Shown here: in pieces, positions 1-64,000 of the stretch
Position numbering within the stretch: position 1 is the first letter of the stretch
How the letters are laid out: each line of letters opens with the position of its first letter
DNA from: Oecophyllibacter saccharovorans
GTDB lineage: Bacteria; Pseudomonadota; Alphaproteobacteria; Acetobacterales; Acetobacteraceae
Reading direction: 5' to 3'
Length of the DNA: 64,000 nucleotides
NCBI RefSeq assembly: GCF_006542375.1
Contig: NZ_CP038143.1
Location: 1,488,001 to 1,552,000 of the forward strand
Notes under the pieces: generated by a model
What the model saw: only the letters and a program-made list of their open reading frames with translations
What the model was told of the DNA's origin: nothing
The model's database searches: none
Made by a program: the position numbers and the translations under genes

Positions 1-601
1 GTGCAAGCAGGGTGGCGTCATGGTCCTTCCAGGCGCGCAGCGGGTCAGGCCCGTCCACGCGCGAGGCGCTGAAGATGCCCTGCCACAGGGCCTGCAACGC
101 CTGATCCGGCGGCAGGTCGGGGAAGACCTGCGCCGCCCAGGCCGGAGTGGCGTTGGCGACGATGCACCAGTTGGTTGCAAACTGGCTGATGAGCTCCATC
201 GCCGGGCGGTTGGCGCGGCTGGCCGCACGGCTGGCGCGCGACAGGTGCTCGGGGTTCTGGCCTGCAAGCAGGGTGGGGTCGCCGCCGGTGATCGCCAGGC
301 GCGCAGCCCCCTCCCTGAAGGCGCGCGCCACGCCTTCGCCCATCCAGGCGGCTGCCGTGTCAAAGCTGGCCTCCGTGCCGTACTGAAAGCGCGCAAGCGT
401 GGTGACGTCATCGCTGTAAAGGGTGGTGACCAGACCGGCCCCCGCCCTGTAGGCGTGCTCGGTGATGCGGCGCACGAGCGGCACAGCGTCCAGCGGGGCC
501 GAAAGCACCACCTGCTGGCCGGGCTGCAGGTTCAGCCCCACCCGCACAGCGACTTCACCCAGGCGGTCGAGAAGCTGGTCGTGGGAAAGGGCGTCCGTCA
601 T
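1..601 (-). CDS. M29-family aminopeptidase, N-terminal part (runs off the left edge)
   Basis: Reading the minus strand from the ATG at 601 gives an uninterrupted 200-residue frame that leaves the window. The protein starts MTDALSHDQLLDRLGE and carries LQPGQQVVLSAPLDAVPLVR, the N-terminal signature I associate with thermophilic-type metallo-aminopeptidases of family M29 (AmpS/PepS). These cytoplasmic, metal-dependent enzymes remove N-terminal residues from peptides. The metal ligands lie in the missing C-terminal half. The start codon overlaps the hisC stop as ATGA, so the gene is probably translated from the same mRNA as hisC and the ankyrin gene. The family call is from memory of the conserved N-terminus; the open frame is directly visible. 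Confidence 0.75.
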   Translation of the reverse strand, partial: MTDALSHDQLLDRLGEVAVRVGLNLQPGQQVVLSAPLDAVPLVRRITEHAYRAGAGLVTTLYSDDVTTLARFQYGTEASFDTAAAWMGEGVARAFREGAARLAITGGDPTLLAGQNPEHLSRASRAASRANRPAMELISQFATNWCIVANATPAWAAQVFPDLPPDQALQALWQGIFSASRVDGPDPLRAWKDHDATLLA

Positions 602-1761
602 GGTGCTGGGGTCCTTGCAGCTGGGGGTTCACTGGCCGTTTCAGGCGCGGAGTCCGGTGCAGGCTCCGGGTCGCGCGCCGTTTCGCCTTCCGACACCGGC
701 ATGTCGCGGAGGATCTCGTGGAGCGCTTTCACCAGCGCCTGGCATTCATCCTCCGTGCCGATGGTCACGCGCAGCCAGTCCTGCAGGCGCGGCGTGTCGG
801 AGAGGTGGCGGACGAGAATGCCGCGATCGCGCAAGTCGCCTGCCAGTTTTTCGGCCGGTTGGGCGGGATGGCGCATGAGCAGGAAATTGGCGCGCGAGGG
901 CAGCACTTCAAAGCCTGAGCGGGCCAGCGTTTCAGCCAGGGCGTCACGCGTGCCAGCGATGCGGTTGACTGTTTCCTGCAACCATTGAACATCCTGGGTG
1001 GCGGCGATGGCGCCTGCCTGGGAGGTGCGGGAGAGGGGATAGGAATTGAAGCTGTCCTTGACGCGGTTGAGCCCTTCGATCAGTCCGGGCGCGCCCAGCG
1101 CGTAGCCGACCCGCAGCCCGGCCAGGCCTGAGGATTTGGAGAGGGTGCGCACGACCAGCAGGTTGTCAAAGCGTTTGATGAGCCCGACTGCCGATTGCGC
1201 GCCGAAATCCACATAGGCCTCATCAATGATGACCGTGCATTCCCGCTGCGCCTCCAGCAGGGTCTCAAGCGCACTTGCAGGCAGCGCCAGGCCGGTATGG
1301 GCGTTGGGGTTGGCGATGACGATGCCGCCGCTGGGCTGCACATAATCCTCCACATGGAGAGAGAAGTCAGGCCGCAGGGGGATGACCTGGTAGGGCTGGT
1401 CGTAAAGGGCGCAGTAGACGGGGTAGAAGCCGTAGGTGACATCGGCGAAGAGGGCCGGCCCCCTGTCCTGCAGCAGGGCGCGGAAGGCATGGGCCAGAAC
1501 CTCGTCGGAGCCGTTGCCGACAAAGACGTTTTCAGCCCCCAGCCCGTGCCGGGCGGCAATGGCCTGGCGCAGGGCCGTGGCCTCGGGGTCGGGGTAGAGG
1601 CGCAGGTTTTCGTCAGCGGCGTCGCGGATGGCAGCCAGGGCCCGGGGGCTTGGGGGGTAGGGGGATTCGTTGGTGTTGAGCTTGACCATGGGCGCTGACG
1701 GCTGCTCGCCCGGCACGTAGGGGCGCAGGGCGTGAACGCGCTTGTTCCAGAACCGGCTCAT
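598..1761 (-). CDS. hisC: Histidinol-phosphate aminotransferase
   Basis: This 387-residue fold-type I PLP aminotransferase converts histidinol phosphate and 2-oxoglutarate to imidazole-acetol phosphate and glutamate (in the reverse, biosynthetic sense) in histidine synthesis. Visible features are LNTNESPYPPSP near the N-terminus, VGNGSDEVL, the NPNAHTG loop (usually NPNNPTG), DEAYVDF, and the PLP lysine in RTLSKSSGLAGLRVGYALG. The last 35 or so residues are a Pro/Glu/Ala-rich tail not needed for the fold. It overlaps its neighbours on both sides by ATGA. HisC-type enzymes can also use aromatic substrates, so side activity on tyrosine or phenylalanine precursors is possible. Confidence 0.93.
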   Translation of the reverse strand: MSRFWNKRVHALRPYVPGEQPSAPMVKLNTNESPYPPSPRALAAIRDAADENLRLYPDPEATALRQAIAARHGLGAENVFVGNGSDEVLAHAFRALLQDRGPALFADVTYGFYPVYCALYDQPYQVIPLRPDFSLHVEDYVQPSGGIVIANPNAHTGLALPASALETLLEAQRECTVIIDEAYVDFGAQSAVGLIKRFDNLLVVRTLSKSSGLAGLRVGYALGAPGLIEGLNRVKDSFNSYPLSRTSQAGAIAATQDVQWLQETVNRIAGTRDALAETLARSGFEVLPSRANFLLMRHPAQPAEKLAGDLRDRGILVRHLSDTPRLQDWLRVTIGTEDECQALVKALHEILRDMPVSEGETARDPEPAPDSAPETASEPPAARTPAP

Positions 1762-2306
1762 GCGGGCGTGGCCCTGTTGTTTACAGCAGGACTTTCCGGG
1801 GCCGGGTCCTCAAAAAGCTTCAACCCCTGACGCTGGGCCAGGGCGCGGGCTGAAAGGCCGTCCATATCCGTGCGCTCGGGGTCTGCGCCGTGCTGCAGCA
1901 GCAGGCGGGCCATGTTCTCGCGCCCGAACATGATGGCGAACATCAGCGGCGTCCTGCCTGCATGGTTGGGGCGGTCCACTTCGGCGCCATGGGCGATGAG
2001 CAGCTCGGCCACGGGCTCCAGCCCCTTGAAGGCCACGCCTGCCAGGGCTGAGGCGCCCTTGTTGTCCAGCGCCTCAGGGTCTGCGCCGCGCTGCAGCAGC
2101 AGGCGGGCGGCTTCAAGCTGGTTGTTGTAGGTTGCGACCGTCAGCGGGGTGTAGCCGGCGCTATCGGCGCTGTTGACGGGCATGCCGGCATCGAGGAACT
2201 GGCCGAGAAGCTCGGTATCGCCACTGCGCGCGGCTTCGAAAAACAGGGCGGTGATCTGCTCGGGCGTGAAACTCGGTGCCGCCTGCCCCGTGCCGGATTG
2301 CGTCAT
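1758..2306 (-). CDS. Ankyrin-repeat protein
   Basis: This 182-residue protein is built from four to five ankyrin repeats, visible as recurring G-x-TPL-x-x-A and LLL-x-x-GADPE units (AGYTPLTVAT, LLLQRGADPEAL, GRTPLMFAIMFG, LLLQHGADPERT). There is no signal peptide or membrane segment, so it is probably a cytoplasmic protein-binding module; the partner cannot be told from sequence. It is first in the minus-strand run with hisC and the aminopeptidase, overlapping hisC by ATGA. Small single-domain ankyrin proteins of this size are common in alphaproteobacteria. The divergent gap to the transketolase gene (2307-2541) should hold promoters for both directions. Confidence 0.85.
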   Translation of the reverse strand: MTQSGTGQAAPSFTPEQITALFFEAARSGDTELLGQFLDAGMPVNSADSAGYTPLTVATYNNQLEAARLLLQRGADPEALDNKGASALAGVAFKGLEPVAELLIAHGAEVDRPNHAGRTPLMFAIMFGRENMARLLLQHGADPERTDMDGLSARALAQRQGLKLFEDPAPESPAVNNRATPA

Positions 2307-2541
2307 GTGGAGAACCCCTGCTGCGGATAAAGGCTTATTCTAGGCAGGATCGCCGGAGGGAAAAAGCCCAAACATGGCTTAAATATGGCTCAAAGAGACC
2401 TCCAGCCCATTGCGTCCCGCCGCACTTCGGGCCACCTCTTGATATCGGGGTGACTCCGGGCCGCGTGAGGGGATCTGGCTCCCCGGGCGCAACGGGCGGC
2501 AATCAGCCCCCTGATATCAATACAGTTACTCAACAGGAAAA

Positions 2542-4872
2542 GTGGCGACAGTGAAGCACGATCAGCAGCAGGGCGAGCCGGATAAACTGGAGAAACTCTC
2601 CATCGACACGATCCGCACCCTGTCGATGGATGCGGTGGAGAAGGCGAAGTCCGGCCATCCGGGCAGCGCGATGGGTCTGGCGCCTGCCATGTATGCGCTC
2701 TGGGCCAATGACCTGGTCTATGACCCTGCCGCCCCCCACTGGCCGGCGCGCGACCGCTTCGTGCTCTCGGGCGGCCATGTGTCGATGCTGCTTTACGCCA
2801 TGATCCACCTGGCAGGCATTGAAGAAGCGGTGGACGGCAAGACCACGGGCGCGCCCGCCCTCACTGTTGAGGACATCCGCAATTTCCGCCAGCTCGGCTC
2901 CCGCACGCCCGGCCATCCTGAATACGGCCACACCACCGGCGTGGAGGTCACCACCGGGCCTCTGGCGCAGGGTTGTGCCAATGCGGTGGGCATGGCCATG
3001 GCCCAGCGCTGGCTTGCCGCGCGTTACGACCGCCCGGGCTTCAGGCTTTTCGACTACCGGGTGACGGCCTTTGCGGGCGACGGCGACATGATGGAAGGCC
3101 TCAGCAGCGAGGCAGCCTCCCTGGCCGGGCATCTGGAGCTTGGCAACCTGACCTGGGTTTACGACCGCAACAGCATCTCAATCGAAGGCGACATCGCCCA
3201 GACCTTCACGGAAGATGTCGGCGCGCGCTTTAAGGCCTTCGGCTGGCATGTCATCGAGGTTGCCCAGGGCCAGGACGTCCGCGCGGTCACTGATGCGCTG
3301 CAGGCGGCCAGGCAGGAGACGTCGCGGCCGAGCCTGGTGATCATCAACACCGTGATCGGCTTCGGCGCGCCCGGCAAGGCGGGCAAGGCCTCGGCGCATG
3401 GCGAGCCGCTGGGAGCTGCCGAGCTGGAAGGGGCCAAGCGCGCTTACGGCTGGCCTGAGGACGCCCCGCCCTTCCACGTGCCTGAGGGCGTGCGCGAACA
3501 TGTCACCGGGGCGCTGTCTGCGCGCGGCACGCCCCGCCACCAGGCCTGGGAGAAGATGTTCGCTGACTACCGCAAAGCCTATCCGCAGGAAGCGGCCGAG
3601 CTGGACATGATCTTTTCAGGCCGGCTGCCGCGCGGCTGGGAGGAGATCCTGCCGCACTGGCCTGCCGACCCCAAGGGGATGGCCACCCGCCAGAGTGCGG
3701 GCGCAGCGCTCAACGCGCTCGCAGCCACCGTGCCGTGGATGGTGGGCGGGGCGGCCGATCTCGCGCCTTCCACCAAGACCACCATTGAGGGCGGCGGTGA
3801 CTTCCAGCCGCCCCGGTGGGGCGGCGCTTACGGCGGGCGCAACATCCGTTTCGGCGTGCGCGAGCAGGCCATGGGGGCGATCTGCAACGGCATGGCGCTG
3901 AGCGGGCTGCGCAGTTTCTGCGCCGGCTTCATGATCTTTTCCGACTACATGAAGCCGCCGATCCGCCTTTCTGCGCTGATGGGGCTGCCGGTCACTTATG
4001 TATTCACCCATGATTCCATCGGCGTGGGCGAGGACGGCCCCACCCACCAGCCGATCGAGCAGCTCGCCCAGCTGCGCGCCACCCCCAACCTGACCGTCAT
4101 CCGCCCCGCTGACGCCAATGAGGCGGCTGAAGCCTGGCGGGTGGTCATGAAGCATGACACCGGCCCCGTGGCGCTGGCGCTCACGCGCCAGGCGGTTCCC
4201 ACGCTTGACCGCACGAAATATGCGCCTGCCTCCCTGCTGGCGATGGGCGGTTACGTGCTGGCCAATGCGGGCGGCAACCGGCCCGAGGTCATCCTGATGG
4301 CCAGCGGCTCTGAAGTGCCGCTGGTGGTGGCTGCCTATGAGCGCCTGGTGGCTGAAGGGGTGCGCGCGCGCGTGGTGTCGCTGCCGAGCTGGGAGCTGTT
4401 CGAAGCGCAGGAGGAGATCTACCGCCGTTCTGTCCTGCCGCCCTTTGTCAAGGCGCGCGTCGGGGTGGAGATGGGCGCGCCGCTGGGCTGGGATCGCTAC
4501 GTGGGGCCTGAAGGCACCATGATCGCCATGCGCGATTTCGGCGTCTCGGCTCCAGCCCCTGAGCTGATGGCGCAGTACGGCTTCACGGTGGACAATATCT
4601 GCAAGGCCGCCCGCGCCCAGATCGCAGCCCACCGCCCGCCCGAAAAGCCCCGCGCTGAAGCGAGAAGTTGCCCTTATCCCCATGGGGAGGGCGCGCCGGC
4701 CGCTCAGGCTCAGGATACGGGGGCCCAGGCTGCAGGAGCGCATGACCCGCACAGCCAGCTGGCCCAGGCGGGCATGCAGTGCGGGGGCTCGCGCCTGCTG
4801 GCCGAGCTGCGGGCGAAAGAAGCGGCCCGCAAGGAAGCTGAGCAGAAAGAGACAGATCAGGATCAGGATTGA
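2542..4872 (+). CDS. tkt: Transketolase
   Basis: This 776-residue ThDP-dependent transketolase transfers two-carbon ketol units between pentose and triose/hexose phosphates in the non-oxidative pentose phosphate pathway. It shows the N-terminal KSGHPGSAMG, the ThDP-binding GDG...N motif (GDGDMMEG followed by WVYDRNS), the central pyrimidine domain (RNIRFGVREQAMGAI), and the phosphate-binding HDSIGVGEDGPTHQP. The start is GTG at 2542 behind AGGAAAA. The usual fold ends near residue 690; a further 80 or so residues form a Pro/Ala/Gln/Lys-rich, probably disordered tail that is atypical of the family. It opens the sugar-phosphate gene run and precedes the tal-pgi fusion, so the products are metabolically consecutive. 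Confidence 0.97.
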   Translation: MATVKHDQQQGEPDKLEKLSIDTIRTLSMDAVEKAKSGHPGSAMGLAPAMYALWANDLVYDPAAPHWPARDRFVLSGGHVSMLLYAMIHLAGIEEAVDGKTTGAPALTVEDIRNFRQLGSRTPGHPEYGHTTGVEVTTGPLAQGCANAVGMAMAQRWLAARYDRPGFRLFDYRVTAFAGDGDMMEGLSSEAASLAGHLELGNLTWVYDRNSISIEGDIAQTFTEDVGARFKAFGWHVIEVAQGQDVRAVTDALQAARQETSRPSLVIINTVIGFGAPGKAGKASAHGEPLGAAELEGAKRAYGWPEDAPPFHVPEGVREHVTGALSARGTPRHQAWEKMFADYRKAYPQEAAELDMIFSGRLPRGWEEILPHWPADPKGMATRQSAGAALNALAATVPWMVGGAADLAPSTKTTIEGGGDFQPPRWGGAYGGRNIRFGVREQAMGAICNGMALSGLRSFCAGFMIFSDYMKPPIRLSALMGLPVTYVFTHDSIGVGEDGPTHQPIEQLAQLRATPNLTVIRPADANEAAEAWRVVMKHDTGPVALALTRQAVPTLDRTKYAPASLLAMGGYVLANAGGNRPEVILMASGSEVPLVVAAYERLVAEGVRARVVSLPSWELFEAQEEIYRRSVLPPFVKARVGVEMGAPLGWDRYVGPEGTMIAMRDFGVSAPAPELMAQYGFTVDNICKAARAQIAAHRPPEKPRAEARSCPYPHGEGAPAAQAQDTGAQAAGAHDPHSQLAQAGMQCGGSRLLAELRAKEAARKEAEQKETDQDQD

Positions 4873-4927
4873 GACGGCCTGAAACAGGCGCCTGAAACAC
4901 GAGCCGGGAAACAGGGGCCGGGGCACT

Positions 4928-4945
4928 GGACAGGCGCGCCTGTCC
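4928..4945. repeat. Perfect 18-bp palindrome between tkt and tal-pgi
   Basis: GGACAGGCG followed by CGCCTGTCC forms a perfect inverted repeat with no loop, 40-60 nt before the tal-pgi start. No T tract follows, so it is not a classical terminator. It could be an mRNA-processing hairpin or an operator; the sequence does not decide. Confidence 0.4.
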
Positions 4946-4987
4946 TGCGGCAGCCTGAGGGGCAATGAAATGAAGGAGAAGGCTGCA

Positions 4988-7933
4988 ATGGCTGAAGCGT
5001 CTGCTGGCAGAACCGACAACCCGCTCAAGCGCCTGGCTGGCTGCGGGCAGGCGCCGTGGCTGGACTTCATCAGCCGCGACTTCATTGCCAGCGGCGATCT
5101 CTACAGGCTGGTGCAGGAGGACGGGATCACGGGCGTGACCTCCAACCCGGCCATCTTTGAAAAAGCCATCGGCCAGGGCGAGGAATATGCGCCTGAGATC
5201 GCCCGCCTGCTGCAGGAGGACAAGCTCCTGCGGCGTGAGCAGATCTATGAACGCCTGGCCATCGAGGACATCCGCGGCGCGTGCGAAGTGCTCAAGCCGG
5301 TCTATGAGGCCACGTCAGGCCGTGACGGCTATGTCAGCTTCGAGGTTTCCCCTTTTCTGGCCCATGACAGCTGGGAGACCGAGCAGGAAGCTCACCGTCT
5401 CTGGGAGGCGGTTGACCGCCCCAATCTGATGATCAAATTGCCTGCCACCGATGTAGGGGTAGAAGAAACGAAAACCCTTACCGCGCAGGGGATCAACGTC
5501 AACGTGACGCTGCTCTTCTCGGTTGCGACTTACGCGCGGGTGCTCGAGGCCTATCTGCGCGGGCTGGAACAGCGTGTCGCCAGGGGCAAGGACATCAGAC
5601 AGGTTGCAGGCGTGGCGTCCTTCTTCATCAGCCGGATCGACAGCGCGGTGGATGGGGAGATCGACCGCCGCCTGGCCGAAGGCGACCCTGACAGCGCAGC
5701 CTTGAAGGCCTTGCGCGGCAAGGTGGCGGTGGCCTGCGGCGTGCTGGCTTACGCGCATCTGCAGGAGGTCCTGGCCTCCCCGCGCTGGGCGGCTCTGGCG
5801 GCCAAGGGTGCGCAGCCCCAGCGCCTGCTCTGGGCCAGCACCAGCACGAAGGACAAGGCCTACAGCGACACCAAATATGTCGAAGCGCTCATCGGGGCCC
5901 ATACGGTCGACACCCTGCCGCCTGTCACGCTGGCGGCCTTCCGCGATCACGGCACGGTGCGCCAGAGCCTGCCTGGCGACGTGGAGGCGGCGCGTGCGGT
6001 CATCGCCGAGGCTGAGCGGCTGGGGCTTGACCTGCCGAAAATGTCTGAAAAGCTCCTGGCTGAAGGCTGCACGGCCTTCGAGAAGGCTTTTGAGACATTG
6101 CTGGACGCTGTGGAAGCCCGGCGCATGGAAGTCCTGGGCATCAGCGAGCCGATCGCCCCGAAGCTCATTTCCTGTAAGGATGCCTATCCTCTCTGGGTCG
6201 AGGAAACAGCGAGTTGTTGCTATTTCACTCCGGATTGCGAAGACGATGAATTGATCCAGCGCATCTGGGAACGCGATCCCAAGATCTGGACAGGCGGCAG
6301 GGAAGGGGAGTGGCTGGGCTGGCTGTCCGCCCCGCGCGATGGTCTTGAGCACATCAAGCAGTATGAAGACTTCGCGCGTGACGTGAAGGCGGGCGGTTAC
6401 ACTGACGTTCTGCTGCTTGGCATGGGCGGCTCCAGCCTTGGGCCTGAGGTGCTGAAGGAAGTGTTCGGCCATGTTCCTGGCTGGCCTGAGCTGCACGTGC
6501 TCGACAGCACGGACCCCGAGCAGGTGGCGGAAATGGCTGCCAAAGTGAATCTGGCCAAGACGCTGTTCATCGTCTCGAGCAAGTCGGGCAGCACGCTGGA
6601 GCCCAATATTCTGTTTGCCTATTTCTGGGCTGCGGCTGAGAAGGCGCTGGGCAAGGCGCCCGGGGCGCATTTTGTTGCGGTGACGGACCCGAACTCCTCG
6701 ATGGAGAAGACAGCCAAGGAACACGGGTTCGGGCATATTTTCTTCGGCAATGCGCAGATCGGCGGCCGATATTCTGTGCTGTCGCCCTTCGGCATGGTGC
6801 CTGCTGCGGCTGCGGGTTACAACGTGCGCGGCCTGCTCGAGAATGCCTTGCTGATGGCCGACCGGTGCAACCCCGAAGACGCTTGGGATGCTTTAAGTCT
6901 TGGAAAAGGCCTGGGGTGTGTCGGCAGATCCTCCTCCAGAGACAAAGTGACTTTTGTGGGCAGCGGCAAGCTGGCGGCTGTGGGGGCCTGGCTTGAGCAG
7001 CTGCTTGCCGAGAGCACCGGCAAGCAGGGCAAAGCTCTGATCCCGATCATAGGCGAAGCCCCAGGTGCGCCTGACAAATATGGCGAAGACCGTTTCTTCA
7101 TCAATCTGCGCATGGCGGGTGAAGCGCAGGATCCCAAGCTGAAGGCCTTGCTGGAGGTTGACGATCTATCGATGGCTCCCACTTGGGTGGATGAGAAATA
7201 CCCCAGCTATGAAATCCAGATGGATAACCTGCTGCAGCTGGGACAGGTCTTCTACCTGTTTGAGTTCGCCACCGCCGTGGCAGCGGCGATGATGGAGGTC
7301 AATCCGTTCGATCAACCTGATGTGGAAGTCAGCAAGGTCGAAACCCGCAAGCTGCTTTCAACTTGTGAGCAGACCGGCAAGCTCCCGCCCGAGGAACCCT
7401 TTGCCGTGGACGGAGACCTTGCCTTCTACGCCGATCCCAAAAACGCTGAAGCCCTCGAGAAAGCTGCAGGCGGGCGCACGGATGCGGTATCGCTGCTCAA
7501 GGCGCAGCTTGAGCGCGTGAAGCCTGGCGATTACGTGGGGCTGCTTGCCTATATCGCCCGCACGCCCGGCCACATCGCCTGGACGCAGGAGGTGCGGCAC
7601 ATGCTGCGCGACGGCCTGCATGTGGCGACAGCGGCCGAGTTCGGGCCGCGCTTTCTGCACTCCACCGGCCAGGCCTACAAGGGCGGGCCCAACACGGGGG
7701 TGTTCCTGCAGGTGACGTCCGACAAGGCGAAAGACCTGGAGATCCCGGGCCATCCCTACACGTTCGGGGTGGTGCAGGCGGCGCAGGCGCGGGGGGATTT
7801 CGACGTGCTGGCCGCGCGTGACCGGCGCGCGCTGCGGGTGCATATCCGCGGGCCGCTGGAGGAGGGGCTGAAAAAATTGTCACAGGCCCTTCAAATCGCT
7901 TTGAAAGAGGCAGATCATGTACGCGGTTCCTGA
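4988..7933 (+). CDS. tal-pgi: Bifunctional transaldolase / glucose-6-phosphate isomerase
   Basis: This 981-residue fusion has two parts. Residues 1 to about 390 are a transaldolase (GVTSNPAIFEKAI; Schiff-base lysine in NLMIKLPAT; LLWASTSTKDKAYSDTKYV). Residues from about 430 onward are a phosphoglucose isomerase ([49 protein letters not shown] and the catalytic-lysine block FDQPDVEVSKVE). It links the non-oxidative pentose phosphate pathway to fructose/glucose 6-phosphate. I chose ATG 4988 because AAGGAG ends 9 nt upstream; ATG 4970 puts that ribosome site inside the gene. The linker and a central stretch differ sharply from the adjacent pgi copy, while flanking stretches are almost identical, a mosaic suggesting gene conversion. 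Such fusions are characteristic of acetic acid bacteria. Confidence 0.95.
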   Translation: MAEASAGRTDNPLKRLAGCGQAPWLDFISRDFIASGDLYRLVQEDGITGVTSNPAIFEKAIGQGEEYAPEIARLLQEDKLLRREQIYERLAIEDIRGACEVLKPVYEATSGRDGYVSFEVSPFLAHDSWETEQEAHRLWEAVDRPNLMIKLPATDVGVEETKTLTAQGINVNVTLLFSVATYARVLEAYLRGLEQRVARGKDIRQVAGVASFFISRIDSAVDGEIDRRLAEGDPDSAALKALRGKVAVACGVLAYAHLQEVLASPRWAALAAKGAQPQRLLWASTSTKDKAYSDTKYVEALIGAHTVDTLPPVTLAAFRDHGTVRQSLPGDVEAARAVIAEAERLGLDLPKMSEKLLAEGCTAFEKAFETLLDAVEARRMEVLGISEPIAPKLISCKDAYPLWVEETASCCYFTPDCEDDELIQRIWERDPKIWTGGREGEWLGWLSAPRDGLEHIKQYEDFARDVKAGGYTDVLLLGMGGSSLGPEVLKEVFGHVPGWPELHVLDSTDPEQVAEMAAKVNLAKTLFIVSSKSGSTLEPNILFAYFWAAAEKALGKAPGAHFVAVTDPNSSMEKTAKEHGFGHIFFGNAQIGGRYSVLSPFGMVPAAAAGYNVRGLLENALLMADRCNPEDAWDALSLGKGLGCVGRSSSRDKVTFVGSGKLAAVGAWLEQLLAESTGKQGKALIPIIGEAPGAPDKYGEDRFFINLRMAGEAQDPKLKALLEVDDLSMAPTWVDEKYPSYEIQMDNLLQLGQVFYLFEFATAVAAAMMEVNPFDQPDVEVSKVETRKLLSTCEQTGKLPPEEPFAVDGDLAFYADPKNAEALEKAAGGRTDAVSLLKAQLERVKPGDYVGLLAYIARTPGHIAWTQEVRHMLRDGLHVATAAEFGPRFLHSTGQAYKGGPNTGVFLQVTSDKAKDLEIPGHPYTFGVVQAAQARGDFDVLAARDRRALRVHIRGPLEEGLKKLSQALQIALKEADHVRGS

Positions 7934-7980
7934 CCGAGTCAGAGTCTGCCGCTCGGCCTGCAGTTGTGGAGACATGTCAT

Positions 7981-9717
7981 ATGTCCGTTCCTGGTAACAA
8001 ACTTCTCTCCCTCTCTTTCGCTCTTCCCGAGCAGGTGGCTGCGGGCGTAACCGCTGCCCTGCAGAGCTGGGCGCGCGACAAGCGCGTTCAGCGCATCTGG
8101 GAACGCGATCCCAAGGTGTGGACGGGCGGCAAGGAAGGGGAGTGGCTGGGCTGGCTGTCTGCCCCGCGCGACGGGCTTGAGCACATCAAGCAATATGAAG
8201 ACTTCGCGCGTGACGTGAAGGCAGGCGGTTACACGGACGTTCTGCTGCTTGGCATGGGGGGCTCCAGCCTTGGCCCTGAGGTGCTGAAGGAAGTGTTCGG
8301 CCATGTTCCGGGTTGGCCTGAGCTGCACGTGCTCGACAGCACGGACCCCGAGCAGGTGGCGGAAATGGCTGCCAAAGTGGATCTGGCCAAGACGCTGTTC
8401 ATCGTCTCGAGCAAGTCGGGCAGCACGCTGGAGCCCAACATCCTGTTTGCCTATTTCTGGGCTGCCGCTGAGAAGGCGCTGGGCAAGCCGCCCGGGGCGC
8501 ATTTTGTTGCGGTGACGGACCCGAACTCCTCGATGGAGAAGACGGCGAAGGAACACGGGTTCGGGCATATTTTCTTTGGCAATGCGCAGATCGGCGGCCG
8601 GTATTCTGTGCTGTCGCCCTTCGGCATGGTGCCTGCTGCGGCTGCGGGTTACAACGTGCGCGGCCTGCTCGAGAATGCCCTGCTGATGGCTGAGGCCTGC
8701 ACCAACGTGCCGCCAGAAGTCAATCCAGGCGTGGAACTCGGCCTGGCGCTGGGCGTTGCGGCCACCCGCCTTGACTGTGACAAGGTCACCTATGTCGGCA
8801 GCAAAAAGCTTGCAGCCGTGGGCGCGTGGCTTGAGCAGCTCATCGCTGAAAGCACCGGCAAGATAGGCAAGGGGCTGGTGCCGATCGACGCTGAGGCGCT
8901 GAGCGGGCCGGAAGCTTACGGCCGCGACCGTTTCTTCGTTGATCTGCGCCTGGCCGGTGAAGCGCCCAACCCCAAGCTCAAGCCCCTGGAGGCGGCGGGC
9001 TTCCCGGTGGTCGACATCCAGCTGGCTGACCTGCTGCAGCTGGGCCAGGCTTTCTTCCTGTTCGAGTTCGCCACCGCCGTGGCGGGTGTGGAGCTTGGGA
9101 TCGACCCGTTTGATCAGCCGGACGTGGAGTTCAGCAAGGTCGAGACGCGCAAGCTGACCACAGCCTACGGGGAAACAGGCAAGCTCCCCCCTGAAGAGCC
9201 GTTTGCGGTGGACGGAGACCTTGCTTTCTACGCCAACCCCAAAAACGCTGAAGCCCTCAGCAAGGCTGCAGGCGGGCGCCTGGACGCGGTATCGCTCCTC
9301 AAGGCGCAGCTTGAGCGCGTGAAGCCTGGCGATTACGTGGGTCTGCTTGCCTATATCGCCCGCACGCCCGGCCACATCGCCTGGGCGCAGGAGGTGCGGC
9401 ACATGCTGCGCGACGGCCTGCATGTGGCGACAGCCGCTGAATTCGGGCCGCGCTTTCTGCACTCCACCGGCCAGGCCTACAAGGGCGGGCCCAACACGGG
9501 GGTGTTCCTGCAGGTGACGTCCGACAAGGCCAAAGACCTGGAGATCCCGGGCCATCCCTACACGTTCGGGGTGGTGCAGGCGGCGCAGGCGCGGGGGGAT
9601 TTCGACGTGCTGGCCGCGCGTGACCGGCGCGCGCTGCGGGTGCATATCCGCGGGCCGCTGGAGGAGGGGCTGAAGAAGCTGGAGAGGGACCTGAAAACCG
9701 CTCTGAAAGGAAGTTGA
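7981..9717 (+). CDS. pgi: Glucose-6-phosphate isomerase domain protein (tandem copy lacking transaldolase)
   Basis: This 578-residue protein matches the isomerase half of the preceding tal-pgi gene, including [49 protein letters not shown] and [12 protein letters not shown], so the isomerase active site looks complete. It has no transaldolase domain. ATG 7981 is preferred over GTG 7966 because GGAGA lies 8 nt upstream. Residues 1-35 resemble a Tal-Pgi inter-domain linker ([19 protein letters not shown]), so this copy probably arose from a complete fusion gene that lost its 5' half. The last 130 codons are nearly identical to copy 1; the middle third is divergent. Either copy could supply glucose-6-phosphate/fructose-6-phosphate interconversion. 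Confidence 0.93.
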
Positions 9718-9721
9718 TTAT

Positions 9722-10753
9722 ATGCGTATCGGGATAATCGGTCTGGGACGGATGGGCAGCAACATCGCTGTCCGCCTGACGCGTCACGGCCATGACGTCG
9801 TCCTGCATGACCGCACCCCGGAAGTGACTGAAAAGACCGTCGCCCGCTGTGAGCCGGGCCTGGCGCAGGGCGCTGCCACCTATGAGGAGATGGTCGAGCT
9901 GCTGGGCGCCAGCAAAGGCAACGGCAAGGACGGCAGCGGGAGCCAGGAGCGCCGCATCGTCTGGATCATGCTGCCGGCCGGCGAGGTCACGGAAAATGCC
10001 GTCCATAAGATGGGCAACCTGCTTGGCAAGGGCGATATCATCATTGATGGCGGCAACACCTATTACAAGGACGACATCCGCCGCGCCGAAGAGCTGGCTG
10101 CCAAGGGAATCGACTATGTGGATGTCGGCACTTCAGGCGGGGTGTGGGGGCTCGATCGCGGCTACTGCATGATGTATGGAGGCGCGCCCGAAGCTGCGGA
10201 ACATATCGACCCCATCCTCAAGGCCCTGGCGCCGGGCAGGGGGGACATCCCCCGCACGCCTGACCGCAAGCCCCACACCCATAACGCGCGCGCCGAGGAA
10301 GGCTATCTCTATTGCGGCAAGGCGGGGTCGGGGCATTTCGTGAAGATGATCCATAACGGGATCGAATACGGGCTCATGCAGGCCTATGCCGAAGGCTTCG
10401 ACGTGCTGAAATCGAAGAATTCCATGCGCCTGCCCGAAAACGAGCGCTATGACTTCAACCTGGCCGATGTGGCCGAAGTCTGGCGGCGCGGCAGCGTGGT
10501 GTCCTCATGGCTTCTGGACCTCACAGCCGAGGCCCTGGCGCGCAGCGATGACCTGACCGGCTTCAGCGGCGAGGTCAGCGATTCAGGCGAAGGGCGCTGG
10601 TCGATCGAGGCGGCGATTGAAGAGGACGTGCCGGTGCCTGTCATGACAGCCGCGCTGTTTGCGCGTTTCCGCTCGCGCAGCGGCAATACCTTTGCCGAAA
10701 AGGCGCTCTCAGCCATGCGCTTCGGCTTCGGCGGGCATGTCGAGCGCAAGTGA
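9722..10753 (+). CDS. gnd: 6-phosphogluconate dehydrogenase, decarboxylating (short form)
   Basis: This 343-residue enzyme oxidatively decarboxylates 6-phosphogluconate to ribulose 5-phosphate and CO2, the last oxidative step of the pentose phosphate pathway. A Rossmann start ([19 protein letters not shown]), the substrate motif [19 protein letters not shown] and the catalytic block [19 protein letters not shown] are all present. The length fits the short GndA-type dimeric class (about 300-340 aa) rather than the 470-residue enzyme, and the cofactor is often NAD+ in that class (family knowledge). About 25 extra residues rich in Pro/Arg/His precede the catalytic motif. AAAGGAAG ahead of ATG 9722 is a good ribosome site, 4 nt after the pgi stop. 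Confidence 0.96.
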
Positions 10754-10825
10754 GCCCGCCAATGCGGCCCCCAGTAAGGCCAGCAACAAGAAGCACAAGA
10801 GACGAGCCCCGGAAAGGTTGAGGAC

Positions 10826-11671
10826 ATGACGCGCGCAACAGAGACCAGCCCGGCCCAGGCCCCCATCCGCCTGGTGGTGACCGATGTGGACGGCACCCTT
10901 CTCGACCCCGACAGGCAGCTGACGCCCCAGACCATTGCTGCAGCGCGCAAGCTGCAGCAGGCAGGCGTGGGGCTTGCCCTGTGCAGCGCGCGTGCGCCCG
11001 GCGCCCTGCTGCGCATCATGGAAGCGCTGCAGATCACCGGGCCGTGCGCCGCCTTCAATGGCGGGGCGCTCTTTCAGGCGGACGGCGTGGTGGACAAGAA
11101 CCTCTTCCTGCAGCCGGAAGTCACGCGCCTGCTGATCAATGCGCTTGAGAGCGAGCCGGTGGAAACCTGGCTGCAGAACGACACGCAGTGGCTGGTGCGC
11201 GACGCCCAGACGCCGCTCGTGCGCCAGGAGGCTGAGAGCAGCGGGCTGGTGCCCACCCAGGTTGCCAACCTTGCCGACCATGTCGAAGGCATCAACCGGG
11301 TGGTGGCCATGGGGGTGGAAGCGCCGGTGGTGGCCAGTCTTGACGGCTGGCTGGTGGGGCAGTTCGGCGGTTTTGCCGCCATCGCCCGCTCCATGCCGTG
11401 CCGCATCAACATCACCGCCCCTGACGCCAACAAGGGCAATGCGCTTGCTGACCTGGCGCGGCTCTACAAGGTGCCTCTCAGCGAAGTGGCGGCCCTGGGC
11501 GATGCGCCCAACGATATCGGCATGCTGCGCGAGGCGGGGCTTGGGATCGCGATGGGGCAGTCGCCCGAGTCTGTCAAGGCCTATGCGCAGGCAGTGACGG
11601 GCAGCAATGCACAGAACGGCTGGGCAGAAGCGGTCGAGAAGTTCATTATGCCCCGCGTGCAGGTCGGCTGA
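10826..11671 (+). CDS. HAD-superfamily (Cof-type) sugar phosphatase
   Basis: This 281-residue Cof/IIB-type HAD hydrolase has the nucleophile motif VVTDVDGTLLDPDRQLT near residue 14, a large cap domain, and the C-terminal acidic motif GDAPNDIGMLREAG. Such enzymes dephosphorylate sugar phosphates and related metabolites in the cytoplasm; the exact substrate cannot be read from sequence. Its place between gnd and pgl in a sugar-phosphate operon suggests housekeeping or overflow dephosphorylation of a pathway intermediate (inference). The start ATG follows GGAAAGGTTGAGGAC. Confidence 0.9.
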   Translation: MTRATETSPAQAPIRLVVTDVDGTLLDPDRQLTPQTIAAARKLQQAGVGLALCSARAPGALLRIMEALQITGPCAAFNGGALFQADGVVDKNLFLQPEVTRLLINALESEPVETWLQNDTQWLVRDAQTPLVRQEAESSGLVPTQVANLADHVEGINRVVAMGVEAPVVASLDGWLVGQFGGFAAIARSMPCRINITAPDANKGNALADLARLYKVPLSEVAALGDAPNDIGMLREAGLGIAMGQSPESVKAYAQAVTGSNAQNGWAEAVEKFIMPRVQVG

Positions 11672-11714
11672 AGGCCCGGCCCTGCCGTCATGACCGAAGA
11701 GGGGAGTGCCCAAC

Positions 11715-12464
11715 GTGACCACTGATATCCGCCATGCGGAAGTCGAGATCCTGCCCGACAATGACGCCGTTGCCGAAAAGATGGCCGAGATCCTGATCGA
11801 GGCCATCCGCCGCAAGCTCGCTTCAGGCGCGCCGGTGGCGCGGATCGCCCTTTCAGGCGGCTCCACCCCCAAGCGCCTGTTCGAGATCCTGGCCCGCCCC
11901 GACATGGCCGGGCGCATCGACTGGAAGCGCGTCGAGCTGTTCTACGGCGATGAGCGCCACGTGCCTGCAGGCCATGCCGACAGCAACCACACCATGGCGC
12001 TTCAGACCCTGCTTTCGCATGTGCCCATCCCGCCAGGCCAGGTGCACCCCGTTCCCACCGCAGGCACGCCTGCCCAGGATGCGGCGCTGTACCAGCAGGC
12101 GCTGCAGAAGGCTTACGGCAGTGACGTGCTGCAGAAGGGCCGCCCGCTTTTTGACGTGGTGATGCTGGGGCTGGGGCCTGACGGGCACACGGCCTCCCTT
12201 TTTCCCGACCAGCCGGTGCTCGGGGAGAAAAATCTCTGGGTTTCCACCGCCGCGCCCACCCATGTTCCCCATGAACGCGTGACTTTGACCTATCCGGCCC
12301 TTGCATCGAGCGATCTCGTGGTGTTTCTCATCACGGGCAAAGGCAAGGTGCCGATGCTCAAGCGCCTGCGTGAGGGGGATCCGTCCATTCCGGCGGCTCA
12401 TGTCACCTCGGACGGGCGGATTCTCATTCTGGCCGACCGGGCGGCAGCCGGCGAAACGCCGTAA
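11715..12464 (+). CDS. pgl: 6-phosphogluconolactonase
   Basis: This is a NagB-type 6-phosphogluconolactonase of 249 residues from the preferred start. It hydrolyses 6-phosphogluconolactone in the oxidative pentose phosphate branch. Hallmarks are RIALSGGSTPKRLFE, ELFYGDERHVPAGHADSN and GLGPDGHTASLFPD. Two GTG starts are possible: 11706 is only 2 nt from the GAGGGGAG ribosome site, whereas 11715 is about 8 nt away, so 11715 is chosen. The upstream dehydrogenase zwf is not in the window. Confidence 0.95.
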   Translation: MTTDIRHAEVEILPDNDAVAEKMAEILIEAIRRKLASGAPVARIALSGGSTPKRLFEILARPDMAGRIDWKRVELFYGDERHVPAGHADSNHTMALQTLLSHVPIPPGQVHPVPTAGTPAQDAALYQQALQKAYGSDVLQKGRPLFDVVMLGLGPDGHTASLFPDQPVLGEKNLWVSTAAPTHVPHERVTLTYPALASSDLVVFLITGKGKVPMLKRLREGDPSIPAAHVTSDGRILILADRAAAGETP

Positions 12465-12520
12465 CCTGCGCGGGTACTGACGGGAAGGCTGCAGACTTCA
12501 CCACTTATGAGCCATTTCTT

Positions 12521-13294
12521 ATGACAGACGTCCTTATGACCGCCCCCCCGGCCGCGGAGACAGCGGAAACGGCGCAAGCCGTCTCCCCGCTTGCCGAGGC
12601 CGGGGTCATGAGCCTTGACGCCTGCAAGCGCCTGGCTGCGCGGTCTGCGGCCGACCTGGCGGAGCCCGGGATGATCGTGGGGCTGGGCACCGGCAGCACG
12701 GCGGCCTTCATGGTCGAGCGCCTGGGCGAGCGCGTGGCCGAGGGGCTCGACATCAAGGCCATCCCCACCTCGAATGCGATCGAGGCGCTGGCCCGCTCGC
12801 TGAACATTCCCCTGACCGATTTCGCCACCCATCCGGTGCTCGACATGGCGATCGACGGCGCTGATGAGGTGGAGCGCGGCAGCCTCCATCTCATCAAGGG
12901 GCTGGGGGGCGCGCTGCTGCGCGAGAAGATCGTTGCGCGCGCGGCAAAGCGTTTTGTCGTGATGGTTGATTTCACCAAGCCGGTGGACCGTCTGGGTGCC
13001 AGGACGCCCGTTCCGGTGGAGGTGGTGCCGTTCGGCTGGCAGTGCACTTCCGTGGTGCTGGGCCAGCTGGGGGCGAAACTCATTTCCCCCCGCCGCGGCC
13101 CCAACGGTGACCTGGCCGTGACGGATAACGGCAATTTGATCCTTGATTGCGATTTCGGTCCCATCAAGGATGTCCAAGAACTTGCGACCCGGCTGGACGG
13201 CGCTGTAGGCGTCGTGGAACACGGGTTGTTTCCATGCATGGCCACCGATGTGGTGGTGGCAACAGACAGGGAGATCGAACAATGGACCCCATGA
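12521..13294 (+). CDS. rpiA: Ribose-5-phosphate isomerase A
   Basis: This 257-residue RpiA interconverts ribose 5-phosphate and ribulose 5-phosphate. It shows GLGTGSTAAFMVERLGERV (phosphate loop), AIDGADEVERGSLHLIKG (catalytic region), GGALLREKIVARAAK and the C-terminal DAVGVVEHGLF-type ending. The N-terminal 35 residues before MSLDACKRLAARSAADL are Ala/Pro-rich and longer than usual; a start at 12536 or 12608 is possible because no strong ribosome site precedes 12521. The gene overlaps gntK, indicating cotranscription and coupled translation. Confidence 0.95.
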   Translation: MTDVLMTAPPAAETAETAQAVSPLAEAGVMSLDACKRLAARSAADLAEPGMIVGLGTGSTAAFMVERLGERVAEGLDIKAIPTSNAIEALARSLNIPLTDFATHPVLDMAIDGADEVERGSLHLIKGLGGALLREKIVARAAKRFVVMVDFTKPVDRLGARTPVPVEVVPFGWQCTSVVLGQLGAKLISPRRGPNGDLAVTDNGNLILDCDFGPIKDVQELATRLDGAVGVVEHGLFPCMATDVVVATDREIEQWTP

Positions 13295-13947
13295 GCAGCG
13301 AACCGACGCCTGCACAGGAAAACGCCTGCAAGACGGCAGGCGCCATGATCGCCAAGGATCTGAAACGACCTGCCATTCCGCCGCAGTATATCGTCGTCAT
13401 GGGGGTTTCAGGCACCGGCAAGACGACGGTGGCCGTGGCCCTTGCCGACCTGATGGGCTGGCCCTTCCAGGAAGGCGATGACCTGCACCCGCCTTCCAAT
13501 GTCGAGAAGATGCGCAACGGCCATCCCCTCAACGATGATGACCGCGCGCCCTGGCTTGAGCTGTGCCATGACTGGCTTGCCAAGCAGGTCAAGGCCGGCC
13601 ACGGCGCCGTGCTGACCTGCTCGTCGCTCAAGCGCCGCTACCGCGAGATCCTGGCCAAGGGCCTGCCGGTGGAGTTCGTCTATCTCTACACCACGCCTGA
13701 AGTGGTGGAGCAGCGCATCAAGGCGCGCACGGGCCATTACATGCCGCCCACTCTGCTGCCCAGCCAGTTCGCAACGCTCGAGGAGCCTGCCACCGACGAG
13801 CCGGTGATCGTGGTTTCGGGCGATGCCACGCCGTCGGAAATCCTTGAGATGCTGCTGTGCTACCTGGAGCTGCACCCCGAAGGGACCAAGTGCAAGGTTG
13901 AAGCGCATATGTCGAAATCCGATCACGGCCGCACCGCCCAGAACTGA
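13282..13947 (+). CDS. gntK: Gluconokinase
   Basis: This 221-residue P-loop kinase phosphorylates gluconate to 6-phosphogluconate. The Walker A loop VVMGVSGTGKTTVAVALAD is followed by EGDDLHPPSNVEKMRNGHPLNDDDR, the gluconate-binding signature, and CSSLKRRYREILA. About 30 residues precede the usual start. ATG 13282 is chosen because GGGAGA lies 7 nt upstream; ATG 13291, overlapping the rpiA stop as ATGA, is the alternative. With pgl and gnd it routes gluconate, the main sugar-oxidation product of acetic acid bacteria, into the pentose phosphate pathway. A hairpin follows at 13982, closing the operon. Confidence 0.95.
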   Translation: MDPMSSEPTPAQENACKTAGAMIAKDLKRPAIPPQYIVVMGVSGTGKTTVAVALADLMGWPFQEGDDLHPPSNVEKMRNGHPLNDDDRAPWLELCHDWLAKQVKAGHGAVLTCSSLKRRYREILAKGLPVEFVYLYTTPEVVEQRIKARTGHYMPPTLLPSQFATLEEPATDEPVIVVSGDATPSEILEMLLCYLELHPEGTKCKVEAHMSKSDHGRTAQN

Positions 13948-13981
13948 CCCGCAACGGATCGCTTCTGCCCAGAGCCTGACC

Positions 13982-14025
13982 AGGCGTCTGCTCCTCTTCT
14001 CATGGAAGGGGGCAGGCGCCTTTCC
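13982..14025 (+). terminator. Rho-independent-like terminator after gntK
   Basis: AGGCGTCTGC pairs with GCAGGCGCCT (one G-U), with further pairing inside the arm, and TTTCCTGTTCC follows. It ends the plus-strand operon just before the convergent HerA-like gene. Confidence 0.6.
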
Positions 14026-14065
14026 TGTTCCGGTCTGTTCCGTCAGGCCTGGAAGGTCGGAAAAT

Positions 14066-15631
14066 TCAGGGCGCGGTCTGCCAGCCAGGGCCGACGATGG
14101 CCACGCGCCGGCCCGTGGGCGAGTCGCGCACGATGATGGCTTCGCATTCCTCAAGGTAGCCCAGCTGCCGGCGCGCCCGCCCGAGCGAATGGGTGCCGTA
14201 GGTGCGGGCCAGTGCTGCGTCGTCCGGGCAGGGCGCGCCTTCCAGCGCGCAGCGGGCGAGCAGGAGATAGACGCCGCGGAGGTCTTCAGGCAGGCCCTCG
14301 GCGCGGGTCATCACCTCCTGCCATTGCGGGGTTTGGGCCTGCTCAGGCGTGATGCCGCAGCGCGCGAGGGCCAGCAGGCTGCGGAACTGCGCCAGGTCCA
14401 CCGCCTGTTCCATCACCGTGCGCGACAGCCCGGCCAGGCGCGCACGCATCTGGAAATCCTGGTAGAGCGTGGGAAGCGGCCGGTAATCAGCCCCTTCCTC
14501 AGCCGCTGTGGCAGCGACCAGCCCGGCCAGCAGTTCGGGATCGGCCGGCGTGTGAGGCCCCGCCTGACCGGCCGCCTGGCTTTCCTGCGCTTGCGCCTCA
14601 TGGCGTTTTTCCTCGACCGCGCGTTCGGCGCCGTAAGCGTCGAGCTGGGCCAGAAGGTCAGGCGGGGGCGGGGCGGGCTCGCGCCGGGCGCGCGGGGGCG
14701 GCTCGGGTGCCGGTTGCAGGATGAGCTCGCGGAGTTCCTCAGGGGCGACCGGCGTGGGCTCCAGCGGCACCAGCACGGGCCCGCCATTGAGACTGGCCGT
14801 TTCCACCGGGCCGATGGTGATGAGGCGCGGCCTGCGCGCAAGGGCCGGGCCCAGCGCCATGAACTGGCCGCGCTGCAGGTCGCGGAAGCGCTCGGCTGCG
14901 CGCCGCTCCATGCCCAGCAGGTCGGCAGCGCGCGCCATGTCGATGTCGAGAAAGGTGCGGCCCATCAGGAAGTTCGAGGCTTCTGCCGCCACGTTCTTGG
15001 CAAGCTTGGCCAGGCGCTGGGTGGCGATGATCCCCGCCAGCCCCCGCTTGCGGCCGCGGCACATCAGGTTGGTCATGGCTGAAAGCGACAGGCGGCGGGC
15101 CTCGTCGGACGTATCCCCGCCGGCCACGGGGGCAAAGAGCTGGGCTTCATCCACCACCACCAGGACCGGGTACCAATGGGCGCGGGGGGCGTCGAACATG
15201 CCTGCCAGAAAGCTGCCTGCCGCGCGCAGCTGCTGCTCGGGCTCGCATTGCTCGAGGTTGAGCACGACTGAGGCCCTATGGGCACGCACGCGCTCGCCTG
15301 CCGCGCGCAGCCCCGCTTCGCTCTGGGTGTCGGCATCGAGCACCAGGTGGCCGTATTTCTCCGCCAGGGTGACGAAATCGCCTTCAGGATCGATGATGAC
15401 CTGCTGCACCAGCCCGGCCGTCTGCTCCAGCAGGCGCCGCAGCAGGTGGGACTTGCCCGAGCCGGAATTGCCCTGCACCAGCAGGCGCGTGGCCAGCAGT
15501 TCGGCAAGGTCGATGCAGCCCGGCGCGTCCCCTGGTCCGCCTGTTCCGCGCCCGGGCACCCCGGGTTCCTGCAGGCTTCCCAGAACGATGGCGCCGGGGC
15601 GAGTCGTGGGTCCGTTCATGCTGGCTGTCAT
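14066..15631 (-). CDS. HerA/DUF87-type ATP-binding protein
   Basis: This 521-residue P-loop ATPase has Walker A GNSGSGKSHLLRRLLEQ at residues 54-61, the Walker B/DEAQ segment VLVVVDEAQLF near residue 160, and CRGRKRGLAGIIATQRLAKL, the sensor-like region of HerA/FtsK-type DNA-translocating ATPases. The C-terminal third is Pro/Arg-rich and then helical. It probably acts on DNA as a hexameric motor, but no nuclease partner (NurA) is adjacent, so its biological job is not clear. It shares an ATGA overlap with the upstream flavoprotein. A role in an ATP-dependent defence or repair system is possible but not shown here. Confidence 0.85.
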   Translation of the reverse strand: MTASMNGPTTRPGAIVLGSLQEPGVPGRGTGGPGDAPGCIDLAELLATRLLVQGNSGSGKSHLLRRLLEQTAGLVQQVIIDPEGDFVTLAEKYGHLVLDADTQSEAGLRAAGERVRAHRASVVLNLEQCEPEQQLRAAGSFLAGMFDAPRAHWYPVLVVVDEAQLFAPVAGGDTSDEARRLSLSAMTNLMCRGRKRGLAGIIATQRLAKLAKNVAAEASNFLMGRTFLDIDMARAADLLGMERRAAERFRDLQRGQFMALGPALARRPRLITIGPVETASLNGGPVLVPLEPTPVAPEELRELILQPAPEPPPRARREPAPPPPDLLAQLDAYGAERAVEEKRHEAQAQESQAAGQAGPHTPADPELLAGLVAATAAEEGADYRPLPTLYQDFQMRARLAGLSRTVMEQAVDLAQFRSLLALARCGITPEQAQTPQWQEVMTRAEGLPEDLRGVYLLLARCALEGAPCPDDAALARTYGTHSLGRARRQLGYLEECEAIIVRDSPTGRRVAIVGPGWQTAP

Positions 15632-16998
15632 GCAGGTCTTTTATCGCCTGTGCCTTCAGCGAGCCAGTGAGCGACGCCGCCCGCTGCGGCATGGGCGGTG
15701 GAGAAGCAGCCCTGTAGCAGGTAGCCGCCCGTAGGCGCTTCCCAGTCGAGCATTTCCCCGCAGGCGAAGACGCCGGGGCGGTCCTTGAGCATGAAGTGCC
15801 CGTCCACCGCCGCCCATTTCAGCCCGCCGGCCGTGGAGATGGCGCGGTCGAGCTCGCCGGGCGCGCTGAAGGCCAGCGGCAGGGCCTGCACGGCCTGGGC
15901 CAGCTCGGCGGGGGTCGCGGCGTCAGGGGCGAGCTCGTTGAGCAGGACGCGTTCCACCGGGGTGAGGCGCAGGGCCTTGCGCAGCCTGTTGGCCCGGCTT
16001 TCGCGCGGGCGCTGCGCGCTGAGGCGGTGCTGGATCTCGCTTGCTGAAAGCGTGGGGCGCAGGTTCAGCTGCGCGGCCTGCGGGCCGTTATGGGCCAGAA
16101 GGGCGTCGCGCAGGAGGGCTGAGAGCGCGTAGAGCGGTGCGCCTTCCAGCCCGCGCCGGGTGATGGTGAGGTCGCCGCGATGGGTGACCCCGCCGAAGGA
16201 CAGCGCGATGCCGCGGAGGGTTTCGCCTTCATAACGCTCGAGAAAAGACTCGAGGAAAGGGGCGGGCCAGTCAGGCAGGAAGCCGCAATTGGCGGGCAGG
16301 AAAGGCGCGCAATCACGGGACGGGAAAAGCCCGGCCCATTGCCCGTCGCTGCCCAGCCGGGACCAGCTGGCCCCACCCATGGCCAGAACGGTGGCGTCTG
16401 CGGTGACCTCTTTTTCACCCTCGGGCGTGGTGAAGCGCAGTTTCTGCGGGGCGGTGTCGTTTGACGGCGCTTCGGTTGAGAGCGGCGCAAAGCCCGCAAA
16501 GCGGTGGCGGCCGGCAAAGATCACGCCCAGGTTTTCGAGGCGCTCGAGCCAGGCGCGCAGCAGGGGCGAGGCCTTGAGGCTTTTGAGAAAGACCCGGCCT
16601 GAGCTGCCGGTGAAGCAGGGCTGGCCCAGCCCTTCAGCCCATTGGCGCAGCTGTGCCGGGGTGAAGGCGTCAAGGGCTGGCTGCAGGCGGGGCAGGCTGG
16701 TGCCGTAGCGTTCGCCGAACAGGGCGGGGGGTTCGTCATGGGTCAGGTTCAGCCCGCTGCGCCCGGCCATGAGGAACTTGCGGCCGGGGCGGGCCATGTG
16801 GTCGTACACCGTGACCGCGTGCCCCTGGCGCGCCAGGCATTCAGCGGCGAACAGCCCTGCAGGCCCGCCGCCGATGACGGCAACGCTCTTTCTCTTTCTC
16901 TTGCTCTTGCCTGTGGGCGGCGCTGTGCCCGGACCTGTTTTCTCAGGGAGGGATTGGGGCGGGACCGGGGCAGGGTCAGGGGAAGGTTCAGGGGTCAT
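15628..16998 (-). CDS. FAD-dependent oxidoreductase (BaiN/HI0933-like flavoprotein)
   Basis: This 456-residue flavoprotein begins, after a short Pro-rich leader, with the FAD Rossmann motif VAVIGGGPAGLFAAECLA. GRKFLMAGRSGLNLTHDE then follows, a combination specific to the HI0933/BaiN-like family. Near the C-terminus it has the FAD-contacting FACGEMLDWEAPTGGYLLQGCF block. Members are cytoplasmic and mostly of unknown substrate; some reduce unsaturated bile acid derivatives. The first 30 residues look disordered, so a start nearer KRKRKSVAVIGG is possible. It is cotranscribed with the HerA-like gene. Confidence 0.9.
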   Translation of the reverse strand: MTPEPSPDPAPVPPQSLPEKTGPGTAPPTGKSKRKRKSVAVIGGGPAGLFAAECLARQGHAVTVYDHMARPGRKFLMAGRSGLNLTHDEPPALFGERYGTSLPRLQPALDAFTPAQLRQWAEGLGQPCFTGSSGRVFLKSLKASPLLRAWLERLENLGVIFAGRHRFAGFAPLSTEAPSNDTAPQKLRFTTPEGEKEVTADATVLAMGGASWSRLGSDGQWAGLFPSRDCAPFLPANCGFLPDWPAPFLESFLERYEGETLRGIALSFGGVTHRGDLTITRRGLEGAPLYALSALLRDALLAHNGPQAAQLNLRPTLSASEIQHRLSAQRPRESRANRLRKALRLTPVERVLLNELAPDAATPAELAQAVQALPLAFSAPGELDRAISTAGGLKWAAVDGHFMLKDRPGVFACGEMLDWEAPTGGYLLQGCFSTAHAAAGGVAHWLAEGTGDKRPA

Positions 16999-17407
16999 GG
17001 GGAGGGGCTCTCAGGACCTGGGAGGAAGGGGGCGAAGGCGCGCAAATGCGGGGGCGGGCCAGGATGGGCGCAGGCAGGCTACTTTAAAAAAGAAGCAATG
17101 TTGCAAGAGCAGAGGCATAGAAAGGCGGGAAAAGGCGGATTTTCAGAATACTGGCGCGGGTTTTGCGTCTTTTAGCGTGCCCGAACAGGGCGGTAATATT
17201 TGCGGGTGCTTTATAGAGGTCCTCTCAGGAGTCCTTGAGAAGGGGGCTTGAGGGGGGTGGAGGGTTTTTCTGCACTGTCACGTCATAATATCGTTACATT
17301 CTGTATTTCGGCGATAATTGGGCTTGCAAGAGTGCCGGAAAGATGTTGGAGTTGCCGCAGGTCCGGGGAGTGGTTTTCCGGAGTAACAATTTAACGGAGC
17401 ATGGAAC
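16999..17407 (+). promoter_or_regulatory. Intergenic promoter/leader region before the small protein gene
   Basis: No gene is seen in these 409 bases, which are clearly more AT-rich than the surroundings. A possible -10 (GATAAT, 17313-17318) lies about 90 nt before the start at 17408, without a clear -35. GGAG at 17396-17399 is well spaced from ATG 17408. The left part should also hold the minus-strand promoter of the flavoprotein gene. Confidence 0.35.
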
Positions 17408-17743
17408 ATGGCCACCACTATTGATCAGATCCTTCTTAAAGCAGTCCAGGGCGCTGGCGGCCAGCTGAGCGCTCAGCAGGCTACTGAAGCTCACCGTCTG
17501 TACGCTGAGTTCTTCCTGCAGGCTCTTGCTGCTGAAGGCGAACTGCATGACCTGTACATCGGCAAGTTCCACGTGAGCCCCGTCAAGGCCTCCAAGCAGG
17601 TTTGCCACTTCAAGGGCGCCGACTTCGGCAAGGTCCTGGACATCCCCGCTTACAAGCGCATTGACTTTGATGCTTCCATCGACGCCAAGGAAGTCATCAA
17701 CGGCAAGAAGGCTGAGTTCGGCCTGCACGGCAGCAAGGCCTGA
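17408..17743 (+). CDS. Small HU-sized protein of unknown function, probably highly expressed
   Basis: This 111-residue soluble protein starts MATTIDQILLKAVQGAGGQL. It has an N-terminal helical half (QLSAQQATEAHRLYAEFFLQAL) followed by LHDLYIGKFHVSPVK and a basic C-terminus. The helix pair then strand pattern, with a G-K-F-H-V segment, resembles the layout of HU/IHF-type DNA-binding proteins, but the HU arm motif is not recognisable, so that assignment is tentative. Preferred codons, a strong ribosome site, its own long leader and a perfect 10-bp terminator right after it suggest an abundant single-gene transcript. There is no signal peptide or membrane segment. Confidence 0.75.
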   Translation: MATTIDQILLKAVQGAGGQLSAQQATEAHRLYAEFFLQALAAEGELHDLYIGKFHVSPVKASKQVCHFKGADFGKVLDIPAYKRIDFDASIDAKEVINGKKAEFGLHGSKA

Positions 17744-17782
17744 TTCAGGCCTACATTTCCTTCTCTCTGAAGGTTATGGAAG

Positions 17783-17811
17783 AACCCCGGAGTTTTCTCC
17801 GGGGTTTTTTT
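17783..17811 (+). terminator. Strong rho-independent terminator
   Basis: AACCCCGGAG, a TTTT loop and CTCCGGGGTT form a perfect 10-bp stem followed by seven T residues. It separates the small protein gene from panC. Confidence 0.93.
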
Positions 17812-17863
17812 GTAGGTTTGGCGCGGCCCTGAAAGGCGCGTGCCGGAACAGCTGGAGATCAAG

Positions 17864-18772
17864 ATGCAGATCTGTCGATCCGTCGAGGAAGTCCGCCGCC
17901 TGCGCCCTGCGATGAAAGCCATGGGGTTCGTGCCGACGATGGGCTTCCTGCATGAAGGCCACCTCTCGCTGGTGCGCCAGGCCGCAGCGGAAAACGACAC
18001 GGTAGCCGTCAGCATCTTCGTCAATCCCCTTCAGTTCGATTCCGCCGCCGACCTGGACCATTACCCCCGCGCGGTCGAGCGTGACCTGGCCCTGCTGGAG
18101 AAAGAGGGGGTGGATCTGGTGTTCCTGCCCACAGCCGAGCTGCTGTATCCGCCTGGTTTCGCCACGCGGGTGGAGGTAGGCGGCGTTGCCGACCGCCTGG
18201 AAGGCCCGGCGCGGCCGGGGCATTTCGCGGGCGTGGCCACGGTTGTTGCCAAGCTCTTCAACATCCTGCAGCCGCAACAGGCCTATTTCGGCCGCAAGGA
18301 CGCCCAGCAATGCGCGGTCATCAGCCGGATGGTCCATGACCTGAACCTGCCGGTCGAGGTGGTGACCGCCCCCACCTTCCGCGAGTCCGACGGGGTGGCT
18401 GCCTCCAGCCGCAATGCGCGCCTCACGCCTGCGCAGCGCCGCCAGGCCCCCGCCCTTTACCAGGCGCTCGAAGCCGCCCGACAGGCCTTCAGCGAGGGTG
18501 AGCGCAACCGCGCCCGCCTTGAAGCCCTCATGACCCGCACGCTGGCGGCACGGCTGGGGGAAAATGCGCCGGATGCTGAAGGGCGTAGAGCCTGGGAAAC
18601 GGATTACGTCACCATCGTTGACCCGGCCAGCTTCGTGCCGCCCGAAACACTGGGGGAGGAAGCGCTGGCCCTGCTGGCGGTGCGGCTGGGAGACGTGCGG
18701 CTGATCGACAATATGCTGCTGAATTCCGCCTCCGTATCTGCTGCCAGGGATTCCAGCCGCCCGGATTACTGA
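17864..18772 (+). CDS. panC: Pantoate--beta-alanine ligase (pantothenate synthetase)
   Basis: This 302-residue PanC condenses pantoate with beta-alanine using ATP, the last step of pantothenate synthesis. Visible are GFVPTMGFLHEGHLSLVRQA (HxGH ATP motif), VSIFVNPLQF, YFGRKDAQQCAVISRMV and RESDGVAASSRNARLTP (KMSKS-like region), covering the full adenylate-forming fold. ATG 17864 has GGAG 8 nt upstream and is preferred to GTG 17840. It is preceded directly by a terminator, so its promoter must lie in the short 17812-17860 gap or depend on read-through. panB is not adjacent. Confidence 0.96.
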   Translation: MQICRSVEEVRRLRPAMKAMGFVPTMGFLHEGHLSLVRQAAAENDTVAVSIFVNPLQFDSAADLDHYPRAVERDLALLEKEGVDLVFLPTAELLYPPGFATRVEVGGVADRLEGPARPGHFAGVATVVAKLFNILQPQQAYFGRKDAQQCAVISRMVHDLNLPVEVVTAPTFRESDGVAASSRNARLTPAQRRQAPALYQALEAARQAFSEGERNRARLEALMTRTLAARLGENAPDAEGRRAWETDYVTIVDPASFVPPETLGEEALALLAVRLGDVRLIDNMLLNSASVSAARDSSRPDY

Positions 18773-18886
18773 AATCTAACTCATTTAGGGGTGGTTCGGA
18801 GGGCTGTGGCAGGGCTATCCTTGCCGGGCAGCGCGTGACCGCGCGCCTGAAATCCTGTCCCTGATCTTCTGATGAGGAAGCCCACC

Positions 18887-20035
18887 ATGACGGCCAAACC
18901 CGCCTCTCTTCCCCCGCGCTCCGTATCATCGCCGCAGCAGTTCATCGTCGGCGCCGGTCTGCTGGGCCAGCTGCCGGACTTCGTGAAGAACTACGGCGAC
19001 AATGCTTTCATCATCAGCGACCCCTTCATCGCCGAACGCACGAAGAAGGAATGCCTGCCTGCGCTGGAGAAAGCCGGGCTCAAGGGCGCGGTGCAGGAAT
19101 TCGGCGGTGAGTGCACCGATGCCGAGATCAAGCGCCTGGGCGAGCTTGCCAAGGCGCAGGGGGGCAATGTGGTGGTCGGCGTAGGGGGCGGCAAGACGCT
19201 CGATACCTCCAAGGCCGTGGCGCATTACTTCAAGATGCCGCTGCTGCTCTACCCCACCATCGCCTCTTCAGATGCGCCCTGCGTGGCCCTGGCGGTGGTG
19301 TACACGCCTGACGGCACGTTCGACCGCTACCTCTTCCTGGCCCGCAACCCCGATGCCATCCTGGCCGATACCGATATCCTCTCAGGCGCGCCGGCCCGCT
19401 TCCTGGCTGCAGGCATCGGCGATGCACTGGCGACCTATTTCGAGGCGCGCGCCTGCTTTGAATCCGGCGGCCTCAACCTGCGCCACCACCGCACGTCGCG
19501 CACCGGGCTCGGCATTGCGCGTCTGTGCTACGACGTGCTGCGTGAAAACGTGGTGCCCGCCATGGCCGCAGCCCGCAAGGGGGTGAGCACCCTGGCCGTG
19601 GAGCAGATGATCGAGGCCACGATCTACATGAGCGGCGTGGGCGCTGAGAGCGGCGGTCTGGCCGCAGCCCATGCGGTGCATAACGGCATGACGGCGGTCG
19701 AGGCCCTGCACCACGTGCAGCATGGCGAGAAGGTGGTGTTCGGCCTGCTGGTGCAGCTGGTGCTGGAAAACGCGCCCAAGGAGGAATTCGACGAGGTCGT
19801 GCGCGTCATCCGCGAGGCGGGCCTGCCCATGACCCTGGCTGAGATGGGCGTCAAGGAGTTCGTGCCGGCGGAATGGCGCAAGGTGGCCGAGATCGCCTGC
19901 GCGCCAGACGACACCATGGGCAACATGCCCCAGCGCTACACCCCCGATGACGTCTATAACGCCATCGTCGGGGCCAATGCGCTGGCTGAAACCTACCGCG
20001 CCGCTGAGGGCGCAGGGGTCAAGGCCAAGGCCTGA
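18887..20035 (+). CDS. gldA: Glycerol dehydrogenase (iron/zinc-dependent, GldA-type)
   Basis: This 382-residue NAD-linked polyol dehydrogenase oxidises glycerol to dihydroxyacetone. It has the NAD loop VGVGGGKTLDTSKAVAHY, TIASSDAPCVALAVVYT and the metal ligands in AAGIGDALATYFEAR (Asp), AAHAVHNGM (His) and HVQHGEKVVFG (His). ATG 18887 is chosen because GAGGAAG is about 7 nt upstream; ATG 18872 would include that site in the gene. It is followed by a long stem-loop terminator. This cytoplasmic soluble enzyme differs from the membrane PQQ-dependent glycerol dehydrogenases of acetic acid bacteria. Confidence 0.94.
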   Translation: MTAKPASLPPRSVSSPQQFIVGAGLLGQLPDFVKNYGDNAFIISDPFIAERTKKECLPALEKAGLKGAVQEFGGECTDAEIKRLGELAKAQGGNVVVGVGGGKTLDTSKAVAHYFKMPLLLYPTIASSDAPCVALAVVYTPDGTFDRYLFLARNPDAILADTDILSGAPARFLAAGIGDALATYFEARACFESGGLNLRHHRTSRTGLGIARLCYDVLRENVVPAMAAARKGVSTLAVEQMIEATIYMSGVGAESGGLAAAHAVHNGMTAVEALHHVQHGEKVVFGLLVQLVLENAPKEEFDEVVRVIREAGLPMTLAEMGVKEFVPAEWRKVAEIACAPDDTMGNMPQRYTPDDVYNAIVGANALAETYRAAEGAGVKAKA

Positions 20036-20063
20036 GGCTGAGGTCTCGGCCTGGCACCACCAG

Positions 20064-20110
20064 GGGCGCTGCTTCCGCAGGGAGGCAGCGCCCTTTGTAT
20101 TTGTATTTTC
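20064..20110 (+). terminator. Rho-independent terminator after gldA
   Basis: GGGCGCTGCTTCC pairs with GGAGGCAGCGCCC (13 bp, one G-U) across a 4-nt loop, then TTTGTATTTGTATTTT. It may also serve the convergent EamA gene. Confidence 0.88.
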
Positions 20111-20126
20111 AGGCGTGGGTGTTTTC

Positions 20127-21101
20127 TCAGATTTCCGGCGGGGCGGAGATTTCCGGGTCGGCAGCGGGTTTGCGGCTGCCCAGGCGGGTGAGGGCCAGGC
20201 CGGCCAGCACCACCGCCCCGCCCAGTAGGGTGGCTACGTTGGGCCAGCTGCCTTCCAGCAGCAGGGTCAGCACGATGGCGCAGGGCGGCACGCCGTAGAG
20301 GATCAGCGAGGCGCGCGGAGCCCCGATCCGCCCCAGCAGCCGCGCCCAGCACCCGTAGCCGAACACGCCCGGAATGGCGGCCAGCGCAAGCAGGATCGCC
20401 CAGGTGCGCGGCGGGCTTTTCAGCAGGGTGGCAATGCCCTGGGGCAGCCATGGTAGGAGAAAGCCAGCCCCTGCGATGATGAAGCAGCACAAGGAAATTC
20501 CGGGCCCGTAACGGCGCACCAATGGTACCTGCAGGATGTTGAAAAGCGCATTGCCCAGGGCGGCCAGCATGAGCACGAAAGTGCCGCTGCCGAACCCGAG
20601 CGGGCCCTGGGCTGCACAGACCAGCAGCACGCCCGCAAAAGCCAGGGCCGAGCCCGCCCAGCCGAAACGCGACAGGTGGTCGCGGTGCAGCCACGCGCCC
20701 AGCAGGCCGCAGATGACCGGCGAGGAGGCGCCGATCAGGCTGGCGGTGGCGGGCGAGACGGTTTCCTCGCCCAGGTTGAGGCAGACATTGTAAAGCGTGA
20801 TGCCCAGAAAGCCGCACAACAGGTAACGCGGCCAGGCGCTGGCAGGCGGCAGCCGGAGCGTGGTCTGCCCGCTGCGCGCCAGCCGGGTGGCTACAAAGGG
20901 CATCACGATCAGGCTGGCCAGCCCGTAACGCAGGCTCGCAAGCGGCAGCGGCGCCACCCCGCTGCGCAATGCCATCTGCACCAGCGGGAAGGCGCTGCTC
21001 CAGGCAACCAGCGTCATGACCCCCAACCCCATGTCCCAGACCGTCAGGGGCCGGGCATTGGGGGAGAGCTGTCTGGGCAAAGGCGCGTTCAAAGACTCCA
21101 T
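20127..21101 (-). CDS. EamA/DMT-family drug-metabolite transporter
   Basis: This 324-residue inner-membrane protein has about ten hydrophobic segments arranged as two EamA repeats (MGLGVMTLVAWSSAFPLVQMAL near the N-terminus; AILLALAAIPGVFGYGCW in the second half) and a short polar tail. Such carriers export amino acids, nucleosides or other metabolites; the substrate cannot be predicted. Its start lies only about 48 nt from the stop of the first prophage gene, and a perfect CCCGATC/GATCGGG inverted repeat overlaps the leader. The original promoter may therefore have been displaced by prophage insertion, and expression may depend on read-through. Confidence 0.9.
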   Translation of the reverse strand: MESLNAPLPRQLSPNARPLTVWDMGLGVMTLVAWSSAFPLVQMALRSGVAPLPLASLRYGLASLIVMPFVATRLARSGQTTLRLPPASAWPRYLLCGFLGITLYNVCLNLGEETVSPATASLIGASSPVICGLLGAWLHRDHLSRFGWAGSALAFAGVLLVCAAQGPLGFGSGTFVLMLAALGNALFNILQVPLVRRYGPGISLCCFIIAGAGFLLPWLPQGIATLLKSPPRTWAILLALAAIPGVFGYGCWARLLGRIGAPRASLILYGVPPCAIVLTLLLEGSWPNVATLLGGAVVLAGLALTRLGSRKPAADPEISAPPEI

Positions 21102-21148
21102 GCCCGATCATTCCGCGATCGGGAGGCGGGCGCAAGTTCTGTGGCGCC

Positions 21149-21607
21149 TTACCCCAGAAGCTTCGCCAGGTCAGCCGGCGGGGTCGGGAGCGCTGTGCTG
21201 GTCGTGTCTGCGCCGGTGGCGATGGCTGAGAGGGCCTTGCCGTAGGGGAGGATGTCGGACGGAGGGTCCGCGAAGAGGGGCCAGCCCATCTGCGCGTAAA
21301 GATTCATCACCCGTGAAAGCTGCTGGCGCGCCTGGAAGTTGAGCGGGGTGGGGGGGATGATGGTGGGGCCGACATAGCCCTTGCCGTCAGGGCCCAGCGT
21401 TGCGTTCGTGAGGGGGCGGTTCTCCCATTCGGTGGCGGTCCAGTTGAGCTTGACCATCTTCTGGCCGGCCTGCACGTAGCGCGTGATGTCGCCCCAGTCC
21501 GTGGTGAGCCAGGTGAAGACGCGCACCGGCTTGGTCAGGTCCGCGTCACTGGCGACGACGGCATAATAGGTGGGGGTGGTGTCGGGGGTCATGAAATCTG
21601 CGGTCAT
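21149..21607 (-). CDS. Phage tail-region protein of unknown function
   Basis: This 152-residue soluble protein is the last gene of the prophage fibre module. It starts MTADFMTPDTTPTYYAVV, behind AAGGAA. Tryptophan-rich segments (FTWLTTDWGDITRYVQ) are followed by TATEWENRPLTNATLGPDGKGYVG and a helical C-terminal half. Position after a fibre gene suggests a fibre assembly/chaperone or receptor-binding accessory protein, which is inference only. It ends 48 nt before the EamA start. Confidence 0.7.
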   Translation of the reverse strand: MTADFMTPDTTPTYYAVVASDADLTKPVRVFTWLTTDWGDITRYVQAGQKMVKLNWTATEWENRPLTNATLGPDGKGYVGPTIIPPTPLNFQARQQLSRVMNLYAQMGWPLFADPPSDILPYGKALSAIATGADTTSTALPTPPADLAKLLG

Positions 21608-21634
21608 GAGATGAGTTCCTTTCAGAGTGGGGAA

Positions 21635-22363
21635 TCAGGCCGGGCCGATGGCGATTGCCTGCAGCACGGAGCCGTCGCTGTCCCAGTTGGCCACTGCGCC
21701 GTTGCGGTTGGCCACTACGTAGCGGGAGAGCGAGAAGGCGCTGGTAGTGGGGGCGCTGGAAGGGCCAGCGATGACGAGATTTCCGCTGCTGTCGAAAACG
21801 GTCGGGATGATGACGCAGATATCAGTCCCGGAAAAAGGTTTTGGGAAAGTAACAATCTGGCCGTTAGGACCCGTGACAGGGAAGCGCTGCACCAGGTAAG
21901 GCCCCCCCTCGGGCGTGGCGACTTCAAGCAGCGTGTTGCCCTTGGGGGTGGCAACGGCGCCGCTCCGGTCGAACAGCCATTCCGCCCAGCTGAGAGAGGG
22001 ATTGTCGGTGAGGCCGATAAAGAACCCCTTCAGGGCGCCCTGGCTGTCCTGGCGCTGGCCGATCTGCGCGCGTGTCGCGTTGTCGCCAAACATCATGCCG
22101 CCCAGCGCGCCGGTCCAGTAGAAGGTGTCGTTGGTGAACGGGCAGCCCTTGAAGTTCACCTGCACGTCTTCAAAGGTGACATTGCCCTTGAAGATGGTCG
22201 GGCCTTCAACCGTGCCGCCCGCCTGCAGCGACAGCGCGCCGCTGAGGTCTCCGGTGGCACCGGGCGCGCCCGGGGGGAGTTCGAGGGGGGCGGTGAAGCG
22301 TTTGCCGTCATTGTCAGTAGCGACGAGGGTTGCCTGGGCCGTCTGGCCGGGAGTGAGGGACAT
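21635..22363 (-). CDS. Tail fibre protein with gp53-like C-terminal domain
   Basis: This 242-residue protein starts MSLTPGQTAQATLVATDNDG behind a strong AAGGAGG. A short beta module ends in LELPPGAPGATGDLSG, a collagen-like breakpoint. Fibre-type strands (GGTVEGPTIFKGNVTFEDV) follow, then a C-terminal domain (IVTFPKPFSGTDICVIIPTVF ... AIAIG) that resembles the gp53-like receptor-binding tip of phage side fibres. Its N-terminal module is shared with the gene at 24071-24532, suggesting both attach to the same virion structure. Function as host-receptor fibre is inferred from architecture and neighbours. Confidence 0.72.
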   Translation of the reverse strand: MSLTPGQTAQATLVATDNDGKRFTAPLELPPGAPGATGDLSGALSLQAGGTVEGPTIFKGNVTFEDVQVNFKGCPFTNDTFYWTGALGGMMFGDNATRAQIGQRQDSQGALKGFFIGLTDNPSLSWAEWLFDRSGAVATPKGNTLLEVATPEGGPYLVQRFPVTGPNGQIVTFPKPFSGTDICVIIPTVFDSSGNLVIAGPSSAPTTSAFSLSRYVVANRNGAVANWDSDGSVLQAIAIGPA

Positions 22364-22374
22364 GGGATCCTCCT

Positions 22375-24078
22375 TCAGTAGAGAGACACGACCGCCGAGG
22401 CCACCACGGGCCCGGTCGTCGTCATGGAAAGGCCCTGACACACGTCAGGGGGGAAGAAGAGCGTTGAAGCCGAGGTCCGGCCGCCGTCAACGAACAGCTC
22501 GACCGAGCACGCATCCACCAGCAGCGTGAGCCGCTTGGTCGGGGCGTCCATGGTGGTGAGCTGTCCGGCCGGCACCGGATCGTCACGCAGAGCAGCCTGC
22601 AACGTCGCGTTCACCACGCGTGGCTTAGGCTCCATGGGCACCGACGCCGGCGTGGCCCACGGGTTGTAAGACTTGTGATCCGGGGGCGACGGGCTGCCCG
22701 GGTTGGCCGAGTAATTGGGCAGCTCCCAGCCCGAATGCGTGCGGTCGATCAGCAGCTTCTGGTCCTTGAAGTCGACCAGGAAGTCCATGTGGTAGTTACC
22801 CGCATGCGGCTGGCCCTCGGGGATGGTGCCCGTGCGGATCTGCAGCAGGACCTGGTCAGGCCACGCGCCACCCATCTGCATAAGGGTGATGTCCAGCCGG
22901 AAGCACACGCCGGTGCCAGAGGTGACGATCTCGGAGGGCCACAGATAAGGGCTGCCTGCGTCGATACCCTGCAGGCCGTTCTGGCAGACCAGGGAATAAA
23001 CCTCCCGGTCGTCAGCCAGCGGGGCGGTGTAGAGCCGCAGGAACCCGCTGGGCTCGGGCTGCAGCCAGCATTGGCGCGGCAGGCCCTGGAGGTTCTGGAA
23101 GCCCTTCCACGGCATGGGTACCGCGCAATACTGCCAGTTGCCCAGCCACGCGCCGCAGAACGTGTTGCCCTGCTCGTCCTGGCCGGTCACCGAGGAATAG
23201 CTGTCACGCCCCCAGTCCCAGGTCTGCGGGTAGAAGGCGTCAGGCGTGAAGGTCGCGCCGTCCCAGTTCCCCACCCAGTAGATGCAGCATTCATTGGTGA
23301 TGACCTCGTCATCCCATGCCCCCTGCACGCAGCCGATCAGGCACCAGCGCGTCTGATCGGTGGCACGGCCCTGGCGGTCGCGCAGCTTGATCTTCTGCAG
23401 GCTCGGGCACTCGATCAGCGGTCCGGGACCTGCCAGGGGGCTGCGCGCCGTCCAGCTCATGCCGTCGGTGGAGGTGAAGAACCCGAAGTTCTGGCCCATG
23501 CAGGCGACCATCACCAGCTGGTTGTGGTCTTCGTCCCAGAACAGGCGGAAGTCGCGGAAGTCGCGCCCGCTGTTGGTCCAGGAAGGCGGAATGTCCTGGT
23601 TGTAGATCACCGTGCCGATCAGCCGCGGGGTGATGCCGAGCTCGGGTGCGACGTAGAGCAGGCAGCTCTGATAGACCGGGTCAGGGGCTGCGATGTAGTA
23701 GAACACCGTGCCCGCGCCCCAGCCGAGATGGTCGTCCCAGTCCACGTAGAGCCCGCCGGACCACAGGGTCTGGGCCGGGGCCGTATTGCGGTCGATGCGC
23801 GTGACGGTGGGGATCATCTGTCCCAGGGAAGCGCCCACATACTCGCCCCAGCTGGTCTTGGGGAAGCCGTCGCCTGCCTGCCACTGCGCGTTGGTCAGCG
23901 CCCAGCTGCGCCACACCTTGGCTTTGCGGTCCCAGACATAGGGCTGGCCGTCATTCTGCCAGGAGTTGCTGTCGGGCGAGGGCTGGCGGGCCATGTGGCG
24001 CAGCGGGTAATAGCGCGTCATGGCCAGGCCGGCTTCCAGGCTGGAGCTTGCCGCCAGCAGATGTGCCAGGTCAGGCAT
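22375..24078 (-). CDS. GH32-family fructan hydrolase (levanase/fructosidase-like) in the prophage tail module
   Basis: This 567-residue protein has the glycoside hydrolase family 32 layout. The nucleophile motif QNDGQP at 41-46 is the equivalent of MNDPNG. F-R-D-F is at 174-177 (family FRDP), and the acid/base motif E-C-P at 223-225 lies in LIECPSLQK. Next comes the propeller block TWDWGRDSYSS...GAWLGNW. The C-terminal beta-sandwich has LLIDRTHSG and LTLLVDACSVELFVDGGR. GH32 enzymes cleave beta-fructosides such as levan, inulin or sucrose. There is no signal peptide. Its place between the holin-like/lysozyme genes and a fibre gene, on the same strand, indicates a virion-associated depolymerase acting on levan on the host surface (inference). 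AAGGAGA precedes the ATG at 24078. Confidence 0.85.
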   Translation of the reverse strand: MPDLAHLLAASSSLEAGLAMTRYYPLRHMARQPSPDSNSWQNDGQPYVWDRKAKVWRSWALTNAQWQAGDGFPKTSWGEYVGASLGQMIPTVTRIDRNTAPAQTLWSGGLYVDWDDHLGWGAGTVFYYIAAPDPVYQSCLLYVAPELGITPRLIGTVIYNQDIPPSWTNSGRDFRDFRLFWDEDHNQLVMVACMGQNFGFFTSTDGMSWTARSPLAGPGPLIECPSLQKIKLRDRQGRATDQTRWCLIGCVQGAWDDEVITNECCIYWVGNWDGATFTPDAFYPQTWDWGRDSYSSVTGQDEQGNTFCGAWLGNWQYCAVPMPWKGFQNLQGLPRQCWLQPEPSGFLRLYTAPLADDREVYSLVCQNGLQGIDAGSPYLWPSEIVTSGTGVCFRLDITLMQMGGAWPDQVLLQIRTGTIPEGQPHAGNYHMDFLVDFKDQKLLIDRTHSGWELPNYSANPGSPSPPDHKSYNPWATPASVPMEPKPRVVNATLQAALRDDPVPAGQLTTMDAPTKRLTLLVDACSVELFVDGGRTSASTLFFPPDVCQGLSMTTTGPVVASAVVSLY

Positions 24079-24532
24079 GGGAGGTCTCCTTGAGAAACTG
24101 CGCCGCTTTGAGCCGCATCAGGCGCTGGTGGGTGCGGGCCCAGAGGCGCAGCTGCTGCAGCGTGGCCAGCGCCATCATGTCGTCACGCGCGCCGCCGCGA
24201 TCGGTGAAGTCATCGAGATAGACGGCCGCTGAACGGATCCCCGTGTCAGAGGGGACGTTGAGCGTGCTCGGGAATACCTCCAGCGCCATGAGCGCGCCGT
24301 CCTGCACGCCGTCTGACGTGGTGGTCTGTCCGTCCTCGGTGAGGGCCAGCGACTGCATGGCCGTGGGGCCGCCCCCGCCGTTCTGCCCATCTTTGCCGGG
24401 CGCGCCCGGGGGGATCTCGATCTCCACCGGGAAGGCCCCGTGGCGCTGGGTCTGAAACAGCAGCTTGACGGTGGTGGCCTCGCCCGGGGCGAAGGGGCCC
24501 TGGCTGGTGACTTTCACGGTGTCAGGGTTCAT
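24071..24532 (-). CDS. Small tail-associated protein with a PPGAPG module
   Basis: This 153-residue protein begins MNPDTVKVTSQGPFAPGEAT and reaches VEIEIPPGAPGKDGQNGGGG by about residue 58. The same beta-module plus PPGAPG breakpoint occurs in the fibre at 21635-22363. The C-terminal half is helical and Arg/Leu-rich (MMALATLQQLRLWARTHQRL). The start inside the preceding gene's 3' end (24532) has GGAG about 10 nt upstream; an earlier ATG at 24565 gives an arginine-rich leader and is less likely. It overlaps the GH32 gene by 8 nt, suggesting translational coupling and a role in attaching that enzyme or fibre (inference). Confidence 0.65.
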   Translation of the reverse strand: MNPDTVKVTSQGPFAPGEATTVKLLFQTQRHGAFPVEIEIPPGAPGKDGQNGGGGPTAMQSLALTEDGQTTTSDGVQDGALMALEVFPSTLNVPSDTGIRSAAVYLDDFTDRGGARDDMMALATLQQLRLWARTHQRLMRLKAAQFLKETSHA

Positions 24533-24914
24533 GGTGCGGCGTCTCCTGCGTCTGCCCCAGGTCATACTGCCCGGTGGGCGGCAATGCGCCGCGGCCGTGA
24601 TGGGCCAGGCTGTGCATGGCGGCGACCACCGCGCCCTGGGTCAGGCTCATGGTGCGTGCGTCGACATGGCGGCGGTCCAGCCCGCAGGAGAGCAGCCCGG
24701 GCAGGGCAGCCAAAGCGAGGGTGGAGGCGAGGTTGCTGTCGATCACGTCCCAGTAATCGCCGGCCACCGCGCCGATGAGCATGGAGAGGCTGATCTGGGT
24801 GGTGGGCTGGGCCAGCCAGCCCAGAATGCGCCGCCCCCAGAGCCTTGGCGATGATGGTGATGGGGGCGCTGGTTGGGGAGCGGCTTGGGGGGTGGGGGTA
24901 GGAAGGTCTGTCAT
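24522..24914 (-). CDS. Holin-like phage membrane protein (tentative)
   Basis: This 130-residue protein has a Pro-rich N-terminus of about 25 residues and two hydrophobic stretches (ISLSMLIGAVAGDYW, LASTLALAALPGLLSCGL), then a polar His/Gln-rich end. Size, hydrophobic hairpin and position next to the lysozyme gene fit a holin, but the segments are short and no family motif is recognised. It could instead be a small structural membrane protein. Confidence 0.55.
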   Translation of the reverse strand: MTDLPTPTPQAAPQPAPPSPSSPRLWGRRILGWLAQPTTQISLSMLIGAVAGDYWDVIDSNLASTLALAALPGLLSCGLDRRHVDARTMSLTQGAVVAAMHSLAHHGRGALPPTGQYDLGQTQETPHHEP

Positions 24915-24944
24915 GGGATCAAACTCCTGGAAGGTATGTTTCGG

Positions 24945-25454
24945 TCAGGAAATGTTACTGTTCATGAAAAGCGCTTTCTCCGCCGCCCTGCGTCTGACCA
25001 GGCCGGGCAGTATGGTTTCAGCGTCCTTGTCGGGGCTGCGGGCATGGACCCAGCGGCCGAACTCGCGGCTTGCGCGGTCGAAATCGTTTTCCAGCACCGT
25101 CGCCCAGAGATGGGAGCGCAACAATGCAGCCAGCCCCAGATTGTAGGCGAAGTCCGCCAGCGCTGCGGTTTGGGAGGGCGCCAGATCGGGCTTGCGCCTG
25201 AGGATCTCGCCTGCCAGCGCGTGCAGGCGTCCTTCCATCCAGGCCTCGGCCTGCCCCTGGCTCACCGGGGGCGTGCGGGAGGTGACCGGATGGCCGCTGC
25301 CGTCACGCGTGGCGCCGTAGCCGATGCTCCATATGCCGGCAGGGCAGGCATAGGGGCGGGCGCTGAACCCCTCGAAGCTGCGTGCCAGTCGGGCCGCCAG
25401 GGCGCTGGCCTGTTCCTGACCCGGGGCCCCGGGAAGCGGTGGGGGCGTGCTCAC
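24945..25454 (-). CDS. Phage lysozyme (GH24 endolysin)
   Basis: This 169-residue muramidase hydrolyses peptidoglycan at lysis. After a Pro-rich leader of about 12 residues, the catalytic Glu28 sits in RSFEGFSARPYACPAGIWSIG, continuing YGAT. In many P21-type lysozymes the equivalent segment reads Y-x-C-P-A-G rather than the T4 Y-x-D-x-x-G. QTAALADFAYNLG is the typical later helix. No N-terminal signal-arrest segment is seen, so export probably needs a holin. It overlaps the XhlA-like gene by ATGA, forming a lysis cassette. Confidence 0.9.
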   Translation of the reverse strand: MSTPPPLPGAPGQEQASALAARLARSFEGFSARPYACPAGIWSIGYGATRDGSGHPVTSRTPPVSQGQAEAWMEGRLHALAGEILRRKPDLAPSQTAALADFAYNLGLAALLRSHLWATVLENDFDRASREFGRWVHARSPDKDAETILPGLVRRRAAEKALFMNSNIS

Positions 25455-25723
25455 AGGAGGTGCCTGCTGGTCAGCCAGTGGATGAGGATCTGCGCGAAGC
25501 CCGAGCCGAAGGCCGAGGCCCCCCAGATGATCGGCGCATTGACCATGATGGCCCGCCGCCAGCCCGTTTCGGTATGGCGGATGCGGTCCTCATGGTTGGC
25601 AAGCACCGTCTCCTGCTGGGCGAAACGCTGGTCGGTCTGGGCGAAGCGGTCCTCATGCTGGGCGAACCGGCTGTCCATGCGCCGCGCCAGGTCCTGGAAC
25701 TCCACACTGCGCACATAGGTCAC
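25451..25723 (-). CDS. XhlA-like coiled-coil/one-TM lysis-associated protein
   Basis: This 90-residue protein has an N-terminal heptad region with repeated H-E-D-R-F-A-Q units (residues 8-45, a coiled coil) and one C-terminal transmembrane segment (IIWGASAFGSGFAQILIHWL). This layout resembles haemolysin XhlA and related phage proteins that help holins or anchor lysis complexes. It overlaps both the lysozyme gene and the upstream fibre gene, so the three are translationally coupled. The exact role is inferred. Confidence 0.65.
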   Translation of the reverse strand: MTYVRSVEFQDLARRMDSRFAQHEDRFAQTDQRFAQQETVLANHEDRIRHTETGWRRAIMVNAPIIWGASAFGSGFAQILIHWLTSRHLL

Positions 25724-27285
25724 TGGACCACCTCCACCTTATAGCTGTCGCCGTCTTTGACGACGGTGTGAGGCGTGAGGTAGCGGGGCGGGGCATCCCA
25801 GTCGGCCTGGGTCATGGTGGCCAGCGGCAGCCACGTCAGGGCCGCGTCATCGATGGGGAAGGCACTCCACCCGATGACCTTCACCGGCGTGCTGCCCACG
25901 GTCGTGCCAGCCGGCACGGCAGCCCAGAAATGCACATCCGCGGCCGCCGCCTGCAGCTTGGTGCTGGGAGTAGCCTGCTTGCCATCGATGCGGGCGACGA
26001 AAGTAACGGGAGTGGTTCCCGTGCTGACGGTGTGCGCCTTATGATCCAGCAGCGTGACGCTCACGTCGGTGCTGGTCTCGGTCGGTCCCACCTCGCCGCG
26101 CATGATGACGTTGACCTGCCCGGGCGTGGTGCCAGGCTGTCCGTCCATGACCGCAATCGGGGTCACAGAAGGGTCCAACGCCTGCGGATAGGTGAGCGTG
26201 CAGCCATCGGCGCAGGTAGCCTGGAAGGCTTCCTCGTAGTTGTAAGAAGGGTTGGAGACGCGGATGACGCCCGTACTGTCGGCCTCGGTGAGGAAGCGCT
26301 TGCCCGCGTTGTCTGTGACCGTGCCATCCATGTGGAAGATGGTGAGGGCATACCCACTGGAATCGCGGACGATGACCTGGGCGGTGTTTTTCCTGTCCTT
26401 GCCCACAGACCAGCGAAAGTCCGCAGCCTGCGCCGGGTTGCTAGGGTTCTGTGCTACGAAAAGGGGGGCAGTCATCGCGTTCGTGGCGGTCACTACTGCC
26501 GCATTGACTATATTGAGCGTCGTGTTTCCTTGCGCTGTGAGATCTCCCGTGATCTTACCGCCCGTCAGAGGCAGGTATTTCGACATATCCACGCTGGTGA
26601 CGTAGAGGTCGCCTGCCTTGTCCGCGAGCTTGCCGTCGACGGTCAGGTCGCCCGTGACTTCACCCCCTTTGATGGGCAGATACGTTGCGCCATCTTGCAC
26701 GGTCAGGAAGCGGTTGCCCCAGTTATCGGTGACCGTGCCATCGGGGTGGAAGAAAGTCCCGACTTCGGTGGTGCCGCTGCCAACCCGGATGATGGCCGTG
26801 TTGTCGGTGCCCAGGGTCAGGCGCTGGAGGGCGGCCCACTGAGCGGGGTTTTCGGGGTTCATGATCTCGAGCACGCCGTCAGACGTGATGGCGCCTGTTG
26901 CGCTGATCCGGGCCGCGTTTAGGTTTCCCAGCACCGTGGGGCCGTCCACCTTGAAAGCACCTGTGATCTCACCGCCGGCCAGGGGCAGAAAGCCCGTGCT
27001 GCCGCCGCCGCTGCCCAGGGTGATGTAAAGCGGGTTGGTTTTCGTGCCCACGCGCCGGTCGCCCGAGACGAGCTCGACGGGCGCGCCTGCGCCCATGTTG
27101 GGGCCCGGGTCGGTTCCGGCAGGGGGCGGGGCGGTCAGCGTGGCGATGAGGGGGGCGTTTTTCGTGCCGGCCCCATGGCCGCCGGCCACCAGGGTTACGG
27201 GCGCGCCAGTCTGCGTTTGAGCGAAGGCGGGCGCGCAGGAGAGCGCCAGCCAGGAACAGGCGCCCGCAGAAAGGAATTTGCGCAT
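25720..27285 (-). CDS. Tail-fibre-like protein with an N-terminal signal peptide
   Basis: This 521-residue protein begins MRKFLSAGACSWLALSCAPAFAQ, a textbook Sec signal peptide with an A-F-A cleavage site. Fibre-type repeats follow: FLPLAGGEITGAFKVDG, YLPIKGGEVTGDLTVDG and YLPLTGGKITGDLTAQG, and twice FHxDGTVTDNxGxRFLT. These are the LPL-x-GG-x-xTG repeats of phage side fibres. The C-terminal 180 residues are beta-rich (VTLLDHKAHTVSTGTTPVTF). A signal peptide is unusual for a virion protein, so it may instead be exported or surface-displayed by the lysogen. It is the first gene of the minus-strand fibre/lysis run. Confidence 0.75.
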   Translation of the reverse strand: MRKFLSAGACSWLALSCAPAFAQTQTGAPVTLVAGGHGAGTKNAPLIATLTAPPPAGTDPGPNMGAGAPVELVSGDRRVGTKTNPLYITLGSGGGSTGFLPLAGGEITGAFKVDGPTVLGNLNAARISATGAITSDGVLEIMNPENPAQWAALQRLTLGTDNTAIIRVGSGTTEVGTFFHPDGTVTDNWGNRFLTVQDGATYLPIKGGEVTGDLTVDGKLADKAGDLYVTSVDMSKYLPLTGGKITGDLTAQGNTTLNIVNAAVVTATNAMTAPLFVAQNPSNPAQAADFRWSVGKDRKNTAQVIVRDSSGYALTIFHMDGTVTDNAGKRFLTEADSTGVIRVSNPSYNYEEAFQATCADGCTLTYPQALDPSVTPIAVMDGQPGTTPGQVNVIMRGEVGPTETSTDVSVTLLDHKAHTVSTGTTPVTFVARIDGKQATPSTKLQAAAADVHFWAAVPAGTTVGSTPVKVIGWSAFPIDDAALTWLPLATMTQADWDAPPRYLTPHTVVKDGDSYKVEVVQ

Positions 27286-27509
27286 ACAAGATCATTCAAG
27301 GCTGAAATGTCCCGTCAACGCGTCTGGAAATCCCTTCGCGTCCGTGAGGGGAGATTAGGCAGGCCTTTTCACCACTTCCAAATGAAAGCTTCATGAAAGC
27401 TTTTTCCTGAGCCGTGACTTTCCCAAGCCGACCCCCTAAAGTGCCGGGCGTTCCGGCCTGGTTTCGGAACATTCCTGTTCCACGCGCCAGCCCGAAGTGA
27501 GAAAACAAC

Positions 27510-27821
27510 ATGCACGCACCCCCCCAAGATTTTCCCGCCCTGCAGCTGGTGATTCTTCTCCTGTGGCTGGGCACCTATGCTCTGAGCGCCTATATTCTTA
27601 TGGGCATGGCCTCTTACGCTTGTGTGAAGCGCAAGGGCTTCCGGCGACCCGTTCTCCTGGTGATCGTGTGCCTGCTCTGCTGGCCGGTTCTTATCCTGCT
27701 CGAACTGTTGCGCAGCCCCAACGGCGTGGAGAGTTCCCGGCGACCGATTGAATATGTCGGCATGGGCCTGGCCGCTGTGAACATTCTGCTCCCCGTGCTG
27801 ATGTACCTAAGCCGGCTTTGA
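27510..27821 (+). CDS. Small membrane protein, KRKGF family (member a)
   Basis: This 103-residue protein has three hydrophobic segments and the family core MASYACVKRKGFRRP, WPVLILLELLRSP and RRPIEYVGMG. The basic KRK loop after the first segment should lie in the cytoplasm. It opens the plus-strand array of thirteen paralogs that runs opposite to the flanking phage genes, and follows a 224-bp AT-richer gap. The function is unknown to me; candidates such as immunity, superinfection exclusion or toxin are speculation. Confidence 0.8.
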   Translation: MHAPPQDFPALQLVILLLWLGTYALSAYILMGMASYACVKRKGFRRPVLLVIVCLLCWPVLILLELLRSPNGVESSRRPIEYVGMGLAAVNILLPVLMYLSRL

Positions 27822-27858
27822 AAACCTGCAGTAAAGCTGCCTGCGGTGAAAAGACACC

Positions 27859-28194
27859 ATGACATCATTTTTTGATTACTTCCCGGCGGTCAATGATGTT
27901 GCCCTGAGTATTTCCAACAACAAGTTCCCTGTAGGGGTGCCTGTGGTGGTGCTGGTATTTGTCGGCATCATCGGTCTCAGCACTTTCCTGTGCCTCGCAA
28001 GGAAGGGGTTTTCACCGCTGGAGGTGTGGTTCTTCACCTGTGTGACCGTGTGGCCGGTCCTGATACTGCTTGAACTGTGGCCAAGCGCCGAGGAGGAAAT
28101 CCGGCCTCCCTTTATTTTTGAATATATCGGCCTGGCGATAGCGGCGCTCTCTTTGCTGGGCGGGGTCGTGTTCCTGTTGAACAGATTTGCATGA
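27859..28194 (+). CDS. Small membrane protein, KRKGF family (member b, type C)
   Basis: This 111-residue paralog has FFDYFPAVNDV at the N-terminus, a hydrophobic segment VLVFVGIIGLS, then FLCLARKGFSPLEVWFF, WPVLILLELWPSAEEE and FEYIGLAIAALS. The core loop is RKGF preceded by LA rather than KRKGF. It is closest to member j (33562-33894), sharing the YFP...NDV start and VFVGII segment. Its stop overlaps the start of member c by ATGA, and j is likewise followed by a c-like gene, so b-c and j-k are duplicated two-gene units. Confidence 0.8.
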   Translation: MTSFFDYFPAVNDVALSISNNKFPVGVPVVVLVFVGIIGLSTFLCLARKGFSPLEVWFFTCVTVWPVLILLELWPSAEEEIRPPFIFEYIGLAIAALSLLGGVVFLLNRFA

Positions 28195-28514
28195 ATTCGG
28201 TCGTGACCTCACCCTTGGCCTGTAAACTGATCTCTGTCTTCTTTTCTGCCCTGGAGATCCTGATGCTGATTGCGACAGTCCTGGTCGTGGGAAGGGCAAC
28301 TTACGCCTGTGCGCAGCGCAAAGGCTTTCAGCCGCCCACCCTCTGGGGCATTCTGGGAGCGATATTCTGGCTTTATCTTCCCATTCTCGAACTCACGGAC
28401 GCCACCACGCCGGAAAAGATCTCCCCACGCCCGGTTGAATATATCAGCTGGATTGTTTTCTGCCTGATGATTGCAAGCGTTGTTCTTGCCTCTGGTTTTC
28501 AGACCCCTCCCTGA
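28191..28514 (+). CDS. Small membrane protein, KRKGF family (member c, type D)
   Basis: This 107-residue paralog has one hydrophobic segment before ATYACAQRKGFQPPTLWG, a second with ILGAIFWLYLPILELTD, then TTPEKISPRPVEYISW and a third segment. The loop is QRKGF. It is most like member k (33928-34218), which shares LW-G-x-LG-x-x-FW, ILE-x-x-D and PEK-x-x-PR-x-x-EYI. It is translationally coupled to member b by ATGA. Confidence 0.8.
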   Translation: MNSVVTSPLACKLISVFFSALEILMLIATVLVVGRATYACAQRKGFQPPTLWGILGAIFWLYLPILELTDATTPEKISPRPVEYISWIVFCLMIASVVLASGFQTPP

Positions 28515-28584
28515 TTCCGGGCGCAGCCCTGTAAATGTGTCGCTTTTGTTTTTGGATTGGTTCACGGTAACCAGAAAGAGATAT

Positions 28585-28908
28585 ATGATTACAACCTCAT
28601 CCTTGTTGCCCATAATTTACAGTCTTATCTATCCACCCATTACAGTTTCTCCCCTAATGCTGGGGCTGGATCTTCTTGTCGGGGCGGCAGCTTATATTTG
28701 CGCGAAGCGTAAAGATTTCAGTCCGGTTATTCTATGGGTAGCGGTTTGTGTGGTCGTATGGCCCTGTCTGATCGTGCTTGAAGTTTGCCGCAGCCAGGCG
28801 GCTGAAAAGAGACCTCTGAAGCCAGTGGAATATTTTGGCCTGGCCGCTGCAGTAATTGTCTTGGCATTTCCGTCAGTGGTATTGCATCTCATGGCCTATA
28901 AGCCCTGA
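28585..28908 (+). CDS. Small membrane protein, KRKGF family (member d, type B)
   Basis: This is a 107-residue paralog from ATG 28585, which follows AGAAAGAG; an upstream in-frame start at 28471 would run through the end of member c and is rejected. It has LLVGAAAYICAKRKDFSPVI, VVWPCLIVLEVCRSQ and EKRPLKPVEYFGLAAA. Members f, h and l are its closest relatives. Like them it is followed within about 75-105 bp by an A-type or similar gene, here member e. Confidence 0.8.
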   Translation: MITTSSLLPIIYSLIYPPITVSPLMLGLDLLVGAAAYICAKRKDFSPVILWVAVCVVVWPCLIVLEVCRSQAAEKRPLKPVEYFGLAAAVIVLAFPSVVLHLMAYKP

Positions 28909-28989
28909 AAGCAGGAAGTAGCCTTGCAAGTTGAAGGCTCTGCACGGCTGGTATTAAGCTCGGAGAAGAGCGACGTTTGAGAGGATGAC

Positions 28990-29412
28990 ATGCCTTCAGA
29001 AGCCCAGAAACATTCAGGAAAAGGTTTCCTGCTCAAATGGGTAGTGCCACTTATGATTGGTATTATCTTTGGCATTCTTCTTGGCGGAAACATTTATCTC
29101 AGGGTGAGAAATGAAATCCAGTCACCGGATGATTGGTTCTATGCGTGCGTGCTGCTCCCTGTCAGTCTGTCGATCCTGTCCACGCTTGTAGGCAAGGGCA
29201 CTTACGCCTGCGTTAAGCGCAAAGGGTTTCATCCTTTCATGCCTTGGGCGATTGTGGGCGCTCTCTTCTGGCCCACCCTGATCCTACTGGAGTTATGGCC
29301 GCGCGGGGTCAGGTCTGAAAAGACTTCCCCAGGCGTCATTGAATATATCGGCATGGGCTTGGCCGCTTTGATCGTTCTACTCATCGTGCTGGGGTGCCTA
29401 AGCCGGCTTTGA
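28990..29412 (+). CDS. Small membrane protein, KRKGF family (member e, type A)
   Basis: This 140-residue paralog has an extra N-terminal half: MPSEAQKHSGKGFLLKW, a transmembrane segment (PLMIGIIFGILLGGNIYL), then a short polar loop. The core is TYACVKRKGFHPFMPWAIVG, WPTLILLELWPRG, EKTSPGVIEYIGMG. Four hydrophobic segments are predicted. GAGAGGATGAC precedes the ATG. It is the near twin of member g (29947-30378). Confidence 0.82.
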   Translation: MPSEAQKHSGKGFLLKWVVPLMIGIIFGILLGGNIYLRVRNEIQSPDDWFYACVLLPVSLSILSTLVGKGTYACVKRKGFHPFMPWAIVGALFWPTLILLELWPRGVRSEKTSPGVIEYIGMGLAALIVLLIVLGCLSRL

Positions 29413-29540
29413 TCAGCCCCACGGTCGGCAAGGGCCTCTGACTTGTGGGGATTGTGGGCCCAGAAGCCCAGAAGCCTTACTGATATTTCAGGGTGCGGCC
29501 TTGTAAAGGCGTCCCTGCCGGAAAGGAATAAAAGAACTAT

Positions 29541-29867
29541 ATGAGTTCAGCTTTACAGTGGCTTCCCGTCATCAACAGGATTGCCTATCCCAATATTATC
29601 GCTACACCCCTGGTCCTGGGGTTGGACCTTCTCGTCGGCGTGGCGGCTTATACTTGCGTGAAGCGCAAGGATTTCAGCCCGGTCATTCTATGGGTGGCGG
29701 TATGTGTTTCGGTATGGCCCTGTCTGATCGTGCTTGAACTGTGCCGCAGCCCGAACCCTGAAAAAACGCCCATGAAGCCAGTGGAATATTTCGGCCTGGC
29801 TGCTGCAGTATTGGACTTGGTCGTTCTACCGCTGGGAATGTACCTCATGCTGTACCATACATTCTGA
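29541..29867 (+). CDS. Small membrane protein, KRKGF family (member f, type B)
   Basis: This 108-residue paralog is almost the same as member d in its core: LLVGVAAYTCVKRKDFSPVI, VWPCLIVLELCRSPNPEK, PVEYFGLAAA. The N-terminal segment INRIAYPNIIATPLVLGLDL also parallels d. GGAAAGGAATAAAAG precedes ATG 29541. With member g it repeats the d-e module. Confidence 0.82.
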   Translation: MSSALQWLPVINRIAYPNIIATPLVLGLDLLVGVAAYTCVKRKDFSPVILWVAVCVSVWPCLIVLELCRSPNPEKTPMKPVEYFGLAAAVLDLVVLPLGMYLMLYHTF

Positions 29868-29946
29868 AGGATGAATGGCTTCCTGCAGGTCGAAAACCCT
29901 TCAGGCCCGCGATTACATGATTACATAATGATTATTGAGAAATAAC

Positions 29947-30378
29947 ATGACTTTAGAAGTCCGGAAACATTCAGGCGCTGGTTTCTTCATCAGATGGGTG
30001 GCCCCCCTTATGATCGGAGTGGGCGTCGGGCTTTTCGTGGGCGGTTGTATTTACCTCAGCGCGAGAAGCGAAATCCCCTCAACGGCTGACTGGATCTATC
30101 CCTGCCTGGTGTTTCCGGTCATTTTTTCCCTCCTGGCCACGCTTGTAGGCATGGGAACTTACGCCTGCGTGAAGCGCAAGGGGTTTCATCCTTTCATGCC
30201 CTGGGCGATTGTGGGCGCTCTCTTCTGGCCCACCCTGATCATACTGGAGTTATGGCCGCGCGGGGCCAGGTCTGAAAAGACTTCCCCAAGCGTCATTGAA
30301 TATATCGCGATGGGTCTCGTCTGCGTGTGTTGCTATATCTATTTCGCACATCCCTTCCAGAATTTAGGCACCAAATGA
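29947..30378 (+). CDS. Small membrane protein, KRKGF family (member g, type A, altered C-terminus)
   Basis: This is a 143-residue twin of member e: MTLEVRKHSGAGFFIRW, then TYACVKRKGFHPFMPWAIVG, WPTLIILELWPRGARSEK and PSVIEYIAMG. After EYIAMG the sequence stops matching e and ends CVCCYIYFAHPFQNLGTK, so its last membrane segment has been replaced, probably by recombination or a frameshift. ATG 29947 is chosen to match the start of member e; a TTG at 29935 is less likely. Confidence 0.8.
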   Translation: MTLEVRKHSGAGFFIRWVAPLMIGVGVGLFVGGCIYLSARSEIPSTADWIYPCLVFPVIFSLLATLVGMGTYACVKRKGFHPFMPWAIVGALFWPTLIILELWPRGARSEKTSPSVIEYIAMGLVCVCCYIYFAHPFQNLGTK

Positions 30379-30390
30379 GGGAAGGAGCCG

Positions 30391-30480
30391 TTATTCTCTC
30401 TCGGCCGAGCTGTATCTGCGTTTCAGCCCGCCGGTAAGATCGTCCTTCAGCCTGTCCGCAGCGCCCTGAAAGAAGTTGTC
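30391..30480 (-). pseudogene. Possible remnant of a phage gene 3' end
   Basis: The minus strand reads DNFFQGAADRLKDDLTGGLK followed by RRYSSAERE and a stop, an open stretch with the composition of a protein C-terminus. It has no start of its own. It resembles in style the K-E-N-F-V-K-G-A-G-K-S-L-G-K-D end of the minus-strand gene at 34349-35311. It may be what is left of a similar gene after array rearrangement. Confidence 0.3.
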
Positions 30481-30571
30481 TTTTCACGCAGCCGGCTTGC
30501 TGGCGTTTACTGAACGTTACACAGGCGTTCTGTTTTCAGACCCCCTGAAATATGAAGGGCAGCAGCCCGTC

Positions 30572-30600
30572 TTGCGTGTGGCCCAGGCCTGTGCCAGTCT
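30572..30600 (+). promoter_or_regulatory. Promoter of element R1
   Basis: TTGCGT (30572-30577), a 17-nt spacer and CAGTCT (30595-30600), then 7 nt to the GGAAG start of R1. The same geometry is kept in all eight copies. Confidence 0.6.
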
Positions 30601-30607
30601 TTTCAGC

Positions 30608-30739
30608 GGAAGAAAGCGGTGCAGTTGCAGTGTTATCGCCAGAAGTAGCAGTCAATTTATCTCTGGCGTCCGAAGATCCGGCGTCTGACTGCTTGATGCC
30701 GCAAAAGGGTGTTTTCGCGCCCCTTTACCGCTTTCTTTC
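30608..30739 (+). ncRNA. Structured RNA element R1 (novel family, copy 1)
   Basis: This 132-nt element begins GGAAGAAAGCGGT and ends ACCGCTTTCTTTC, which pair as the closing stem. Arm 2 is CGCCAGA/TCTGGCG with loop AGTAGCAGTCAATTTATC. Arm 3 is CGGCGTC/GATGCCG with loop TGACTGCTT. Arm 4 is AAAGGG with CCCTTT. The loops of arms 2 and 3 can pair over 8 bp (AGCAGTCA with TGACTGCT), the longest match of all copies. Its 3' end overlaps the last codons of the convergent gene at 30725-31666. The bases at 30481-30570 show nothing else. Confidence 0.75.
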
Positions 30740-31666
30740 ACTCCCGGGTTTGAGGGCGGTCCAGCAATAGGTGACCAATCGGTGCCCCAAAGCCACTGCC
30801 ATCCAGGCCAGGCTATTGAAAAGGGGGATAAAAAAGGACTCACCGGAGCGCGGCGTGCCCTGCAGGAAAGTGGTGCCGATCTCTGCCAGGTCTTTTATGT
30901 CGTCAGAGCCCTGGTCGATCCGGTCTCCGTACACATCCAGCAGGACCTCGTCGAGCTTGTAGGGCGCAAACATGCTGTAATTGTTGCGGAGCCGGGCCAG
31001 CTCCCGGAGAACCAGCAGGTTCTTCTCCTGTTGCCGCACTTTCCTGAAACTAGCCAGTGCTTCCTCCTGACCTTTGCGGAGCAGGGTGGTTTCCAGCGTG
31101 TCGTCCAGCACATCTTTGAGGGCTCTGGAGAAGTGGGCGATGTCGGGGTCATAGGACTTCATGGCGCTCATCAGATCTTCACCCAGGCGTGTGAAAGCCA
31201 GATACTGTTCACTGCTGAGCGTTCCGTCGCGGGTTTGCTGCAGAAGATCCTGGGCCAGTTTCTGGACCGGAACCGTGGCCTTGGGCAGGCTGCCCCTGTC
31301 CGCCTTTTCTACAACCTGCTTGAGACGGGCGGTAAAGTCGGGTCCTGTCTCAATGACAGTATTGCTCAGGATATCCTGAAGACGCTGCTCCTGGTCCAGA
31401 ACACCCTGACGAAACATTGCATACGACAGATACGCATTGCCCTGCTCCAACCCGGTTGTTCTGACAAGGGCCCGTATGAACTGCCTGAACTGCTCCGGGA
31501 GGGTTCTTTGAGCGTCGAAAGCCAGGGCAGTTCTTTCCAGGACCGGGGCATCAGTGACCTGAGCGGGGCGCAGGTTGATGCCGTAATGCGCCTGGGCTTT
31601 CCGCGCCAGGCAGGCGCGTTCGGGACTGCTTTCATCGCCGGTCAGCCAGAAATTGACAACTGCCAT
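30725..31666 (-). CDS. Phage-type protein of unknown function, 313 aa
   Basis: This soluble, mostly helical protein starts MAVVNFWLTGDESSPERACL behind GAGGAGA. Long Arg/Glu/Leu-rich helices fill the middle (EEALASFRKVRQQEKNLLVL). A single weakly hydrophobic stretch near the end (FFIPLFNSLAWMAVALGHRL) could insert in a membrane. It lies on the minus strand, like the phage structural genes but opposite to the small-membrane-protein array in which it sits, and R1 and R2 flank it. Its final residues G-S-E-R-K-R are encoded by the R1 3' arm, so the stop was probably acquired when R1 arrived. I do not recognise the family. Confidence 0.7.
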   Translation of the reverse strand: MAVVNFWLTGDESSPERACLARKAQAHYGINLRPAQVTDAPVLERTALAFDAQRTLPEQFRQFIRALVRTTGLEQGNAYLSYAMFRQGVLDQEQRLQDILSNTVIETGPDFTARLKQVVEKADRGSLPKATVPVQKLAQDLLQQTRDGTLSSEQYLAFTRLGEDLMSAMKSYDPDIAHFSRALKDVLDDTLETTLLRKGQEEALASFRKVRQQEKNLLVLRELARLRNNYSMFAPYKLDEVLLDVYGDRIDQGSDDIKDLAEIGTTFLQGTPRSGESFFIPLFNSLAWMAVALGHRLVTYCWTALKPGSERKR

Positions 31667-31792
31667 GGCAAGGTCTCCTCAAGTGCAGGGTGGACCGGGT
31701 CATAGCACGTGCACCGGACTGATCGTAAACGTTCCCTGTGACCGACAGCGACGCTCAGGAAAGAGAGAGGACCTTCAAAAAACTTGAAAGCA

Positions 31793-31821
31793 TTGCGTCA
31801 TTGCACGGGATATGTCAGCTT
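31793..31821 (+). promoter_or_regulatory. Promoter of element R2
   Basis: TTGCGT (31793-31798), a 17-nt spacer and CAGCTT (31816-31821), then 7 nt to the R2 start. Confidence 0.55.
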
Positions 31822-31828
31822 CGTCAGC

Positions 31829-31973
31829 GGAAGAAAGCGGCGCTAGTGGGCCGTTTGCCAGAAGCAGCAGTCAAATCATCTCTGGCAAACAATGATCCGG
31901 CGTCGGACTGCCTGATGCCGCAAAAGGGGGCATCCCCAATCGGATGATTCGCTCCCCTTTACCGCTTTCCTCC
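31829..31973 (+). ncRNA. Structured RNA element R2 (copy 2)
   Basis: This 145-nt copy has closing stem GGAAGAAAGCGG/CCGCTTTCCTCC (one mismatch). Arm 2 is TTTGCCAGA/TCTGGCAAA, extended by compensatory pairs relative to R1. Arm 3 is CGGCGTC/GATGCCG. Arm 4 is AAAGGGG/CCCCTTT with inner CATCC/GGATG. The GCAGTC and GACTGC loops are complementary. R2 and R3 form a tandem pair 82 nt apart, and R7-R8 repeat that arrangement with similar spacer sequence. The stretch 31667-31792 before it shows no gene. Confidence 0.75.
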
Positions 31974-32019
31974 AACGCTTCAGATAATTCGCCCTGATTT
32001 ACGCAAAAGCGCCTGGGAA

Positions 32020-32048
32020 TTGCGCCTGAGCGTGGCGTGTGACATTCA
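32020..32048 (+). promoter_or_regulatory. Promoter of element R3
   Basis: TTGCGC (32020-32025), a 17-nt spacer and CATTCA (32043-32048), then 7 nt to the R3 start. Confidence 0.55.
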
Positions 32049-32055
32049 CGATGAT

Positions 32056-32199
32056 GGAAGAAAGCGGCGAGTAGCGTTCGACTTGTCAGAGGCAGCAGTC
32101 ATTTTGGCTCTGACAGGAAAGCTCCGGCGTCGGACTGCATGGCGTCGCAAAAGGGAACGGCCTTAAAGGACGGTGCGCACTCTTTTGTCGTTTTCTTTC
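32056..32199 (+). ncRNA. Structured RNA element R3 (copy 3, most divergent)
   Basis: In this 144-nt copy the 3' arm has drifted to TCGTTTTCTTTC yet still pairs with GGAAGAAAGCGG through G-U pairs. Arm 2 is TGTCAGAG/CTCTGACA, a covarying replacement of the GCCAGA/TCTGGC of other copies. Arm 3 is CGGCGTC/GGCGTCG with G-U pairs. Arm 4 keeps AAAAG/CTTTT with a new inner hairpin. The loops GCAGTC/GACTGC are unchanged. Pairing kept despite sequence change is the best evidence for an RNA-level function. The 100 nt to member h hold nothing else recognised. Confidence 0.75.
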
Positions 32200-32304
32200 A
32201 CCTGCTCACCTCTTAAAAGAAGGCCGGTCCTGCAAGAAATCTTTCTTGAAGGATCCTGGAAAGCTGCAGGTGAATTCCTGCCTGGCATAAAAGGGAAGGG
32301 TGGA

Positions 32305-32658
32305 ATGCTGCCGTTGAAGTGGGACAGGGTGCAGGATTTTTTTGAGAACCTGCCGGTAATCTTTTTAATCGCCCATCCTAATATCATAACGCTTATTCTG
32401 CTGGTTCTGGATCTGCTGGTCGGTCTGGGCACTTACAACTGTGTGAAGCGCAAGGGATTCGGGCCGGTCAGCCTTTGGGTCGTGGTCTGTGTCGTCATGT
32501 GGCCCTGCCTGGCCGTACTTGAGCTGTGCCACAGCCGTAAAGCTGAAAAGAGTGCGCCTACCCTCATGGAATACACTCTTCTGGGCCTGACTCTGGGCCT
32601 GTTACTATTTATTACAATCTGTTTTTTCGTTCAGGCAGCTACTTCTAAAAGCATCTGA
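32305..32658 (+). CDS. Small membrane protein, KRKGF family (member h, type B)
   Basis: This 117-residue paralog starts MLPLKWDRVQDFFENLPVIF at ATG 32305 after GGGAAGGGTGGA; a longer reading frame from 32173 would include the end of R3 and is rejected. The core is LLVGLGTYNCVKRKGFGPVS, MWPCLAVLELCHSRKAEK and TLMEYTLLGL. The EYxG motif is altered to EYTL. It is followed 75 bp later by member i, repeating the two-gene module of d-e and f-g. Confidence 0.8.
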   Translation: MLPLKWDRVQDFFENLPVIFLIAHPNIITLILLVLDLLVGLGTYNCVKRKGFGPVSLWVVVCVVMWPCLAVLELCHSRKAEKSAPTLMEYTLLGLTLGLLLFITICFFVQAATSKSI

Positions 32659-32733
32659 CTGAAAAACGTAACGGGCCAGTCAGGTCTTGTAGGGAGTGGG
32701 CTAGGCTTGCCGACAGCAATCTGAGAGGATGAT

Positions 32734-33042
32734 ATGGCCCCAAGTGGTCAAGAATACTCAATAATTTCCTTGGTTCTCAAAGGGGCTTCTTCTCCTTGGG
32801 TTTGTTTACTTGTAGGAATTCTGGCAGGGGTAGCCACTTATGCTTGCGTGAAGCGCAAGGAATTTTATCCTTGTATGCCCTGGTCGGTCGTATGCGCATT
32901 CTTCTGCCCTGGTCTGGTCGTGCTGGAGCTGTGGCCCCGTAGCACGGGCGCGGAAAAGACCTCTCCCGCACCGATTGAGTATTTCACTACAGCCGTGGTG
33001 TTATTGGTCTGTCTGTGTCAGTTCATCGCGTACTTTTTTTAG
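32734..33042 (+). CDS. Small membrane protein, KRKGF family (member i, type A-like)
   Basis: This 102-residue paralog has VGILAGVATYACVKRKEFYP, CMPWSVVCAFFCPGLVVLEL, WPRSTGAEKTSPAPIEYFTT. It shares the C/F-M-P-W, LELWPR and EKTSP features of e and g but lacks their extra N-terminal segment. GAGAGGATGAT precedes the ATG, almost as in member e. Confidence 0.8.
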   Translation: MAPSGQEYSIISLVLKGASSPWVCLLVGILAGVATYACVKRKEFYPCMPWSVVCAFFCPGLVVLELWPRSTGAEKTSPAPIEYFTTAVVLLVCLCQFIAYFF

Positions 33043-33157
33043 GTTCCTGAAGTGAGCCGCGTTTCATTTTGCTACCGAACCATATTCCCGGCCCCCGCTG
33101 AGAAACCAGGGGGCTTTGCAGAGGGGAGCGCCCAGTTGCGCCATGGCTCGGCCGAAC

Positions 33158-33186
33158 TTGCGTGTGGCCCAGGCCTGTGCCAGTCT
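33158..33186 (+). promoter_or_regulatory. Promoter of element R4
   Basis: TTGCGT (33158-33163), a 17-nt spacer and CAGTCT (33181-33186), then 7 nt to the R4 start. The spacer is the same as in R1. Confidence 0.6.
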
Positions 33187-33193
33187 TTCCAGC

Positions 33194-33341
33194 GGAAGAA
33201 AGCGGCGCAGTTGCAGTGGTATCGCCAGAAGTAGCAGTCAACTCATCTCTGGCGTGCAAAGATCCGGCGTCGGGCTGTTTGATGCCGCAAAAGGGAGGCA
33301 TCCCCAAAAGGATGAGGCGCGCCCCTTTACCGCTTTCTTTC
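33194..33341 (+). ncRNA. Structured RNA element R4 (copy 4)
   Basis: This 148-nt copy is closest to R1, including the upstream 35 nt. Arm 2 is CGCCAGA/TCTGGCG. The arm 3 loop reads GGGCTGTT, yet it still pairs with AGCAGTC through two G-U pairs. Arm 4 has an inner CATCC/GGATG. It lies between the h-i and j-k modules. The remaining bases of this intergenic stretch (33043-33157 and 33342-33561) show no gene. Confidence 0.75.
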
Positions 33342-33561
33342 ACTCTCTCTAGGGTCCTTTGCTTCAGCCATCCCAGTTCAAGGCCTGGCTGCCGTGTGTG
33401 CGACAAGCCGGCGGCCCTTTGCTGGAACATTTTCCGGAAATGACCATTCATGATGATCGTGTTTGTCCGTCCGTGATGGTAGGCTGCGGCCTTTCCGAGA
33501 AGAACGCTGCATCCTCTGGCTGAGAGGCGCGCGTGTTCATCTGCTTTTGTTGAGAAGATCC

Positions 33562-33894
33562 ATGAAGGCCTATCTGGACTCCATTTTCAAATATTTCCCA
33601 ATGTTCAGCGACGTGAATGATGTGTTTTCAGCAACTCTTCCCATTGTGACGCTGGTATTTGTGGGGATTATTGCGCTGTCTGCTTATATCTGTGTATCCC
33701 GAAAGAGGTTTGGCCCCATATTTTCTTGGGTGTTTATGTGCGCGGTTTTCTGGCCGTGGTTGATTGTGCTCGAATTATATCCAAGCGCGAATAAGGAAAA
33801 GACTTTACCAACTGTCATTGAACAGATTGGCTTGGCCATAGCCATTATATCTGTTTTGGGTGGCATCGTATTTCTGTTTGACAGATATCTGTGA
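33562..33894 (+). CDS. Small membrane protein, KRKGF family (member j, type C)
   Basis: This 110-residue paralog runs from ATG 33562 (behind GAGAAGATCC): MKAYLDSIFKYFPMFSDVND, LVFVGIIALSAYICVSRKRF, FWPWLIVLELYPSANKEK, IEQIGLAIAIIS. The loop is SRKRF and EYIG becomes EQIG, so this is one of the most divergent cores. Its start and first segment match member b. The codons are noticeably AT-richer than phage genes nearby. Confidence 0.8.
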   Translation: MKAYLDSIFKYFPMFSDVNDVFSATLPIVTLVFVGIIALSAYICVSRKRFGPIFSWVFMCAVFWPWLIVLELYPSANKEKTLPTVIEQIGLAIAIISVLGGIVFLFDRYL

Positions 33895-33927
33895 ATTATA
33901 ACTCTGAAGATGTCTTAAGGGGACCCT

Positions 33928-34218
33928 ATGCCGCCACATGACTTGATTCCTTCCTATATCAAGGACGCGCTGGCTGACCTGATGGCAGTAGTGTGCTTCT
34001 TTTCAGGCTGGGCTACCTATGCCTGTGCGAAGCGGAAGGAATTTCATCCAGCGCCACTCTGGGGGTTTTTGGGAATATTTTTTTGGCCAGTTCTTCTTAT
34101 TCTTGAAATCTCAGACACCTGCTCTCCTGAAAAGGTTGCACCACGTCGTATTGAATATATCGGAGGCGCAATTATTTTGCTCTACCTCGGTGTACTTTTC
34201 AGTGGTGTGTTGGCTTAG
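33928..34218 (+). CDS. Small membrane protein, KRKGF family (member k, type D)
   Basis: This 96-residue paralog, the shortest, has FFSGWATYACAKRKEFHPAP, LWGFLGIFFWPVLLILEISD, SPEKVAPRRIEYIGGAI. It is closest to member c. It follows j by 33 bp, AAGGGGACCCT being its ribosome site. The array's plus-strand run is interrupted after it by a minus-strand phage-type gene. Confidence 0.8.
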   Translation: MPPHDLIPSYIKDALADLMAVVCFFSGWATYACAKRKEFHPAPLWGFLGIFFWPVLLILEISDTCSPEKVAPRRIEYIGGAIILLYLGVLFSGVLA

Positions 34219-34348
34219 TATTGTGAGGCGACGGGCAGGCTTTTGCTGTGCAGTGATAAGGCTGCACGCGTTAACAGGCTGCTAAAAATACGCCGGCCTC
34301 AAGCGTTTTTACAGATTTGTTTTAACCGGAAATCTGATTTCCTGTCTC

Positions 34349-35311
34349 TCATTTCTGACCTCGGCGGGAGTCGTCTTTACTCACTTTCTCCTTCTTTTTC
34401 TTGAAACCATGAATTGCCCTTGTAACCGTGAATTGAAACATATCTTTCCCCAGGCTTTTTCCCGCTCCCTTAACGAAGTTTTCCTTCCACTCGTCAGGAT
34501 GACCGCTCAGAGCGTTTAGCGGTCCACCCTTGACGGCATTCCTGACGGGCTGTGATAGGACGGGATCAAGGTTAACGCCCCGTTTTCGAAGAGCCTTGTG
34601 GCTTAGCTGTATTGCGCGTGTACGCGCCAGGGCCTGGTCACCTGCGGAAAGAATTTTGCCACCAAGTATCGAGGTAAGCACGTCACCTGCTGTTTGCCCT
34701 GCTATATTTACGTAGTGTCCACCCCAATCTCCTTCCCGTTCCTGGTCAGCCTCATCAAGCCAACGTTCATTATTTTCAGCGGCGCGTTCAATAAAGCGGG
34801 ATAATGGGTTTTCTACGTAATGGTCCAGGGAAGTCAGGGTTGCGCCCAGATGCTCCAATCCGTTGAACGGTCGAACGACTTGGGTTGCGGCGGCCCCGAC
34901 GAAATCCGTTCCCAGATGTATATAGGGGTGTGTATGTGGGTCTACGTAATGGCCCGCATGCACTGGATCCTGCAGGATGCCCAAGGTACTATTAGAGATT
35001 TCACTGAGCGTGGGCCAGCTGCTTTTGCCGCCTTCCGACAGGCCCCGATTCAATTGCCCGGAGGTGCGGTTTTCCTCCTTTCCATCATCGTGCCCTGGCA
35101 TGGAGACGGGTTGGGTAAGAGCGTTTGCAGAGAGGGGCGGTGCTTGAGCCGCTGTGCTGCCAGCTGGATTGGCGCTTCCCGATGGGCGGGTGCCTGTCTG
35201 GGGGGCCTTGGTGCCAAGGCTTGGAGCGGGGGCACTATCGTTGTTAGGGCCGGGTTCCGTATCATTGCCGGTCTGGGCGTTTAAAGCGTCCAGTTGGTCG
35301 CCGAAATGCAC
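34349..35311 (-). CDS. Ejection-protein-like phage protein, possibly 5'-truncated
   Basis: This 320-residue protein has a disordered Pro/Ala/Gly-rich first third. It then has HTHPYIHLGTDFVGAAATQV, FIERAAENNERWLDEADQER and GDWGGHYVNIAGQTAGDVLT, continuing SILGGKIL. The Gly/Ala-rich later part recalls the central region of the ejection protein at 38569-41298 (GDSNWAGVGRFAGNVAATAP), so it may be a reduced paralog. The end is Lys-rich. The only start is GTG 35311 without a ribosome site, so the true 5' end may be lost. It lies on the phage-gene strand within the array. Confidence 0.6.
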   Translation of the reverse strand: MHFGDQLDALNAQTGNDTEPGPNNDSAPAPSLGTKAPQTGTRPSGSANPAGSTAAQAPPLSANALTQPVSMPGHDDGKEENRTSGQLNRGLSEGGKSSWPTLSEISNSTLGILQDPVHAGHYVDPHTHPYIHLGTDFVGAAATQVVRPFNGLEHLGATLTSLDHYVENPLSRFIERAAENNERWLDEADQEREGDWGGHYVNIAGQTAGDVLTSILGGKILSAGDQALARTRAIQLSHKALRKRGVNLDPVLSQPVRNAVKGGPLNALSGHPDEWKENFVKGAGKSLGKDMFQFTVTRAIHGFKKKKEKVSKDDSRRGQK

Positions 35312-35474
35312 CTGAAAGGGGCTGAATGTCTGGGGGAGTGGGGGCCATCTGGCACCCTCCTGCGATAAACGTTTCTATATCGTTCTGTTTTACGGTCCAT
35401 TCCCGGCGGTTAATGGGGCATAGCGTAGGGAAGGGGCGCTGTGCGTCGCCGAAACTGAAGGGCTGCGACCGGTC

Positions 35475-35503
35475 TTGCGGAGAAACCTGGTATATGCCAG
35501 TCT
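35475..35503 (+). promoter_or_regulatory. Promoter of element R5
   Basis: TTGCGG (35475-35480), a 17-nt spacer and CAGTCT (35498-35503), then 7 nt to the R5 start. Confidence 0.6.
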
Positions 35504-35510
35504 TTTCACC

Positions 35511-35658
35511 GGAAGAAAGCGGCGCAGTTGTGTTCCGCTTGCCAGAGGTAGCAGTCACATCATCTCTGGATAAGCAAAGATCCGGCGTCGGACTGCTTGG
35601 CGTCGCAAAAGGGGCCATCCTTGATAGGATGACCCGCACCCCTTTACCGCTTTCTTCC
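35511..35658 (+). ncRNA. Structured RNA element R5 (copy 5, perfect closing stem)
   Basis: This 148-nt copy has GGAAGAAAGCGG paired with CCGCTTTCTTCC, a perfect 12-bp closing stem. Arm 2 is CTTGCCAGAG with CTCTGGATAAG. Arm 3 is CGGCGTC with GGCGTCG. Arm 4 is AAAGGGG/CCCCTTT with inner CATCC/GGATG. The loops pair as AGCAGTC/GACTGCT. The flanks 35312-35474 and 35659-35940 show no gene. Confidence 0.77.
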
Positions 35659-35940
35659 GTTTCTCCTTATTTAGTCCTTCTTGAACTATGGTTCAGGATG
35701 CCGCCTGAAATACCCTTCCGAAATTCATTAAATACCTGATGATAGCAATCTCTAGGATTTGCTCAATGCTCACTATGGTTATTTGAATTAAGGAAGTGGA
35801 TTACAGATAAGAGCATGAACTTGTTTCCCTGAATCAACCGCGGTATTCCGTTGCGATTATAAAACGGAATCAGGTAAGTCCCCGCTATATTTCCCTGCTG
35901 TCTTTCTATGGTTAAGAAGGATAATGATTAAGAAGGATAA

Positions 35941-35969
35941 TTGGCGCCAGAGGTGGAGTGTGATATTAC
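35941..35969 (+). promoter_or_regulatory. Promoter of element R6
   Basis: TTGGCG (35941-35946), a 17-nt spacer and TATTAC (35964-35969), the copy nearest to a consensus -10, then 7 nt to the R6 start. Confidence 0.62.
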
Positions 35970-35976
35970 CATTCAT

Positions 35977-36111
35977 GGAAGAAAGCGGCACAGTTGCTGG
36001 GGCCTCGTCAGAAGCAGCAGTCATTTCATCTCTGGCGGGATAAAAAGGTTCGGCGTCGGACTGCCTGACGCCGCAAAAGGGTGTTTCCGCGCCCCTTTAC
36101 CGCTTTCTTCC
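35977..36111 (+). ncRNA. Structured RNA element R6 (copy 6)
   Basis: This 135-nt copy has closing stem GGAAGAAAGCGG/CCGCTTTCTTCC, perfect. Arm 3 is CGGCGTC/GACGCCG, a perfect Watson-Crick version of a stem that has G-U pairs in R1 and R5, i.e. a compensatory change. Arm 4 lacks the inner CATCC hairpin, as in R1. The loops GCAGTC/GACTGC are kept. Confidence 0.76.
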
Positions 36112-36433
36112 ATTGCCCGCTCAGCCGGAAAGCACCGCATTATTTGCCTTCGCCCCAGTAATAGAATTCCCTGTCAGGGCAGCACGTCCGTGTGGTGAAA
36201 CCAGGGGGATCCACCATGGGTAGGGAGAAATCTGTGGCGCCTATCTTCCGCCACCAGCTGCGTAAGCGGTGGAAGGCTGTTTCTTCCCGCCAAGAGCGTT
36301 GAAGTTCAGCCACCTGGATTGTGAAGCTTATTTTGCTCTTCTTCTTCCAGTGTTCCCTTGATCAATAAGTAAATTAACTTGATAAGAGGCCCACTGAAAA
36401 AGATCAGGCTCAAATGCTGTTTGAAGGAAATAC
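36112..36433. other. Gap before member l with a decayed phage-gene fragment
   Basis: There is no intact gene here. The middle (about 36246-36312) is similar to the 3' end and downstream flank of the ejection-protein gene at 38539-38602, sharing CTGCG-AAGCGGTGGAAGGCT and flanking bases with small indels. The rest shows nothing recognisable apart from the AT-rich leader of member l. Confidence 0.5.
36246..36312 (-). pseudogene. Degenerate copy of the ejection-protein gene 3' end
   Basis: On the minus strand this reads like the end of the gene at 38569 (Q-L-D-L-N-A-L-L-E-K-K-stop) with indels that destroy the frame, followed by the same downstream CCTTCCACCGCTT. It is a decayed direct repeat lying 2.3 kb from the intact copy. 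Confidence 0.5.
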
Positions 36434-36766
36434 ATGATTTCGGATATTCCGTTTTTCCCAGTGGTTGGTGCATTTGTTTACCATGATGAACGTGCTCTCA
36501 TTCATGTGGCATCAGATCTGTTCATAGGTGTGTGTGCTTATATGTGTGCAAAACGCAAAGGGTTTTCTCCTGTGGCGCTTTGGGCAATCGCGTGCGGTAT
36601 AATGGCACCTTTTTTGATCGTTCTGGAGCTGTGTCGCAGCAAGAACACGGGGAAAACTTCACTACGTCTGATTTCACTACGTCTGATTGAATATTTCGGA
36701 ACAGCTTTAGTCTTGTTCTCAATTATTGTTGTCTTTTATGAATTTTTCTATCAAGTAAAAATATGA
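36434..36766 (+). CDS. Small membrane protein, KRKGF family (member l, type B)
   Basis: This 110-residue paralog has LFIGVCAYMCAKRKGFSPVA, MAPFLIVLELCRSKNTGK and LRLIEYFGTALV. The WP pair is replaced by A-P. A 15-nt tandem duplication gives S-L-R-L-I-S-L-R-L-I before EYFG. Strongly AT-rich. GGAAATAC precedes the ATG. It is followed by member m, completing a fourth two-gene unit of the d-e kind. Confidence 0.78.
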   Translation: MISDIPFFPVVGAFVYHDERALIHVASDLFIGVCAYMCAKRKGFSPVALWAIACGIMAPFLIVLELCRSKNTGKTSLRLISLRLIEYFGTALVLFSIIVVFYEFFYQVKI

Positions 36767-36870
36767 TATGAATAATAATTTTAGGAAATAAACCACCTTG
36801 ATCACAGTCGTGAGAATGCTTCCAGACTGGCTGGAAAAGCATTCAACTTGGTATCTCTTGAGAGAGTGAA

Positions 36871-37164
36871 ATGGAACTATCTCAAATCGTTCATCTTAAA
36901 TTTTCCTATGCGGTTAATCTTACGATAATTTCCCTGTTTATCACCCAGCTGATCCTGGGTGGTATCGCCGCTTATTCCTGTGTGAAGCGCAAAGGTTTCT
37001 GTCCTGCACTGGCCTGGGTGGCTTTATGCGTGATGATGCCCCTTTTTTTGCCCCTGCTTGAAATATGGCCCAAGGCGAGGGCAGAAAACATTCCGCCAAA
37101 GTTCATTGAGTATCTGGCCATTGCGGTCATAGGGGTGTGCTCAATACTTGCCATGTTTATCTGA
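36871..37164 (+). CDS. Small membrane protein, KRKGF family (member m)
   Basis: This 97-residue paralog has LILGGIAAYSCVKRKGFCPA, LAWVALCVMMPLFLPLLEIW, PKARAENIPPKFIEYLAIAV. The WP..L..LEL motif is degenerate (MPLFLPLLEIW). GAGAGAGTGAA precedes the ATG, resembling the ribosome sites of e and i. It is the last array member; R7 and R8 follow. Confidence 0.78.
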   Translation: MELSQIVHLKFSYAVNLTIISLFITQLILGGIAAYSCVKRKGFCPALAWVALCVMMPLFLPLLEIWPKARAENIPPKFIEYLAIAVIGVCSILAMFI

Positions 37165-37280
37165 GTAAAGAGAACGGATCCTGGACGTGAGCATGGACCA
37201 TTTATCGCGGAAGAATATAAGCTCTACCAGCAAATCGCCGCTCTAATATCCATCCCGCTCTCTATGGTGGAAAAGAGTAT

Positions 37281-37309
37281 TTGGTTCCAGAGATAGAGTG
37301 TGATACTCC
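37281..37309 (+). promoter_or_regulatory. Promoter of element R7
   Basis: TTGGTT (37281-37286), a 17-nt spacer and TACTCC (37304-37309), then 7 nt to the R7 start. The spacer resembles that of R6. Confidence 0.57.
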
Positions 37310-37316
37310 CAATCAT

Positions 37317-37445
37317 GGAAGAAAGCGGTGCTGTGCGGTCATTGACCAGAGGTAGCAGTCGAATCATCTCTGGCAATTAAAGATCCGGCGCGGACTGCCT
37401 TGCGCCGCAAAAGGGCACGAATGCACCCCTTTGCCGCTTTCCTCC
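37317..37445 (+). ncRNA. Structured RNA element R7 (copy 7)
   Basis: This 129-nt copy is the shortest. Arm 3 has lost one pair on each side: CGGCGC/GCGCCG, again perfectly complementary, which is a strong compensatory signal. Arm 2 is ACCAGAG/CTCTGG. Arm 4 is AAAGGG/CCCTTT. The loops GCAGTC/GACTGC are kept. The 116 nt between member m and its promoter contain nothing else. Confidence 0.76.
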
Positions 37446-37484
37446 AACGCTTCACATAATTGAGCGCCGGCGCCATTAGGGGAG

Positions 37485-37513
37485 TTGCCTCCAAGCGCGG
37501 ACGATGGCATTTT
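37485..37513 (+). promoter_or_regulatory. Promoter of element R8
   Basis: TTGCCT (37485-37490), a 17-nt spacer and CATTTT (37508-37513), then 7 nt to the R8 start. Confidence 0.55.
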
Positions 37514-37520
37514 CAGCAAT

Positions 37521-37665
37521 GGAAGAAAGCGGTGCTAGCGGCCCGCTCGCCAGAGGCAGCAGTCAAATCATCTCTGGTGGGATCGGCTCCGGCGTCGGAC
37601 TGTTTGATGCCGCAAAAGGGACCATCCCCAATCGGATGACTCGCACCCCTTTACCGCTTTCTTTC
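37521..37665 (+). ncRNA. Structured RNA element R8 (copy 8)
   Basis: This 145-nt copy has closing stem GGAAGAAAGCGG/CCGCTTTCTTTC. Arm 2 is GCCAGAG/CTCTGGT. Arm 3 is CGGCGTC/GATGCCG with loop GGACTGTT, which pairs with AGCAGTC including one G-U. Arm 4 has inner CATCC/GGATG. It is 75 nt downstream of R7. The following 37666-37927 shows no gene and should hold the lipoprotein promoter. Confidence 0.75.
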
Positions 37666-37927
37666 CTCAGATAATTTCAAGCCCAGACTGTTTTAAATAC
37701 TGTTTCCGCATCTCAGCGTTTTTATTGCGTTTCAGCGCAACAGTAACGGGTCGTAGATCTTCAGAGATTAAATCAAGATTGGAGTAAGTAAGAGGCCAGT
37801 AGTCCTCTTTTTTGAGTCGTGACATTGTAAACCCTGTCCCCTACATTGCCGCGCGTTCGTATTGGTTAACCATGAACGGTAACAACAGAGCGCTTCTTTC
37901 CAGCGCCGGGAAACAGGACAAGACAGC

Positions 37928-38302
37928 ATGACTCTCTCCAAAGCAGCCGTGGCCCTTTTCGGTTTTACTCTTCTGGCAGGCTGTGCCACAGCGCCCGACG
38001 ATGTGAAACCCATCAATGTGCCGACTGATAGTTATCAATACATGAGCTGCCAGCAGCTGGCGCAGGAAGCGGTGAGAGTGGGTGAAGCCCAGGACAAGCT
38101 GGCTGACGAGCAGGGCAGCACCCGGTGGCGTGATATCTGGACCGGCCGTGACATCCTGTCGCGCGACCACGAAAGAAGCCTGGCCCGTGCCAAGGGCGAG
38201 CTCAACGCGATCCAGGCCGTTCAGAAACAGAAGGCCTGTGGTTCCACACCCGTTCCTGCCGTTCCTGTAACATCGGCCGCTCCTGCCACGCCTGTAAAAT
38301 AA
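37928..38302 (+). CDS. Small lipoprotein
   Basis: This 124-residue protein has a lipoprotein signal peptide (MTLSKAAVALFGFTLLAGCA), the lipobox L-A-G-C placing the lipidated cysteine at residue 19. The mature part has YQYMSCQQLAQEAVRVGEAQ, a helical segment and a Pro/Ala/Val tail. It should sit in the inner or outer membrane facing the periplasm. It is on the plus strand, opposite to the phage structural operon, so it is likely a lysogenic-conversion (moron) gene. It is not an Rz1 by position. Function unknown. Confidence 0.8.
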   Translation: MTLSKAAVALFGFTLLAGCATAPDDVKPINVPTDSYQYMSCQQLAQEAVRVGEAQDKLADEQGSTRWRDIWTGRDILSRDHERSLARAKGELNAIQAVQKQKACGSTPVPAVPVTSAAPATPVK

Positions 38303-38324
38303 GGCCCAGCTAAACAGCCGCGAC

Positions 38325-38364
38325 GCCACCTGCTCTCCTTTACATTTACAGGAGGGGAGGTGGC
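38325..38364 (+). terminator. Stem-loop after the lipoprotein gene
   Basis: GCCACCT...CTCCT pairs with AGGAG...AGGTGGC. No real T tract follows on the plus strand, so terminator function is uncertain; it may insulate against the convergent ejection operon. Confidence 0.4.
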
Positions 38365-38568
38365 TTCCCGGGTGCCTTTTCCCGCCCTTAGATCCGCCTG
38401 TCGTTTCAGGCACTGGCTGTATTTCCAGCGCCTGCAGAAAGCAGCGCTTAGCTATAGATCCAGGGAGCCTGCTGGAGGCGACGCTTCATTATTGGCCGTA
38501 TGTCATTGTGTTCTGGGTAGGCCCCTTCATTCCGTTTTTGTGTCGCAAGCTGCGCAAGCGGTGGAAGG

Positions 38569-41298
38569 CTACTTCTTCTCAAGAAGAGCATTGAGGTCCA
38601 GCTGTTTGGGATCCAGCAGCTTGTTGTGCAGTCCCTCTTCCAGGGCGCTTTTGAGGTTTTCTGTGCGCCGTGTGGTCATGTAATCGATCCCGCGCCCAAC
38701 CCAGGGGGCCAGCGGGAAGGCGGCTTCCTTCGCTAATTTGGCGGCCCCGGCAGCCCGTTGGGTCAGCGGAGTGTTGGCAAACAGGTTTTTGGCCGTATTG
38801 ATGCCCAGGGGTGGGGCAAGATCGGTGGTTGAAAGCTGTCTGGTCACATTCGCCAGCTTGTCCAGCTTGGTGCGTGTTTCAGGGGAAACAGCCTCATCGG
38901 GGCGCAGATTGCGCGCGATGCCGTCACGGTGCAGGGCGTCGGAAAGGGCTTGCACACGTGTGTGCATCATGGCCCCTGTACCTGCCTCCAGCGGTTGCTT
39001 CTGCAGGTAACGCATTTCATCAAGCCTCTGCGCCTGCGTCATGTAGTCCTTTATTGCGTCTGGATAAGCAGGGGCGCCACGTGCGATCGCCATGTCGAGC
39101 TGGTCGCGCAGCGGGATCAGATGAGGCAGGGCTTCCTGAAGATTGCGCCTGTTGGCGTCCGTCCCGGCAGAAATGTCATGGTTCAGGGTGCGTCGTGCCG
39201 CATAGAGGTCGCGTGGCAGCGCCTCACCATCGGGCGTGCTCAAGGCGCGCTGCATGACCGGTACATACTGCCCCACCATATCGGCCACATGGGTAGGGAC
39301 GGCCTTGTCGCCGGCGATTTTCTGCGCCTGTTCGATGAGATGCAGGGCGTGTACGGGCTGCTGGCCCCTGAAGACGTTTCCATCAGAGCTGAAATGCTGC
39401 TGATCGTAGCGGTCAAGGTTGCGGCTGGCGGCGTCAGTGTGGAGCGGCGTGCCAGCGACTTCATCCTGCCAGTAGTTCTTGATCGCTGCCTGGTTGGCCG
39501 CTTCGCGGCTCTTGAAGGCATTCTCAAAGGCCGGGGTGGTGTTGCGCAGCGTGTTTTCCAGGGTCGCAAGCCCCGTGTTTCCCGTGTGCTGGGCAAGCGT
39601 GTACTGCACGCCTGGAATTTCCGCCGGCACCAGCTGGAAGGGCGCACCCTTGCCGAAGGTCCTGATGATGTCGTTCTGCAGCTGGGGGAGGTTCTTGTTG
39701 CGCATCATCGGGCTGAGGCGGGTGCTGTTCACCATCTCCTGCGGCGTGCTGGTCGGGTCGGGTGTGGGAGCCGGCGCGGTCGGCGCTTCTGGGCTTTTGC
39801 GGGTTTCCAGCCCCGCGTCCTTGGCGCTGTCGAGGGTGCGGGAAGCTTCTTTCAGCGCTTCTGTGGCCGCCTCATGCTGTGCGGCTGCCTGCGCCGCCTG
39901 CTGGGAAAGCTGGGCCTGCTCCTGCGGCGTGGCAGCGTGCGCGGCTGCATTGCGCAGCTGCGAGGCCGAAGCCGCACTGGCTTCCTGCTGGCGCAAAGCG
40001 GTTTGATAGGCGTCATGCGCCTCTTCAAGGGCCCTGTCAGTCTCGGCGATCCTTGAGGCGTGCGCCGCCTCTGTTGGCGCCCTCTTGGCCATCTCCGCCT
40101 CAGCCTGTGGGGCGGCTGGGCCCGATAACGTGTTTCCGCCCCTTCTGACGAAAGAGAGACCTTTCTTGAAGAGAGGCCTGGCCACATGGGCGGCTGCCCC
40201 CAGGGCCGCCCCTTCGCCCAGGATCTGGGCCATATTCTCGTCCCTGTCGCGTGAAGCAAGGGCGAGACTGGAGGCGGCCCCGCCGGCTGCATCTCCAGCC
40301 AGACCGCTGCTGAGGGCTGCTGCGCGCCCTGTCATGCCGAGCACACGGGCACCTGCAAGCGCGCCATCTGCAGCCACGCCCCCTACCACGCCGCCAATGG
40401 GTGCAGTGGCGGCCACGTTGCCGGCAAAGCGCCCCACCCCCGCCCAATTGCTGTCGCCATACTCCCTGTTATATTGCGCGTCAGCCCGGTCTTCGTATTT
40501 AACAGCCGCTTTCAGGGGGTTCCAGCGCGGGGGGGCATGGAGATCGCCGAACCTGTTCAGCCCAAGGACATGCAACCCCACGCCCCATGCCGGGAGCAGT
40601 GAGAGATAGGGATGGTCATGGGCAAAGTTCAGCAGGTGGTCCGCGCCGTAAAGCGGCGTGTCCACCACGTCGCGCAGGCCTTTTACGAAACCCGTACCGA
40701 GGTTTTCATACCATGTCCCCTGCTGGTATTTCGGGCGCGTGTCCTCGGGGTGCAGCACCGGATCGGCCGCCCCCAGGTCACGCATGTAAAAGTCATGCTC
40801 GTCCCTGGAGGAAGGGGTGGTCGGAGGGCTGCCCGCTTTCTCGCCGAAATCACGGGTGAAGAAGTCCTGCTCCTGTGGCGTTGACATGGGTGCCTCCTTT
40901 GCAGCGTTAGGGGGAGTGGAGAAGGCGTGGTAGGCAGCGGCCACCTTGTGGGGATAAGCGGCTGTCTCCGCATTGGCCCAGCGGCTTCTGTCAGTGCCGG
41001 CGTTATAGGCGCGCAGAGCGTCCGCCACGTTGCCGTAGCGGCGCATGTTCTCATCCAGCAGGCGGGCGGCGCCGTAGATGGCCTGCACGCTGTCTGTCGG
41101 ATCAATGCCGAGCGTGCGGGCGGTCGCAGGCATGAACTGCATGGGGCCGATCGCCCCTGCGCGCGAGCGGGCATTGGGGTCACCACCGGGGTCTTCCACA
41201 TGGCTGACAGCGCGCAGAAGAACGGGATCGACATTCCAGTATTTCCCGGCCCCCTCATAGGCGCGGTCCAGCTGCTCGGGCGAATAGTCAGTGGGCAT
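38569..41298 (-). CDS. Phage ejection protein with N-terminal lytic transglycosylase domain
   Basis: This 909-residue protein starts MPTDYSPEQLDRAYEGAGKY. Residues about 10-130 form an SLT lytic transglycosylase domain (YWNVDPVLLRAVSHVEDPGG with catalytic Glu, then SRAGAIGPMQFMPATARTLG and LRAYNAGTD). Next are a Gly/Ala-rich membrane-active middle (VGRFAGNVAATAPIGGVVGG), a long Ala/Gln/Glu coiled coil and a helical C-terminus. Virion transglycosylases of this type open the peptidoglycan during DNA injection, like T7 gp16 or P22 ejection proteins. ATG 41298 is chosen; the longer frame to 41394 overlaps the upstream gene. A decayed copy of its 3' end lies at 36246-36312. Confidence 0.8.
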   Translation of the reverse strand: MPTDYSPEQLDRAYEGAGKYWNVDPVLLRAVSHVEDPGGDPNARSRAGAIGPMQFMPATARTLGIDPTDSVQAIYGAARLLDENMRRYGNVADALRAYNAGTDRSRWANAETAAYPHKVAAAYHAFSTPPNAAKEAPMSTPQEQDFFTRDFGEKAGSPPTTPSSRDEHDFYMRDLGAADPVLHPEDTRPKYQQGTWYENLGTGFVKGLRDVVDTPLYGADHLLNFAHDHPYLSLLPAWGVGLHVLGLNRFGDLHAPPRWNPLKAAVKYEDRADAQYNREYGDSNWAGVGRFAGNVAATAPIGGVVGGVAADGALAGARVLGMTGRAAALSSGLAGDAAGGAASSLALASRDRDENMAQILGEGAALGAAAHVARPLFKKGLSFVRRGGNTLSGPAAPQAEAEMAKRAPTEAAHASRIAETDRALEEAHDAYQTALRQQEASAASASQLRNAAAHAATPQEQAQLSQQAAQAAAQHEAATEALKEASRTLDSAKDAGLETRKSPEAPTAPAPTPDPTSTPQEMVNSTRLSPMMRNKNLPQLQNDIIRTFGKGAPFQLVPAEIPGVQYTLAQHTGNTGLATLENTLRNTTPAFENAFKSREAANQAAIKNYWQDEVAGTPLHTDAASRNLDRYDQQHFSSDGNVFRGQQPVHALHLIEQAQKIAGDKAVPTHVADMVGQYVPVMQRALSTPDGEALPRDLYAARRTLNHDISAGTDANRRNLQEALPHLIPLRDQLDMAIARGAPAYPDAIKDYMTQAQRLDEMRYLQKQPLEAGTGAMMHTRVQALSDALHRDGIARNLRPDEAVSPETRTKLDKLANVTRQLSTTDLAPPLGINTAKNLFANTPLTQRAAGAAKLAKEAAFPLAPWVGRGIDYMTTRRTENLKSALEEGLHNKLLDPKQLDLNALLEKK

Positions 41299-42835
41299 CG
41301 AACATGCCTGCCTTGCCCATGGCGTTATACTTGCGGCGGAACTCGTCCAGCTGTCTGTCTTTCTCCAGCTCCTTGAGGAGGTCACGTCGTTCATCAGGCG
41401 TCATGTGGCGCACCTGAAAGGCGCGGGGGTCGAAGGTCTGGCCGAACTGCTCGTTCCAGCGCCGGTACTGTGCCGGAGGGAGGCCGCTCTTCTGCCAGGC
41501 CTGCGCCTTTGCGTGGATGGCGTCCTCATTGCCCATGAGCAGGTGCAGGAGGCGCTGATTGGTCTTCTCGGGCAGGGCCGAGTTGGGAAGTATGGGTACT
41601 GCCGAGGCCAGCTTGGCATCCGTGCCGTCGCCGAGGGCCGCCGCCTGCGCCTGCGCCACGCGGGGCGCCCATTTGTCGAACGCCTGGGCGCTGTTAACGC
41701 CTTTCATGTCTGCTGGAAGATCCCAATGATTGAGAAACTTCATGCCACGGCGATATAGTTCTGGCCATGCCCCTGAATCGAACCCATGCATATCAGCTGT
41801 CATGTTGTTCAGCATTCCCAGCCGGTCGCCATGACCGGCTGCCGCCTGCATGAGGGTGTTGGCAGCCTTGGTGCTGGCCTCAAGTTCTGCCTTGTTCGCT
41901 TCGACCATGCCTGCGGGCGGGCTGGCCGGCAGGCCGGGTGAGGGCTGGCCGTAACGCCCGTTGCCCAGCACGTCCGCAGGCACCGTGGGGCGACTGAGAT
42001 AGTTGCCCTGCCCATCCGCACGCGCCGCATCCGCACGGCTGCGGAGTGTCTTCGATCCGTCGGGATTGGTGACCTCCACAGGCGCGGTCGCCGCTTCGGG
42101 AGACAGCGTCTTGCCGATAACGGTCCTGGGGTTGAACTTTCCGTCGGTCAGGGCGCTCTGCTGGGTACCGATGACTATGGAGCCGCCGGTATCCACCTGC
42201 CTGCCCGCAGTGCCGTAGACATTCTCCTGTTGCTGCTGGGGGGTCTGCATGGCGTTGACCAGCTGTTTCACCCCGCCTGCGATGCCGTCCGGATGGCTTG
42301 CGATCTGCTGCACGTAGGGGCTGATGTCAACGCCGGGGAAGAGGGCCTGCGCGGCATGGGCCGCATGAGCGAGGTGGAGGGCGTCAGGATGCATCCCCAC
42401 GCTCGACAGGATACTGCCGACAACGTTTTTGCGCGCTTCCTGGTTGGCCAGGTCCTCGCTGCGCAGCCTGTTCTGGTTCTCGAACCCTTCCTCCGCGCCA
42501 TAAGTCGCCCTGGGGTCAGCGGCGATGGTAGCGCGTGCAAGGGCATAATCCGTAACCCCGTTTCTGCCGGTGGCCTGCTGCAGGGCCCGGCCACGCGCCA
42601 TCCTGGCCTCGTAATCGGCCTGGGCGGCCCGGGTGGCGATCTGCGTGTTCTGGCGGCTGTTCTCGTTGAGCAGCGCCTTTGTGTCATAATCGTCCTGCGC
42701 GCTCCGGTTGGCGATCTTCTGGGCCTGGATTGCATTGAGATTCTTTTCCATGCCGAAAAGATCAATGGGTTGCCCGGCAGTCGCCTGGAAGCCGCTAAGG
42801 GGGGTGGTGAGGAGATTCCCGTTAATGTCGGCCAT
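41288..42835 (-). CDS. Probable phage ejection (internal virion) protein
   Basis: This 515-residue soluble protein starts MADINGNLLTTPLSGFQATA. It is Ala/Gln/Asn-rich with long helices (NAIQAQKIANRSAQDDYDTK) and no recognisable enzyme motif. It stands where P22-like phages encode their second ejection protein, between a small Gln/Ala-rich protein and the transglycosylase protein, and overlaps the latter by 11 nt. Function is inferred from position and composition. Confidence 0.65.
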   Translation of the reverse strand: MADINGNLLTTPLSGFQATAGQPIDLFGMEKNLNAIQAQKIANRSAQDDYDTKALLNENSRQNTQIATRAAQADYEARMARGRALQQATGRNGVTDYALARATIAADPRATYGAEEGFENQNRLRSEDLANQEARKNVVGSILSSVGMHPDALHLAHAAHAAQALFPGVDISPYVQQIASHPDGIAGGVKQLVNAMQTPQQQQENVYGTAGRQVDTGGSIVIGTQQSALTDGKFNPRTVIGKTLSPEAATAPVEVTNPDGSKTLRSRADAARADGQGNYLSRPTVPADVLGNGRYGQPSPGLPASPPAGMVEANKAELEASTKAANTLMQAAAGHGDRLGMLNNMTADMHGFDSGAWPELYRRGMKFLNHWDLPADMKGVNSAQAFDKWAPRVAQAQAAALGDGTDAKLASAVPILPNSALPEKTNQRLLHLLMGNEDAIHAKAQAWQKSGLPPAQYRRWNEQFGQTFDPRAFQVRHMTPDERRDLLKELEKDRQLDEFRRKYNAMGKAGMFDAH

Positions 42836-42844
42836 GCGGAGGGA

Positions 42845-43627
42845 TCATCCTTTCTTTTGAGGCTTGGCAGGGGTAAGGGCTTCTGAAAGTCCCTGGCCGA
42901 ACGCGCCGCCGATGTTGGAGATACCCTGCTGAAGGGCATTGCCTACATTGGCCGTCAGCGCAGCCCCCGCACCTGCGCCCGCAAGCTTGGCGTTGGCGGC
43001 GTTGCCTGCCGTGTTGGTGATGTTGGCGGCCTGCGCGCCTGTGGCCTGCATGCCGGTGTCAAGCAGGGCGTTCTGGCGCGCGAATGTGTTCTGCAGGTTC
43101 TGCTGCGCCTGCTGGTTGAGCGCGTTGTAGCCCTGGGCTGTGTTGAGCGTGGTGTTGGCCTGGTTCATGTAGGTCTGGTCAGCCAGGCCGGTGGCGTATT
43201 GCTCAGCCGCCTTCTGCGCTGCGCCCGAATTGGCCAGGCCGCGCGCTGCCATACCGTTATTGGCGCTCTCAAGCCCCTGGCTCAGCGTGAACTGATAGCC
43301 CGGCGTCTGCTTGAGGTAGGCCTCGGTCATGCCGTTCTGCAGCCGGTTGAGCTGGTTGGCGGCGTCCTGGGTGTAGGTGCTGTCGGTCTGGTTGTACTGC
43401 GGCAGGTTCTGCGACATGTTCTGCAGCGCCTGCGTGCCGAAATCGGTATAGGGCTGGTAGAGGCTGCCCGCCTGGTCGCCTGCCTGCTGGATCGTCTGCG
43501 CCGCCTGGTTGCCTGCAGCCAGCTCCTGCTGACGGGCCTTTTCGATCTCCTTGATCTGCAGCTTGGTCGCAGCGATCTGCGCGGCACCCTGGGCGGCAGC
43601 CCCTGCCCCTGCGGCGATGCTTCCCAT
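42845..43627 (-). CDS. P22 gp7-like DNA-ejection protein (tentative)
   Basis: This 260-residue protein is rich in Ala, Gln, Asn and Gly: MGSIAAGAGAAAQGAAQIAA at the N-terminus, GDQAGSLYQPYTDFGTQAL, LKQTPGYQFTLSQGLESANN, and a Gly/Ala-rich hydrophobic C-terminal stretch. The QxxPGYQFxLxQG motif is common in small internal proteins of podoviruses that form the trans-envelope channel. It overlaps the next upstream gene at 43627. The specific equation with gp7 is by position. Confidence 0.65.
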   Translation of the reverse strand: MGSIAAGAGAAAQGAAQIAATKLQIKEIEKARQQELAAGNQAAQTIQQAGDQAGSLYQPYTDFGTQALQNMSQNLPQYNQTDSTYTQDAANQLNRLQNGMTEAYLKQTPGYQFTLSQGLESANNGMAARGLANSGAAQKAAEQYATGLADQTYMNQANTTLNTAQGYNALNQQAQQNLQNTFARQNALLDTGMQATGAQAANITNTAGNAANAKLAGAGAGAALTANVGNALQQGISNIGGAFGQGLSEALTPAKPQKKG

Positions 43628-43998
43628 CAGCGTGCGCCTTCATAGATGTAGACGCGCCGCGGCTTGCCATCGAGGCAGTCCAGCACAGCCGCCCCGCTGA
43701 AGCCGAAGCCCAGCCGCACGGCCAGATAAGCGGCGGCGCGGTTGGCAGGCGGGATGAAGCCCAGCAGGCGCTCAGCCGCGGGATGGTTGCGCCAGAAGGC
43801 CGCCAGCATGGCACGGAAAACCCCCAGCGCTTCCCGCCCGCGCATGAATGGTGCGGCACCGAAATGAACTTCCCAGCGTTCCCCGTCGATGGGCAGGAAC
43901 ATCGCCGCGCAATCGCGCTCACGCATGAGCAACGCATTGGGTGGCACAGGGTTGTGCAGGATGTCCTCGGCACTCAGCCGGGTTGCGGGCCGCCTCAT
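43627..43998 (-). CDS. P22 gp14-like (DUF2824/GNAT-like) phage protein
   Basis: This 123-residue protein has MRERDCAAMFLPIDGERWEV, an acetyltransferase-like helix-strand pattern (GFIPPANRAAAYLAVRLGFG) and AVLDCLDGKPRRVYIYEGAR. Phage gp14-type proteins with a GNAT-like fold occur next to ejection genes in P22-like phages and are needed for infectious virions. It overlaps the neighbours on both sides by ATGA-type junctions. Confidence 0.65.
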   Translation of the reverse strand: MRRPATRLSAEDILHNPVPPNALLMRERDCAAMFLPIDGERWEVHFGAAPFMRGREALGVFRAMLAAFWRNHPAAERLLGFIPPANRAAAYLAVRLGFGFSGAAVLDCLDGKPRRVYIYEGAR

Positions 43999-44312
43999 GA
44001 CAGGGAATACCCGTTGAGGACCAGTTGCAGCCCGGCCCCGCCGGCACTCAGCACGTCGCCCTTGTTGAGCACGAGGCCGGAGAGCTCAGGCAGAAGATCG
44101 GTGCCCATGGTGGCCACCTGGCGCGCAGGGATAAGAAAAACCGCCTGCCCGCCCGCGCGCGTCACGCTGACGCTGAGCGTGGTAATGCTGTCAGCGGAAT
44201 TGGCCGCCACGCCGGAAGTCACCACAGTGGTGCCGCCGGGGGCTGTGAAAACGGTCTGCAGATCCTGCTGCAGCGCCATGCCGGGCTGGAGGGAGAGGGG
44301 GGTCACTGCCAT
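43995..44312 (-). CDS. Small phage protein of unknown function
   Basis: This 105-residue, beta-rich, soluble protein (MAVTPLSLQPGMALQQDLQT ... GDVLSAGGAGLQLVLNGYSL) carries no recognised motif. It is coupled to the gp14-like gene by ATGA. The beta-sandwich composition and position suggest a small structural or decoration protein. The 143 bp separating it from the nuclease gene include an imperfect CCGAAAC/GTTTCGG stem. Confidence 0.6.
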   Translation of the reverse strand: MAVTPLSLQPGMALQQDLQTVFTAPGGTTVVTSGVAANSADSITTLSVSVTRAGGQAVFLIPARQVATMGTDLLPELSGLVLNKGDVLSAGGAGLQLVLNGYSLS

Positions 44313-44455
44313 CGGGAAAAGGCCTCGTCACTCAGGTATTTCCCGTCAACGCCGTCTTATACCGTGCGCCCGTGCCGTAAACCTAGAACCCCCCTTTCAC
44401 CACGCGCAACAGGGGTTTTTTATGAAACGATACCGAAACTTTCTGCCGGTTTCGG

Positions 44456-46165
44456 TCATGGTTTCGGTGGGGTGACGTCCGGCTCCTTACGCTGAGCGCC
44501 AGGAATCCCGCGCCGATCCCTGTTCTTGATCCAGGCCCCAACCTTGTCGAGAAAGGCCCACACATCGTTGTCAGCTGGATGAACATAAGCGGGATCTTCC
44601 GGGTCGCTGCCCAGTGCTTTGAAGATGTTGTACAGCCATCCCTTTTTGCTTCTGGGAACTTCCAATTTTCGTAGCCAGTGCTCGACTTCGCCATGTCTCA
44701 GAACAAACAGGCCATATTGGTCGAGATCGTCGAACAGAGCTTCGGCCCTTTTCTTCGCGTCTCCCTCGAGCAAGGCAATGCCGCCATTCGACTTGGGGTT
44801 CTGGCCGCCTGATTTAAGGCTTGACCAGATGTTTTTGCGTTCCTCGTTTATATCCTTGTGGGGCTCTGGGTAATTCGCCCCTCTCAAGAGGGGGGTAAAG
44901 TTGGTTCTGGGGTTAAGTGCGTCGATGTCAAGAATGGCGGCAACGGGTATCCCAAGTTTCCGGAACGGCCCGACGATCTTGTACACTGAATCCTTCCCGT
45001 TGGCGTTGAGGAAGAGAGTATTGGCTGCACCCCGTTTAGGGTCTTTTTCCAGAAGCCGCTCGTTGATCTCCTGGTAGAAGGCGCGATCCGCGTCCGCCTC
45101 GGTTACCAAGATACCTTCGTAAAAGAGACCGGACAACGCATTGGCAGACCGCAAAAGGGGTTCATAAATCATGGTATGCATGGCGTCGTTCGAAAGCGTG
45201 CGCGCAGTGGCAGTCTCTGGCTGAGTAGCACTGGCGGGCTGATAAGTCAGGCGGACGACATTGACCTCCGCGCCCGACTGGATCGCGCCCATCAGGAAGT
45301 GGCTGCTATGGGTTGACACAAAAACCTGCTTGCCGCTCTGGCTCGCAGCCTTGGCGACTTCGCGACCAAGCTTGTGGGCCAGCGGGGGATGCAGAAAGGC
45401 TTCCGGCTCATCGATGAGCATGACCTTCGAGTCACCTGTGTGCAGTGCCAACAGCATGCCTGTAAAGGCCTTCACGCCGTCGCCACACTCCTGGATGGGA
45501 GTAGTATTCTCCATCCATTTCAGCGTGTCGCCTTCAAGCTGGTGCTCGTTTGGTGGGGGCGTACCTCCATATCGCAAGTGGATTGACCCATTCACGGAAT
45601 CGTCCATGCCCAGATAGAGGTCGAGGGCATCGTAAAGAATTTCCCGTAGCGTCTTTCGGCCAGTGTCATCCATTAGAAGCTTGGCAAAAGTGCTTTTCGG
45701 GTCCTTCAGGTCGCCTCTTTTTTGTGCCTTGGTCAGGTCAATTCTGCCCGGTCCATCGAGTAGAAGCACATAAGGGGCTACGCAATATGGAGCGAAGACA
45801 GTTAAGTGCTCATTAGGATTTTGCTGACTTTGACGGTAATCTAAGGCACGGATTGGTGCACGGCCGCCTTCAAAATAGAGGAATTCCTGATTAGGCTCAT
45901 TCCCTTCTCCTGAATTGCGTTTGTTATCCCTCAAGGCTTCAAGGTTCTTGTCGATTTCTTCATCTGAGCGTTTGCGGAATTTGAGCCCGTCAAGAATCGT
46001 GCCAGACGACTGCCCTGTGCGGCAGAAGTTGGCAATTTCGCGCAGAAGCAAACTCTTCCCAGAGTTGTTGGGTCCAACAAAGATGGTAACGGCAGGGGCA
46101 TCCAACACCAGTGGTTCTGAGCCGGGCCCAGCGCCAAAGCGCAACTTTACTTCCTCGATGAGCAT
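44456..46165 (-). CDS. OLD-family ATP-dependent nuclease (AAA ATPase plus TOPRIM)
   Basis: This 569-residue protein is a class 1-like OLD protein. Walker A is IFVGPNNSGKSLLLREIANF (loop at 31-38). The long insert is followed by an ABC-type Walker B (KVMLIDEPEAFLHPP) and a His-switch (VFVSTHSSHFLMGA). From about residue 345 comes a TOPRIM domain with the metal-binding glutamate in GILVTEADADRAFYQEI and the acidic DIDALN. Family members cut DNA and often act in phage defence or exclusion (P2 Old, GajA). It is embedded between P22-type tail and ejection genes, with no GajB-like helicase beside it. Superinfection exclusion by the prophage is a reasonable inference. Confidence 0.85.
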   Translation of the reverse strand: MLIEEVKLRFGAGPGSEPLVLDAPAVTIFVGPNNSGKSLLLREIANFCRTGQSSGTILDGLKFRKRSDEEIDKNLEALRDNKRNSGEGNEPNQEFLYFEGGRAPIRALDYRQSQQNPNEHLTVFAPYCVAPYVLLLDGPGRIDLTKAQKRGDLKDPKSTFAKLLMDDTGRKTLREILYDALDLYLGMDDSVNGSIHLRYGGTPPPNEHQLEGDTLKWMENTTPIQECGDGVKAFTGMLLALHTGDSKVMLIDEPEAFLHPPLAHKLGREVAKAASQSGKQVFVSTHSSHFLMGAIQSGAEVNVVRLTYQPASATQPETATARTLSNDAMHTMIYEPLLRSANALSGLFYEGILVTEADADRAFYQEINERLLEKDPKRGAANTLFLNANGKDSVYKIVGPFRKLGIPVAAILDIDALNPRTNFTPLLRGANYPEPHKDINEERKNIWSSLKSGGQNPKSNGGIALLEGDAKKRAEALFDDLDQYGLFVLRHGEVEHWLRKLEVPRSKKGWLYNIFKALGSDPEDPAYVHPADNDVWAFLDKVGAWIKNRDRRGIPGAQRKEPDVTPPKP

Positions 46166-46228
46166 CGAAATCTCCTTCCAAGCCTGACTCTCAGTCAGCG
46201 GAAGTCGATCGCGCGTGTCAACAGCGTC

Positions 46229-46702
46229 TCACCCCGACCGCTCCGCCCTCGGCACCACCCGCCGCTCCAGCGCCCCCACTACCTCGGCATCCGCGCAGTG
46301 TCGTTCCAATTCCCGCAGCGTGGTGCGCAGGGCCGTCACTTCCAGCAGCGCCGCTTCGGCCGCGGTTCGGGCGGCCTGGGCTTCGGCCAGGGCGGCGACA
46401 GCCTCACGCCGCAACGCCCACGCCGCGCTGAGGGCCTGCGTGGCCGTGTTCATTGCCTGGGTGGCGTCGCGGCCGGCCTGGTTTGCCAGCACGTTGGCCG
46501 TGTCAGCGCGCAGGGTGGCGTTGTCCGCCTCCTGCTGCACCCACGCGCCTGCCACGCCGGGGGCGTAGCCCGTGCGTTCCCACAGCCGGTGCAGGAACGC
46601 CTGGGCCTGCTGGGTCAGGCTGCCGTCCGGCCGGCAGAACACGCTGCCGATAAACGGCGCGTTGAGGTCAGGCGGTCTCTGACTGGGACGTGCCCCGCTC
46701 AT
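46229..46702 (-). CDS. Phage tail-region coiled-coil protein
   Basis: This 157-residue protein starts with a short globular segment (DLNAPFIGSVFCRPDGSLTQ, continuing QAQAFLHRLWERTGY), often found at the N-terminus of small phage head/tail accessory proteins. A long Ala-rich coiled coil follows (ATQALSAAWALRREAVAALA). It overlaps the gp10-like gene by ATGA, so it probably belongs to the same tail machine; a needle- or stopper-like role is speculative. Confidence 0.65.
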   Translation of the reverse strand: MSGARPSQRPPDLNAPFIGSVFCRPDGSLTQQAQAFLHRLWERTGYAPGVAGAWVQQEADNATLRADTANVLANQAGRDATQAMNTATQALSAAWALRREAVAALAEAQAARTAAEAALLEVTALRTTLRELERHCADAEVVGALERRVVPRAERSG

Positions 46703-48195
46703 GTCGCCACCGGGTCAAGAGCCAGGAACACGCCCATCAGCGCGGGCGTGCCGGGGTTGGCGGCCGTGCTCTCCCAGGTGAGGCGGTAGACGCGGTCGCG
46801 TGCAAAGCCCAGCCGCCACAGGCTCGGCCACGTGTTGCCCCCAGCCCCCAGCGCCAAACCCACAGCCGGGCCGAACGTCGCCCCGCGGTCGTCGGACCAG
46901 TCCACGGCCACCGAGCCCCCGCCCACCTGCTGCACGTCAAGCATGAGCTGGCGGTGAATGCCGCGCTGGCCCGAGGTCAGCAGATGCGGGAATGCCCGCT
47001 GGCGTTTGATCGGTGCGCCCGCGTCATCAGGGTGATCGGGCGAGACGGTGTAGAGCACAGCCGTCTCCCGGTCGCCCGCAAATACGTGCCCGTAAGCCGC
47101 CCCCCAGCAGGCGGAGCGGATCTGCTCTTCTGCGCCCCCGCTATCCAGCGCGCAGCGCTCATGCCACAGCTGGGTGGAGACGTCATAAACCCAGCTTGAC
47201 GAAGCGCCGGGCACGCTCAGCACGTAGAACACATGCCCGCCCTCCTGGTAAGCCGCGCCAAGTGCGGCCCCCAGCATCTCATCGCCCAACTGCTGCAATG
47301 CATGCTCGATGGGCCAGGTGCTCACGGGCTGGGCAGATGTCTGCTGCCCCAGGAACACCCGCACCAACCCGGAGCGCTCGCGCCCCAGCCACATGATGCC
47401 GCCATTGGCCAGCCCCTGGCACGAGGGCAGGCGCGCGATCGCGTAAGGGCTGACGCACCCTGCCTCCACCGTCACGCCGGAGACGCGCTGGAAGGGGAAG
47501 TCAGACGCGCCGCTGTCATACCAGAACTCCACCTGGTGCCGCCCAAAGAGCCACACATACTGCCCCACCACCTCAAGCCCGATGAGGGTGCCCATCGCCG
47601 TGGTGTCGCTGGCGACATAAAGCGCGTCAAACGCGTCCTCGCCCCCGTAGTTGGAGGGCGACACATACCAGTTGGTGGTGTCAGGGTTCACGAACAGGAA
47701 GAACGTATCGAGCATGGCCACGGTGGGCGAGCCGTAGAAGCCGGGGTCCTGGATGGGAATGAGGGTGCTGTAATCGCCCGCTCCAGCCTTGCCCGGCAGC
47801 CCGATCACCCAACCGCCCGCGGCAACCGACCCGTTGGGGGCCTGGCCGTCCACGATCACCAGCGCCAGCCCGTTGTCGGACATGCGCACGGGCGTGGTGC
47901 CGGGGTCGATCTGCCCCAGCGCTTTCGTGGTCCCGTCCGGCCGCACCAGCCACACGGTAGCGCGGTCCACGGCGATCAGGTCGCCCTGGGTGGTCTGGTA
48001 AAGCCCGCGCACGGGGCCTGCGCCGAGTGTCGCAAACACAGCCAGGCCCGAGGTGGGGTAATGCGCCACGGCCACCGGCTCGCCCTCCTGGGCGGGCACG
48101 GGCTCGGGGTAGAGGTTGAGGCACCGCTGGGCGGCGACCGAAGCCGCGCGCGCCTGGTAGGAGCCGCCGGTGAGGTTGATGCGCTGCAGGGCCAT
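46699..48195 (-). CDS. P22 gp10-like packaged-DNA stabilisation / tail accessory protein
   Basis: This 498-residue protein starts MALQRINLTGGSYQARAASV and continues AAQRCLNLYPEP, the characteristic beginning of gp10-type hub proteins (G-x-Y-x-x-x-S-x-x-A-A-Q-R-x-x-N-L-Y-P-E). It continues as a beta-propeller-like repeat series (VVGQYVWLFGRHQVEFWYDS, GGIMWLGRERSGLVRVF). In P22, gp10 forms the hexameric hub beneath gp4 and retains the DNA. ATG 48195 has GAGGA 7 nt upstream; the longer frame to 48261 overlaps the gp4-like gene. Confidence 0.82.
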   Translation of the reverse strand: MALQRINLTGGSYQARAASVAAQRCLNLYPEPVPAQEGEPVAVAHYPTSGLAVFATLGAGPVRGLYQTTQGDLIAVDRATVWLVRPDGTTKALGQIDPGTTPVRMSDNGLALVIVDGQAPNGSVAAGGWVIGLPGKAGAGDYSTLIPIQDPGFYGSPTVAMLDTFFLFVNPDTTNWYVSPSNYGGEDAFDALYVASDTTAMGTLIGLEVVGQYVWLFGRHQVEFWYDSGASDFPFQRVSGVTVEAGCVSPYAIARLPSCQGLANGGIMWLGRERSGLVRVFLGQQTSAQPVSTWPIEHALQQLGDEMLGAALGAAYQEGGHVFYVLSVPGASSSWVYDVSTQLWHERCALDSGGAEEQIRSACWGAAYGHVFAGDRETAVLYTVSPDHPDDAGAPIKRQRAFPHLLTSGQRGIHRQLMLDVQQVGGGSVAVDWSDDRGATFGPAVGLALGAGGNTWPSLWRLGFARDRVYRLTWESTAANPGTPALMGVFLALDPVAT

Positions 48196-48214
48196 GGCGG
48201 GGTCCTCGACCTCC

Positions 48215-49222
48215 TCAAAGCTTCTGGATGGCAAGCCCCGGCCAGTAGAACGGGCTGGCAACGGGGTTGAGAATGGCCGGCATGCCCAGGTCCGGGATCT
48301 GCGTGTTGGCGCTGCGGATGGTCGTCAGCGCCGCCTTGGCCAGCGCCGCCACGGTCGGGCTCGCTTCCTGCCCGTAGGAAGGGGCCACGCGGCAGGCGAG
48401 GTTGTAGACGATGGCCTCGGCATATTCCGGCGGCAGCTGAATGGGCTGATCGAGCGTGATGCCCTGGTCCAGCTGGGCCTTGAAAAGCACGTGCAGCTCC
48501 CAGCGCTCACCCGTGGGCACAGGCCACGGCCGGAACTCGCCGATCGGCCAGCACGGGTTGTAGTGGCAGTAGTTCGGCCAGGTGTTGAGCCGCTTGAGCC
48601 CGATCCCGGCATAATCCTCATAGCTGTCGATGATCTCAAGCGGATAGTCGATCGGCCATTGCGAGCCGTAATCGGGGTCTGTGCCGCCTGAAAAGCTGGG
48701 CAGGACCACGGTCTCGTCCACCTCCGCGCGCCACGGCACGCCTTCGGGGCCTTCTGCCTGCGCCTCACGCACCCCCGTCACGCAGTCGCCCGGGCCCGCG
48801 TCAGGCGTCACGCCGCCCGGGAAGGGCTGGGGGTCGGGGGGTCCGGCCACCTGCACGGCGGTAACATTCACGATGTCGTCATCCAGCGTGTCGGGCGCGC
48901 AGGGGTAGAGCCTGGCGTAAGCGGCCTCGATCTTGTCGGGCCTGCGGGCCACGTCCAGGTCACCGCCGGGGCCGATGGTGTAGACCTCCCTGCCGGTGCA
49001 CGGCCAGGCGTGGTCCAGCAGGCACGGCACGACCCAGCGGCGTCTCTGCCACTGGGCCAGCATCATGCGCAGATGGGCAAACGCCGACTGCACGTCCGGC
49101 GCGCCAGGCGCGGTGCCCATGGCCCCGATGCCGATCTGCAGCAGGGCCAGGGTGACCAGGCTGCGCGGCGTCGGCGAGCCGTCCGCGTAAGGGTCAGGCG
49201 TCAGCGGGACCGGCGTTTCCAT
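48215..49222 (-). CDS. P22 gp4-like head-tail adaptor (packaged-DNA stabilisation)
   Basis: This 335-residue protein has an N-terminal adaptor fold (SLVTLALLQIGIGAMGTAPG, then AHLRMMLAQWQRRRWVVPCL). Family-typical DYPLEIIDSYEDYAGIGLKR, then WPVPTGERWELHVLFKAQLD and LPPEYAEAIVYNLACRVAPS follow. It is about twice the length of P22 gp4, with an insertion in the middle. It should form the ring directly under the portal. It is preceded by an overlapping 72-residue gene. Confidence 0.78.
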   Translation of the reverse strand: METPVPLTPDPYADGSPTPRSLVTLALLQIGIGAMGTAPGAPDVQSAFAHLRMMLAQWQRRRWVVPCLLDHAWPCTGREVYTIGPGGDLDVARRPDKIEAAYARLYPCAPDTLDDDIVNVTAVQVAGPPDPQPFPGGVTPDAGPGDCVTGVREAQAEGPEGVPWRAEVDETVVLPSFSGGTDPDYGSQWPIDYPLEIIDSYEDYAGIGLKRLNTWPNYCHYNPCWPIGEFRPWPVPTGERWELHVLFKAQLDQGITLDQPIQLPPEYAEAIVYNLACRVAPSYGQEASPTVAALAKAALTTIRSANTQIPDLGMPAILNPVASPFYWPGLAIQKL

Positions 49223-49412
49223 CGTCGTTCTTCTCTCCGGCTGTCAGCGGGGCGGCGCCGGCAGCCTTGACAGCCTTGACAGCCTTCTTTCTGGGAGGGG
49301 GGCCCGCCTCGCGGGAGAGACGCGCCCGAAAGCGCGCCTCTTCCTCGGCCGAGTTGAGCGTCACGTGAGCGAAGCCGCCAGGGACGGCCAGGCTTTTGGG
49401 ATACTCTGCCAC
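49194..49412 (-). CDS. Small phage protein of unknown function
   Basis: This 72-residue protein has a structured start (MAEYPKSLAVPGGFAHVTLN) and a Lys/Ala-rich tail. It lies between the coat and gp4-like genes and overlaps the start of the latter by 29 nt. In many P22-like phages a small gene occupies this place; its job is not known. Confidence 0.6.
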   Translation of the reverse strand: MAEYPKSLAVPGGFAHVTLNSAEEEARFRARLSREAGPPPRKKAVKAVKAAGAAPLTAGEKNDDGNAGPADA

Positions 49413-49417
49413 GGCCC

Positions 49418-50707
49418 TTACTCCGCCAGTTCAGGCACGATGCACGCCCAGTCGCCGCGCAGCATCCCGAGACCGTAGAGCACGTCGAGACGCGTGCCGC
49501 GGGTGTCGTCCGACCCGTTGTAGTAGGTCAGCGTGCGCAGGCTGATGCCGTCCAGAGAAGCGCGGCCGCAATCCACCACGCCCGCGCGCACCAACTCCAG
49601 GTCCACCGTGACCATGGTCAGGGCTTTCTTGGAGTAAAGCAGGTTGCGCCGGATGGCCTTGCCCTGCGGGTTGACCATCTTCACCGCAGCCCCGCTCTGC
49701 GGCGCTTTGGCAACGGTCTGGTAAGGCACCGGCGTGCCGTCTTCCTTGGGCGGGATGATGGCCGGGGACACAGGGATGGCCGTGCTGCCCGACGGGCAGT
49801 CGGCCAGCACCACGAACTGCTGCAGCGTGTGGCGGTCCTTCTTGGTCACCCGGTTGACGGCATTCACGCCTTCAATGGTGATGATGTCGCCCTTGTTGAG
49901 CCCGCCATTGATGGCTGAAACCGTGATGGCCGAGCTGTGGGGCGAGGTGACGGAACTGATCGTGACCACAGGGGCCGGCTGGCCGTTGGGCAGGTAGGAG
50001 CCGTAAGCGCCCGTTGCCGTGGCCTTGCTGTCATAGGAGCCGCCGACGGAAATCGCGACCGTCTGGTCCTGCATCCAGCCCTTCACGCCCAGGATCTTGG
50101 AGCCCATCTGCCCGTCAATGGTCTGGGTGGAGATGCGGTCGGTCGGGTTGAACATGTTGGCCATGGCCGCAACCGTGTTGGCGTCCGTGTTGGGGTCAAG
50201 CACGGCGTAGCGGTCGTTGAGGGGCGCGTTGCACTCGGTCAGCTTGGCCTTGGCGCGCAGCCAGGTGTTGGGGTTGGGGGAAAGCAGGTTGCCGTCCGCA
50301 TCCTGGTTGAGCACCATGTTGGAGACATCAAGGGCCAGCGTCATCGCGTCAGAAGCCACCTGGCCCAGCAGGGCGTTGACGGCAGGGGCGATATAGCGCT
50401 CGGAGAAATCGTCGATGTTCAGCGTGCGTTCCTGCGTGCTGAACGTCATGGGCACGTTTTTGCGGTAATTGACCGTGATGGGGATCGACCGCTCTTCGGT
50501 CGCCTCGGGGTTCACCACAGGGCCGTCCTGCACCACGTAGTCATTGGGCAGGCGCACGTTCAGCGTCGCGCCGATCTTGGCCCCTTCGCGGGCGAACTGG
50601 GACTGGTACTGCCGGTCGATGTTCTGGATGAAGTCGTTGGTGTTGCGTCGGATCGCCAGCGCCTCGCGCGTGATGATCGAGTTGTTGATCAGGGCATTGG
50701 AAGCCAT
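49418..50707 (-). CDS. P22-type major capsid (coat) protein
   Basis: This 429-residue protein is nearly the same length as P22 gp5 (430). It starts MASNALINNSIITREALAIR and has FIQNIDRQYQSQFAREGAKI, GATLNVRLPNDYVVQDG, FSERYIAPAVNALLGQVASD and, late, LDGISLRTLTYYNGSDDTRG, all in the order expected for the P22 coat family (HK97 fold with an inserted domain; AINGGLNKGDIITIEGVNAV lies within the insertion region). ATG 50707 has AGAGAA upstream; the upstream frame extension to 50890 looks non-coding. A terminator at 50941 separates it from the scaffold gene. Confidence 0.9.
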   Translation of the reverse strand: MASNALINNSIITREALAIRRNTNDFIQNIDRQYQSQFAREGAKIGATLNVRLPNDYVVQDGPVVNPEATEERSIPITVNYRKNVPMTFSTQERTLNIDDFSERYIAPAVNALLGQVASDAMTLALDVSNMVLNQDADGNLLSPNPNTWLRAKAKLTECNAPLNDRYAVLDPNTDANTVAAMANMFNPTDRISTQTIDGQMGSKILGVKGWMQDQTVAISVGGSYDSKATATGAYGSYLPNGQPAPVVTISSVTSPHSSAITVSAINGGLNKGDIITIEGVNAVNRVTKKDRHTLQQFVVLADCPSGSTAIPVSPAIIPPKEDGTPVPYQTVAKAPQSGAAVKMVNPQGKAIRRNLLYSKKALTMVTVDLELVRAGVVDCGRASLDGISLRTLTYYNGSDDTRGTRLDVLYGLGMLRGDWACIVPELAE

Positions 50708-50940
50708 CTGGATTTGTTCTCTGAAAAGGCGTGTCCCACCTGCGCCGCCCCTCAGGTCAGTAAGGGCGTGTTGAAGCCAGGCGTGTGCCGTTTTACCGAG
50801 TGCGGCTCTCAGGCCGGAGGTGTCGTCCCCGTGGACGCCGGGTTTAAGAGACGCCGGAAGTCTGCCGGGATGCGCTCCCGTGGGCGGCAAGCCACTCTAG
50901 GCAGGGCTTTTCACCGTCCGCAATGCCCCATATGTGCCAG

Positions 50941-50975
50941 AAAAAAGCCCGCCCCCCGTGAAGGGGAAGCGGGCC
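50941..50975 (-). terminator. Rho-independent terminator between scaffold and coat genes
   Basis: On the minus strand GCCCGC...GCGGGC with an inner CCCC/GGGG stem is followed by six T residues. It lies between scaffold (stop 51005) and coat (start 50707), so the coat gene should have its own promoter or receive anti-terminated transcription. Confidence 0.85.
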
Positions 50976-51004
50976 TTGGTCGTTGTGTTTCAGCAAGTTG
51001 TGTT

Positions 51005-51835
51005 TCAGCGCTTCCTGGCGCGCATGGCGACATATTCCTCAGGGCTCAGGCTCTCATCATAGATGGAGCGCTTGCCCGCCCGCCCGCTGCCTGAAGGCGT
51101 GGCATCCACCGGCGGCGGCGCGTTGGAGATCCCAGCTCCTGCCTCTGCGGGGGCCTGAGCGGCCGATGCGTGGCCCTTGGGCGCATTCAGCCCGGCCTTC
51201 TCGGCAAAAGCGGCCAGCAGGGCGAACTGCTTGCGCGGGGGCGCGTCAAAGATGGCGGCCGCCGCATCGGGGTCGCGCGACAGCGCATGATATAGCTCGC
51301 CTGCGCGGTGGTGGTCGCCGATATCGGCCAGCAGCTCGCGGTGGGCGGGGTTGTCGAAATCAAGCCCGGCCTTCTCCTGCAGCGCCTGTGTTGCCGGCAC
51401 GATCGCTTCCTCCCCGTGGGCGTCACGCACGGCCTGGGCGAGGCGGAAGGCCATGGCGTGGAAGCCCAGCAGCTCTTCAGGCGACATCTCCGGCTGCCCC
51501 GGCGCGTCCTCAGCCGGCGGGGCCATGCCGCGCGCAGCCGCCAGGGCGGCGCGGAGCTGGCGGTTTTCCTCGATGTGGCGGTCGCGCTCTTCCTCGGCAC
51601 TGCGGCGGGCGGCCGTCAGCTGGCCGATGCGCCGCTCCGCCCAGCCGCGGCCCTTGCCTTCTTTGGTGCCGTCGGAAGCGATGCCTTCCTCGACATCCTG
51701 CTCAGGGTGCAGGTCTCCCTTGTGGGTTGCGTCGTCAATGCCTGCGGAAAAATCCATGCTGCTGTAGCGGGAACCCTCTGCAATCCGCGCCTGGTCCAGG
51801 TCTTTCTCGCGGTTCAGGGTCTTTCTGGTGCTCAT
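51005..51835 (-). CDS. Phage scaffolding protein
   Basis: This 276-residue acidic, helical protein starts MSTRKTLNREKDLDQARIAE. It has a coiled-coil middle (SAEEERDRHIEENRQLRAAL), a Pro/Ala-rich linker, and a short basic C-terminus (SPEEYVAMRARKR) like the coat-binding end of P22 gp8. Between portal and coat genes it is in the standard scaffold position. It overlaps the portal stop by ATGA. Confidence 0.8.
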   Translation of the reverse strand: MSTRKTLNREKDLDQARIAEGSRYSSMDFSAGIDDATHKGDLHPEQDVEEGIASDGTKEGKGRGWAERRIGQLTAARRSAEEERDRHIEENRQLRAALAAARGMAPPAEDAPGQPEMSPEELLGFHAMAFRLAQAVRDAHGEEAIVPATQALQEKAGLDFDNPAHRELLADIGDHHRAGELYHALSRDPDAAAAIFDAPPRKQFALLAAFAEKAGLNAPKGHASAAQAPAEAGAGISNAPPPVDATPSGSGRAGKRSIYDESLSPEEYVAMRARKR

Positions 51836-54225
51836 GTCAGGTCCTCTTGTGGGGTGTTGGGGTCGGGGGTGTCTGGAGTGTTGGTGGTGTCAGTGGGGGC
51901 GGGCGCGTCAGGCGGGGCGGGGCCTGGTGCGGGCGGTGAGGGCGTAACCGCGCCCACCACGGGCCTGGGAGCGTGCACCGCATCGCCGCGCACATTGGTC
52001 GTGGGGAGAGGCGGCAAGGCGTGCAACGGCGCGGCCGGGCCGGGTGCAGGCTCAGGCACGGGGCCTGAAGGCTGGTCCGCACCCCGTTCCTGCGCCAGCA
52101 CCTGCCGCACCAGCTCCTCAAGCACCGGGCGCAGGCTCTGCGGGTCGATCGAGCCCAGGGCGGCCATGCGGTCGGTCTCGTCGCGGTGCTGGCGCGCCTG
52201 CGCTTCCACCTGCAGGCGCATGGCGTCAAGCTGGGTGTCGGCCTGCGCCTTCTGCGCCCGCCAGGCGATATCGGCCTGCCGCAGCTGCAGATGCGCCTGG
52301 GCCGCCTGCAGCTCCTGTTGCAGTTGCGCAATGGTTTCTTGGGCCTGCTGCAGCTGCGGGGAGGGGCCAGCCGTAAGCGCCTCATAGATCTCGTCAGCCA
52401 GCGGGAAGTCACTGGCCTTGAAGAGATAAGGCAGCACGGTGGGCGCGCTTGCAGGGTCGGAAGCCAGGATCTGGGAGATGGCGTTGAAGGCATCCTGCCT
52501 GCGGGTGGCAAAGGCGGGTCCTACGTCCGCTTCCACGTCATAACGCCCGATGGTCGGGTTGAGCGCCAGCATGGCCCCTTCAATCACGTTCTGCTGCCCG
52601 GGGTCCGGCTGGCCTGAACCCTGCGGGGCAGGGGCCTGGGCCGGGTTCTGCGCCGGCAGCGGCGTGCCGTCCGGCCCCACCATGGCGGCCGCCTGGTCCA
52701 GCCCCGGCATGACCAAGGCGGTGGAAAGCGTGCCGTCCTGGCCCATCACCTGCACGGCGCGCCTGGTGTCATACACAAAGGGAATGGCCTCGATCAGGAT
52801 CTTGCCGATCAGCCGCAGCGCCATGCCCTGGTTGTCGGTGTAATGGTAATTGGCCGTGTCGCTCTGGCGCTGGCGCTCATTGATGGCACGGCCGGATTTT
52901 TCATTGCCCGGGGCACCCATCTCGGCCTGATACTGGCCGGTGACCATCTGCATCTGCAGATCGGCGTTCTGCATGGCCTGCAGGTGGCCGGTGCTGCCGG
53001 TGGGCGGGTCCAGACGTTGCGGTGCCGGAATGGGAGTCGCGTCATCAGGATCGATACCCCGGTAAGGCAGATAAGCGCGGTTGGAGGTATTGGCTGAGGA
53101 CCACTCATTCTCCCAACCTTCCACGGCGCGCTCATCCACCAGCCAGGGCGCTTTCGCCTGCAGCGCCACGCTTTCGACAAACGCAGACGCGCTATAATTA
53201 TACATGCGCTGCGGGTCGATCAGCGGCCGCACCAGCCCGTGCCGGTCCAGCCGCCCGCGGATCACGCTCTCAATGCCCACGAAAGGGACCAAGGGCACAT
53301 GGCGGAACACGGTAGGCCCGTGCGAAACAATGGTGCTGCCCGCAATCAGGAAGAACTCCACATGCGGCTGCGTGACCGCCCGGTGCCGCGCCCCCGCTTC
53401 GCGCAGGGCGCGCAGCTGCTCGGCCGTCATCTCGCTCTGGCGCAGGCTTTTCACCGTGCCGTCCGGCTGGGGTGCCGCCCACAGCACGTCGCGCCGCTCG
53501 CTGCGGCGATAATAGCGCATCACGCGCACGGTCTCGCGCTGCGCCTCGGTTTCCTCGCCCGGGTCCAGCATGAGCGGCACGCAGGCTTCTTCCTCATGGT
53601 CGGGGTAGAGGCGCGCAAACACGTGTTTGGGGATGTCTTCGACGATCATCGCCCAGCGCATGTCCGAATGATCGGGCTCGATCGTATTGGGATCGGAATA
53701 AACAAAGCTCGGGTCAGGGACAGACCGGATGAAGAAGTCCTGGTCAAAGGAATCCTGGCCCTGCAGGTAATCAGTGACGATATGCACCCACCCCATGCCC
53801 ACGCGCACCTGCCCCGCAATCGCATTGGCATAAGCGTTCTGCTGCGCGTTGGACTGATACTCAATGTGGCGGATGATGCCCTCAAGCACGTCAGCCGCCT
53901 TGGCCGAAGCCCCGAAGCCGGTCGCATTGACCTTCACGCTCATGGCCGCCTGGCGCGCATCATTCTCCACCTGAAAGACATGCTGCGCCGTCTTGTTGAT
54001 CGTCAGGCACGGCCGCGGCGACCCGCCAAGCCCGCCCGAGCGCGCCTGATAGGCCGCCGCATCCCACTGGTTGTGGTTGCGCGCATCGCCATGGAAAAAC
54101 CGCAGATCCTCCAGCGCCTGCGCCCGCCAGTCCGCCTCAAAATCACGCGACGCGGCAAAGCGCTCCCGCACTTCAGCAAGCACAGCCTCGGGATCATCAG
54201 CAGGGGCAACCCGGAAATCTCTCAT
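51832..54225 (-). CDS. P22-type portal protein
   Basis: This 797-residue protein starts MRDFRVAPADDPEAVLAEVR. It has FFHGDARNHNQWDAAAYQAR, RPCLTINKTAQHVFQVENDA and FIRSVPDPSFVYSDPNTIEP, which are typical of the P22 gp1 dodecameric portal. The C-terminal part has a long Gln/Ala coiled coil (LQQAQETIAQLQQELQAAQA), the equivalent of the P22 barrel, and a Pro/Ala-rich tail of about 90 residues. It forms the DNA entry vertex and docks terminase and gp4. Confidence 0.88.
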   Translation of the reverse strand: MRDFRVAPADDPEAVLAEVRERFAASRDFEADWRAQALEDLRFFHGDARNHNQWDAAAYQARSGGLGGSPRPCLTINKTAQHVFQVENDARQAAMSVKVNATGFGASAKAADVLEGIIRHIEYQSNAQQNAYANAIAGQVRVGMGWVHIVTDYLQGQDSFDQDFFIRSVPDPSFVYSDPNTIEPDHSDMRWAMIVEDIPKHVFARLYPDHEEEACVPLMLDPGEETEAQRETVRVMRYYRRSERRDVLWAAPQPDGTVKSLRQSEMTAEQLRALREAGARHRAVTQPHVEFFLIAGSTIVSHGPTVFRHVPLVPFVGIESVIRGRLDRHGLVRPLIDPQRMYNYSASAFVESVALQAKAPWLVDERAVEGWENEWSSANTSNRAYLPYRGIDPDDATPIPAPQRLDPPTGSTGHLQAMQNADLQMQMVTGQYQAEMGAPGNEKSGRAINERQRQSDTANYHYTDNQGMALRLIGKILIEAIPFVYDTRRAVQVMGQDGTLSTALVMPGLDQAAAMVGPDGTPLPAQNPAQAPAPQGSGQPDPGQQNVIEGAMLALNPTIGRYDVEADVGPAFATRRQDAFNAISQILASDPASAPTVLPYLFKASDFPLADEIYEALTAGPSPQLQQAQETIAQLQQELQAAQAHLQLRQADIAWRAQKAQADTQLDAMRLQVEAQARQHRDETDRMAALGSIDPQSLRPVLEELVRQVLAQERGADQPSGPVPEPAPGPAAPLHALPPLPTTNVRGDAVHAPRPVVGAVTPSPPAPGPAPPDAPAPTDTTNTPDTPDPNTPQEDLT

Positions 54226-54285
54226 ACCCGCCCCTTAACCCGCCGTTTTCACCACCTCCAAACTGAAAAACACGCCCGTTGCGCA

Positions 54286-54313
54286 CAAAAAAAGGCCACC
54301 CCGCAGGGTGGCC
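54286..54313 (-). terminator. Rho-independent terminator after the PemK-like gene
   Basis: On the minus strand GGCCACCC, a 4-nt loop and GGGTGGCC (perfect 8 bp) precede seven T residues. It separates the toxin-like gene from the portal gene. Confidence 0.88.
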
Positions 54314-54470
54314 TGTCAACACTGGAGCTTGATTTCGCTCCTCATGTCCGCCGTTTCAAAAAGAAACGGACTTAGAGACGCGCACTGCCCGAAAGCAGCA
54401 CCGTGGACAAGGATTTATATAGGATGAAATGCCTGGAATGTCAATCGCCAGAAGAGCTTCTCCCGCCCTC

Positions 54471-54878
54471 TTAAAGCAGGCCCAGCGCATGCTGCACCGC
54501 TTGTAGAACGCGCTCCATATCGTCTTCGTCAATCCGGATTTGACAATATTTTCTTTTCCCATCCGGGCCGCGTTTTTTGTCCTGTAGAAGGGACAAACGC
54601 TCATAAGAAAAAGTATCTATCATATCGGCTTTTACCCATTTCACCTGGCCGGGGTAGCCAGGTGGATCAATGGGCAGCTTGACCTGACACTGATAATCTT
54701 GAGGCAGTATTGGATCAGTGGTACTGAAAGGAACAACCGTACATAAGCCTTTTCTGCAGCGAAGCTTAGGAGAGACCACTAAAACAAGCCGTGTTTTAAT
54801 CATTTCCGGTGCTTTCATATCCTTCGGATATTCGCATCTGAATACTTCGCCCCGGCGGGGAGGATAAGAAAGTGCCAC
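54471..54878 (-). CDS. PemK/MazF-like toxin-family protein
   Basis: This 135-residue protein has the CcdB/MazF-type pattern: YPPRRGEVFRCEYPKDMKAP, KTRLVLVVSPKLRC, LCTVVPFSTTDP and VKWVKADMIDTFSYERLSLL. MazF-like proteins cut mRNA at short motifs. The start is GTG 54878 behind AAGGGA. No antitoxin gene is visible next to it: the upstream 75 bp reach terminase and the downstream side has a terminator. It may be an orphan, a restrained relative, or paired with an antitoxin elsewhere. As a single-gene insert between terminase and portal it has the character of a phage moron. Confidence 0.75.
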   Translation of the reverse strand: MALSYPPRRGEVFRCEYPKDMKAPEMIKTRLVLVVSPKLRCRKGLCTVVPFSTTDPILPQDYQCQVKLPIDPPGYPGQVKWVKADMIDTFSYERLSLLQDKKRGPDGKRKYCQIRIDEDDMERVLQAVQHALGLL

Positions 54879-54953
54879 GTTTATCCCTTATTAAGCAGCA
54901 TTGCAGGTATAAACGGAGATTATATCTCGCTGCTGGCCTCTGCACTAGTCCGC

Positions 54954-56312
54954 TCAGAACGCCTGCCACCCGTTCGGCCCGGCCAAGGGTGAAACACGGG
55001 GTTGGGGCCGGGTGCGGGCGTCGCTTTCGCGGTCGCGCAGGCCCACGGCCAGATAACGGAACGCATCGGCGTAGTCGGAGGCCCAGTCATGCAGCGGGCG
55101 GTCGCGGTAGCGTTTGTTGAGGTCGTCATAAGAGCGGCGGTACTGCTCCAGCGCGTCTATCCCGCGCTCGCAGCGGGCGCGGTCGAACCGGCAGCGGGGG
55201 AGCAGGTTGCGCACGGCCTGGATGCCGTCATCCACCTGGCCGCGCGGCAGCACGCGCACCGGGCGCACGCCCAGCCGGCGCAGCGTGTCGATCCGCCGCT
55301 CGCCCGTGCCGAGCTCGCTGTTGCCCGCGTCATGGGGGAGAATATGCTGGCGGTAGATGTAAGGGCGCTTGTCGAGCTCGCGCACGTACCAGTCCATCCC
55401 CACGCCCGAGCCTGCAATGCAGTCGATCACCCGCACTTCCGGCCCTACCTGCTGGGCGATCCAGATCACGGTGCTGTCGCCGATGCCCAGGTCCCACGCC
55501 GTGACACAGGGGAGGGCCGGGTTGTGAGGCACGTCACCGATGCGTCCCTGGGCGTGCAGGTCGCGCATGAGGCGGCCGTAATAAGCGCCCAGGATCTGCG
55601 CATCAAAACTGCACTCATATTCCTGCTCGAACTTCGCCAGCCCTTCTTCCTCGCCGTAAAGTGCGATGGCCGCGGCGCGGGAGGCCTCAAGCTGGGCTGG
55701 GGTGAAAATCCCGGTCTCGCTTGCGCGCAGCACGGCGGTGAACCAGGCGGGGTCCGCGCGCGTGGCCTGGAACATGCGCCAGGCATGGTTGCGCCCGCGC
55801 GGCGTGGTGATGAACAACGCCCAGCCGCCGTTTTCAGACAGCATCGGCTCCACGTAGCCCCAGGCCGAGGGGTTGGCCAGCGCCCATTCCGAAAACACAA
55901 CCCCTACGGGTGTCGCGCCCACAAGCGAGTTGTAATTGTCCGAGCCCAGCACCTGCCACGTGCTGCCGTTGATGAACTCGATGAACATGTCGCGCTCCAG
56001 CGTGCGTGCGCGGATCTCGGGCGGGAAGGCTTCATCAACCCGCCGCCGCCCGGTATGCGGGTTCACCGCCGTCCAGATCGCCTTGCGGGCCTGCGCGGCC
56101 TCGGGCAGCATGTGCCAGTAATTGCCCACCCGTTGCATGGCCGAAACGGCCGACCAGTTCAGCGCCAGGTCATCCTTGCCGAAGCGCCGGTGCGCAATCA
56201 GGTTCAGCCGCGCCCCGCCTTGCTGCAGGTAGTCCCACGCCTCCCACTGGGCTGCGCGCGGCCGCCAGCCATGGGCGGGCAATATGATTTCCCCCTCGTG
56301 CGCACCGCTCAC
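54954..56312 (-). CDS. Phage terminase large subunit
   Basis: This 452-residue packaging motor has the ATPase region LNLIAHRRFGKDDLALNWSA (adenine/Walker A variant R-R-F-G-K-D) and SLVGATPVGVVFSEWALANP (Walker B-like), continuing SAWGYVEP. Then come FITTPRGRNHAWRMF (coupling motif) and the RNase-H-type nuclease part with CVTAWDLGIGDSTVIWIAQQ, LHDWASDYADAFRYL. It cuts and pumps DNA into the prohead. P22-like phages package by headful, but the pac site cannot be located here. Confidence 0.88.
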   Translation of the reverse strand: MSGAHEGEIILPAHGWRPRAAQWEAWDYLQQGGARLNLIAHRRFGKDDLALNWSAVSAMQRVGNYWHMLPEAAQARKAIWTAVNPHTGRRRVDEAFPPEIRARTLERDMFIEFINGSTWQVLGSDNYNSLVGATPVGVVFSEWALANPSAWGYVEPMLSENGGWALFITTPRGRNHAWRMFQATRADPAWFTAVLRASETGIFTPAQLEASRAAAIALYGEEEGLAKFEQEYECSFDAQILGAYYGRLMRDLHAQGRIGDVPHNPALPCVTAWDLGIGDSTVIWIAQQVGPEVRVIDCIAGSGVGMDWYVRELDKRPYIYRQHILPHDAGNSELGTGERRIDTLRRLGVRPVRVLPRGQVDDGIQAVRNLLPRCRFDRARCERGIDALEQYRRSYDDLNKRYRDRPLHDWASDYADAFRYLAVGLRDRESDARTRPQPRVSPLAGPNGWQAF

Positions 56313-56315
56313 GGC

Positions 56316-56660
56316 TCATTCCCCGCGGCTGAGATGCTGCACGATGATGCGGAAGGGGCCTTGCGCGTCCACAGTGCTGTCGCTTCCGGCCAGGGTTTCA
56401 ACCGTCTTGGGCTTGCCGAAAGCCCGGTTGAGAATGGCCTCAGCCGCCCCGCGCCGCTCCAGAGGCCGCGCCTCGGGGTCGCGCATGATGGCCAGCTTGA
56501 CATCCAGCGCCTCCTTCCAGTGCTGCTGGGCGTAGTGCGTCGCCTCCTGCAGGGCCCTGGAAGTCTCAGTCTCAGCTCCGGCACCGGGTGCGGCCGCCTT
56601 GCGCGCGGTGGTTTTGCGGGTCGCAGGTTTGCGTGCGGGGCGGGGACTTTCAGCGGGCAT
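56316..56660 (-). CDS. Phage terminase small subunit-like protein
   Basis: This 114-residue protein is placed directly before the large subunit gene (3 nt gap). A basic Ala/Arg/Lys-rich N-terminus (residues 1-40) is followed by a helical part (ATHYAQQHWKEALDVKLAIM, RRGAAEAILNRAFGKP). This segment, with R-x-x-A-A-x-x-I-L-x-R-x-x-G-K-P, is commonly seen in small proteins beside terminases. ATG 56660 is chosen because GAAGAA precedes it. Confidence 0.65.
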   Translation of the reverse strand: MPAESPRPARKPATRKTTARKAAAPGAGAETETSRALQEATHYAQQHWKEALDVKLAIMRDPEARPLERRGAAEAILNRAFGKPKTVETLAGSDSTVDAQGPFRIIVQHLSRGE

Positions 56661-56841
56661 GTTTTCTTCGCTCCGCCACCCGACATTGCGGAATGTAGCG
56701 ATAAACCGCATTGCTCACCGCAGGCCGCGTGGTGCCCATGCTCTCAGCCGCCAGCGCATGGGAAAGCCCCTGCCGCAACAACCACTCCAACCGCCTGACC
56801 CGCTTCGGATCCCAGACCCTCCGGCCCTCAACCGCCGCCAT
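56650..56841 (-). CDS. Small helix-turn-helix protein
   Basis: This 63-residue protein has a clear helix-turn-helix (RRLEWLLRQGLSHALAAESM, GTTRPAVSNAVYRYI) and a basic tail. It may be the DNA-recognition component of the packaging machinery or a regulator. It overlaps the next gene's start by 11 nt. ATG 56841 has AGGGG upstream; longer versions reach ATG 56907 or 56913. The upstream AT-rich transition marks the head of the late operon. Confidence 0.6.
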   Translation of the reverse strand: MAAVEGRRVWDPKRVRRLEWLLRQGLSHALAAESMGTTRPAVSNAVYRYIPQCRVAERRKHAR

Positions 56842-56990
56842 AACGCGCCCCTGACTACTTCCCGAATACTTAAAGAGACTGTCTTTGTACGGAATTGATT
56901 TCCCCATGGGCAAGGTGGGGTGGGGGCTGGCGCGGCAGGGGTTTCAGGTATAGCGTGATAGGAAATTTACAAATTTCGGAGGCAAAGTCT

Positions 56991-57374
56991 TTGACTGAGA
57001 GTAACCGCGCGCTTGAGCAGCATGGAGCAGTTTTAGAGGAATTTCGGGTAGATTTAGAAAAACTTGAGAAGCAGCTCACGATCTATATTAAAGAAAATGA
57101 TTTGAATAACAGCTATGGTCCTGAGGGTTTGTGGTCTCAATCTCAAGCTAAGCCTCAGCTGCTCCTTCATGAGCGCCAAGAAGAGGCGCCAGAATCCAAG
57201 CTTCATTTAGCTGCTTATCTTAGAGACGTGGGTAGGGCGAGCTTGAGAGGAATAAAAGATATAAGTATGGGTAACTCAGGGGAAGAATTTGTAAAAAATA
57301 CATTGTTTGATTCATACTCTAGTGTGAAAAAAATTAGAAGATTCCTGCAAGAGGTGAAATACTTAGAGGATTAA
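56991..57374 (+). CDS. AT-rich accessory protein of unknown function
   Basis: This 127-residue hydrophilic protein runs from TTG 56991 (GGAGG 8 nt upstream): TESNRALEQHGAVLEEFRVD, a coiled-coil stretch EKLEKQLTIYIKENDLNN, and a basic end (SVKKIRRFLQEVKYLED). Composition is far more AT-rich than the neighbours, indicating recent transfer. It is on the plus strand, opposite to the late operon. No motif recognised. The following 57375-57655 shows no gene. Confidence 0.6.
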   Translation: MTESNRALEQHGAVLEEFRVDLEKLEKQLTIYIKENDLNNSYGPEGLWSQSQAKPQLLLHERQEEAPESKLHLAAYLRDVGRASLRGIKDISMGNSGEEFVKNTLFDSYSSVKKIRRFLQEVKYLED

Positions 57375-57655
57375 TATATTATAGAATAGTTTAAATGAAT
57401 TTTTTAATAACTAAGATGGATTATCTTTGAGAGAATATAATACAAAACATTAGCCTTATGGCAAGAACCAGTCATTTCACGCAGGCCAGACATACGCTGA
57501 AAACTAACTGCCAATAAAAACGAGGCTTGCCACCAGCAGAAATTCCCTAAAGCGTTCCGCCCTGTCCGGACCCATAGCCATTGCCGACCTCTTGATCGCC
57601 TGCTCCTAAAGAAAGCTTCCTGACCAGTTTGCAAGGACAGCGTATCCCGCTTACC

Positions 57656-57970
57656 TTACGCCCCCAACCGCGCCCGGAGCTGCGCCTCGATCGCTTCCAG
57701 CCGCGTCAGCACGGCCGCGTCAGGCGCGGGCTTGCCAGACGGGGCCCGAGCCGCGCCCGCCTGGTCCAGCCTTTCGCTCATGGCCGCCACCGCTGCCTGC
57801 ATCCTGAAATACTTTCTGTGCATGAGCACAACGCACCACGTGATGCCCAGCACGATCATGATCGGCGCGGCGTAATGCTCGTAAGGGCCGCCCATGGAGA
57901 TCAGCACGTGGGCCAGCGCGTATTTGTACATAAACCCGATGAAGGCCTTGCCTGCAGCCGCGCCGGTCAT
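57656..57970 (-). CDS. Small phage membrane protein
   Basis: This 104-residue protein has one or two membrane segments (FIGFMYKYALAHVLISMG; YAAPIMIVLGITWCVVLM) followed by a coiled coil (MQAAVAAMSERLDQAG ... LTRLEAIEAQLRARLGA). It resembles the next protein in layout, both ending in an L-E-A-I-E-x-L-L/Q-R type helix, so the two may be partners or paralogs. It overlaps it by ATGA. Possibly holin-associated. Confidence 0.65.
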   Translation of the reverse strand: MTGAAAGKAFIGFMYKYALAHVLISMGGPYEHYAAPIMIVLGITWCVVLMHRKYFRMQAAVAAMSERLDQAGAARAPSGKPAPDAAVLTRLEAIEAQLRARLGA

Positions 57971-58365
57971 GCGTCCCCCCGCCAGTTCACTTCAACCCAT
58001 TCCGCAGCCCCGGGCCGGGTCGGGGGCACATGTTTCGATGCCAGAACGTCTCCGGCCCCGCGTGCTTCCACCATCCCAGGCCCGCGCGCCCTGGGCGGGG
58101 GCAACTCGCGCAGCAAGGCCTCGATCGCCCCCAGCCGCGCCATCACAGCCGGGTCAGGTTCCTCTTCACCGGTGGAAGCCGCCGCGAGCTCCGCCTGGTC
58201 CAGCTTCTCCTGCAGCGCGCGGATTTCCCGGTTCAGCTCCCTCTGGTGGCCTGACTGCAGCAGGATGTAGACAGCCAGCAGCACCAGCGCGCCCAGCAGA
58301 ATCAGCTGGTTCTGGTCCCAGACATAGCGGTGGATGTGTTCAGGCTGCAGGGCCCCCTCCATCAT
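57967..58365 (-). CDS. Small phage membrane protein with coiled coil
   Basis: This protein of about 132 residues has a single N-terminal transmembrane segment (LILLGALVLLAVYILLQSGH), then REIRALQEKLDQAELAAAS, PAVMARLGAIEALLRELPPP and a polar tail. GGGGAGAG precedes tandem ATG codons at 58365 and 58362. It could be an Rz-like or holin-associated protein; function unknown. Confidence 0.62.
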   Translation of the reverse strand: MMEGALQPEHIHRYVWDQNQLILLGALVLLAVYILLQSGHQRELNREIRALQEKLDQAELAAASTGEEEPDPAVMARLGAIEALLRELPPPRARGPGMVEARGAGDVLASKHVPPTRPGAAEWVEVNWRGDA

Positions 58366-58450
58366 CACTCTCCCCAGAACACCTGCCCGCAAGCCTTGCC
58401 TGACCCCGGGCGCGCCAAAGATACAGCCCCGCTCTGCAGGCGCAACCCCG

Positions 58451-59083
58451 TTACCCGAACCGCGCCCGGTCAGCCGCCAGCATCGCGCGCTGCAACGCCC
58501 TGAGCGCCTGGCCGATGGTGCCCGCCCCCCTGATGAGCAGGCCTGAGATGATCCCCAGCCCCCCATAAGCCACGATGTCTTCGCCCACCGCCTCGCTGAT
58601 ATGGCTGAGGCACACCCCCACAATCAGCAGGGCCACGATGTTGACAACCCACCACGCCCATATTCTCAGCCGCGTCCGGAAGGGCAGGGGCGCTTCCTCT
58701 TCCTCTTCCTGGGACTCGGCCTCACGCTCAGCCCCAGCACCCGGGCGAGGGGCGGCAACGTCTTCCCCCTCCGGCCGGCCGCGGCCCGCAAGGGGGCTGT
58801 ATTTCCGCACAGCCCGGGAGAACTTTACCATCATGGGCACTTCCCGCACAGCGCGCGCCAGCGTCTCCACCAGGTCCACCACTGCGGCGATGAAGGGAAA
58901 GGCCAGCAGGGCCAGGCACGTGAAGGACAGCACCCACACGCAGGCGCAGCTGGGCTCGTAAATGCCCTGGTCGTTGCGGTGCTCGGTCAGCGTGAGCCCC
59001 CAGCCGGCCAGCAGGTCGAACGCCCACATTTTCGCCCCCCAGTAGCGCACGGAAAACCACAGAAACCTGCCCAGAAATTTCAC
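58451..59083 (-). CDS. Phage-borne membrane protein of unknown function
   Basis: This 210-residue protein has about four hydrophobic segments (FLWFSVRYWGAKMWAFDLLA; VLSFTCLALLAFPFIAAVVD; IWAWWVVNIVALLIVGVCLS; IVAYGGLGIISGLLIRGAG), with an acidic/Pro-rich cytoplasmic loop between the second and third (EREAESQEEEEEAPLPF). No family recognised. Its gene lies in the minus-strand run downstream of the replication-type genes. Confidence 0.65.
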   Translation of the reverse strand: MKFLGRFLWFSVRYWGAKMWAFDLLAGWGLTLTEHRNDQGIYEPSCACVWVLSFTCLALLAFPFIAAVVDLVETLARAVREVPMMVKFSRAVRKYSPLAGRGRPEGEDVAAPRPGAGAEREAESQEEEEEAPLPFRTRLRIWAWWVVNIVALLIVGVCLSHISEAVGEDIVAYGGLGIISGLLIRGAGTIGQALRALQRAMLAADRARFG

Positions 59084-59176
59084 GCCCGCGCTCCTTCCCC
59101 AACTGCTTCCCCCGACGGTTTTGGGGGGGGCAGCCTAGCTTTCAGCGCACGCGATGCCAAACGGCTTTTATTGCCG

Positions 59177-59725
59177 CTATTGCCGCGCCCGCCCGGCCTC
59201 AAGCACGGCAAAAGCGCCGGGGAAATACTGCCGCAGCACGCCCACTTGTGAATGCGCCGCTTCTTCGGGCGAGGTGCCGCGGTCTGCGCCAAGCTGGCGG
59301 AAGCCATCCGCCTGGTGGGCGCGGTACTGCGCCAGCGCCAGCGTGTCGCCGCGTGACAGCGGCGCGCCCGCGTCATTCACGGCGCTCAACACCTCGGCTG
59401 CACGCAGCATTTCCCGGCGCCGGCGATCGGCCACGCGCAGGGGGGCGGAGAATTCCTGCAACAGATCGCACAACCGCTTGAGGCTGGGGAAGAACTCGCA
59501 CCGCCTGCGCACGTAGCGCAGCGCATCAGGTCCCCAGATCTCGTCAGGCAGCCCCTCGGCCATCACGTCACGCACCATCTCGGCGAAGAACTCGGCGCGC
59601 CGGGCGGCCGTCCACCCCTCGCTCATGCCCTCATGGGCCAGGTAGCTGCCCAATCGCGCCAGCCACGCGCCGATCCGCCGGGCGCGTCTGCACTCAGTGC
59701 CTGAATCAGTCCCGGCCCCCATCAT
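59177..59725 (-). CDS. Phage early-region protein of unknown function
   Basis: This 182-residue helical, charged protein has ARRIGAWLARLGSYLAHEGM, RRAEFFAEMVRDVMAEGLPD and FFPSLKRLCDLLQEFSAPLR. It overlaps the replication-like gene by ATGA, so it probably works with it. Similar helical proteins beside phage O-like initiators can be helicase loaders (lambda P type), but no ATPase motif is seen, so this is only a possibility. Confidence 0.6.
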   Translation of the reverse strand: MMGAGTDSGTECRRARRIGAWLARLGSYLAHEGMSEGWTAARRAEFFAEMVRDVMAEGLPDEIWGPDALRYVRRRCEFFPSLKRLCDLLQEFSAPLRVADRRRREMLRAAEVLSAVNDAGAPLSRGDTLALAQYRAHQADGFRQLGADRGTSPEEAAHSQVGVLRQYFPGAFAVLEAGRARQ

Positions 59726-60519
59726 CGCACCACCCCCGCCTGGCGCAGCGCCTCACGCTGCCAGTCCTCCATCTCGTCGATGATCGGCGCGTCAAACCCC
59801 GCCACCAGATCGGTAAAATCCGTCCGCCCCCGCACTTCCGTTCGCCCGCTGCCGCCAGCTCCATCCCCCCGGCGCACCGGAAAAACCCCGACCCAACCGC
59901 GCTGGGTGGACTGGTCCAGCACTGCCTCCACATCCTGCCCCTGATCGCGCAAAACCTGGAGCTGGCGCAAAGTCAGGGCGATGGCGCGCGGGGTAGGGGG
60001 CTTGCGGGCCTGGCGGCGCATCTCAAGCCACCCCTCCCAGGCGGCCAGCGGCAGCCAGTCCGGCAAGGCCTGCGCCACCAATGCGGTGGTTCCCGGCCGG
60101 GTTCGTGATTTCACAACACGGGGGGCAGGGGGGAGAATAATTGAAGGTTCCGTGTCAGTTCCTGTCAGTTCGGGTGCAGCTGGCGCCGATTTGTCAGCAC
60201 GTGGTGCACCCCGCCCTGCACGGTGCGCACCTGCAGGGCCTGCCGCCGCGCCCGTTTCCCCCGGCCCGCGCGCCAGGTTGAGCCGCACTTCAGAGCGGCA
60301 CTTTCCCCCAGGCCTGCTGAGCACGCCTTTGGCACGCAAGGTGGTGATTGATGCGCGCACGGAACGTTCCGAAAGCCGCGTCATCTCCATCAGCCGCGCT
60401 ACGGCAGGCCACGCCTCGCCGCCTTCATTGGCATGATGGGCCAAGGCGATGAGCACCAGCATCTGCGTGCTGCTGAGGTCGGCCTGCTTCCACGCCCAGT
60501 TCATGGCGGCAAAACTCAT
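59722..60519 (-). CDS. Winged-helix replication-type phage protein
   Basis: This 265-residue protein starts MSFAAMNWAWKQADLSSTQM, then LVLIALAHHANEGGEAWPAV and MTRLSERSVRASITTLRAKG, the helix-turn-helix pattern of phage replication proteins of the lambda-O type. The middle is a disordered Pro/Ala/Gly linker. The second domain has RAIALTLRQLQVLRDQGQDV, ending QSTQRGWVGVFPVR, as in DnaT/DnaD-like replication proteins. It is first gene of the operon divergent from the repressor, hence the likely target of repression. Confidence 0.75.
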   Translation of the reverse strand: MSFAAMNWAWKQADLSSTQMLVLIALAHHANEGGEAWPAVARLMEMTRLSERSVRASITTLRAKGVLSRPGGKCRSEVRLNLARGPGETGAAAGPAGAHRAGRGAPRADKSAPAAPELTGTDTEPSIILPPAPRVVKSRTRPGTTALVAQALPDWLPLAAWEGWLEMRRQARKPPTPRAIALTLRQLQVLRDQGQDVEAVLDQSTQRGWVGVFPVRRGDGAGGSGRTEVRGRTDFTDLVAGFDAPIIDEMEDWQREALRQAGVVR

Positions 60520-60719
60520 GCGCGCCTCCCTGATGCCAGAGGCGCGCGGTTGATAGGCTGGAGGGGAATTGGCGCGTTGCGGGCGGCCAGGCCTGGGGCG
60601 TGGCGAAGGAAAAAGCTCTGCATGCGGCGGGGGTTAAGCTTTTTTAATTCCAACGTAAAGCATTTTCGCTTATACCAAGCTCCAACCCCGCAAGCCCCCA
60701 GCCTGAAAGCCCGCCCGCC
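60520..60719. promoter_or_regulatory. Divergent early promoter/operator region
   Basis: This 200-bp gap lies between the divergent replication-type and repressor genes. The right half turns AT-rich, with TTAAGCTTTTTTAA around 60634 and AAGC...GCTT around 60658-60670, plausible repressor half-sites. No strong ribosome site precedes the repressor ATG at 60720, so its mRNA may be leaderless. Confidence 0.5.
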
Positions 60720-61409
60720 ATGCCCCAACCCACCCCCGCCAGCCCCGACAACGCCGTGCGCGCGCGCCAGAAAAACTGGATAGACGCCATCCGCCAGGCA
60801 AGCGGCCACAGCTATTCCCGCATCGCGCGCGAATGCGGCCTGGCGCAGACAACCGTCAGCCGCTTCATGGATGACACCCAGACCACCGGGGCGCTCTCGG
60901 CCAGAACGGAAGCGCGGATCAGCCAGCGCTACGGCGACCCGCAAGCCCCTGCGCCCCACGCGCCCGCGCCTGCAATCACCGACGCCCAGACCCTCTCAAT
61001 CCCGGAATATGACGTGGCCGCCTCGGCAGGCGACGGGCTGATGGTGTCTGAGATGCAGCACCCCAGCCGGTACTGGACGCTCCCTGTCGAAGCCCTGCAC
61101 GGCATCCGCGCCTCGGCGCTGGGCAAGCTTGCCATCCTCACGGTGGCGGGCGACAGCATGCTCCCCGATTACGCGCCGGGCGAGAAGATCCTGGTCGATA
61201 CCGGCGACCGCCGCATCACCCATGACGGCGCTTTCGTGCTGTGGAACGGGGCCGGGCTGGTGGTGAAGATGGTCCAGGTCATCCCGGGCCCCAGGGGCAC
61301 GCGCCGCCTGCGCATCATCAGCAAGAACGCGGATTACCCGCCCTATGAGCTGCCGCCTGAAGACGTGGTGGTCTCTGGGCGCGTGGCGGGAAAATGGGTA
61401 TGGAAGTGA
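60720..61409 (+). CDS. Phage repressor with S24 (LexA/CI-type) peptidase domain
   Basis: This 229-residue protein has an N-terminal helix-turn-helix (SYSRIARECGLAQTTVSRFM) and a C-terminal S24 domain with catalytic Ser146 (AGDSMLPDYAPGEKILVD) and Lys183 (GLVVKMVQ). An Ala-Gly pair at 103-104 (YDVAASAGDG) is the likely self-cleavage site. This is the architecture of CI-like repressors inactivated by RecA after DNA damage. It faces the divergent replication-type operon and presumably maintains lysogeny. It is followed by the Cys-motif gene trio on the same strand. Confidence 0.88.
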   Translation: MPQPTPASPDNAVRARQKNWIDAIRQASGHSYSRIARECGLAQTTVSRFMDDTQTTGALSARTEARISQRYGDPQAPAPHAPAPAITDAQTLSIPEYDVAASAGDGLMVSEMQHPSRYWTLPVEALHGIRASALGKLAILTVAGDSMLPDYAPGEKILVDTGDRRITHDGAFVLWNGAGLVVKMVQVIPGPRGTRRLRIISKNADYPPYELPPEDVVVSGRVAGKWVWK

Positions 61410-61448
61410 AAGCCGGATTTTTTATGACACGCACAGGGGAGGGGTGAG

Positions 61449-62084
61449 ATGAGTTCCGAAGCCGACAATGAAAGCACGCCCACCCCGATGCGCTGGGAAT
61501 TCGCGTCCTACATGTTCAACGGCGAGCGCAAGACCCTCCCGTTCCCCAAGGGGGAGGCGGAGGAACGCGGCATCCTCAACCTGCTGGCCACCATCATAGA
61601 CCTGGACACGCTCCAGGAAGTGCTGGGCCACGTGCTGAAATGCACTGTCTGCGGCCAGGAGATCTCCCACCCCATCACCACGCCCGCCAACCCGACCTAC
61701 CTTCCCACCAGGAAAGAAGGCGAGTTCGCCATCGAGACCCGCACCTTCTCCTGCACCAATTGCGGCAATATCCTGAGCTTCTTCCCGGACCGGCTGCAGG
61801 AGATCCGCGACAGCCTGGGCATAACGCCGGTGAAGATCAGCGACGAGCCGCCCGCCGAGCCCTACTCCCTGCCCGGGCAGGACGCAACGCCGCCGCCCCC
61901 GCAGGCCTCAACGCAACAGCCCGCAACGCCGCCCCCGGCCGGGCAGGCCCCAACCCAGCCCCCGAAACCTTTCCTGGAAAAGGCCTTCCAGGGCCTGCTG
62001 AAAACGCTCGGCCTGCACAAGGGCGACCGGAAAGGCGATCAGAAGGGTGATCAGCAAGGCAATGACACGGGAGCGCGCAAATGA
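61449..62084 (+). CDS. Cys-motif (zinc-ribbon-like) prophage protein, copy 1
   Basis: This 211-residue protein has two C-x-x-C pairs: C65/C68 (LKCTVCGQE) and C102/C105 (SCTNCGNI), spaced like a zinc ribbon. The N-terminal EFASYMFNGERKTLPFPKGE and the mid helix before the first pair (LLATIIDLDTLQEVLGHVLK) are shared in pattern with the next two genes. The C-terminal 75 residues are Pro/Gln-rich then Lys/Asp/Gly-rich. GGGGAGG... precedes ATG 61449. It overlaps copy 2 by ATGA. Function unknown; zinc binding is inferred. Confidence 0.72.
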   Translation: MSSEADNESTPTPMRWEFASYMFNGERKTLPFPKGEAEERGILNLLATIIDLDTLQEVLGHVLKCTVCGQEISHPITTPANPTYLPTRKEGEFAIETRTFSCTNCGNILSFFPDRLQEIRDSLGITPVKISDEPPAEPYSLPGQDATPPPPQASTQQPATPPPAGQAPTQPPKPFLEKAFQGLLKTLGLHKGDRKGDQKGDQQGNDTGARK

Positions 62085-62569
62085 CTGCTGACACAACCCC
62101 GGAAAACACACCGGAAAACAACTCCGGAAACACGCCCGAAAACCCCCCGGGCACCAGGCTCGCAACCTTCACCTTCAAGGGCGAGACACTGGCCTTCAGG
62201 ATAGGCGATCAGCCCGGGGAGGACGCGACCTACCTGAGCGGCGTGATGAGCGCGATTGCCGGAACCTGCCTCAAGGAGCTGCTGGGCCACCACCTGAGAT
62301 GCACCATGTGCGGCTGCGGGGACGCGGTCTGCCCGGGCAGGTATGACGACCCCTTCAAGCTGCCGCTGAAATCCGGCACGACCGTGCCCTATTACGCCTT
62401 CGGCTGCCTCAGTTGCGGCCATCTCCAGACCTTCGCCTACAACATCATCCACGAGCTCATGGATAAATACGGGGTGGGGCGCGTCCACTTCATCAGTGAG
62501 GAGGAAGGGGAGACGGGGCCTGCGAAAGTGGACCGGGTGATCGGCACCATCCCCCTGGCCACCTACTGA
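62081..62569 (+). CDS. Cys-motif (zinc-ribbon-like) prophage protein, copy 2
   Basis: This 162-residue paralog has C74/C77 (LRCTMCGCG) and C109/C112 (GCLSCGHL), with extra cysteines at 79 and 84. FTFKGETLAFRIGDQPGEDA matches the start of copy 1 in pattern, and GTCLKELLGHHLRC corresponds to its LQEVLGHVLKC. The N-terminus is Thr/Pro/Asn-rich. The end lacks the low-complexity tail of copy 1. Confidence 0.72.
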   Translation: MTADTTPENTPENNSGNTPENPPGTRLATFTFKGETLAFRIGDQPGEDATYLSGVMSAIAGTCLKELLGHHLRCTMCGCGDAVCPGRYDDPFKLPLKSGTTVPYYAFGCLSCGHLQTFAYNIIHELMDKYGVGRVHFISEEEGETGPAKVDRVIGTIPLATY

Positions 62570-62611
62570 ATTTTGAGTTGAGTCCTGAACAACCGGAACG
62601 GGAAAGCGAAA

Positions 62612-63043
62612 ATGACCGCCCAAACCCCCACGCCCGACAATGCTTCTGCCAACACGCAGCCCTACAGAAGCGGCGCTTTCATGTTCGGCGACCGCCGCAT
62701 GACCGTCACCCTGTTTGAACCCCAGACAGACGTCCGCATCGCCCGTGACATGGTCCTGCGCTCCATGATCACCTTTGCGCTGGACCAGTACCTGCTGCAG
62801 GACGACGGCCCCGGCCTGCACTGCACGGTATGCAACACCCCATTGGTCAACATCCTGTGCGGCCCAGGCGACCTCACCCTCCTGGTCCGCAGCGCCCACC
62901 CGGCCCAACCCACCTACACCTTCTTCTGCGGCAAATGCAGCAACATGGAATCCTTCATGACCTCCCGCGTCTACGCCATCATGAAACAATGCGGCATGAA
63001 CCCGGACCACATCGAACTGAGCCACGAAGCGGCGGAGGGGTGA
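62612..63043 (+). CDS. Cys-motif (zinc-ribbon-like) prophage protein, copy 3
   Basis: This 143-residue paralog has C71/C74 (LHCTVCNTP) and C106/C109 (FFCGKCSNM). AFMFGDRRMTVTLFEPQTDV aligns with the starts of copies 1 and 2. Its last 163 bp are repeated almost perfectly at 63733-63895, beyond an AT-rich insert. There is a 42-bp gap to copy 2. Confidence 0.72.
   Translation: MTAQTPTPDNASANTQPYRSGAFMFGDRRMTVTLFEPQTDVRIARDMVLRSMITFALDQYLLQDDGPGLHCTVCNTPLVNILCGPGDLTLLVRSAHPAQPTYTFFCGKCSNMESFMTSRVYAIMKQCGMNPDHIELSHEAAEG
62881..63043. repeat. 163-bp direct repeat, left copy (right copy 63733-63895)
   Basis: The two copies align base for base at an offset of 852, with few substitutions, for example CGGCAAATG versus CGGCAACTG and GAACCCGG versus GAGCCCGG. 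They flank the AT-rich gene. Confidence 0.88.
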
Positions 63044-63105
63044 AGTTCTCTATTAGAAGAAGCAAACATCTGTTTATATTATAGTCATTTAAGGAGTCTT
63101 CTAGA

Positions 63106-63669
63106 ATGGTTGCCTTGCCACCTGTTGCCCCACTTCTGTTGTTTTTAGCGCTCTATGGCTTCTGTCGCGGCTATTTAAATCCTCTCATTAGAGGGATCAG
63201 TAAAAAAATTTACCAAAAAAATTTCCAGAATACCGCGGAATTTATTATGGGCGGGAATCCTCAGAAATTTAGAAGAAAGCTCAGAGCTGCAATCATTTTT
63301 GAGACAAATTCATCTGAATACAGCGGGATTTTAGAAGGAAATGTAACAAAGAAAGAAAAAACCGAGATTGGTGAAGAAATATTAATAGAGACTCTCGAAA
63401 AATACTCTAAAAATTTGTGCCGCTCGGGAAATTGGATAACCATAATTACAATTTCATTAACGGCTCAGTATTTTTCAACGAAAATTCCCTTTTTAAAATC
63501 TATATTGGAAGCTACGAAAATAATTGAAATTTCAACTTCTCTTCCAAGTAGTCCTCGAGCATTTTTGGTTTATTTTATTATTGGTTGTTTCGGCAGCATG
63601 CTTGGTGGGCTGATTCATCACAGGGGGGTACAGCTAAGAAGAGTGGCTCTGCTGAAGAGTCCATCGTAG
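63106..63669 (+). CDS. AT-rich inserted membrane protein of unknown function
   Basis: This 187-residue protein has an N-terminal hydrophobic segment (APLLLFLALYGFCRGYL), a long Lys/Glu/Ile-rich soluble middle (EGNVTKKEKTEIGEEILIET), and two further hydrophobic stretches (ITIITISLTAQYF; FLVYFIIGCFGSMLGGLIHH). AAGGAG lies 9 nt before ATG 63106. Base composition is strikingly AT-rich against the GC-rich neighbours, and the gene is bracketed by the 163-bp direct repeat of the preceding gene's end, so it is a recent insertion. An exclusion or defence role is possible but unsupported. Confidence 0.65.
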   Translation: MVALPPVAPLLLFLALYGFCRGYLNPLIRGISKKIYQKNFQNTAEFIMGGNPQKFRRKLRAAIIFETNSSEYSGILEGNVTKKEKTEIGEEILIETLEKYSKNLCRSGNWITIITISLTAQYFSTKIPFLKSILEATKIIEISTSLPSSPRAFLVYFIIGCFGSMLGGLIHHRGVQLRRVALLKSPS

Positions 63670-63732
63670 GCGGAAATTACCTAACAAACCGTCTTGCAGC
63701 TTTACAAGCTGAGCGACTACGGCGCCCCCTTT

Positions 63733-63895
63733 CCTGGTCCGTAGCACCCACCCGGCCCAACCCACCTACACCTTCTTCTGCGGCAACTGCAGCAACACGG
63801 AATCCTTCATGACCTCCCGCGTCTACGCCATCATGAAACAATGCGGCATGAGCCCGGACCACATCGAACTGAGCCACGAGGCGGCGGAGGGGTGA
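63733..63895 (+). pseudogene. Duplicated 3' end of the Cys-motif gene (copy 3 fragment)
   Basis: This stretch repeats 62881-63043 without indels and with few substitutions. Its frame reads THPAQPTYTFFCGNCSNTES and on to HEAAEG and a stop, but an in-frame TGA upstream and no start make it a fragment. It keeps only the second C-x-x-C pair. The remaining 63896-64000 is AT-rich with no gene visible. Confidence 0.8.
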
Positions 63896-64000
63896 AACAA
63901 TAGTCTTTAGGCCATGAAAAAGAAGAGGGATGGAAATAAACGCAAAATCTAGGTAGATTACTAAATCTGTCTGAATATTTTTTTAATTTTCCTATACGAA

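Follow-up and report, generated by a model that had tools for sequence, protein, structure and literature searches.

The GH32 enzyme encoded at 22375-24078 on the reverse strand of the window probably serves a split tailspike as its detachable catalytic head. The window is the whole stretch of DNA that was analysed (64,000 nt; NZ_CP038143.1, 1,488,001-1,552,000 of the forward strand), and positions are those of the window unless a locus name precedes them. The pairing of the GH32 gene with that of a candidate anchor, the covalent fusion of related GH32 to a baseplate-wedge domain and the separate recombination of anchor heads and anchor ends make this role the most likely explanation of the enzyme. 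The first-pass annotation had proposed a virion-borne levanase; comparative genomics argues for the virion-borne role, through the anchor-GH32-fibre cassette and the wedge fusions found in relatives.

The GH32 enzyme and its prophage

The gene encodes a genuine, apparently intact GH32. Its open reading frame starts with an ATG preceded by a good Shine-Dalgarno sequence (AAGGAG) and has no internal stop. The product consists of an N-terminal peptide of about 18 aa, a beta-propeller and a C-terminal beta-sandwich.

22375..24078, reverse strand: GH32 beta-fructosidase of 567 aa, from Pfam, PHROG and PDB matches and the predicted fold
24025..24078, reverse strand: N-terminal peptide of the GH32, residues 1-18, proposed docking peptide (pLDDT below 50; helix at residues 2-14, low confidence)
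23950..23952, reverse strand: codon of D43, catalytic nucleophile, motif W-Q-N-D-G-Q (invariant; same column as D54 of LftA)
23551..23553, reverse strand: codon of D176, position of the transition-state stabiliser, R-D-F motif (R175-D176 invariant)
23410..23412, reverse strand: codon of E223, acid/base, E-C-P motif (invariant)

Both Pfam domains, Glyco_hydro_32N (PF00251; 4.8e-22, residues 74-340) and Glyco_hydro_32C (PF08244; 4.5e-11, residues 428-556), match above their curated cut-offs. The protein also matches PHROG 21583 "levanase" (3.9e-17) and its closest PDB relatives are the endolevanase LevB1 and a levan fructotransferase. Together with the fold, these matches agree with the GH32 identity assigned at first pass. 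The AlphaFold2 model built from a 48-sequence alignment (pLDDT 83, pTM 0.86) displays a five-bladed beta-propeller followed by a C-terminal beta-sandwich. It superposes on the levan fructotransferase LftA (4ffh; Z 41.6, rmsd 2.4, 455 residues), on LevB1 (9h8i; Z 36.2) and also on other GH32 structures.

The motifs N42-D43-G44, R175-D176 and E223-C224-P225 are present as had been reported, and D43, R175, D176 and E223 are invariant in the 48-sequence alignment. D43 aligns with the nucleophile of LftA, whose column holds N in the D54N mutant entries. Thus, the nucleophile Asp, the Asp of RD and the Glu of EC typical of GH32 are all found, with varying flanks (NDGQ, RDF). The NDGQ variant had been put forward as a departure from NDPNG; it is indeed present, but it is less unusual than proposed, because the closest relatives share it and the levan-active enzymes carry NDPQ or CDPQ, not NDPNG. 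As had also been claimed, no signal peptide is evident, judging by composition: a basic n-region is absent and the hydrophobic run is weak. A cellular GH32 of Acetobacteraceae contrasts with the enzyme in this respect.

The host genome (1.94 Mb) belongs to the Acetobacteraceae, a family that also includes Bombella and Neokomagataea, and the enzyme is its only GH32. The gene lies beyond the lysozyme gene, at the left edge of a prophage.

38569..56312, reverse strand: P22-like virion genes (lytic ejection protein, DNA ejection, head closure Hc3, head-tail adaptor, major head, portal, large terminase)
25720..27285, reverse strand: 521-aa protein at a fibre position, with an unusual signal-peptide-like N-terminus (homologue at L037:12011-12688)
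24945..25454, reverse strand: phage endolysin (lysozyme; PF00959 7.3e-26, PHROG endolysin 1.3e-35)
24522..24914, reverse strand: small protein at the holin position, assigned by position only
20127-21101: permease-like gene, recognised by eye, adjoining the GH32 cassette where the prophage ends on the left

The portal, major head protein, Hc3, DNA ejection and lytic ejection/tail proteins bear out the P22-like type attributed to the prophage, and the gene context places the GH32 among the late tail and lysis genes, as stated at first pass. Searches of Pfam and PHROG gave no significant family match for the product at the holin position, and no family match was found for the 521-aa protein. The latter starts like a secreted protein (MRKFLSAGACSWLALSCAPAFAQ), as does its homologue at L037:12011-12688, which is odd for a virion protein. 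Searches for tyrosine or serine integrases within the window and for long direct repeats shared by the prophage's left edge and the right part found none, so the prophage may be defective.

Between the genes of the lytic ejection protein and of the fibre-position protein, the prophage carries on the forward strand (27510-37164) an array of low GC (0.48-0.57) encoding 13 paralogous small membrane-type proteins of about 96-161 aa. They are mostly 33-69% identical and share the motif YACVKRKGF...WP.LI.LEL...IEY; superinfection exclusion would be a guess at their role. A gene for a PemK/MazF-like toxin (54471-54878, reverse strand; PF02452 3.3e-11) lies between those of the portal and the large terminase.

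The anchor-GH32-fibre cassette and its relatives

The GH32 gene is the second of four genes that recur together in relatives. The other three are as follows.

24071..24532, reverse strand: anchor/adaptor protein (the open reading frame opens at 24565, the ATG at 24532 being likelier); its stop overlaps the GH32 start by 8 bp
21635..22363, reverse strand: tail fibre protein with an N-terminal PPGxPG domain and a Gp53-like C-terminal domain, from the family alignment
21149..21607, reverse strand: 152-aa product of the last cassette gene, assembly-chaperone-like by size and position only

The GH32 gene had been described as overlapping its neighbours. This is true of the upstream side only, since the fibre gene starts at the ATG at 22363, 11 bp past the GH32 stop; the ORF 21635-22441 with its GTG start is probably over-extended. 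Gp53-like_C is detected in five of the nine members of the fibre family and PHROG tail fiber in four, the window member having no match to the latter.

Relatives were sought among 299 genomes of the family, viral contigs and 50,697 phage records. They were not found by single-sequence searches of the viral and genome contigs and were retrieved with alignment queries. Among the 299 genomes, ordinary cellular GH32 align only over residues ~172-354, and a separate set aligns over most of the protein. Inspection of the 20-kb surroundings and of the small neighbour proteins of the relatives reveals a recurrent order (anchor stub, GH32, fibre, protein of ~145 aa) at eight loci: the window, L034, L035, L036 (Bombella intestini), L037 (Neokomagataea anthophila), L038 (B. 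favorum), L040 and the viral contig L049. The anchor stop overlaps the GH32 start by 1-8 bp at all eight, and fibre homologues are present at most of them. Homologues of the last gene (26-35% identity) lie beside most relatives, none being recognised in L034 and L049, and the window product has no family match in Pfam or PHROG. The phages involved are of different types: several cassettes lie beside baseplate J-type genes, that of the window belongs to a P22-like prophage, and the head and tail genes of L038 (PHROG 684, 212, 394) differ from those of the other loci. In L037, the GH32 (8609-10233, reverse strand) is split into two frames of 415 and 143 aa, by decay or by an assembly error.

Each anchor appears to be made of two parts. 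In the window, the N-terminal domain is common with the fibre protein (match to the fibre-family N-domain, 2.3e-4) and the C-terminal part is the proposed docking element. At six loci, the anchor ends with a homologous element of about 63 aa that would serve for docking; it occurs in five of the 299 family genomes, each time directly upstream of a GH32. The anchors of L036, L040 and L049 have heads 86-97% identical and docking ends only 30-41% identical. Conversely, L038 and L040 combine unrelated heads with docking ends 84% identical and GH32 72% identical, which argues that docking end and enzyme move together; sequence comparison thus indicates that heads and docking ends recombine separately. 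The anchor heads of L035 and L036 match PHROG tail-fibre N-termini. The anchors of the window and of L034, which occupy the same place, are homologues (36% over 83 aa, 5.9e-6), and the kinship of the window anchor with the six-locus docking family is no more than suggestive (E 0.9). The association of the docking element with GH32 in five of five genomes therefore touches the window anchor indirectly. An anchor match in genome G030 corresponds to an AsmA-like cellular protein and was taken as a chance match.

Upstream of its cassette, L034 also encodes a 691-aa tailspike-like protein (6896-8971, forward strand) whose C-terminal domain is common with the cassette fibre protein. This sharing suggests that different enzymes are fitted with the same fibre end.

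At four loci (L042, L044 and L045, from two Neokomagataea-group genomes, and the viral contig L048), a baseplate-wedge domain is covalently fused to the GH32. The wedge domain of L042 matches PHROG 203 (1.3e-24) and Mu Gp48 (1.5e-6, below Pfam's cut-off). From these sequences, the fusions show that a related GH32 can be a tail part. Structure prediction of a wedge-GH32 fusion without an alignment gave no usable model (pLDDT 33).

The ten stand-alone phage-type GH32 form one clade (support 100/100), from which the fusions are distinct as a neighbouring clade. Both are enclosed in a 16-member group (100/98) with three further GH32: a cellular one from Gluconobacter, a cellular one from the Neokomagataea group and an acidobacterial one. 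Bacillus phage levP, Bacillus levanases, LftA-like enzymes and the invertases of Acetobacteraceae all fall outside this group; the invertase type was rejected for the window enzyme as a separate clade. The annotated matches in the 50,697 phage records are mainly Bacillus phage enzymes, and the fusion query adds weak matches in E. coli phages. The clear matches in BFVD, one unnamed protein of 911 aa and GH32 proteins of giant viruses, are uninformative on tails.

Other loci were excluded from the count of tail loci. L039 and L041 belong to the stand-alone clade and lack the cassette, and L039 has gtrB and a gene for a phage tail lysozyme nearby. L043, a few kb from a GH68, and L105, on its context, were treated as cellular. 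L148, from a genome of the genus Bombella, was likewise excluded; it seems to be what is left of a prophage, reduced to an open GH32 of the NDGQ type (9938-11892, forward strand) and a truncated fibre end, with an autotransporter-like gene on one side and fumarase-like and malic-enzyme-like genes on the other. Two "phage" records from human faeces (L130, L131), which are unannotated and hold several GH32-like ORFs, look like bacterial glycan loci and were set aside.

Proposed role, substrate and competing explanations

The enzyme lies in a tail-fibre/baseplate locus with a linked virion anchor, as expected of a tailspike-like protein from its gene context and relatives. It is a propeller preceded by only ~20-30 residues, which does not correspond to a classical trimeric tailspike, with its right-handed beta-helix and covalent N-terminal domain for virion binding. 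The short anchor and the enzyme with a conserved N-terminal peptide, whose pattern is also found in the phage-type relatives, resemble in layout the anchor-branch systems, for which physical docking and a T4 gp10-like domain would also be expected. The GH32, a beta-fructan hydrolase of the levan-active kind, would be translated together with the upstream anchor (24071-24532). The N-terminal domain of the anchor would attach it to the virion, and its C-terminal element would grip the N-terminal peptide of the enzyme. On meeting a new cell, the enzyme would cut beta-fructan, either the levan of levansucrase-positive neighbours or hosts or another surface beta-fructoside, and so let the tail reach the outer membrane. 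We infer in this way that the window enzyme docks on its anchor, forms part of the virion, is active on such a substrate and takes part in adsorption.

As a first guess, the substrate could be a beta-2,6-fructan, because the nearest characterised relatives act on levan. It had been proposed that the enzyme strips the levan capsule of its host. This proposal is not supported for the host of the window and fits only some carriers, because no GH68 levansucrase was found in the genome of the window and GH68 is absent from most other carriers (absent from G141, G193, G234, G124, G029 and G139; present in G078 and G154). It is therefore necessary to consider as target the levan made by neighbours or some other beta-fructoside. 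Going further, these enzymes could form an exchangeable class, in which a docking element and its enzyme move as a unit among prophages that differ in tail type and reside in the acetic acid bacteria of bees and flowers, clip onto any anchor present on the tail and are aimed not at the host capsule but at the fructan of the sugary habitat, which neighbours produce in large part. This is a tentative extension, somewhat less likely than not to hold.

The proximity of the gene to that of the endolysin in the late operon and the lack of an evident signal peptide would also suit a soluble levanase freed at lysis, which would thin the fructan matrix for progeny spread and not be part of the virion. 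LevP and PghP of phage phiNIT1 are a precedent for this, but levP has sigma-factor and partition genes for neighbours and is not in a tail module, and LevP belongs to another clade. Since the dedicated anchor pairing, the recombination of heads and docking ends and the wedge fusions point to a virion part, soluble release seems rather unlikely. Lysogenic conversion, by which the prophage would supply its host with a beta-fructosidase, appears improbable: such a moron would fit the only GH32 of the genome, located at a prophage edge, but the enzyme has no evident signal peptide for the use of extracellular fructan, its gene is inside a frame-overlapping late tail cassette and not an autonomous transcription unit, and several other carriers also own a cellular GH32.

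The NDGQ and RDF substitutions flank catalytic aspartates, and E replaces D in the alignment at one distant relative, L041, as could be the case if the GH32 were weak or inactive and served purely as a fructan-binding receptor domain. Against this, the three catalytic residues are retained by the window enzyme as well as by the other aligned stand-alone cassette and fusion copies, and sampled pairs of phage GH32 are under purifying selection (w 0.08-0.14), which leaves this explanation highly improbable. A catalytic head of a split tailspike thus remains the preferred reading of the window enzyme.

Comparison with known systems

LevP (phiNIT1 and relatives, PHROG 21583) is, like the window enzyme, a phage-encoded GH32 akin in sequence to levan-active enzymes. 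The two share only ~22-27% identity and belong to separate clades, and the window enzyme and its relatives lie in anchor-GH32-fibre cassettes, whereas levP was outside the tail module in the two Bacillus phages inspected. According to PMC6966330, LevP is no tailspike and its companion PghP is released at burst. Bacillus phage levanases, which had been mentioned at first pass, are therefore poor precedents for a virion role. LftA and LevB1 share the fold and the nucleophile column with the window enzyme but are cellular enzymes (~25% identity) without a phage docking peptide, and carry NDPQ or CDPQ and RDP where it has NDGQ and RDF.

Phage depolymerases are mostly trimeric beta-helices. If the split-tailspike reading is right, a tail-mounted beta-propeller GH32 on a swappable anchor would add an enzyme class to the receptor-binding machinery, and would suggest that fructan shapes how phages reach the bacteria of bees, nectar and fermentations. 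Bombella, Neokomagataea and related genera harbour the type repeatedly in their prophages. It offers a ready-made anchor/enzyme pair for testing and, as most carriers lack a levansucrase, a concrete question, i.e., what the GH32 cuts. By word search, the papers PMC9147383 and PMC8566455 on phages or prophages of acetic acid bacteria do not mention a phage GH32, and among the open-access articles listed for GH32 and phage tails no title or abstract reports one.

A comparable organization is that of the Klebsiella KP34virus group A, a split system in which a truncated first RBP is the anchor of a depolymerase with an N-terminal peptide (PMC6872550). As proposed for the window, a short enzyme-free anchor goes with a depolymerase whose N-terminal peptide is conserved; however, other genes separate the two in KP34, whereas those of the window are adjacent and have overlapping reading frames. 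The known heads of anchor-branch systems are mostly trimeric beta-helices, whereas the proposed head in the window is a GH32 beta-propeller. The P22 tailspike, whose beta-helix trimer is covalently joined to its head-binding domain, is a surface-glycan depolymerase of a P22-like virion, as the window enzyme is a candidate to be. The latter would differ from it as a propeller enzyme borne by a separate anchor.

Follow-up and report, generated by a model that had tools for sequence, protein, structure and literature searches.

A multicopy, predicted structured RNA element in an immI-like locus of a P22-like prophage

Genes and RNA copies at the locus

The window (the whole 64,000-nt stretch of DNA that was analysed) carries a P22-like temperate prophage, and the array of repeated elements lies in a hypervariable locus of it, so the prophage location given in the original prediction stands. 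The locus is of the P22 immI type. It is bounded on one side by a minus-strand gene for an SLT transglycosylase/internal virion protein (38569–41394), which occupies the position of P22 gene 16, and on the other by a minus-strand gene (25720–27285) that is a putative tail gene by position only and has no family match; at the corresponding place a related prophage (L086) has Arc and ANT genes and phiAX1 has Arc and KilA-N. In P22-like phages this site is highly variable and carries immI and sieA (PMC8022706).

Eight copies of the element were located, all on the plus strand: R1 (30608–30739, 132 nt), R2 (31829–31973, 145 nt), R3 (32056–32199, 144 nt), R4 (33194–33341, 148 nt), R5 (35511–35658, 148 nt), R6 (35977–36111, 135 nt), R7 (37317–37445, 129 nt) and R8 (37521–37665, 145 nt). 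The strand, starts and length range (129–148 nt) agree with those first proposed, and a covariance-model search of the whole genome (1.94 Mb) returned exactly these eight (125–163 bits) and no others; weak minus-strand matches were the same eight copies in reverse reading.

Interspersed with the array are thirteen paralogous membrane genes, all on the plus strand. Seven of them, encoding ~100–140 aa, lie between 27510 and 30378 (starts at 27510, 27859, 28191, ~28585, 28990, 29541 and ~29947) with no RNA copies between them, and gene pairs occupy the R3–R4 (32305–33042), R4–R5 (33562–34218) and R6–R7 (36434–37164) intervals. The family has a common motif, TYxCxKRKGF..P..W..WP.LI.LEL..EK..P..IEY. 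The predicted fold of one membrane protein (mean pLDDT 83) consists of helices only, and a viral structure search with it gave no informative match. Pfam and PHROGs profile searches found no SieA-like match for these proteins. Two genes on the late (minus) strand also lie within the array, one (30725–31666) with a weak likeness to a DNA ejection protein (phrog_26400, E = 5e-6) and one (34349–35311) with no family match. The 3′ strand of R1 overlaps the final codons of the former.

Predicted fold and upstream promoter-like blocks

Two sister prophages add 17 copies, giving 25 copies and 22 distinct sequences. All 25 come from three close prophages (~95% identical) and thus represent few independent evolutionary events, and part of the conservation among them is due to common descent and gene conversion. 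In the consensus fold a 12-bp closing helix joins both RNA ends and encloses three arms, P2, P3 and P4. The shared closing stem described from the window copies is imperfect in some of them, with one A·C in each of R2 and R7 and G·U pairs in R3; the variant arms (GTCAGAG/CTCTGAC in R3, CGGCGTC/GACGCCG in R6 and CGGCGC/GCGCCG in R7) are as originally described. Standard pairs made up 97.8% of the consensus pairs across the 22 distinct sequences, compared with 44–51% when partners were slid by 1–3 columns. Folding energies of single copies lay 2.1–4.8 sd below those of dinucleotide shuffles, and the consensus fold was within 1.4 kcal/mol of the minimum free energy in every window copy except R3, whose fold is the most divergent.

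The original prediction had taken compensatory change in the eight copies as a sign of selection on RNA structure. The window copies by themselves offer little such evidence: two pairs have both partners changed, which 171 of 500 shuffles also achieve. With all 25 copies it became clear, as five pairs (7/500 shuffles) and 14 cells (0/500 shuffles) showed changes on both sides. Moreover, of the pair types produced by stem changes, 20 are G·U and 2 are A·C (p = 1e-4). By this excess the alignment shows that the plus strand is the constrained one, the RNA read from it being what is conserved. Structure-preserving change in the enlarged alignment and the strand-specific G·U bias together bear out selection on RNA structure, and it is highly likely that the element is a structured plus-strand RNA. 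A coding role was rejected. Roughly half of the copies keep open a frame beginning EESGAV, which stops and frame-shifting indels break in the others; since no reading frame is open throughout all copies and length differences are not multiples of 3, the element is non-coding.

P2 and P3 have complementary loop sequences (GCAGUC/GACUGC), and these segments can pair in 22 of 22 distinct sequences (in R1, 30648–30653 with 30687–30692). R4 retains the helix with two G·U pairs in it. One change within the helix is compensatory, from U-A to C-G in the sister copy L039:5057 (GCAGCC/GGCUGC), and the remaining changes are all to G·U. Judged from these comparisons, the two loops very probably kiss through 6 bp.

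A promoter-like block abuts the first base of each copy, consisting of a TTG at −36, a 17-nt spacer and an extended −10 of the TGn type (TGnCA in R1). The blocks lie on the plus strand at 30572–30607 (R1), 31793–31828 (R2), 32020–32055 (R3), 33158–33193 (R4), 35475–35510 (R5), 35941–35976 (R6), 37281–37316 (R7) and 37485–37520 (R8). Across ten upstream flanks TTG at −36 to −34, G at −21, TG at −16/−15 and A at −12 were invariant; positions −41 to −90 and the downstream flank were unconserved. A weight matrix of the block scored 28.6–37.6 bits at 25 of 25 copies and at most 11.6 bits elsewhere in the stretches scanned (the window, the sister prophages and host flanks). The −10 hexamers match TATAAT poorly, the blocks were not among the hits of a standard promoter scan, and no clear terminator was seen 3′ of the copies. 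From blocks so placed, transcription would begin with the leading G of the closing helix, and the copies probably have promoters of their own. Neither the loop–loop helix nor the block figured in the original prediction.

Relatives and known families

The RNA family is new to the databases searched. In a search against Rfam 15 nothing in the window reached a gathering cut-off, and even with E-values relaxed to 5 no family fell on the copies; no tRNA genes were found. Beyond the two sister prophages, no relatives were detected in 397 genomes of the same family and 385 of the same class, or in IMG/VR, phage or plasmid records, and there were no nucleotide matches in phages or plasmids. Similarly, no copy of the RNA was found near the membrane genes' distant homologs elsewhere in the same bacterial family, or in related P22-like prophages and phiAX1. 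Several candidate matches were discarded: a weak one in G330 (L037) is due to chance (26.6 bits, without kissing loops), pattern matches in L092, L093, L095 and L138 fail the covariance model or fall in a coding gene, and viral matches to the first pattern, those in the two sister prophages apart, contain no real match to the RNA.

Assignment to known kinds of mobile or toxin-associated repeat also failed. A MITE or other transposon was rejected, as the copies have one orientation, occupy one locus genome-wide and have no common sequence beyond promoter block and element; with the Rfam result, this upholds the initial description of an unrecognised family. A retron ncRNA would have a reverse transcriptase next to it, and the genome's sole RVT_1 match lies ~775 kb from the array. 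A type III toxin-antitoxin system would have short tandem RNA repeats ahead of a ToxN-like gene; here the repeat units are dispersed, measure ~140 nt and have small membrane proteins as neighbours.

Candidate roles

On balance we favour a reading in which a lysogeny/exclusion locus encodes sibling sRNAs that are transcribed independently of one another, act in trans by dosage and probably bind a protein. The eight copies would be sibling genes encoding one small non-coding RNA, each expressed from the prophage, probably in lysogenic cells and counter to the late operon; the product would be a compact RNA of 130–150 nt ending at the closing helix. Action in trans rather than in cis is reasonably likely, and dosage is its most plausible means, given that the 8–9 copies keep their core conserved and that no complementarity to nearby genes could be detected. 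Binding to a protein (a phage or host regulator, an RNase or a defence factor), which the RNA might titrate or guide, is conjectural, and a protein-binding decoy, as opposed to an antisense RNA, is proposed only tentatively. Beside small membrane proteins, the RNA could serve lysogeny maintenance or superinfection exclusion.

Several known systems resemble this arrangement in part. The purine riboswitch and phi29 pRNA also have a closing helix and two arms with pairing loops (in pRNA, between molecules), but size and sequence differ, and the present RNA has no Rfam match and no link to packaging. Qrr, csRNAs, AbcR and OmrA/B are sibling bacterial sRNAs encoded by several similar genes per genome, in tandem or dispersed (PMC4211561). 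The likeness is one of arrangement: here 8–9 copies lie within one prophage, the fold is closed, multi-branched and has kissing loops where those sRNAs have an open seed region, and no targets were found. Like the P22 immI/sieA locus, the present one adjoins a gene 16-like ejection gene, is variable and runs opposite to the late operon. SieA is an inner-membrane protein of 162–164 aa with three predicted transmembrane segments (PMC8022706, PMC10883804); here, many small membrane paralogs without SieA homology by Pfam/PHROGs are present, and structured RNAs replace arc/mnt/ant. Prophages also encode sas (P22) and STnc6030 (BTP1), which act by antisense pairing (PMC12197685), and Pas, whose copy number varies (PMC13192938). 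These are prophage small RNAs partly tied to superinfection exclusion, as proposed here, but the present fold differs from those of sas and STnc6030 and an antisense target was not found.

If the membrane-gene mRNAs began with this RNA, it could control them in cis, as a riboswitch-like element or by processive antitermination like HK022 put. R3, R4 and R6 precede plus-strand membrane gene pairs by 106–323 nt and may have such a leader role, the promoter-like block lies directly 5′ of the RNA, and the loop 2–loop 3 pairing resembles the purine-riboswitch fold, which ligand-binding leaders use. However, R1, R2, R5 and R7 are not simple leaders, because what follows each of them is a further copy or a gene on the opposite strand; 7 of the 13 membrane genes have no preceding RNA, the downstream sequence is unconserved and no expression platform was seen, and we consider cis action unlikely as a general account. 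Type I toxin-antitoxin loci typically combine tandem arrays of small hydrophobic proteins with sRNAs, which the arrangement here recalls, and an antitoxin or sar/sas-like RNA could pair with mRNAs of membrane or other phage genes, as exclusion in P22 and BTP1 employs antisense RNAs (PMC12197685). This is distinctly unlikely: complementarity of exposed RNA segments to nearby translation starts was no greater than for shuffled segments, the top exact match, 12 nt spanning the start of a gene at 62081, is not conserved in the sister prophages, and membrane genes and RNAs lie on one strand. An anti-CRISPR repeat mimic or other anti-defence decoy, for which the high copy number would suit titration and the host has a cas operon with Cas3 and Cas1, is very improbable; the 19 kb surrounding the cas genes contained no CRISPR array that could be found.

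The elements might also be DNA repeats that exchange cassettes, attC-like or by simple homology, with the RNA structure incidental or a single-stranded DNA fold. Bodies have indeed been exchanged between positions among strains (W8 vs A7/B8; B1; A3), and deletion of the R3/R4 and R5/R6 cassettes left junctions inside elements. However, the junctions fall at differing points of the element, as expected from homologous recombination, integron core sites (RYYYAAC/GTTRRRY) were not seen by eye, and recombination has no need of a promoter-like block set at a constant distance, of G-U tolerance confined to one strand or of loop–loop pairing; this reading is improbable. The array offers an RNA family lacking from current databases, with a comparison-supported tertiary contact, in a classic P22-like immunity/exclusion locus. 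One prophage carries many copies, each with its promoter-like block, which makes the element readily accessible to work on expression, dosage and deletion. If the RNA binds a protein, that protein would be a new player in lysogeny or phage–phage exclusion. More speculatively, and rather doubtfully, multicopy kissing-loop RNAs could form a new class of phage RNA, acting on their own as a dosage-dependent immunity/exclusion factor in which exchange of body variants changes specificity. In R8 the body is unlike those of its sisters while the flanks agree (W8 vs A7/B8: body 83–84%, flanks 93–97%).

Copies and distribution of the RNA element

The eight plus-strand copies put forward in the original prediction (R1-R8, 129-148 nt, 30608-37665) were present in the sequence as described, and searching the whole 1.94 Mb genome with a covariance model of these copies recovered exactly the same eight. 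Two sister prophage records in IMG/VR, which share ~95% identity with the 24.5-61 kb part of the window and are rearranged relative to it, contained nine (G397) and eight (G398) copies, giving an alignment of 25 copies (22 distinct sequences) from three closely related prophages. No additional copies were found in IMG/VR, and the RNA was absent from 397 genomes sampled within the same bacterial family, from 385 genomes of the same class, from GTDB species genomes in a core-pattern scan, and from phage and plasmid records at the nucleotide level. Since no member was found beyond the sisters in the genomes and records searched, the RNA family is known only from one phage lineage. No Rfam family matched at its cut-off, and the two matches of a permissive Rfam search (E 3-4) both lay outside the copies, in agreement with the earlier remark that the element was not recognised as a known family. 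We conclude that this RNA gene family is real, new, structured and lineage-restricted.

Fold, covariation and the constrained strand

In the aligned copies, the molecule is closed by a 12 bp stem (P1) and carries two arms of ~7 bp each (P2 and P3) and a third of 6 bp with a short or long tip (P4). GCAGUC in the P2 loop and GACUGC in the P3 loop form a loop-loop helix that is paired in 22/22 distinct sequences; one copy outside the window (L039:5057) has a compensatory change there (GCAGCC with GGCUGC), and the remaining changes are all to G·U. Taken one at a time, the copies have folding energies 2.1 to 4.8 standard deviations below those of dinucleotide shuffles, and 97.8% of cells are paired over the whole structure, compared with 44-51% with slid partners. 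In the 25-copy alignment, both-sided changes occur at 5 pairs (matched by 7/500 shuffles) and in 14 cells (matched by 0/500), counts that, coming from closely related copies, are not independent events. The original prediction had proposed selection on RNA structure from the eight window copies. The 25-copy covariation shows that this was right, but it was under-supported at the time because the same test on those eight alone was not convincing. The fold is well supported.

Distinct pair types in paired columns include 20 G·U versus 2 A·C (p = 1e-4). A plus-strand A·C would be read as G·U from the minus strand, so this excess places the constraint on the plus strand; the asymmetry favours an RNA over a palindrome in double-stranded DNA. 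A coding peptide was rejected: every reading frame is interrupted in at least one copy, and the length differences between copies are not multiples of three.

Array organization and proposed action

Ten distinct upstream flanks, aligned ungapped on the first base of P1, share an invariant pattern (TTG at -36 to -34, G at -21, TG at -16/-15 and A at -12 in 10/10), with no conservation upstream of -41 or downstream of the element. A weight matrix of this block scores at least 28.6 bits at 25/25 copies and at most 11.6 bits elsewhere in the scanned stretches. Its elements are spaced as in a sigma-70 type promoter with an extended -10, from which transcription would begin with the first G of P1; since the -10 hexamers are weak and a generic promoter scan does not list the blocks, we only infer promoter activity.

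Interspersed with the RNA copies are 13 paralogous membrane genes (27510-37164; ~100-140 aa, all in one prophage, 26-64% identity to the one at 29541). Other genomes of the same bacterial family have distant relatives of these genes in the chromosome, sharing an RKGR..W motif, and the RNA is absent near them. Gene order and number vary across the three prophages (RNAs/membrane genes 8/13, 9/10 and 8/10). RNA bodies are swapped at positions 1, 3 and 8 with their flanks left in place, and the junctions of the R3/R4 and R5/R6 deletions fall within RNA elements. Homologous recombination between repeats accounts for this exchange and these deletions, which do not by themselves show a recombination function of the elements.

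The simplest interpretation is that these are sibling sRNAs, each transcribed from a promoter of its own, that would act in trans. Exposed segments were no more complementary to translation starts nearby than shuffled segments were, and the best exact complementary match is not conserved in sister strains. The conserved closed fold, the high copy number and the lack of a conserved antisense match together point to RNAs that may work by dosage and by binding a protein, rather than as antisense RNAs. The family's function is directly testable.

Phage locus and host surroundings

The prophage is P22-like (major head protein phrog_283, portal phrog_156, head closure phrog_578, CI-like repressor), with Acetobacter phage phiAX1 as the nearest named phage. 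The array opposes the late genes in orientation and is bordered by an SLT ejection gene (38569-41394) and a putative tail gene assigned from position (25720-27285). At the corresponding place, a related prophage (L086) encodes Arc and ANT proteins, and phiAX1 Arc and KilA-N. In P22-like phages this site is highly variable and carries immI and sieA (PMC8022706); SieA is an inner-membrane protein with three segments (PMC10883804). The L086 locus also contains four copies of a 41-nt promoter-like repeat, AGATTGACTCGACTCTTTCTACTCTGAGACGGTGAGGGATG (L086:7567, 8829, 11925 and 12771), 3/4 shortly before plus-strand genes; it is unrelated to the block of R1-R8.

Elsewhere in the window, an OLD-like AAA ATPase with a TOPRIM domain, possibly a defence gene, is inserted in the late operon (44456-46165), and the late strand carries a levanase-like gene of glycoside hydrolase family 32 (22375-24078) that perhaps encodes a virion enzyme against levan. 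Beside the repressor, the products of three adjacent genes (61449-63043) have a CxxC-type motif in common and appear to be paralogs. The host genome has a cas operon, probably type I-E (L099:1643-10968; Cas3, Cas1 and others); the 19 kb examined around it contain no CRISPR array. The same genome encodes an orphan reverse transcriptase of ~516 aa (L100:7247-8800).
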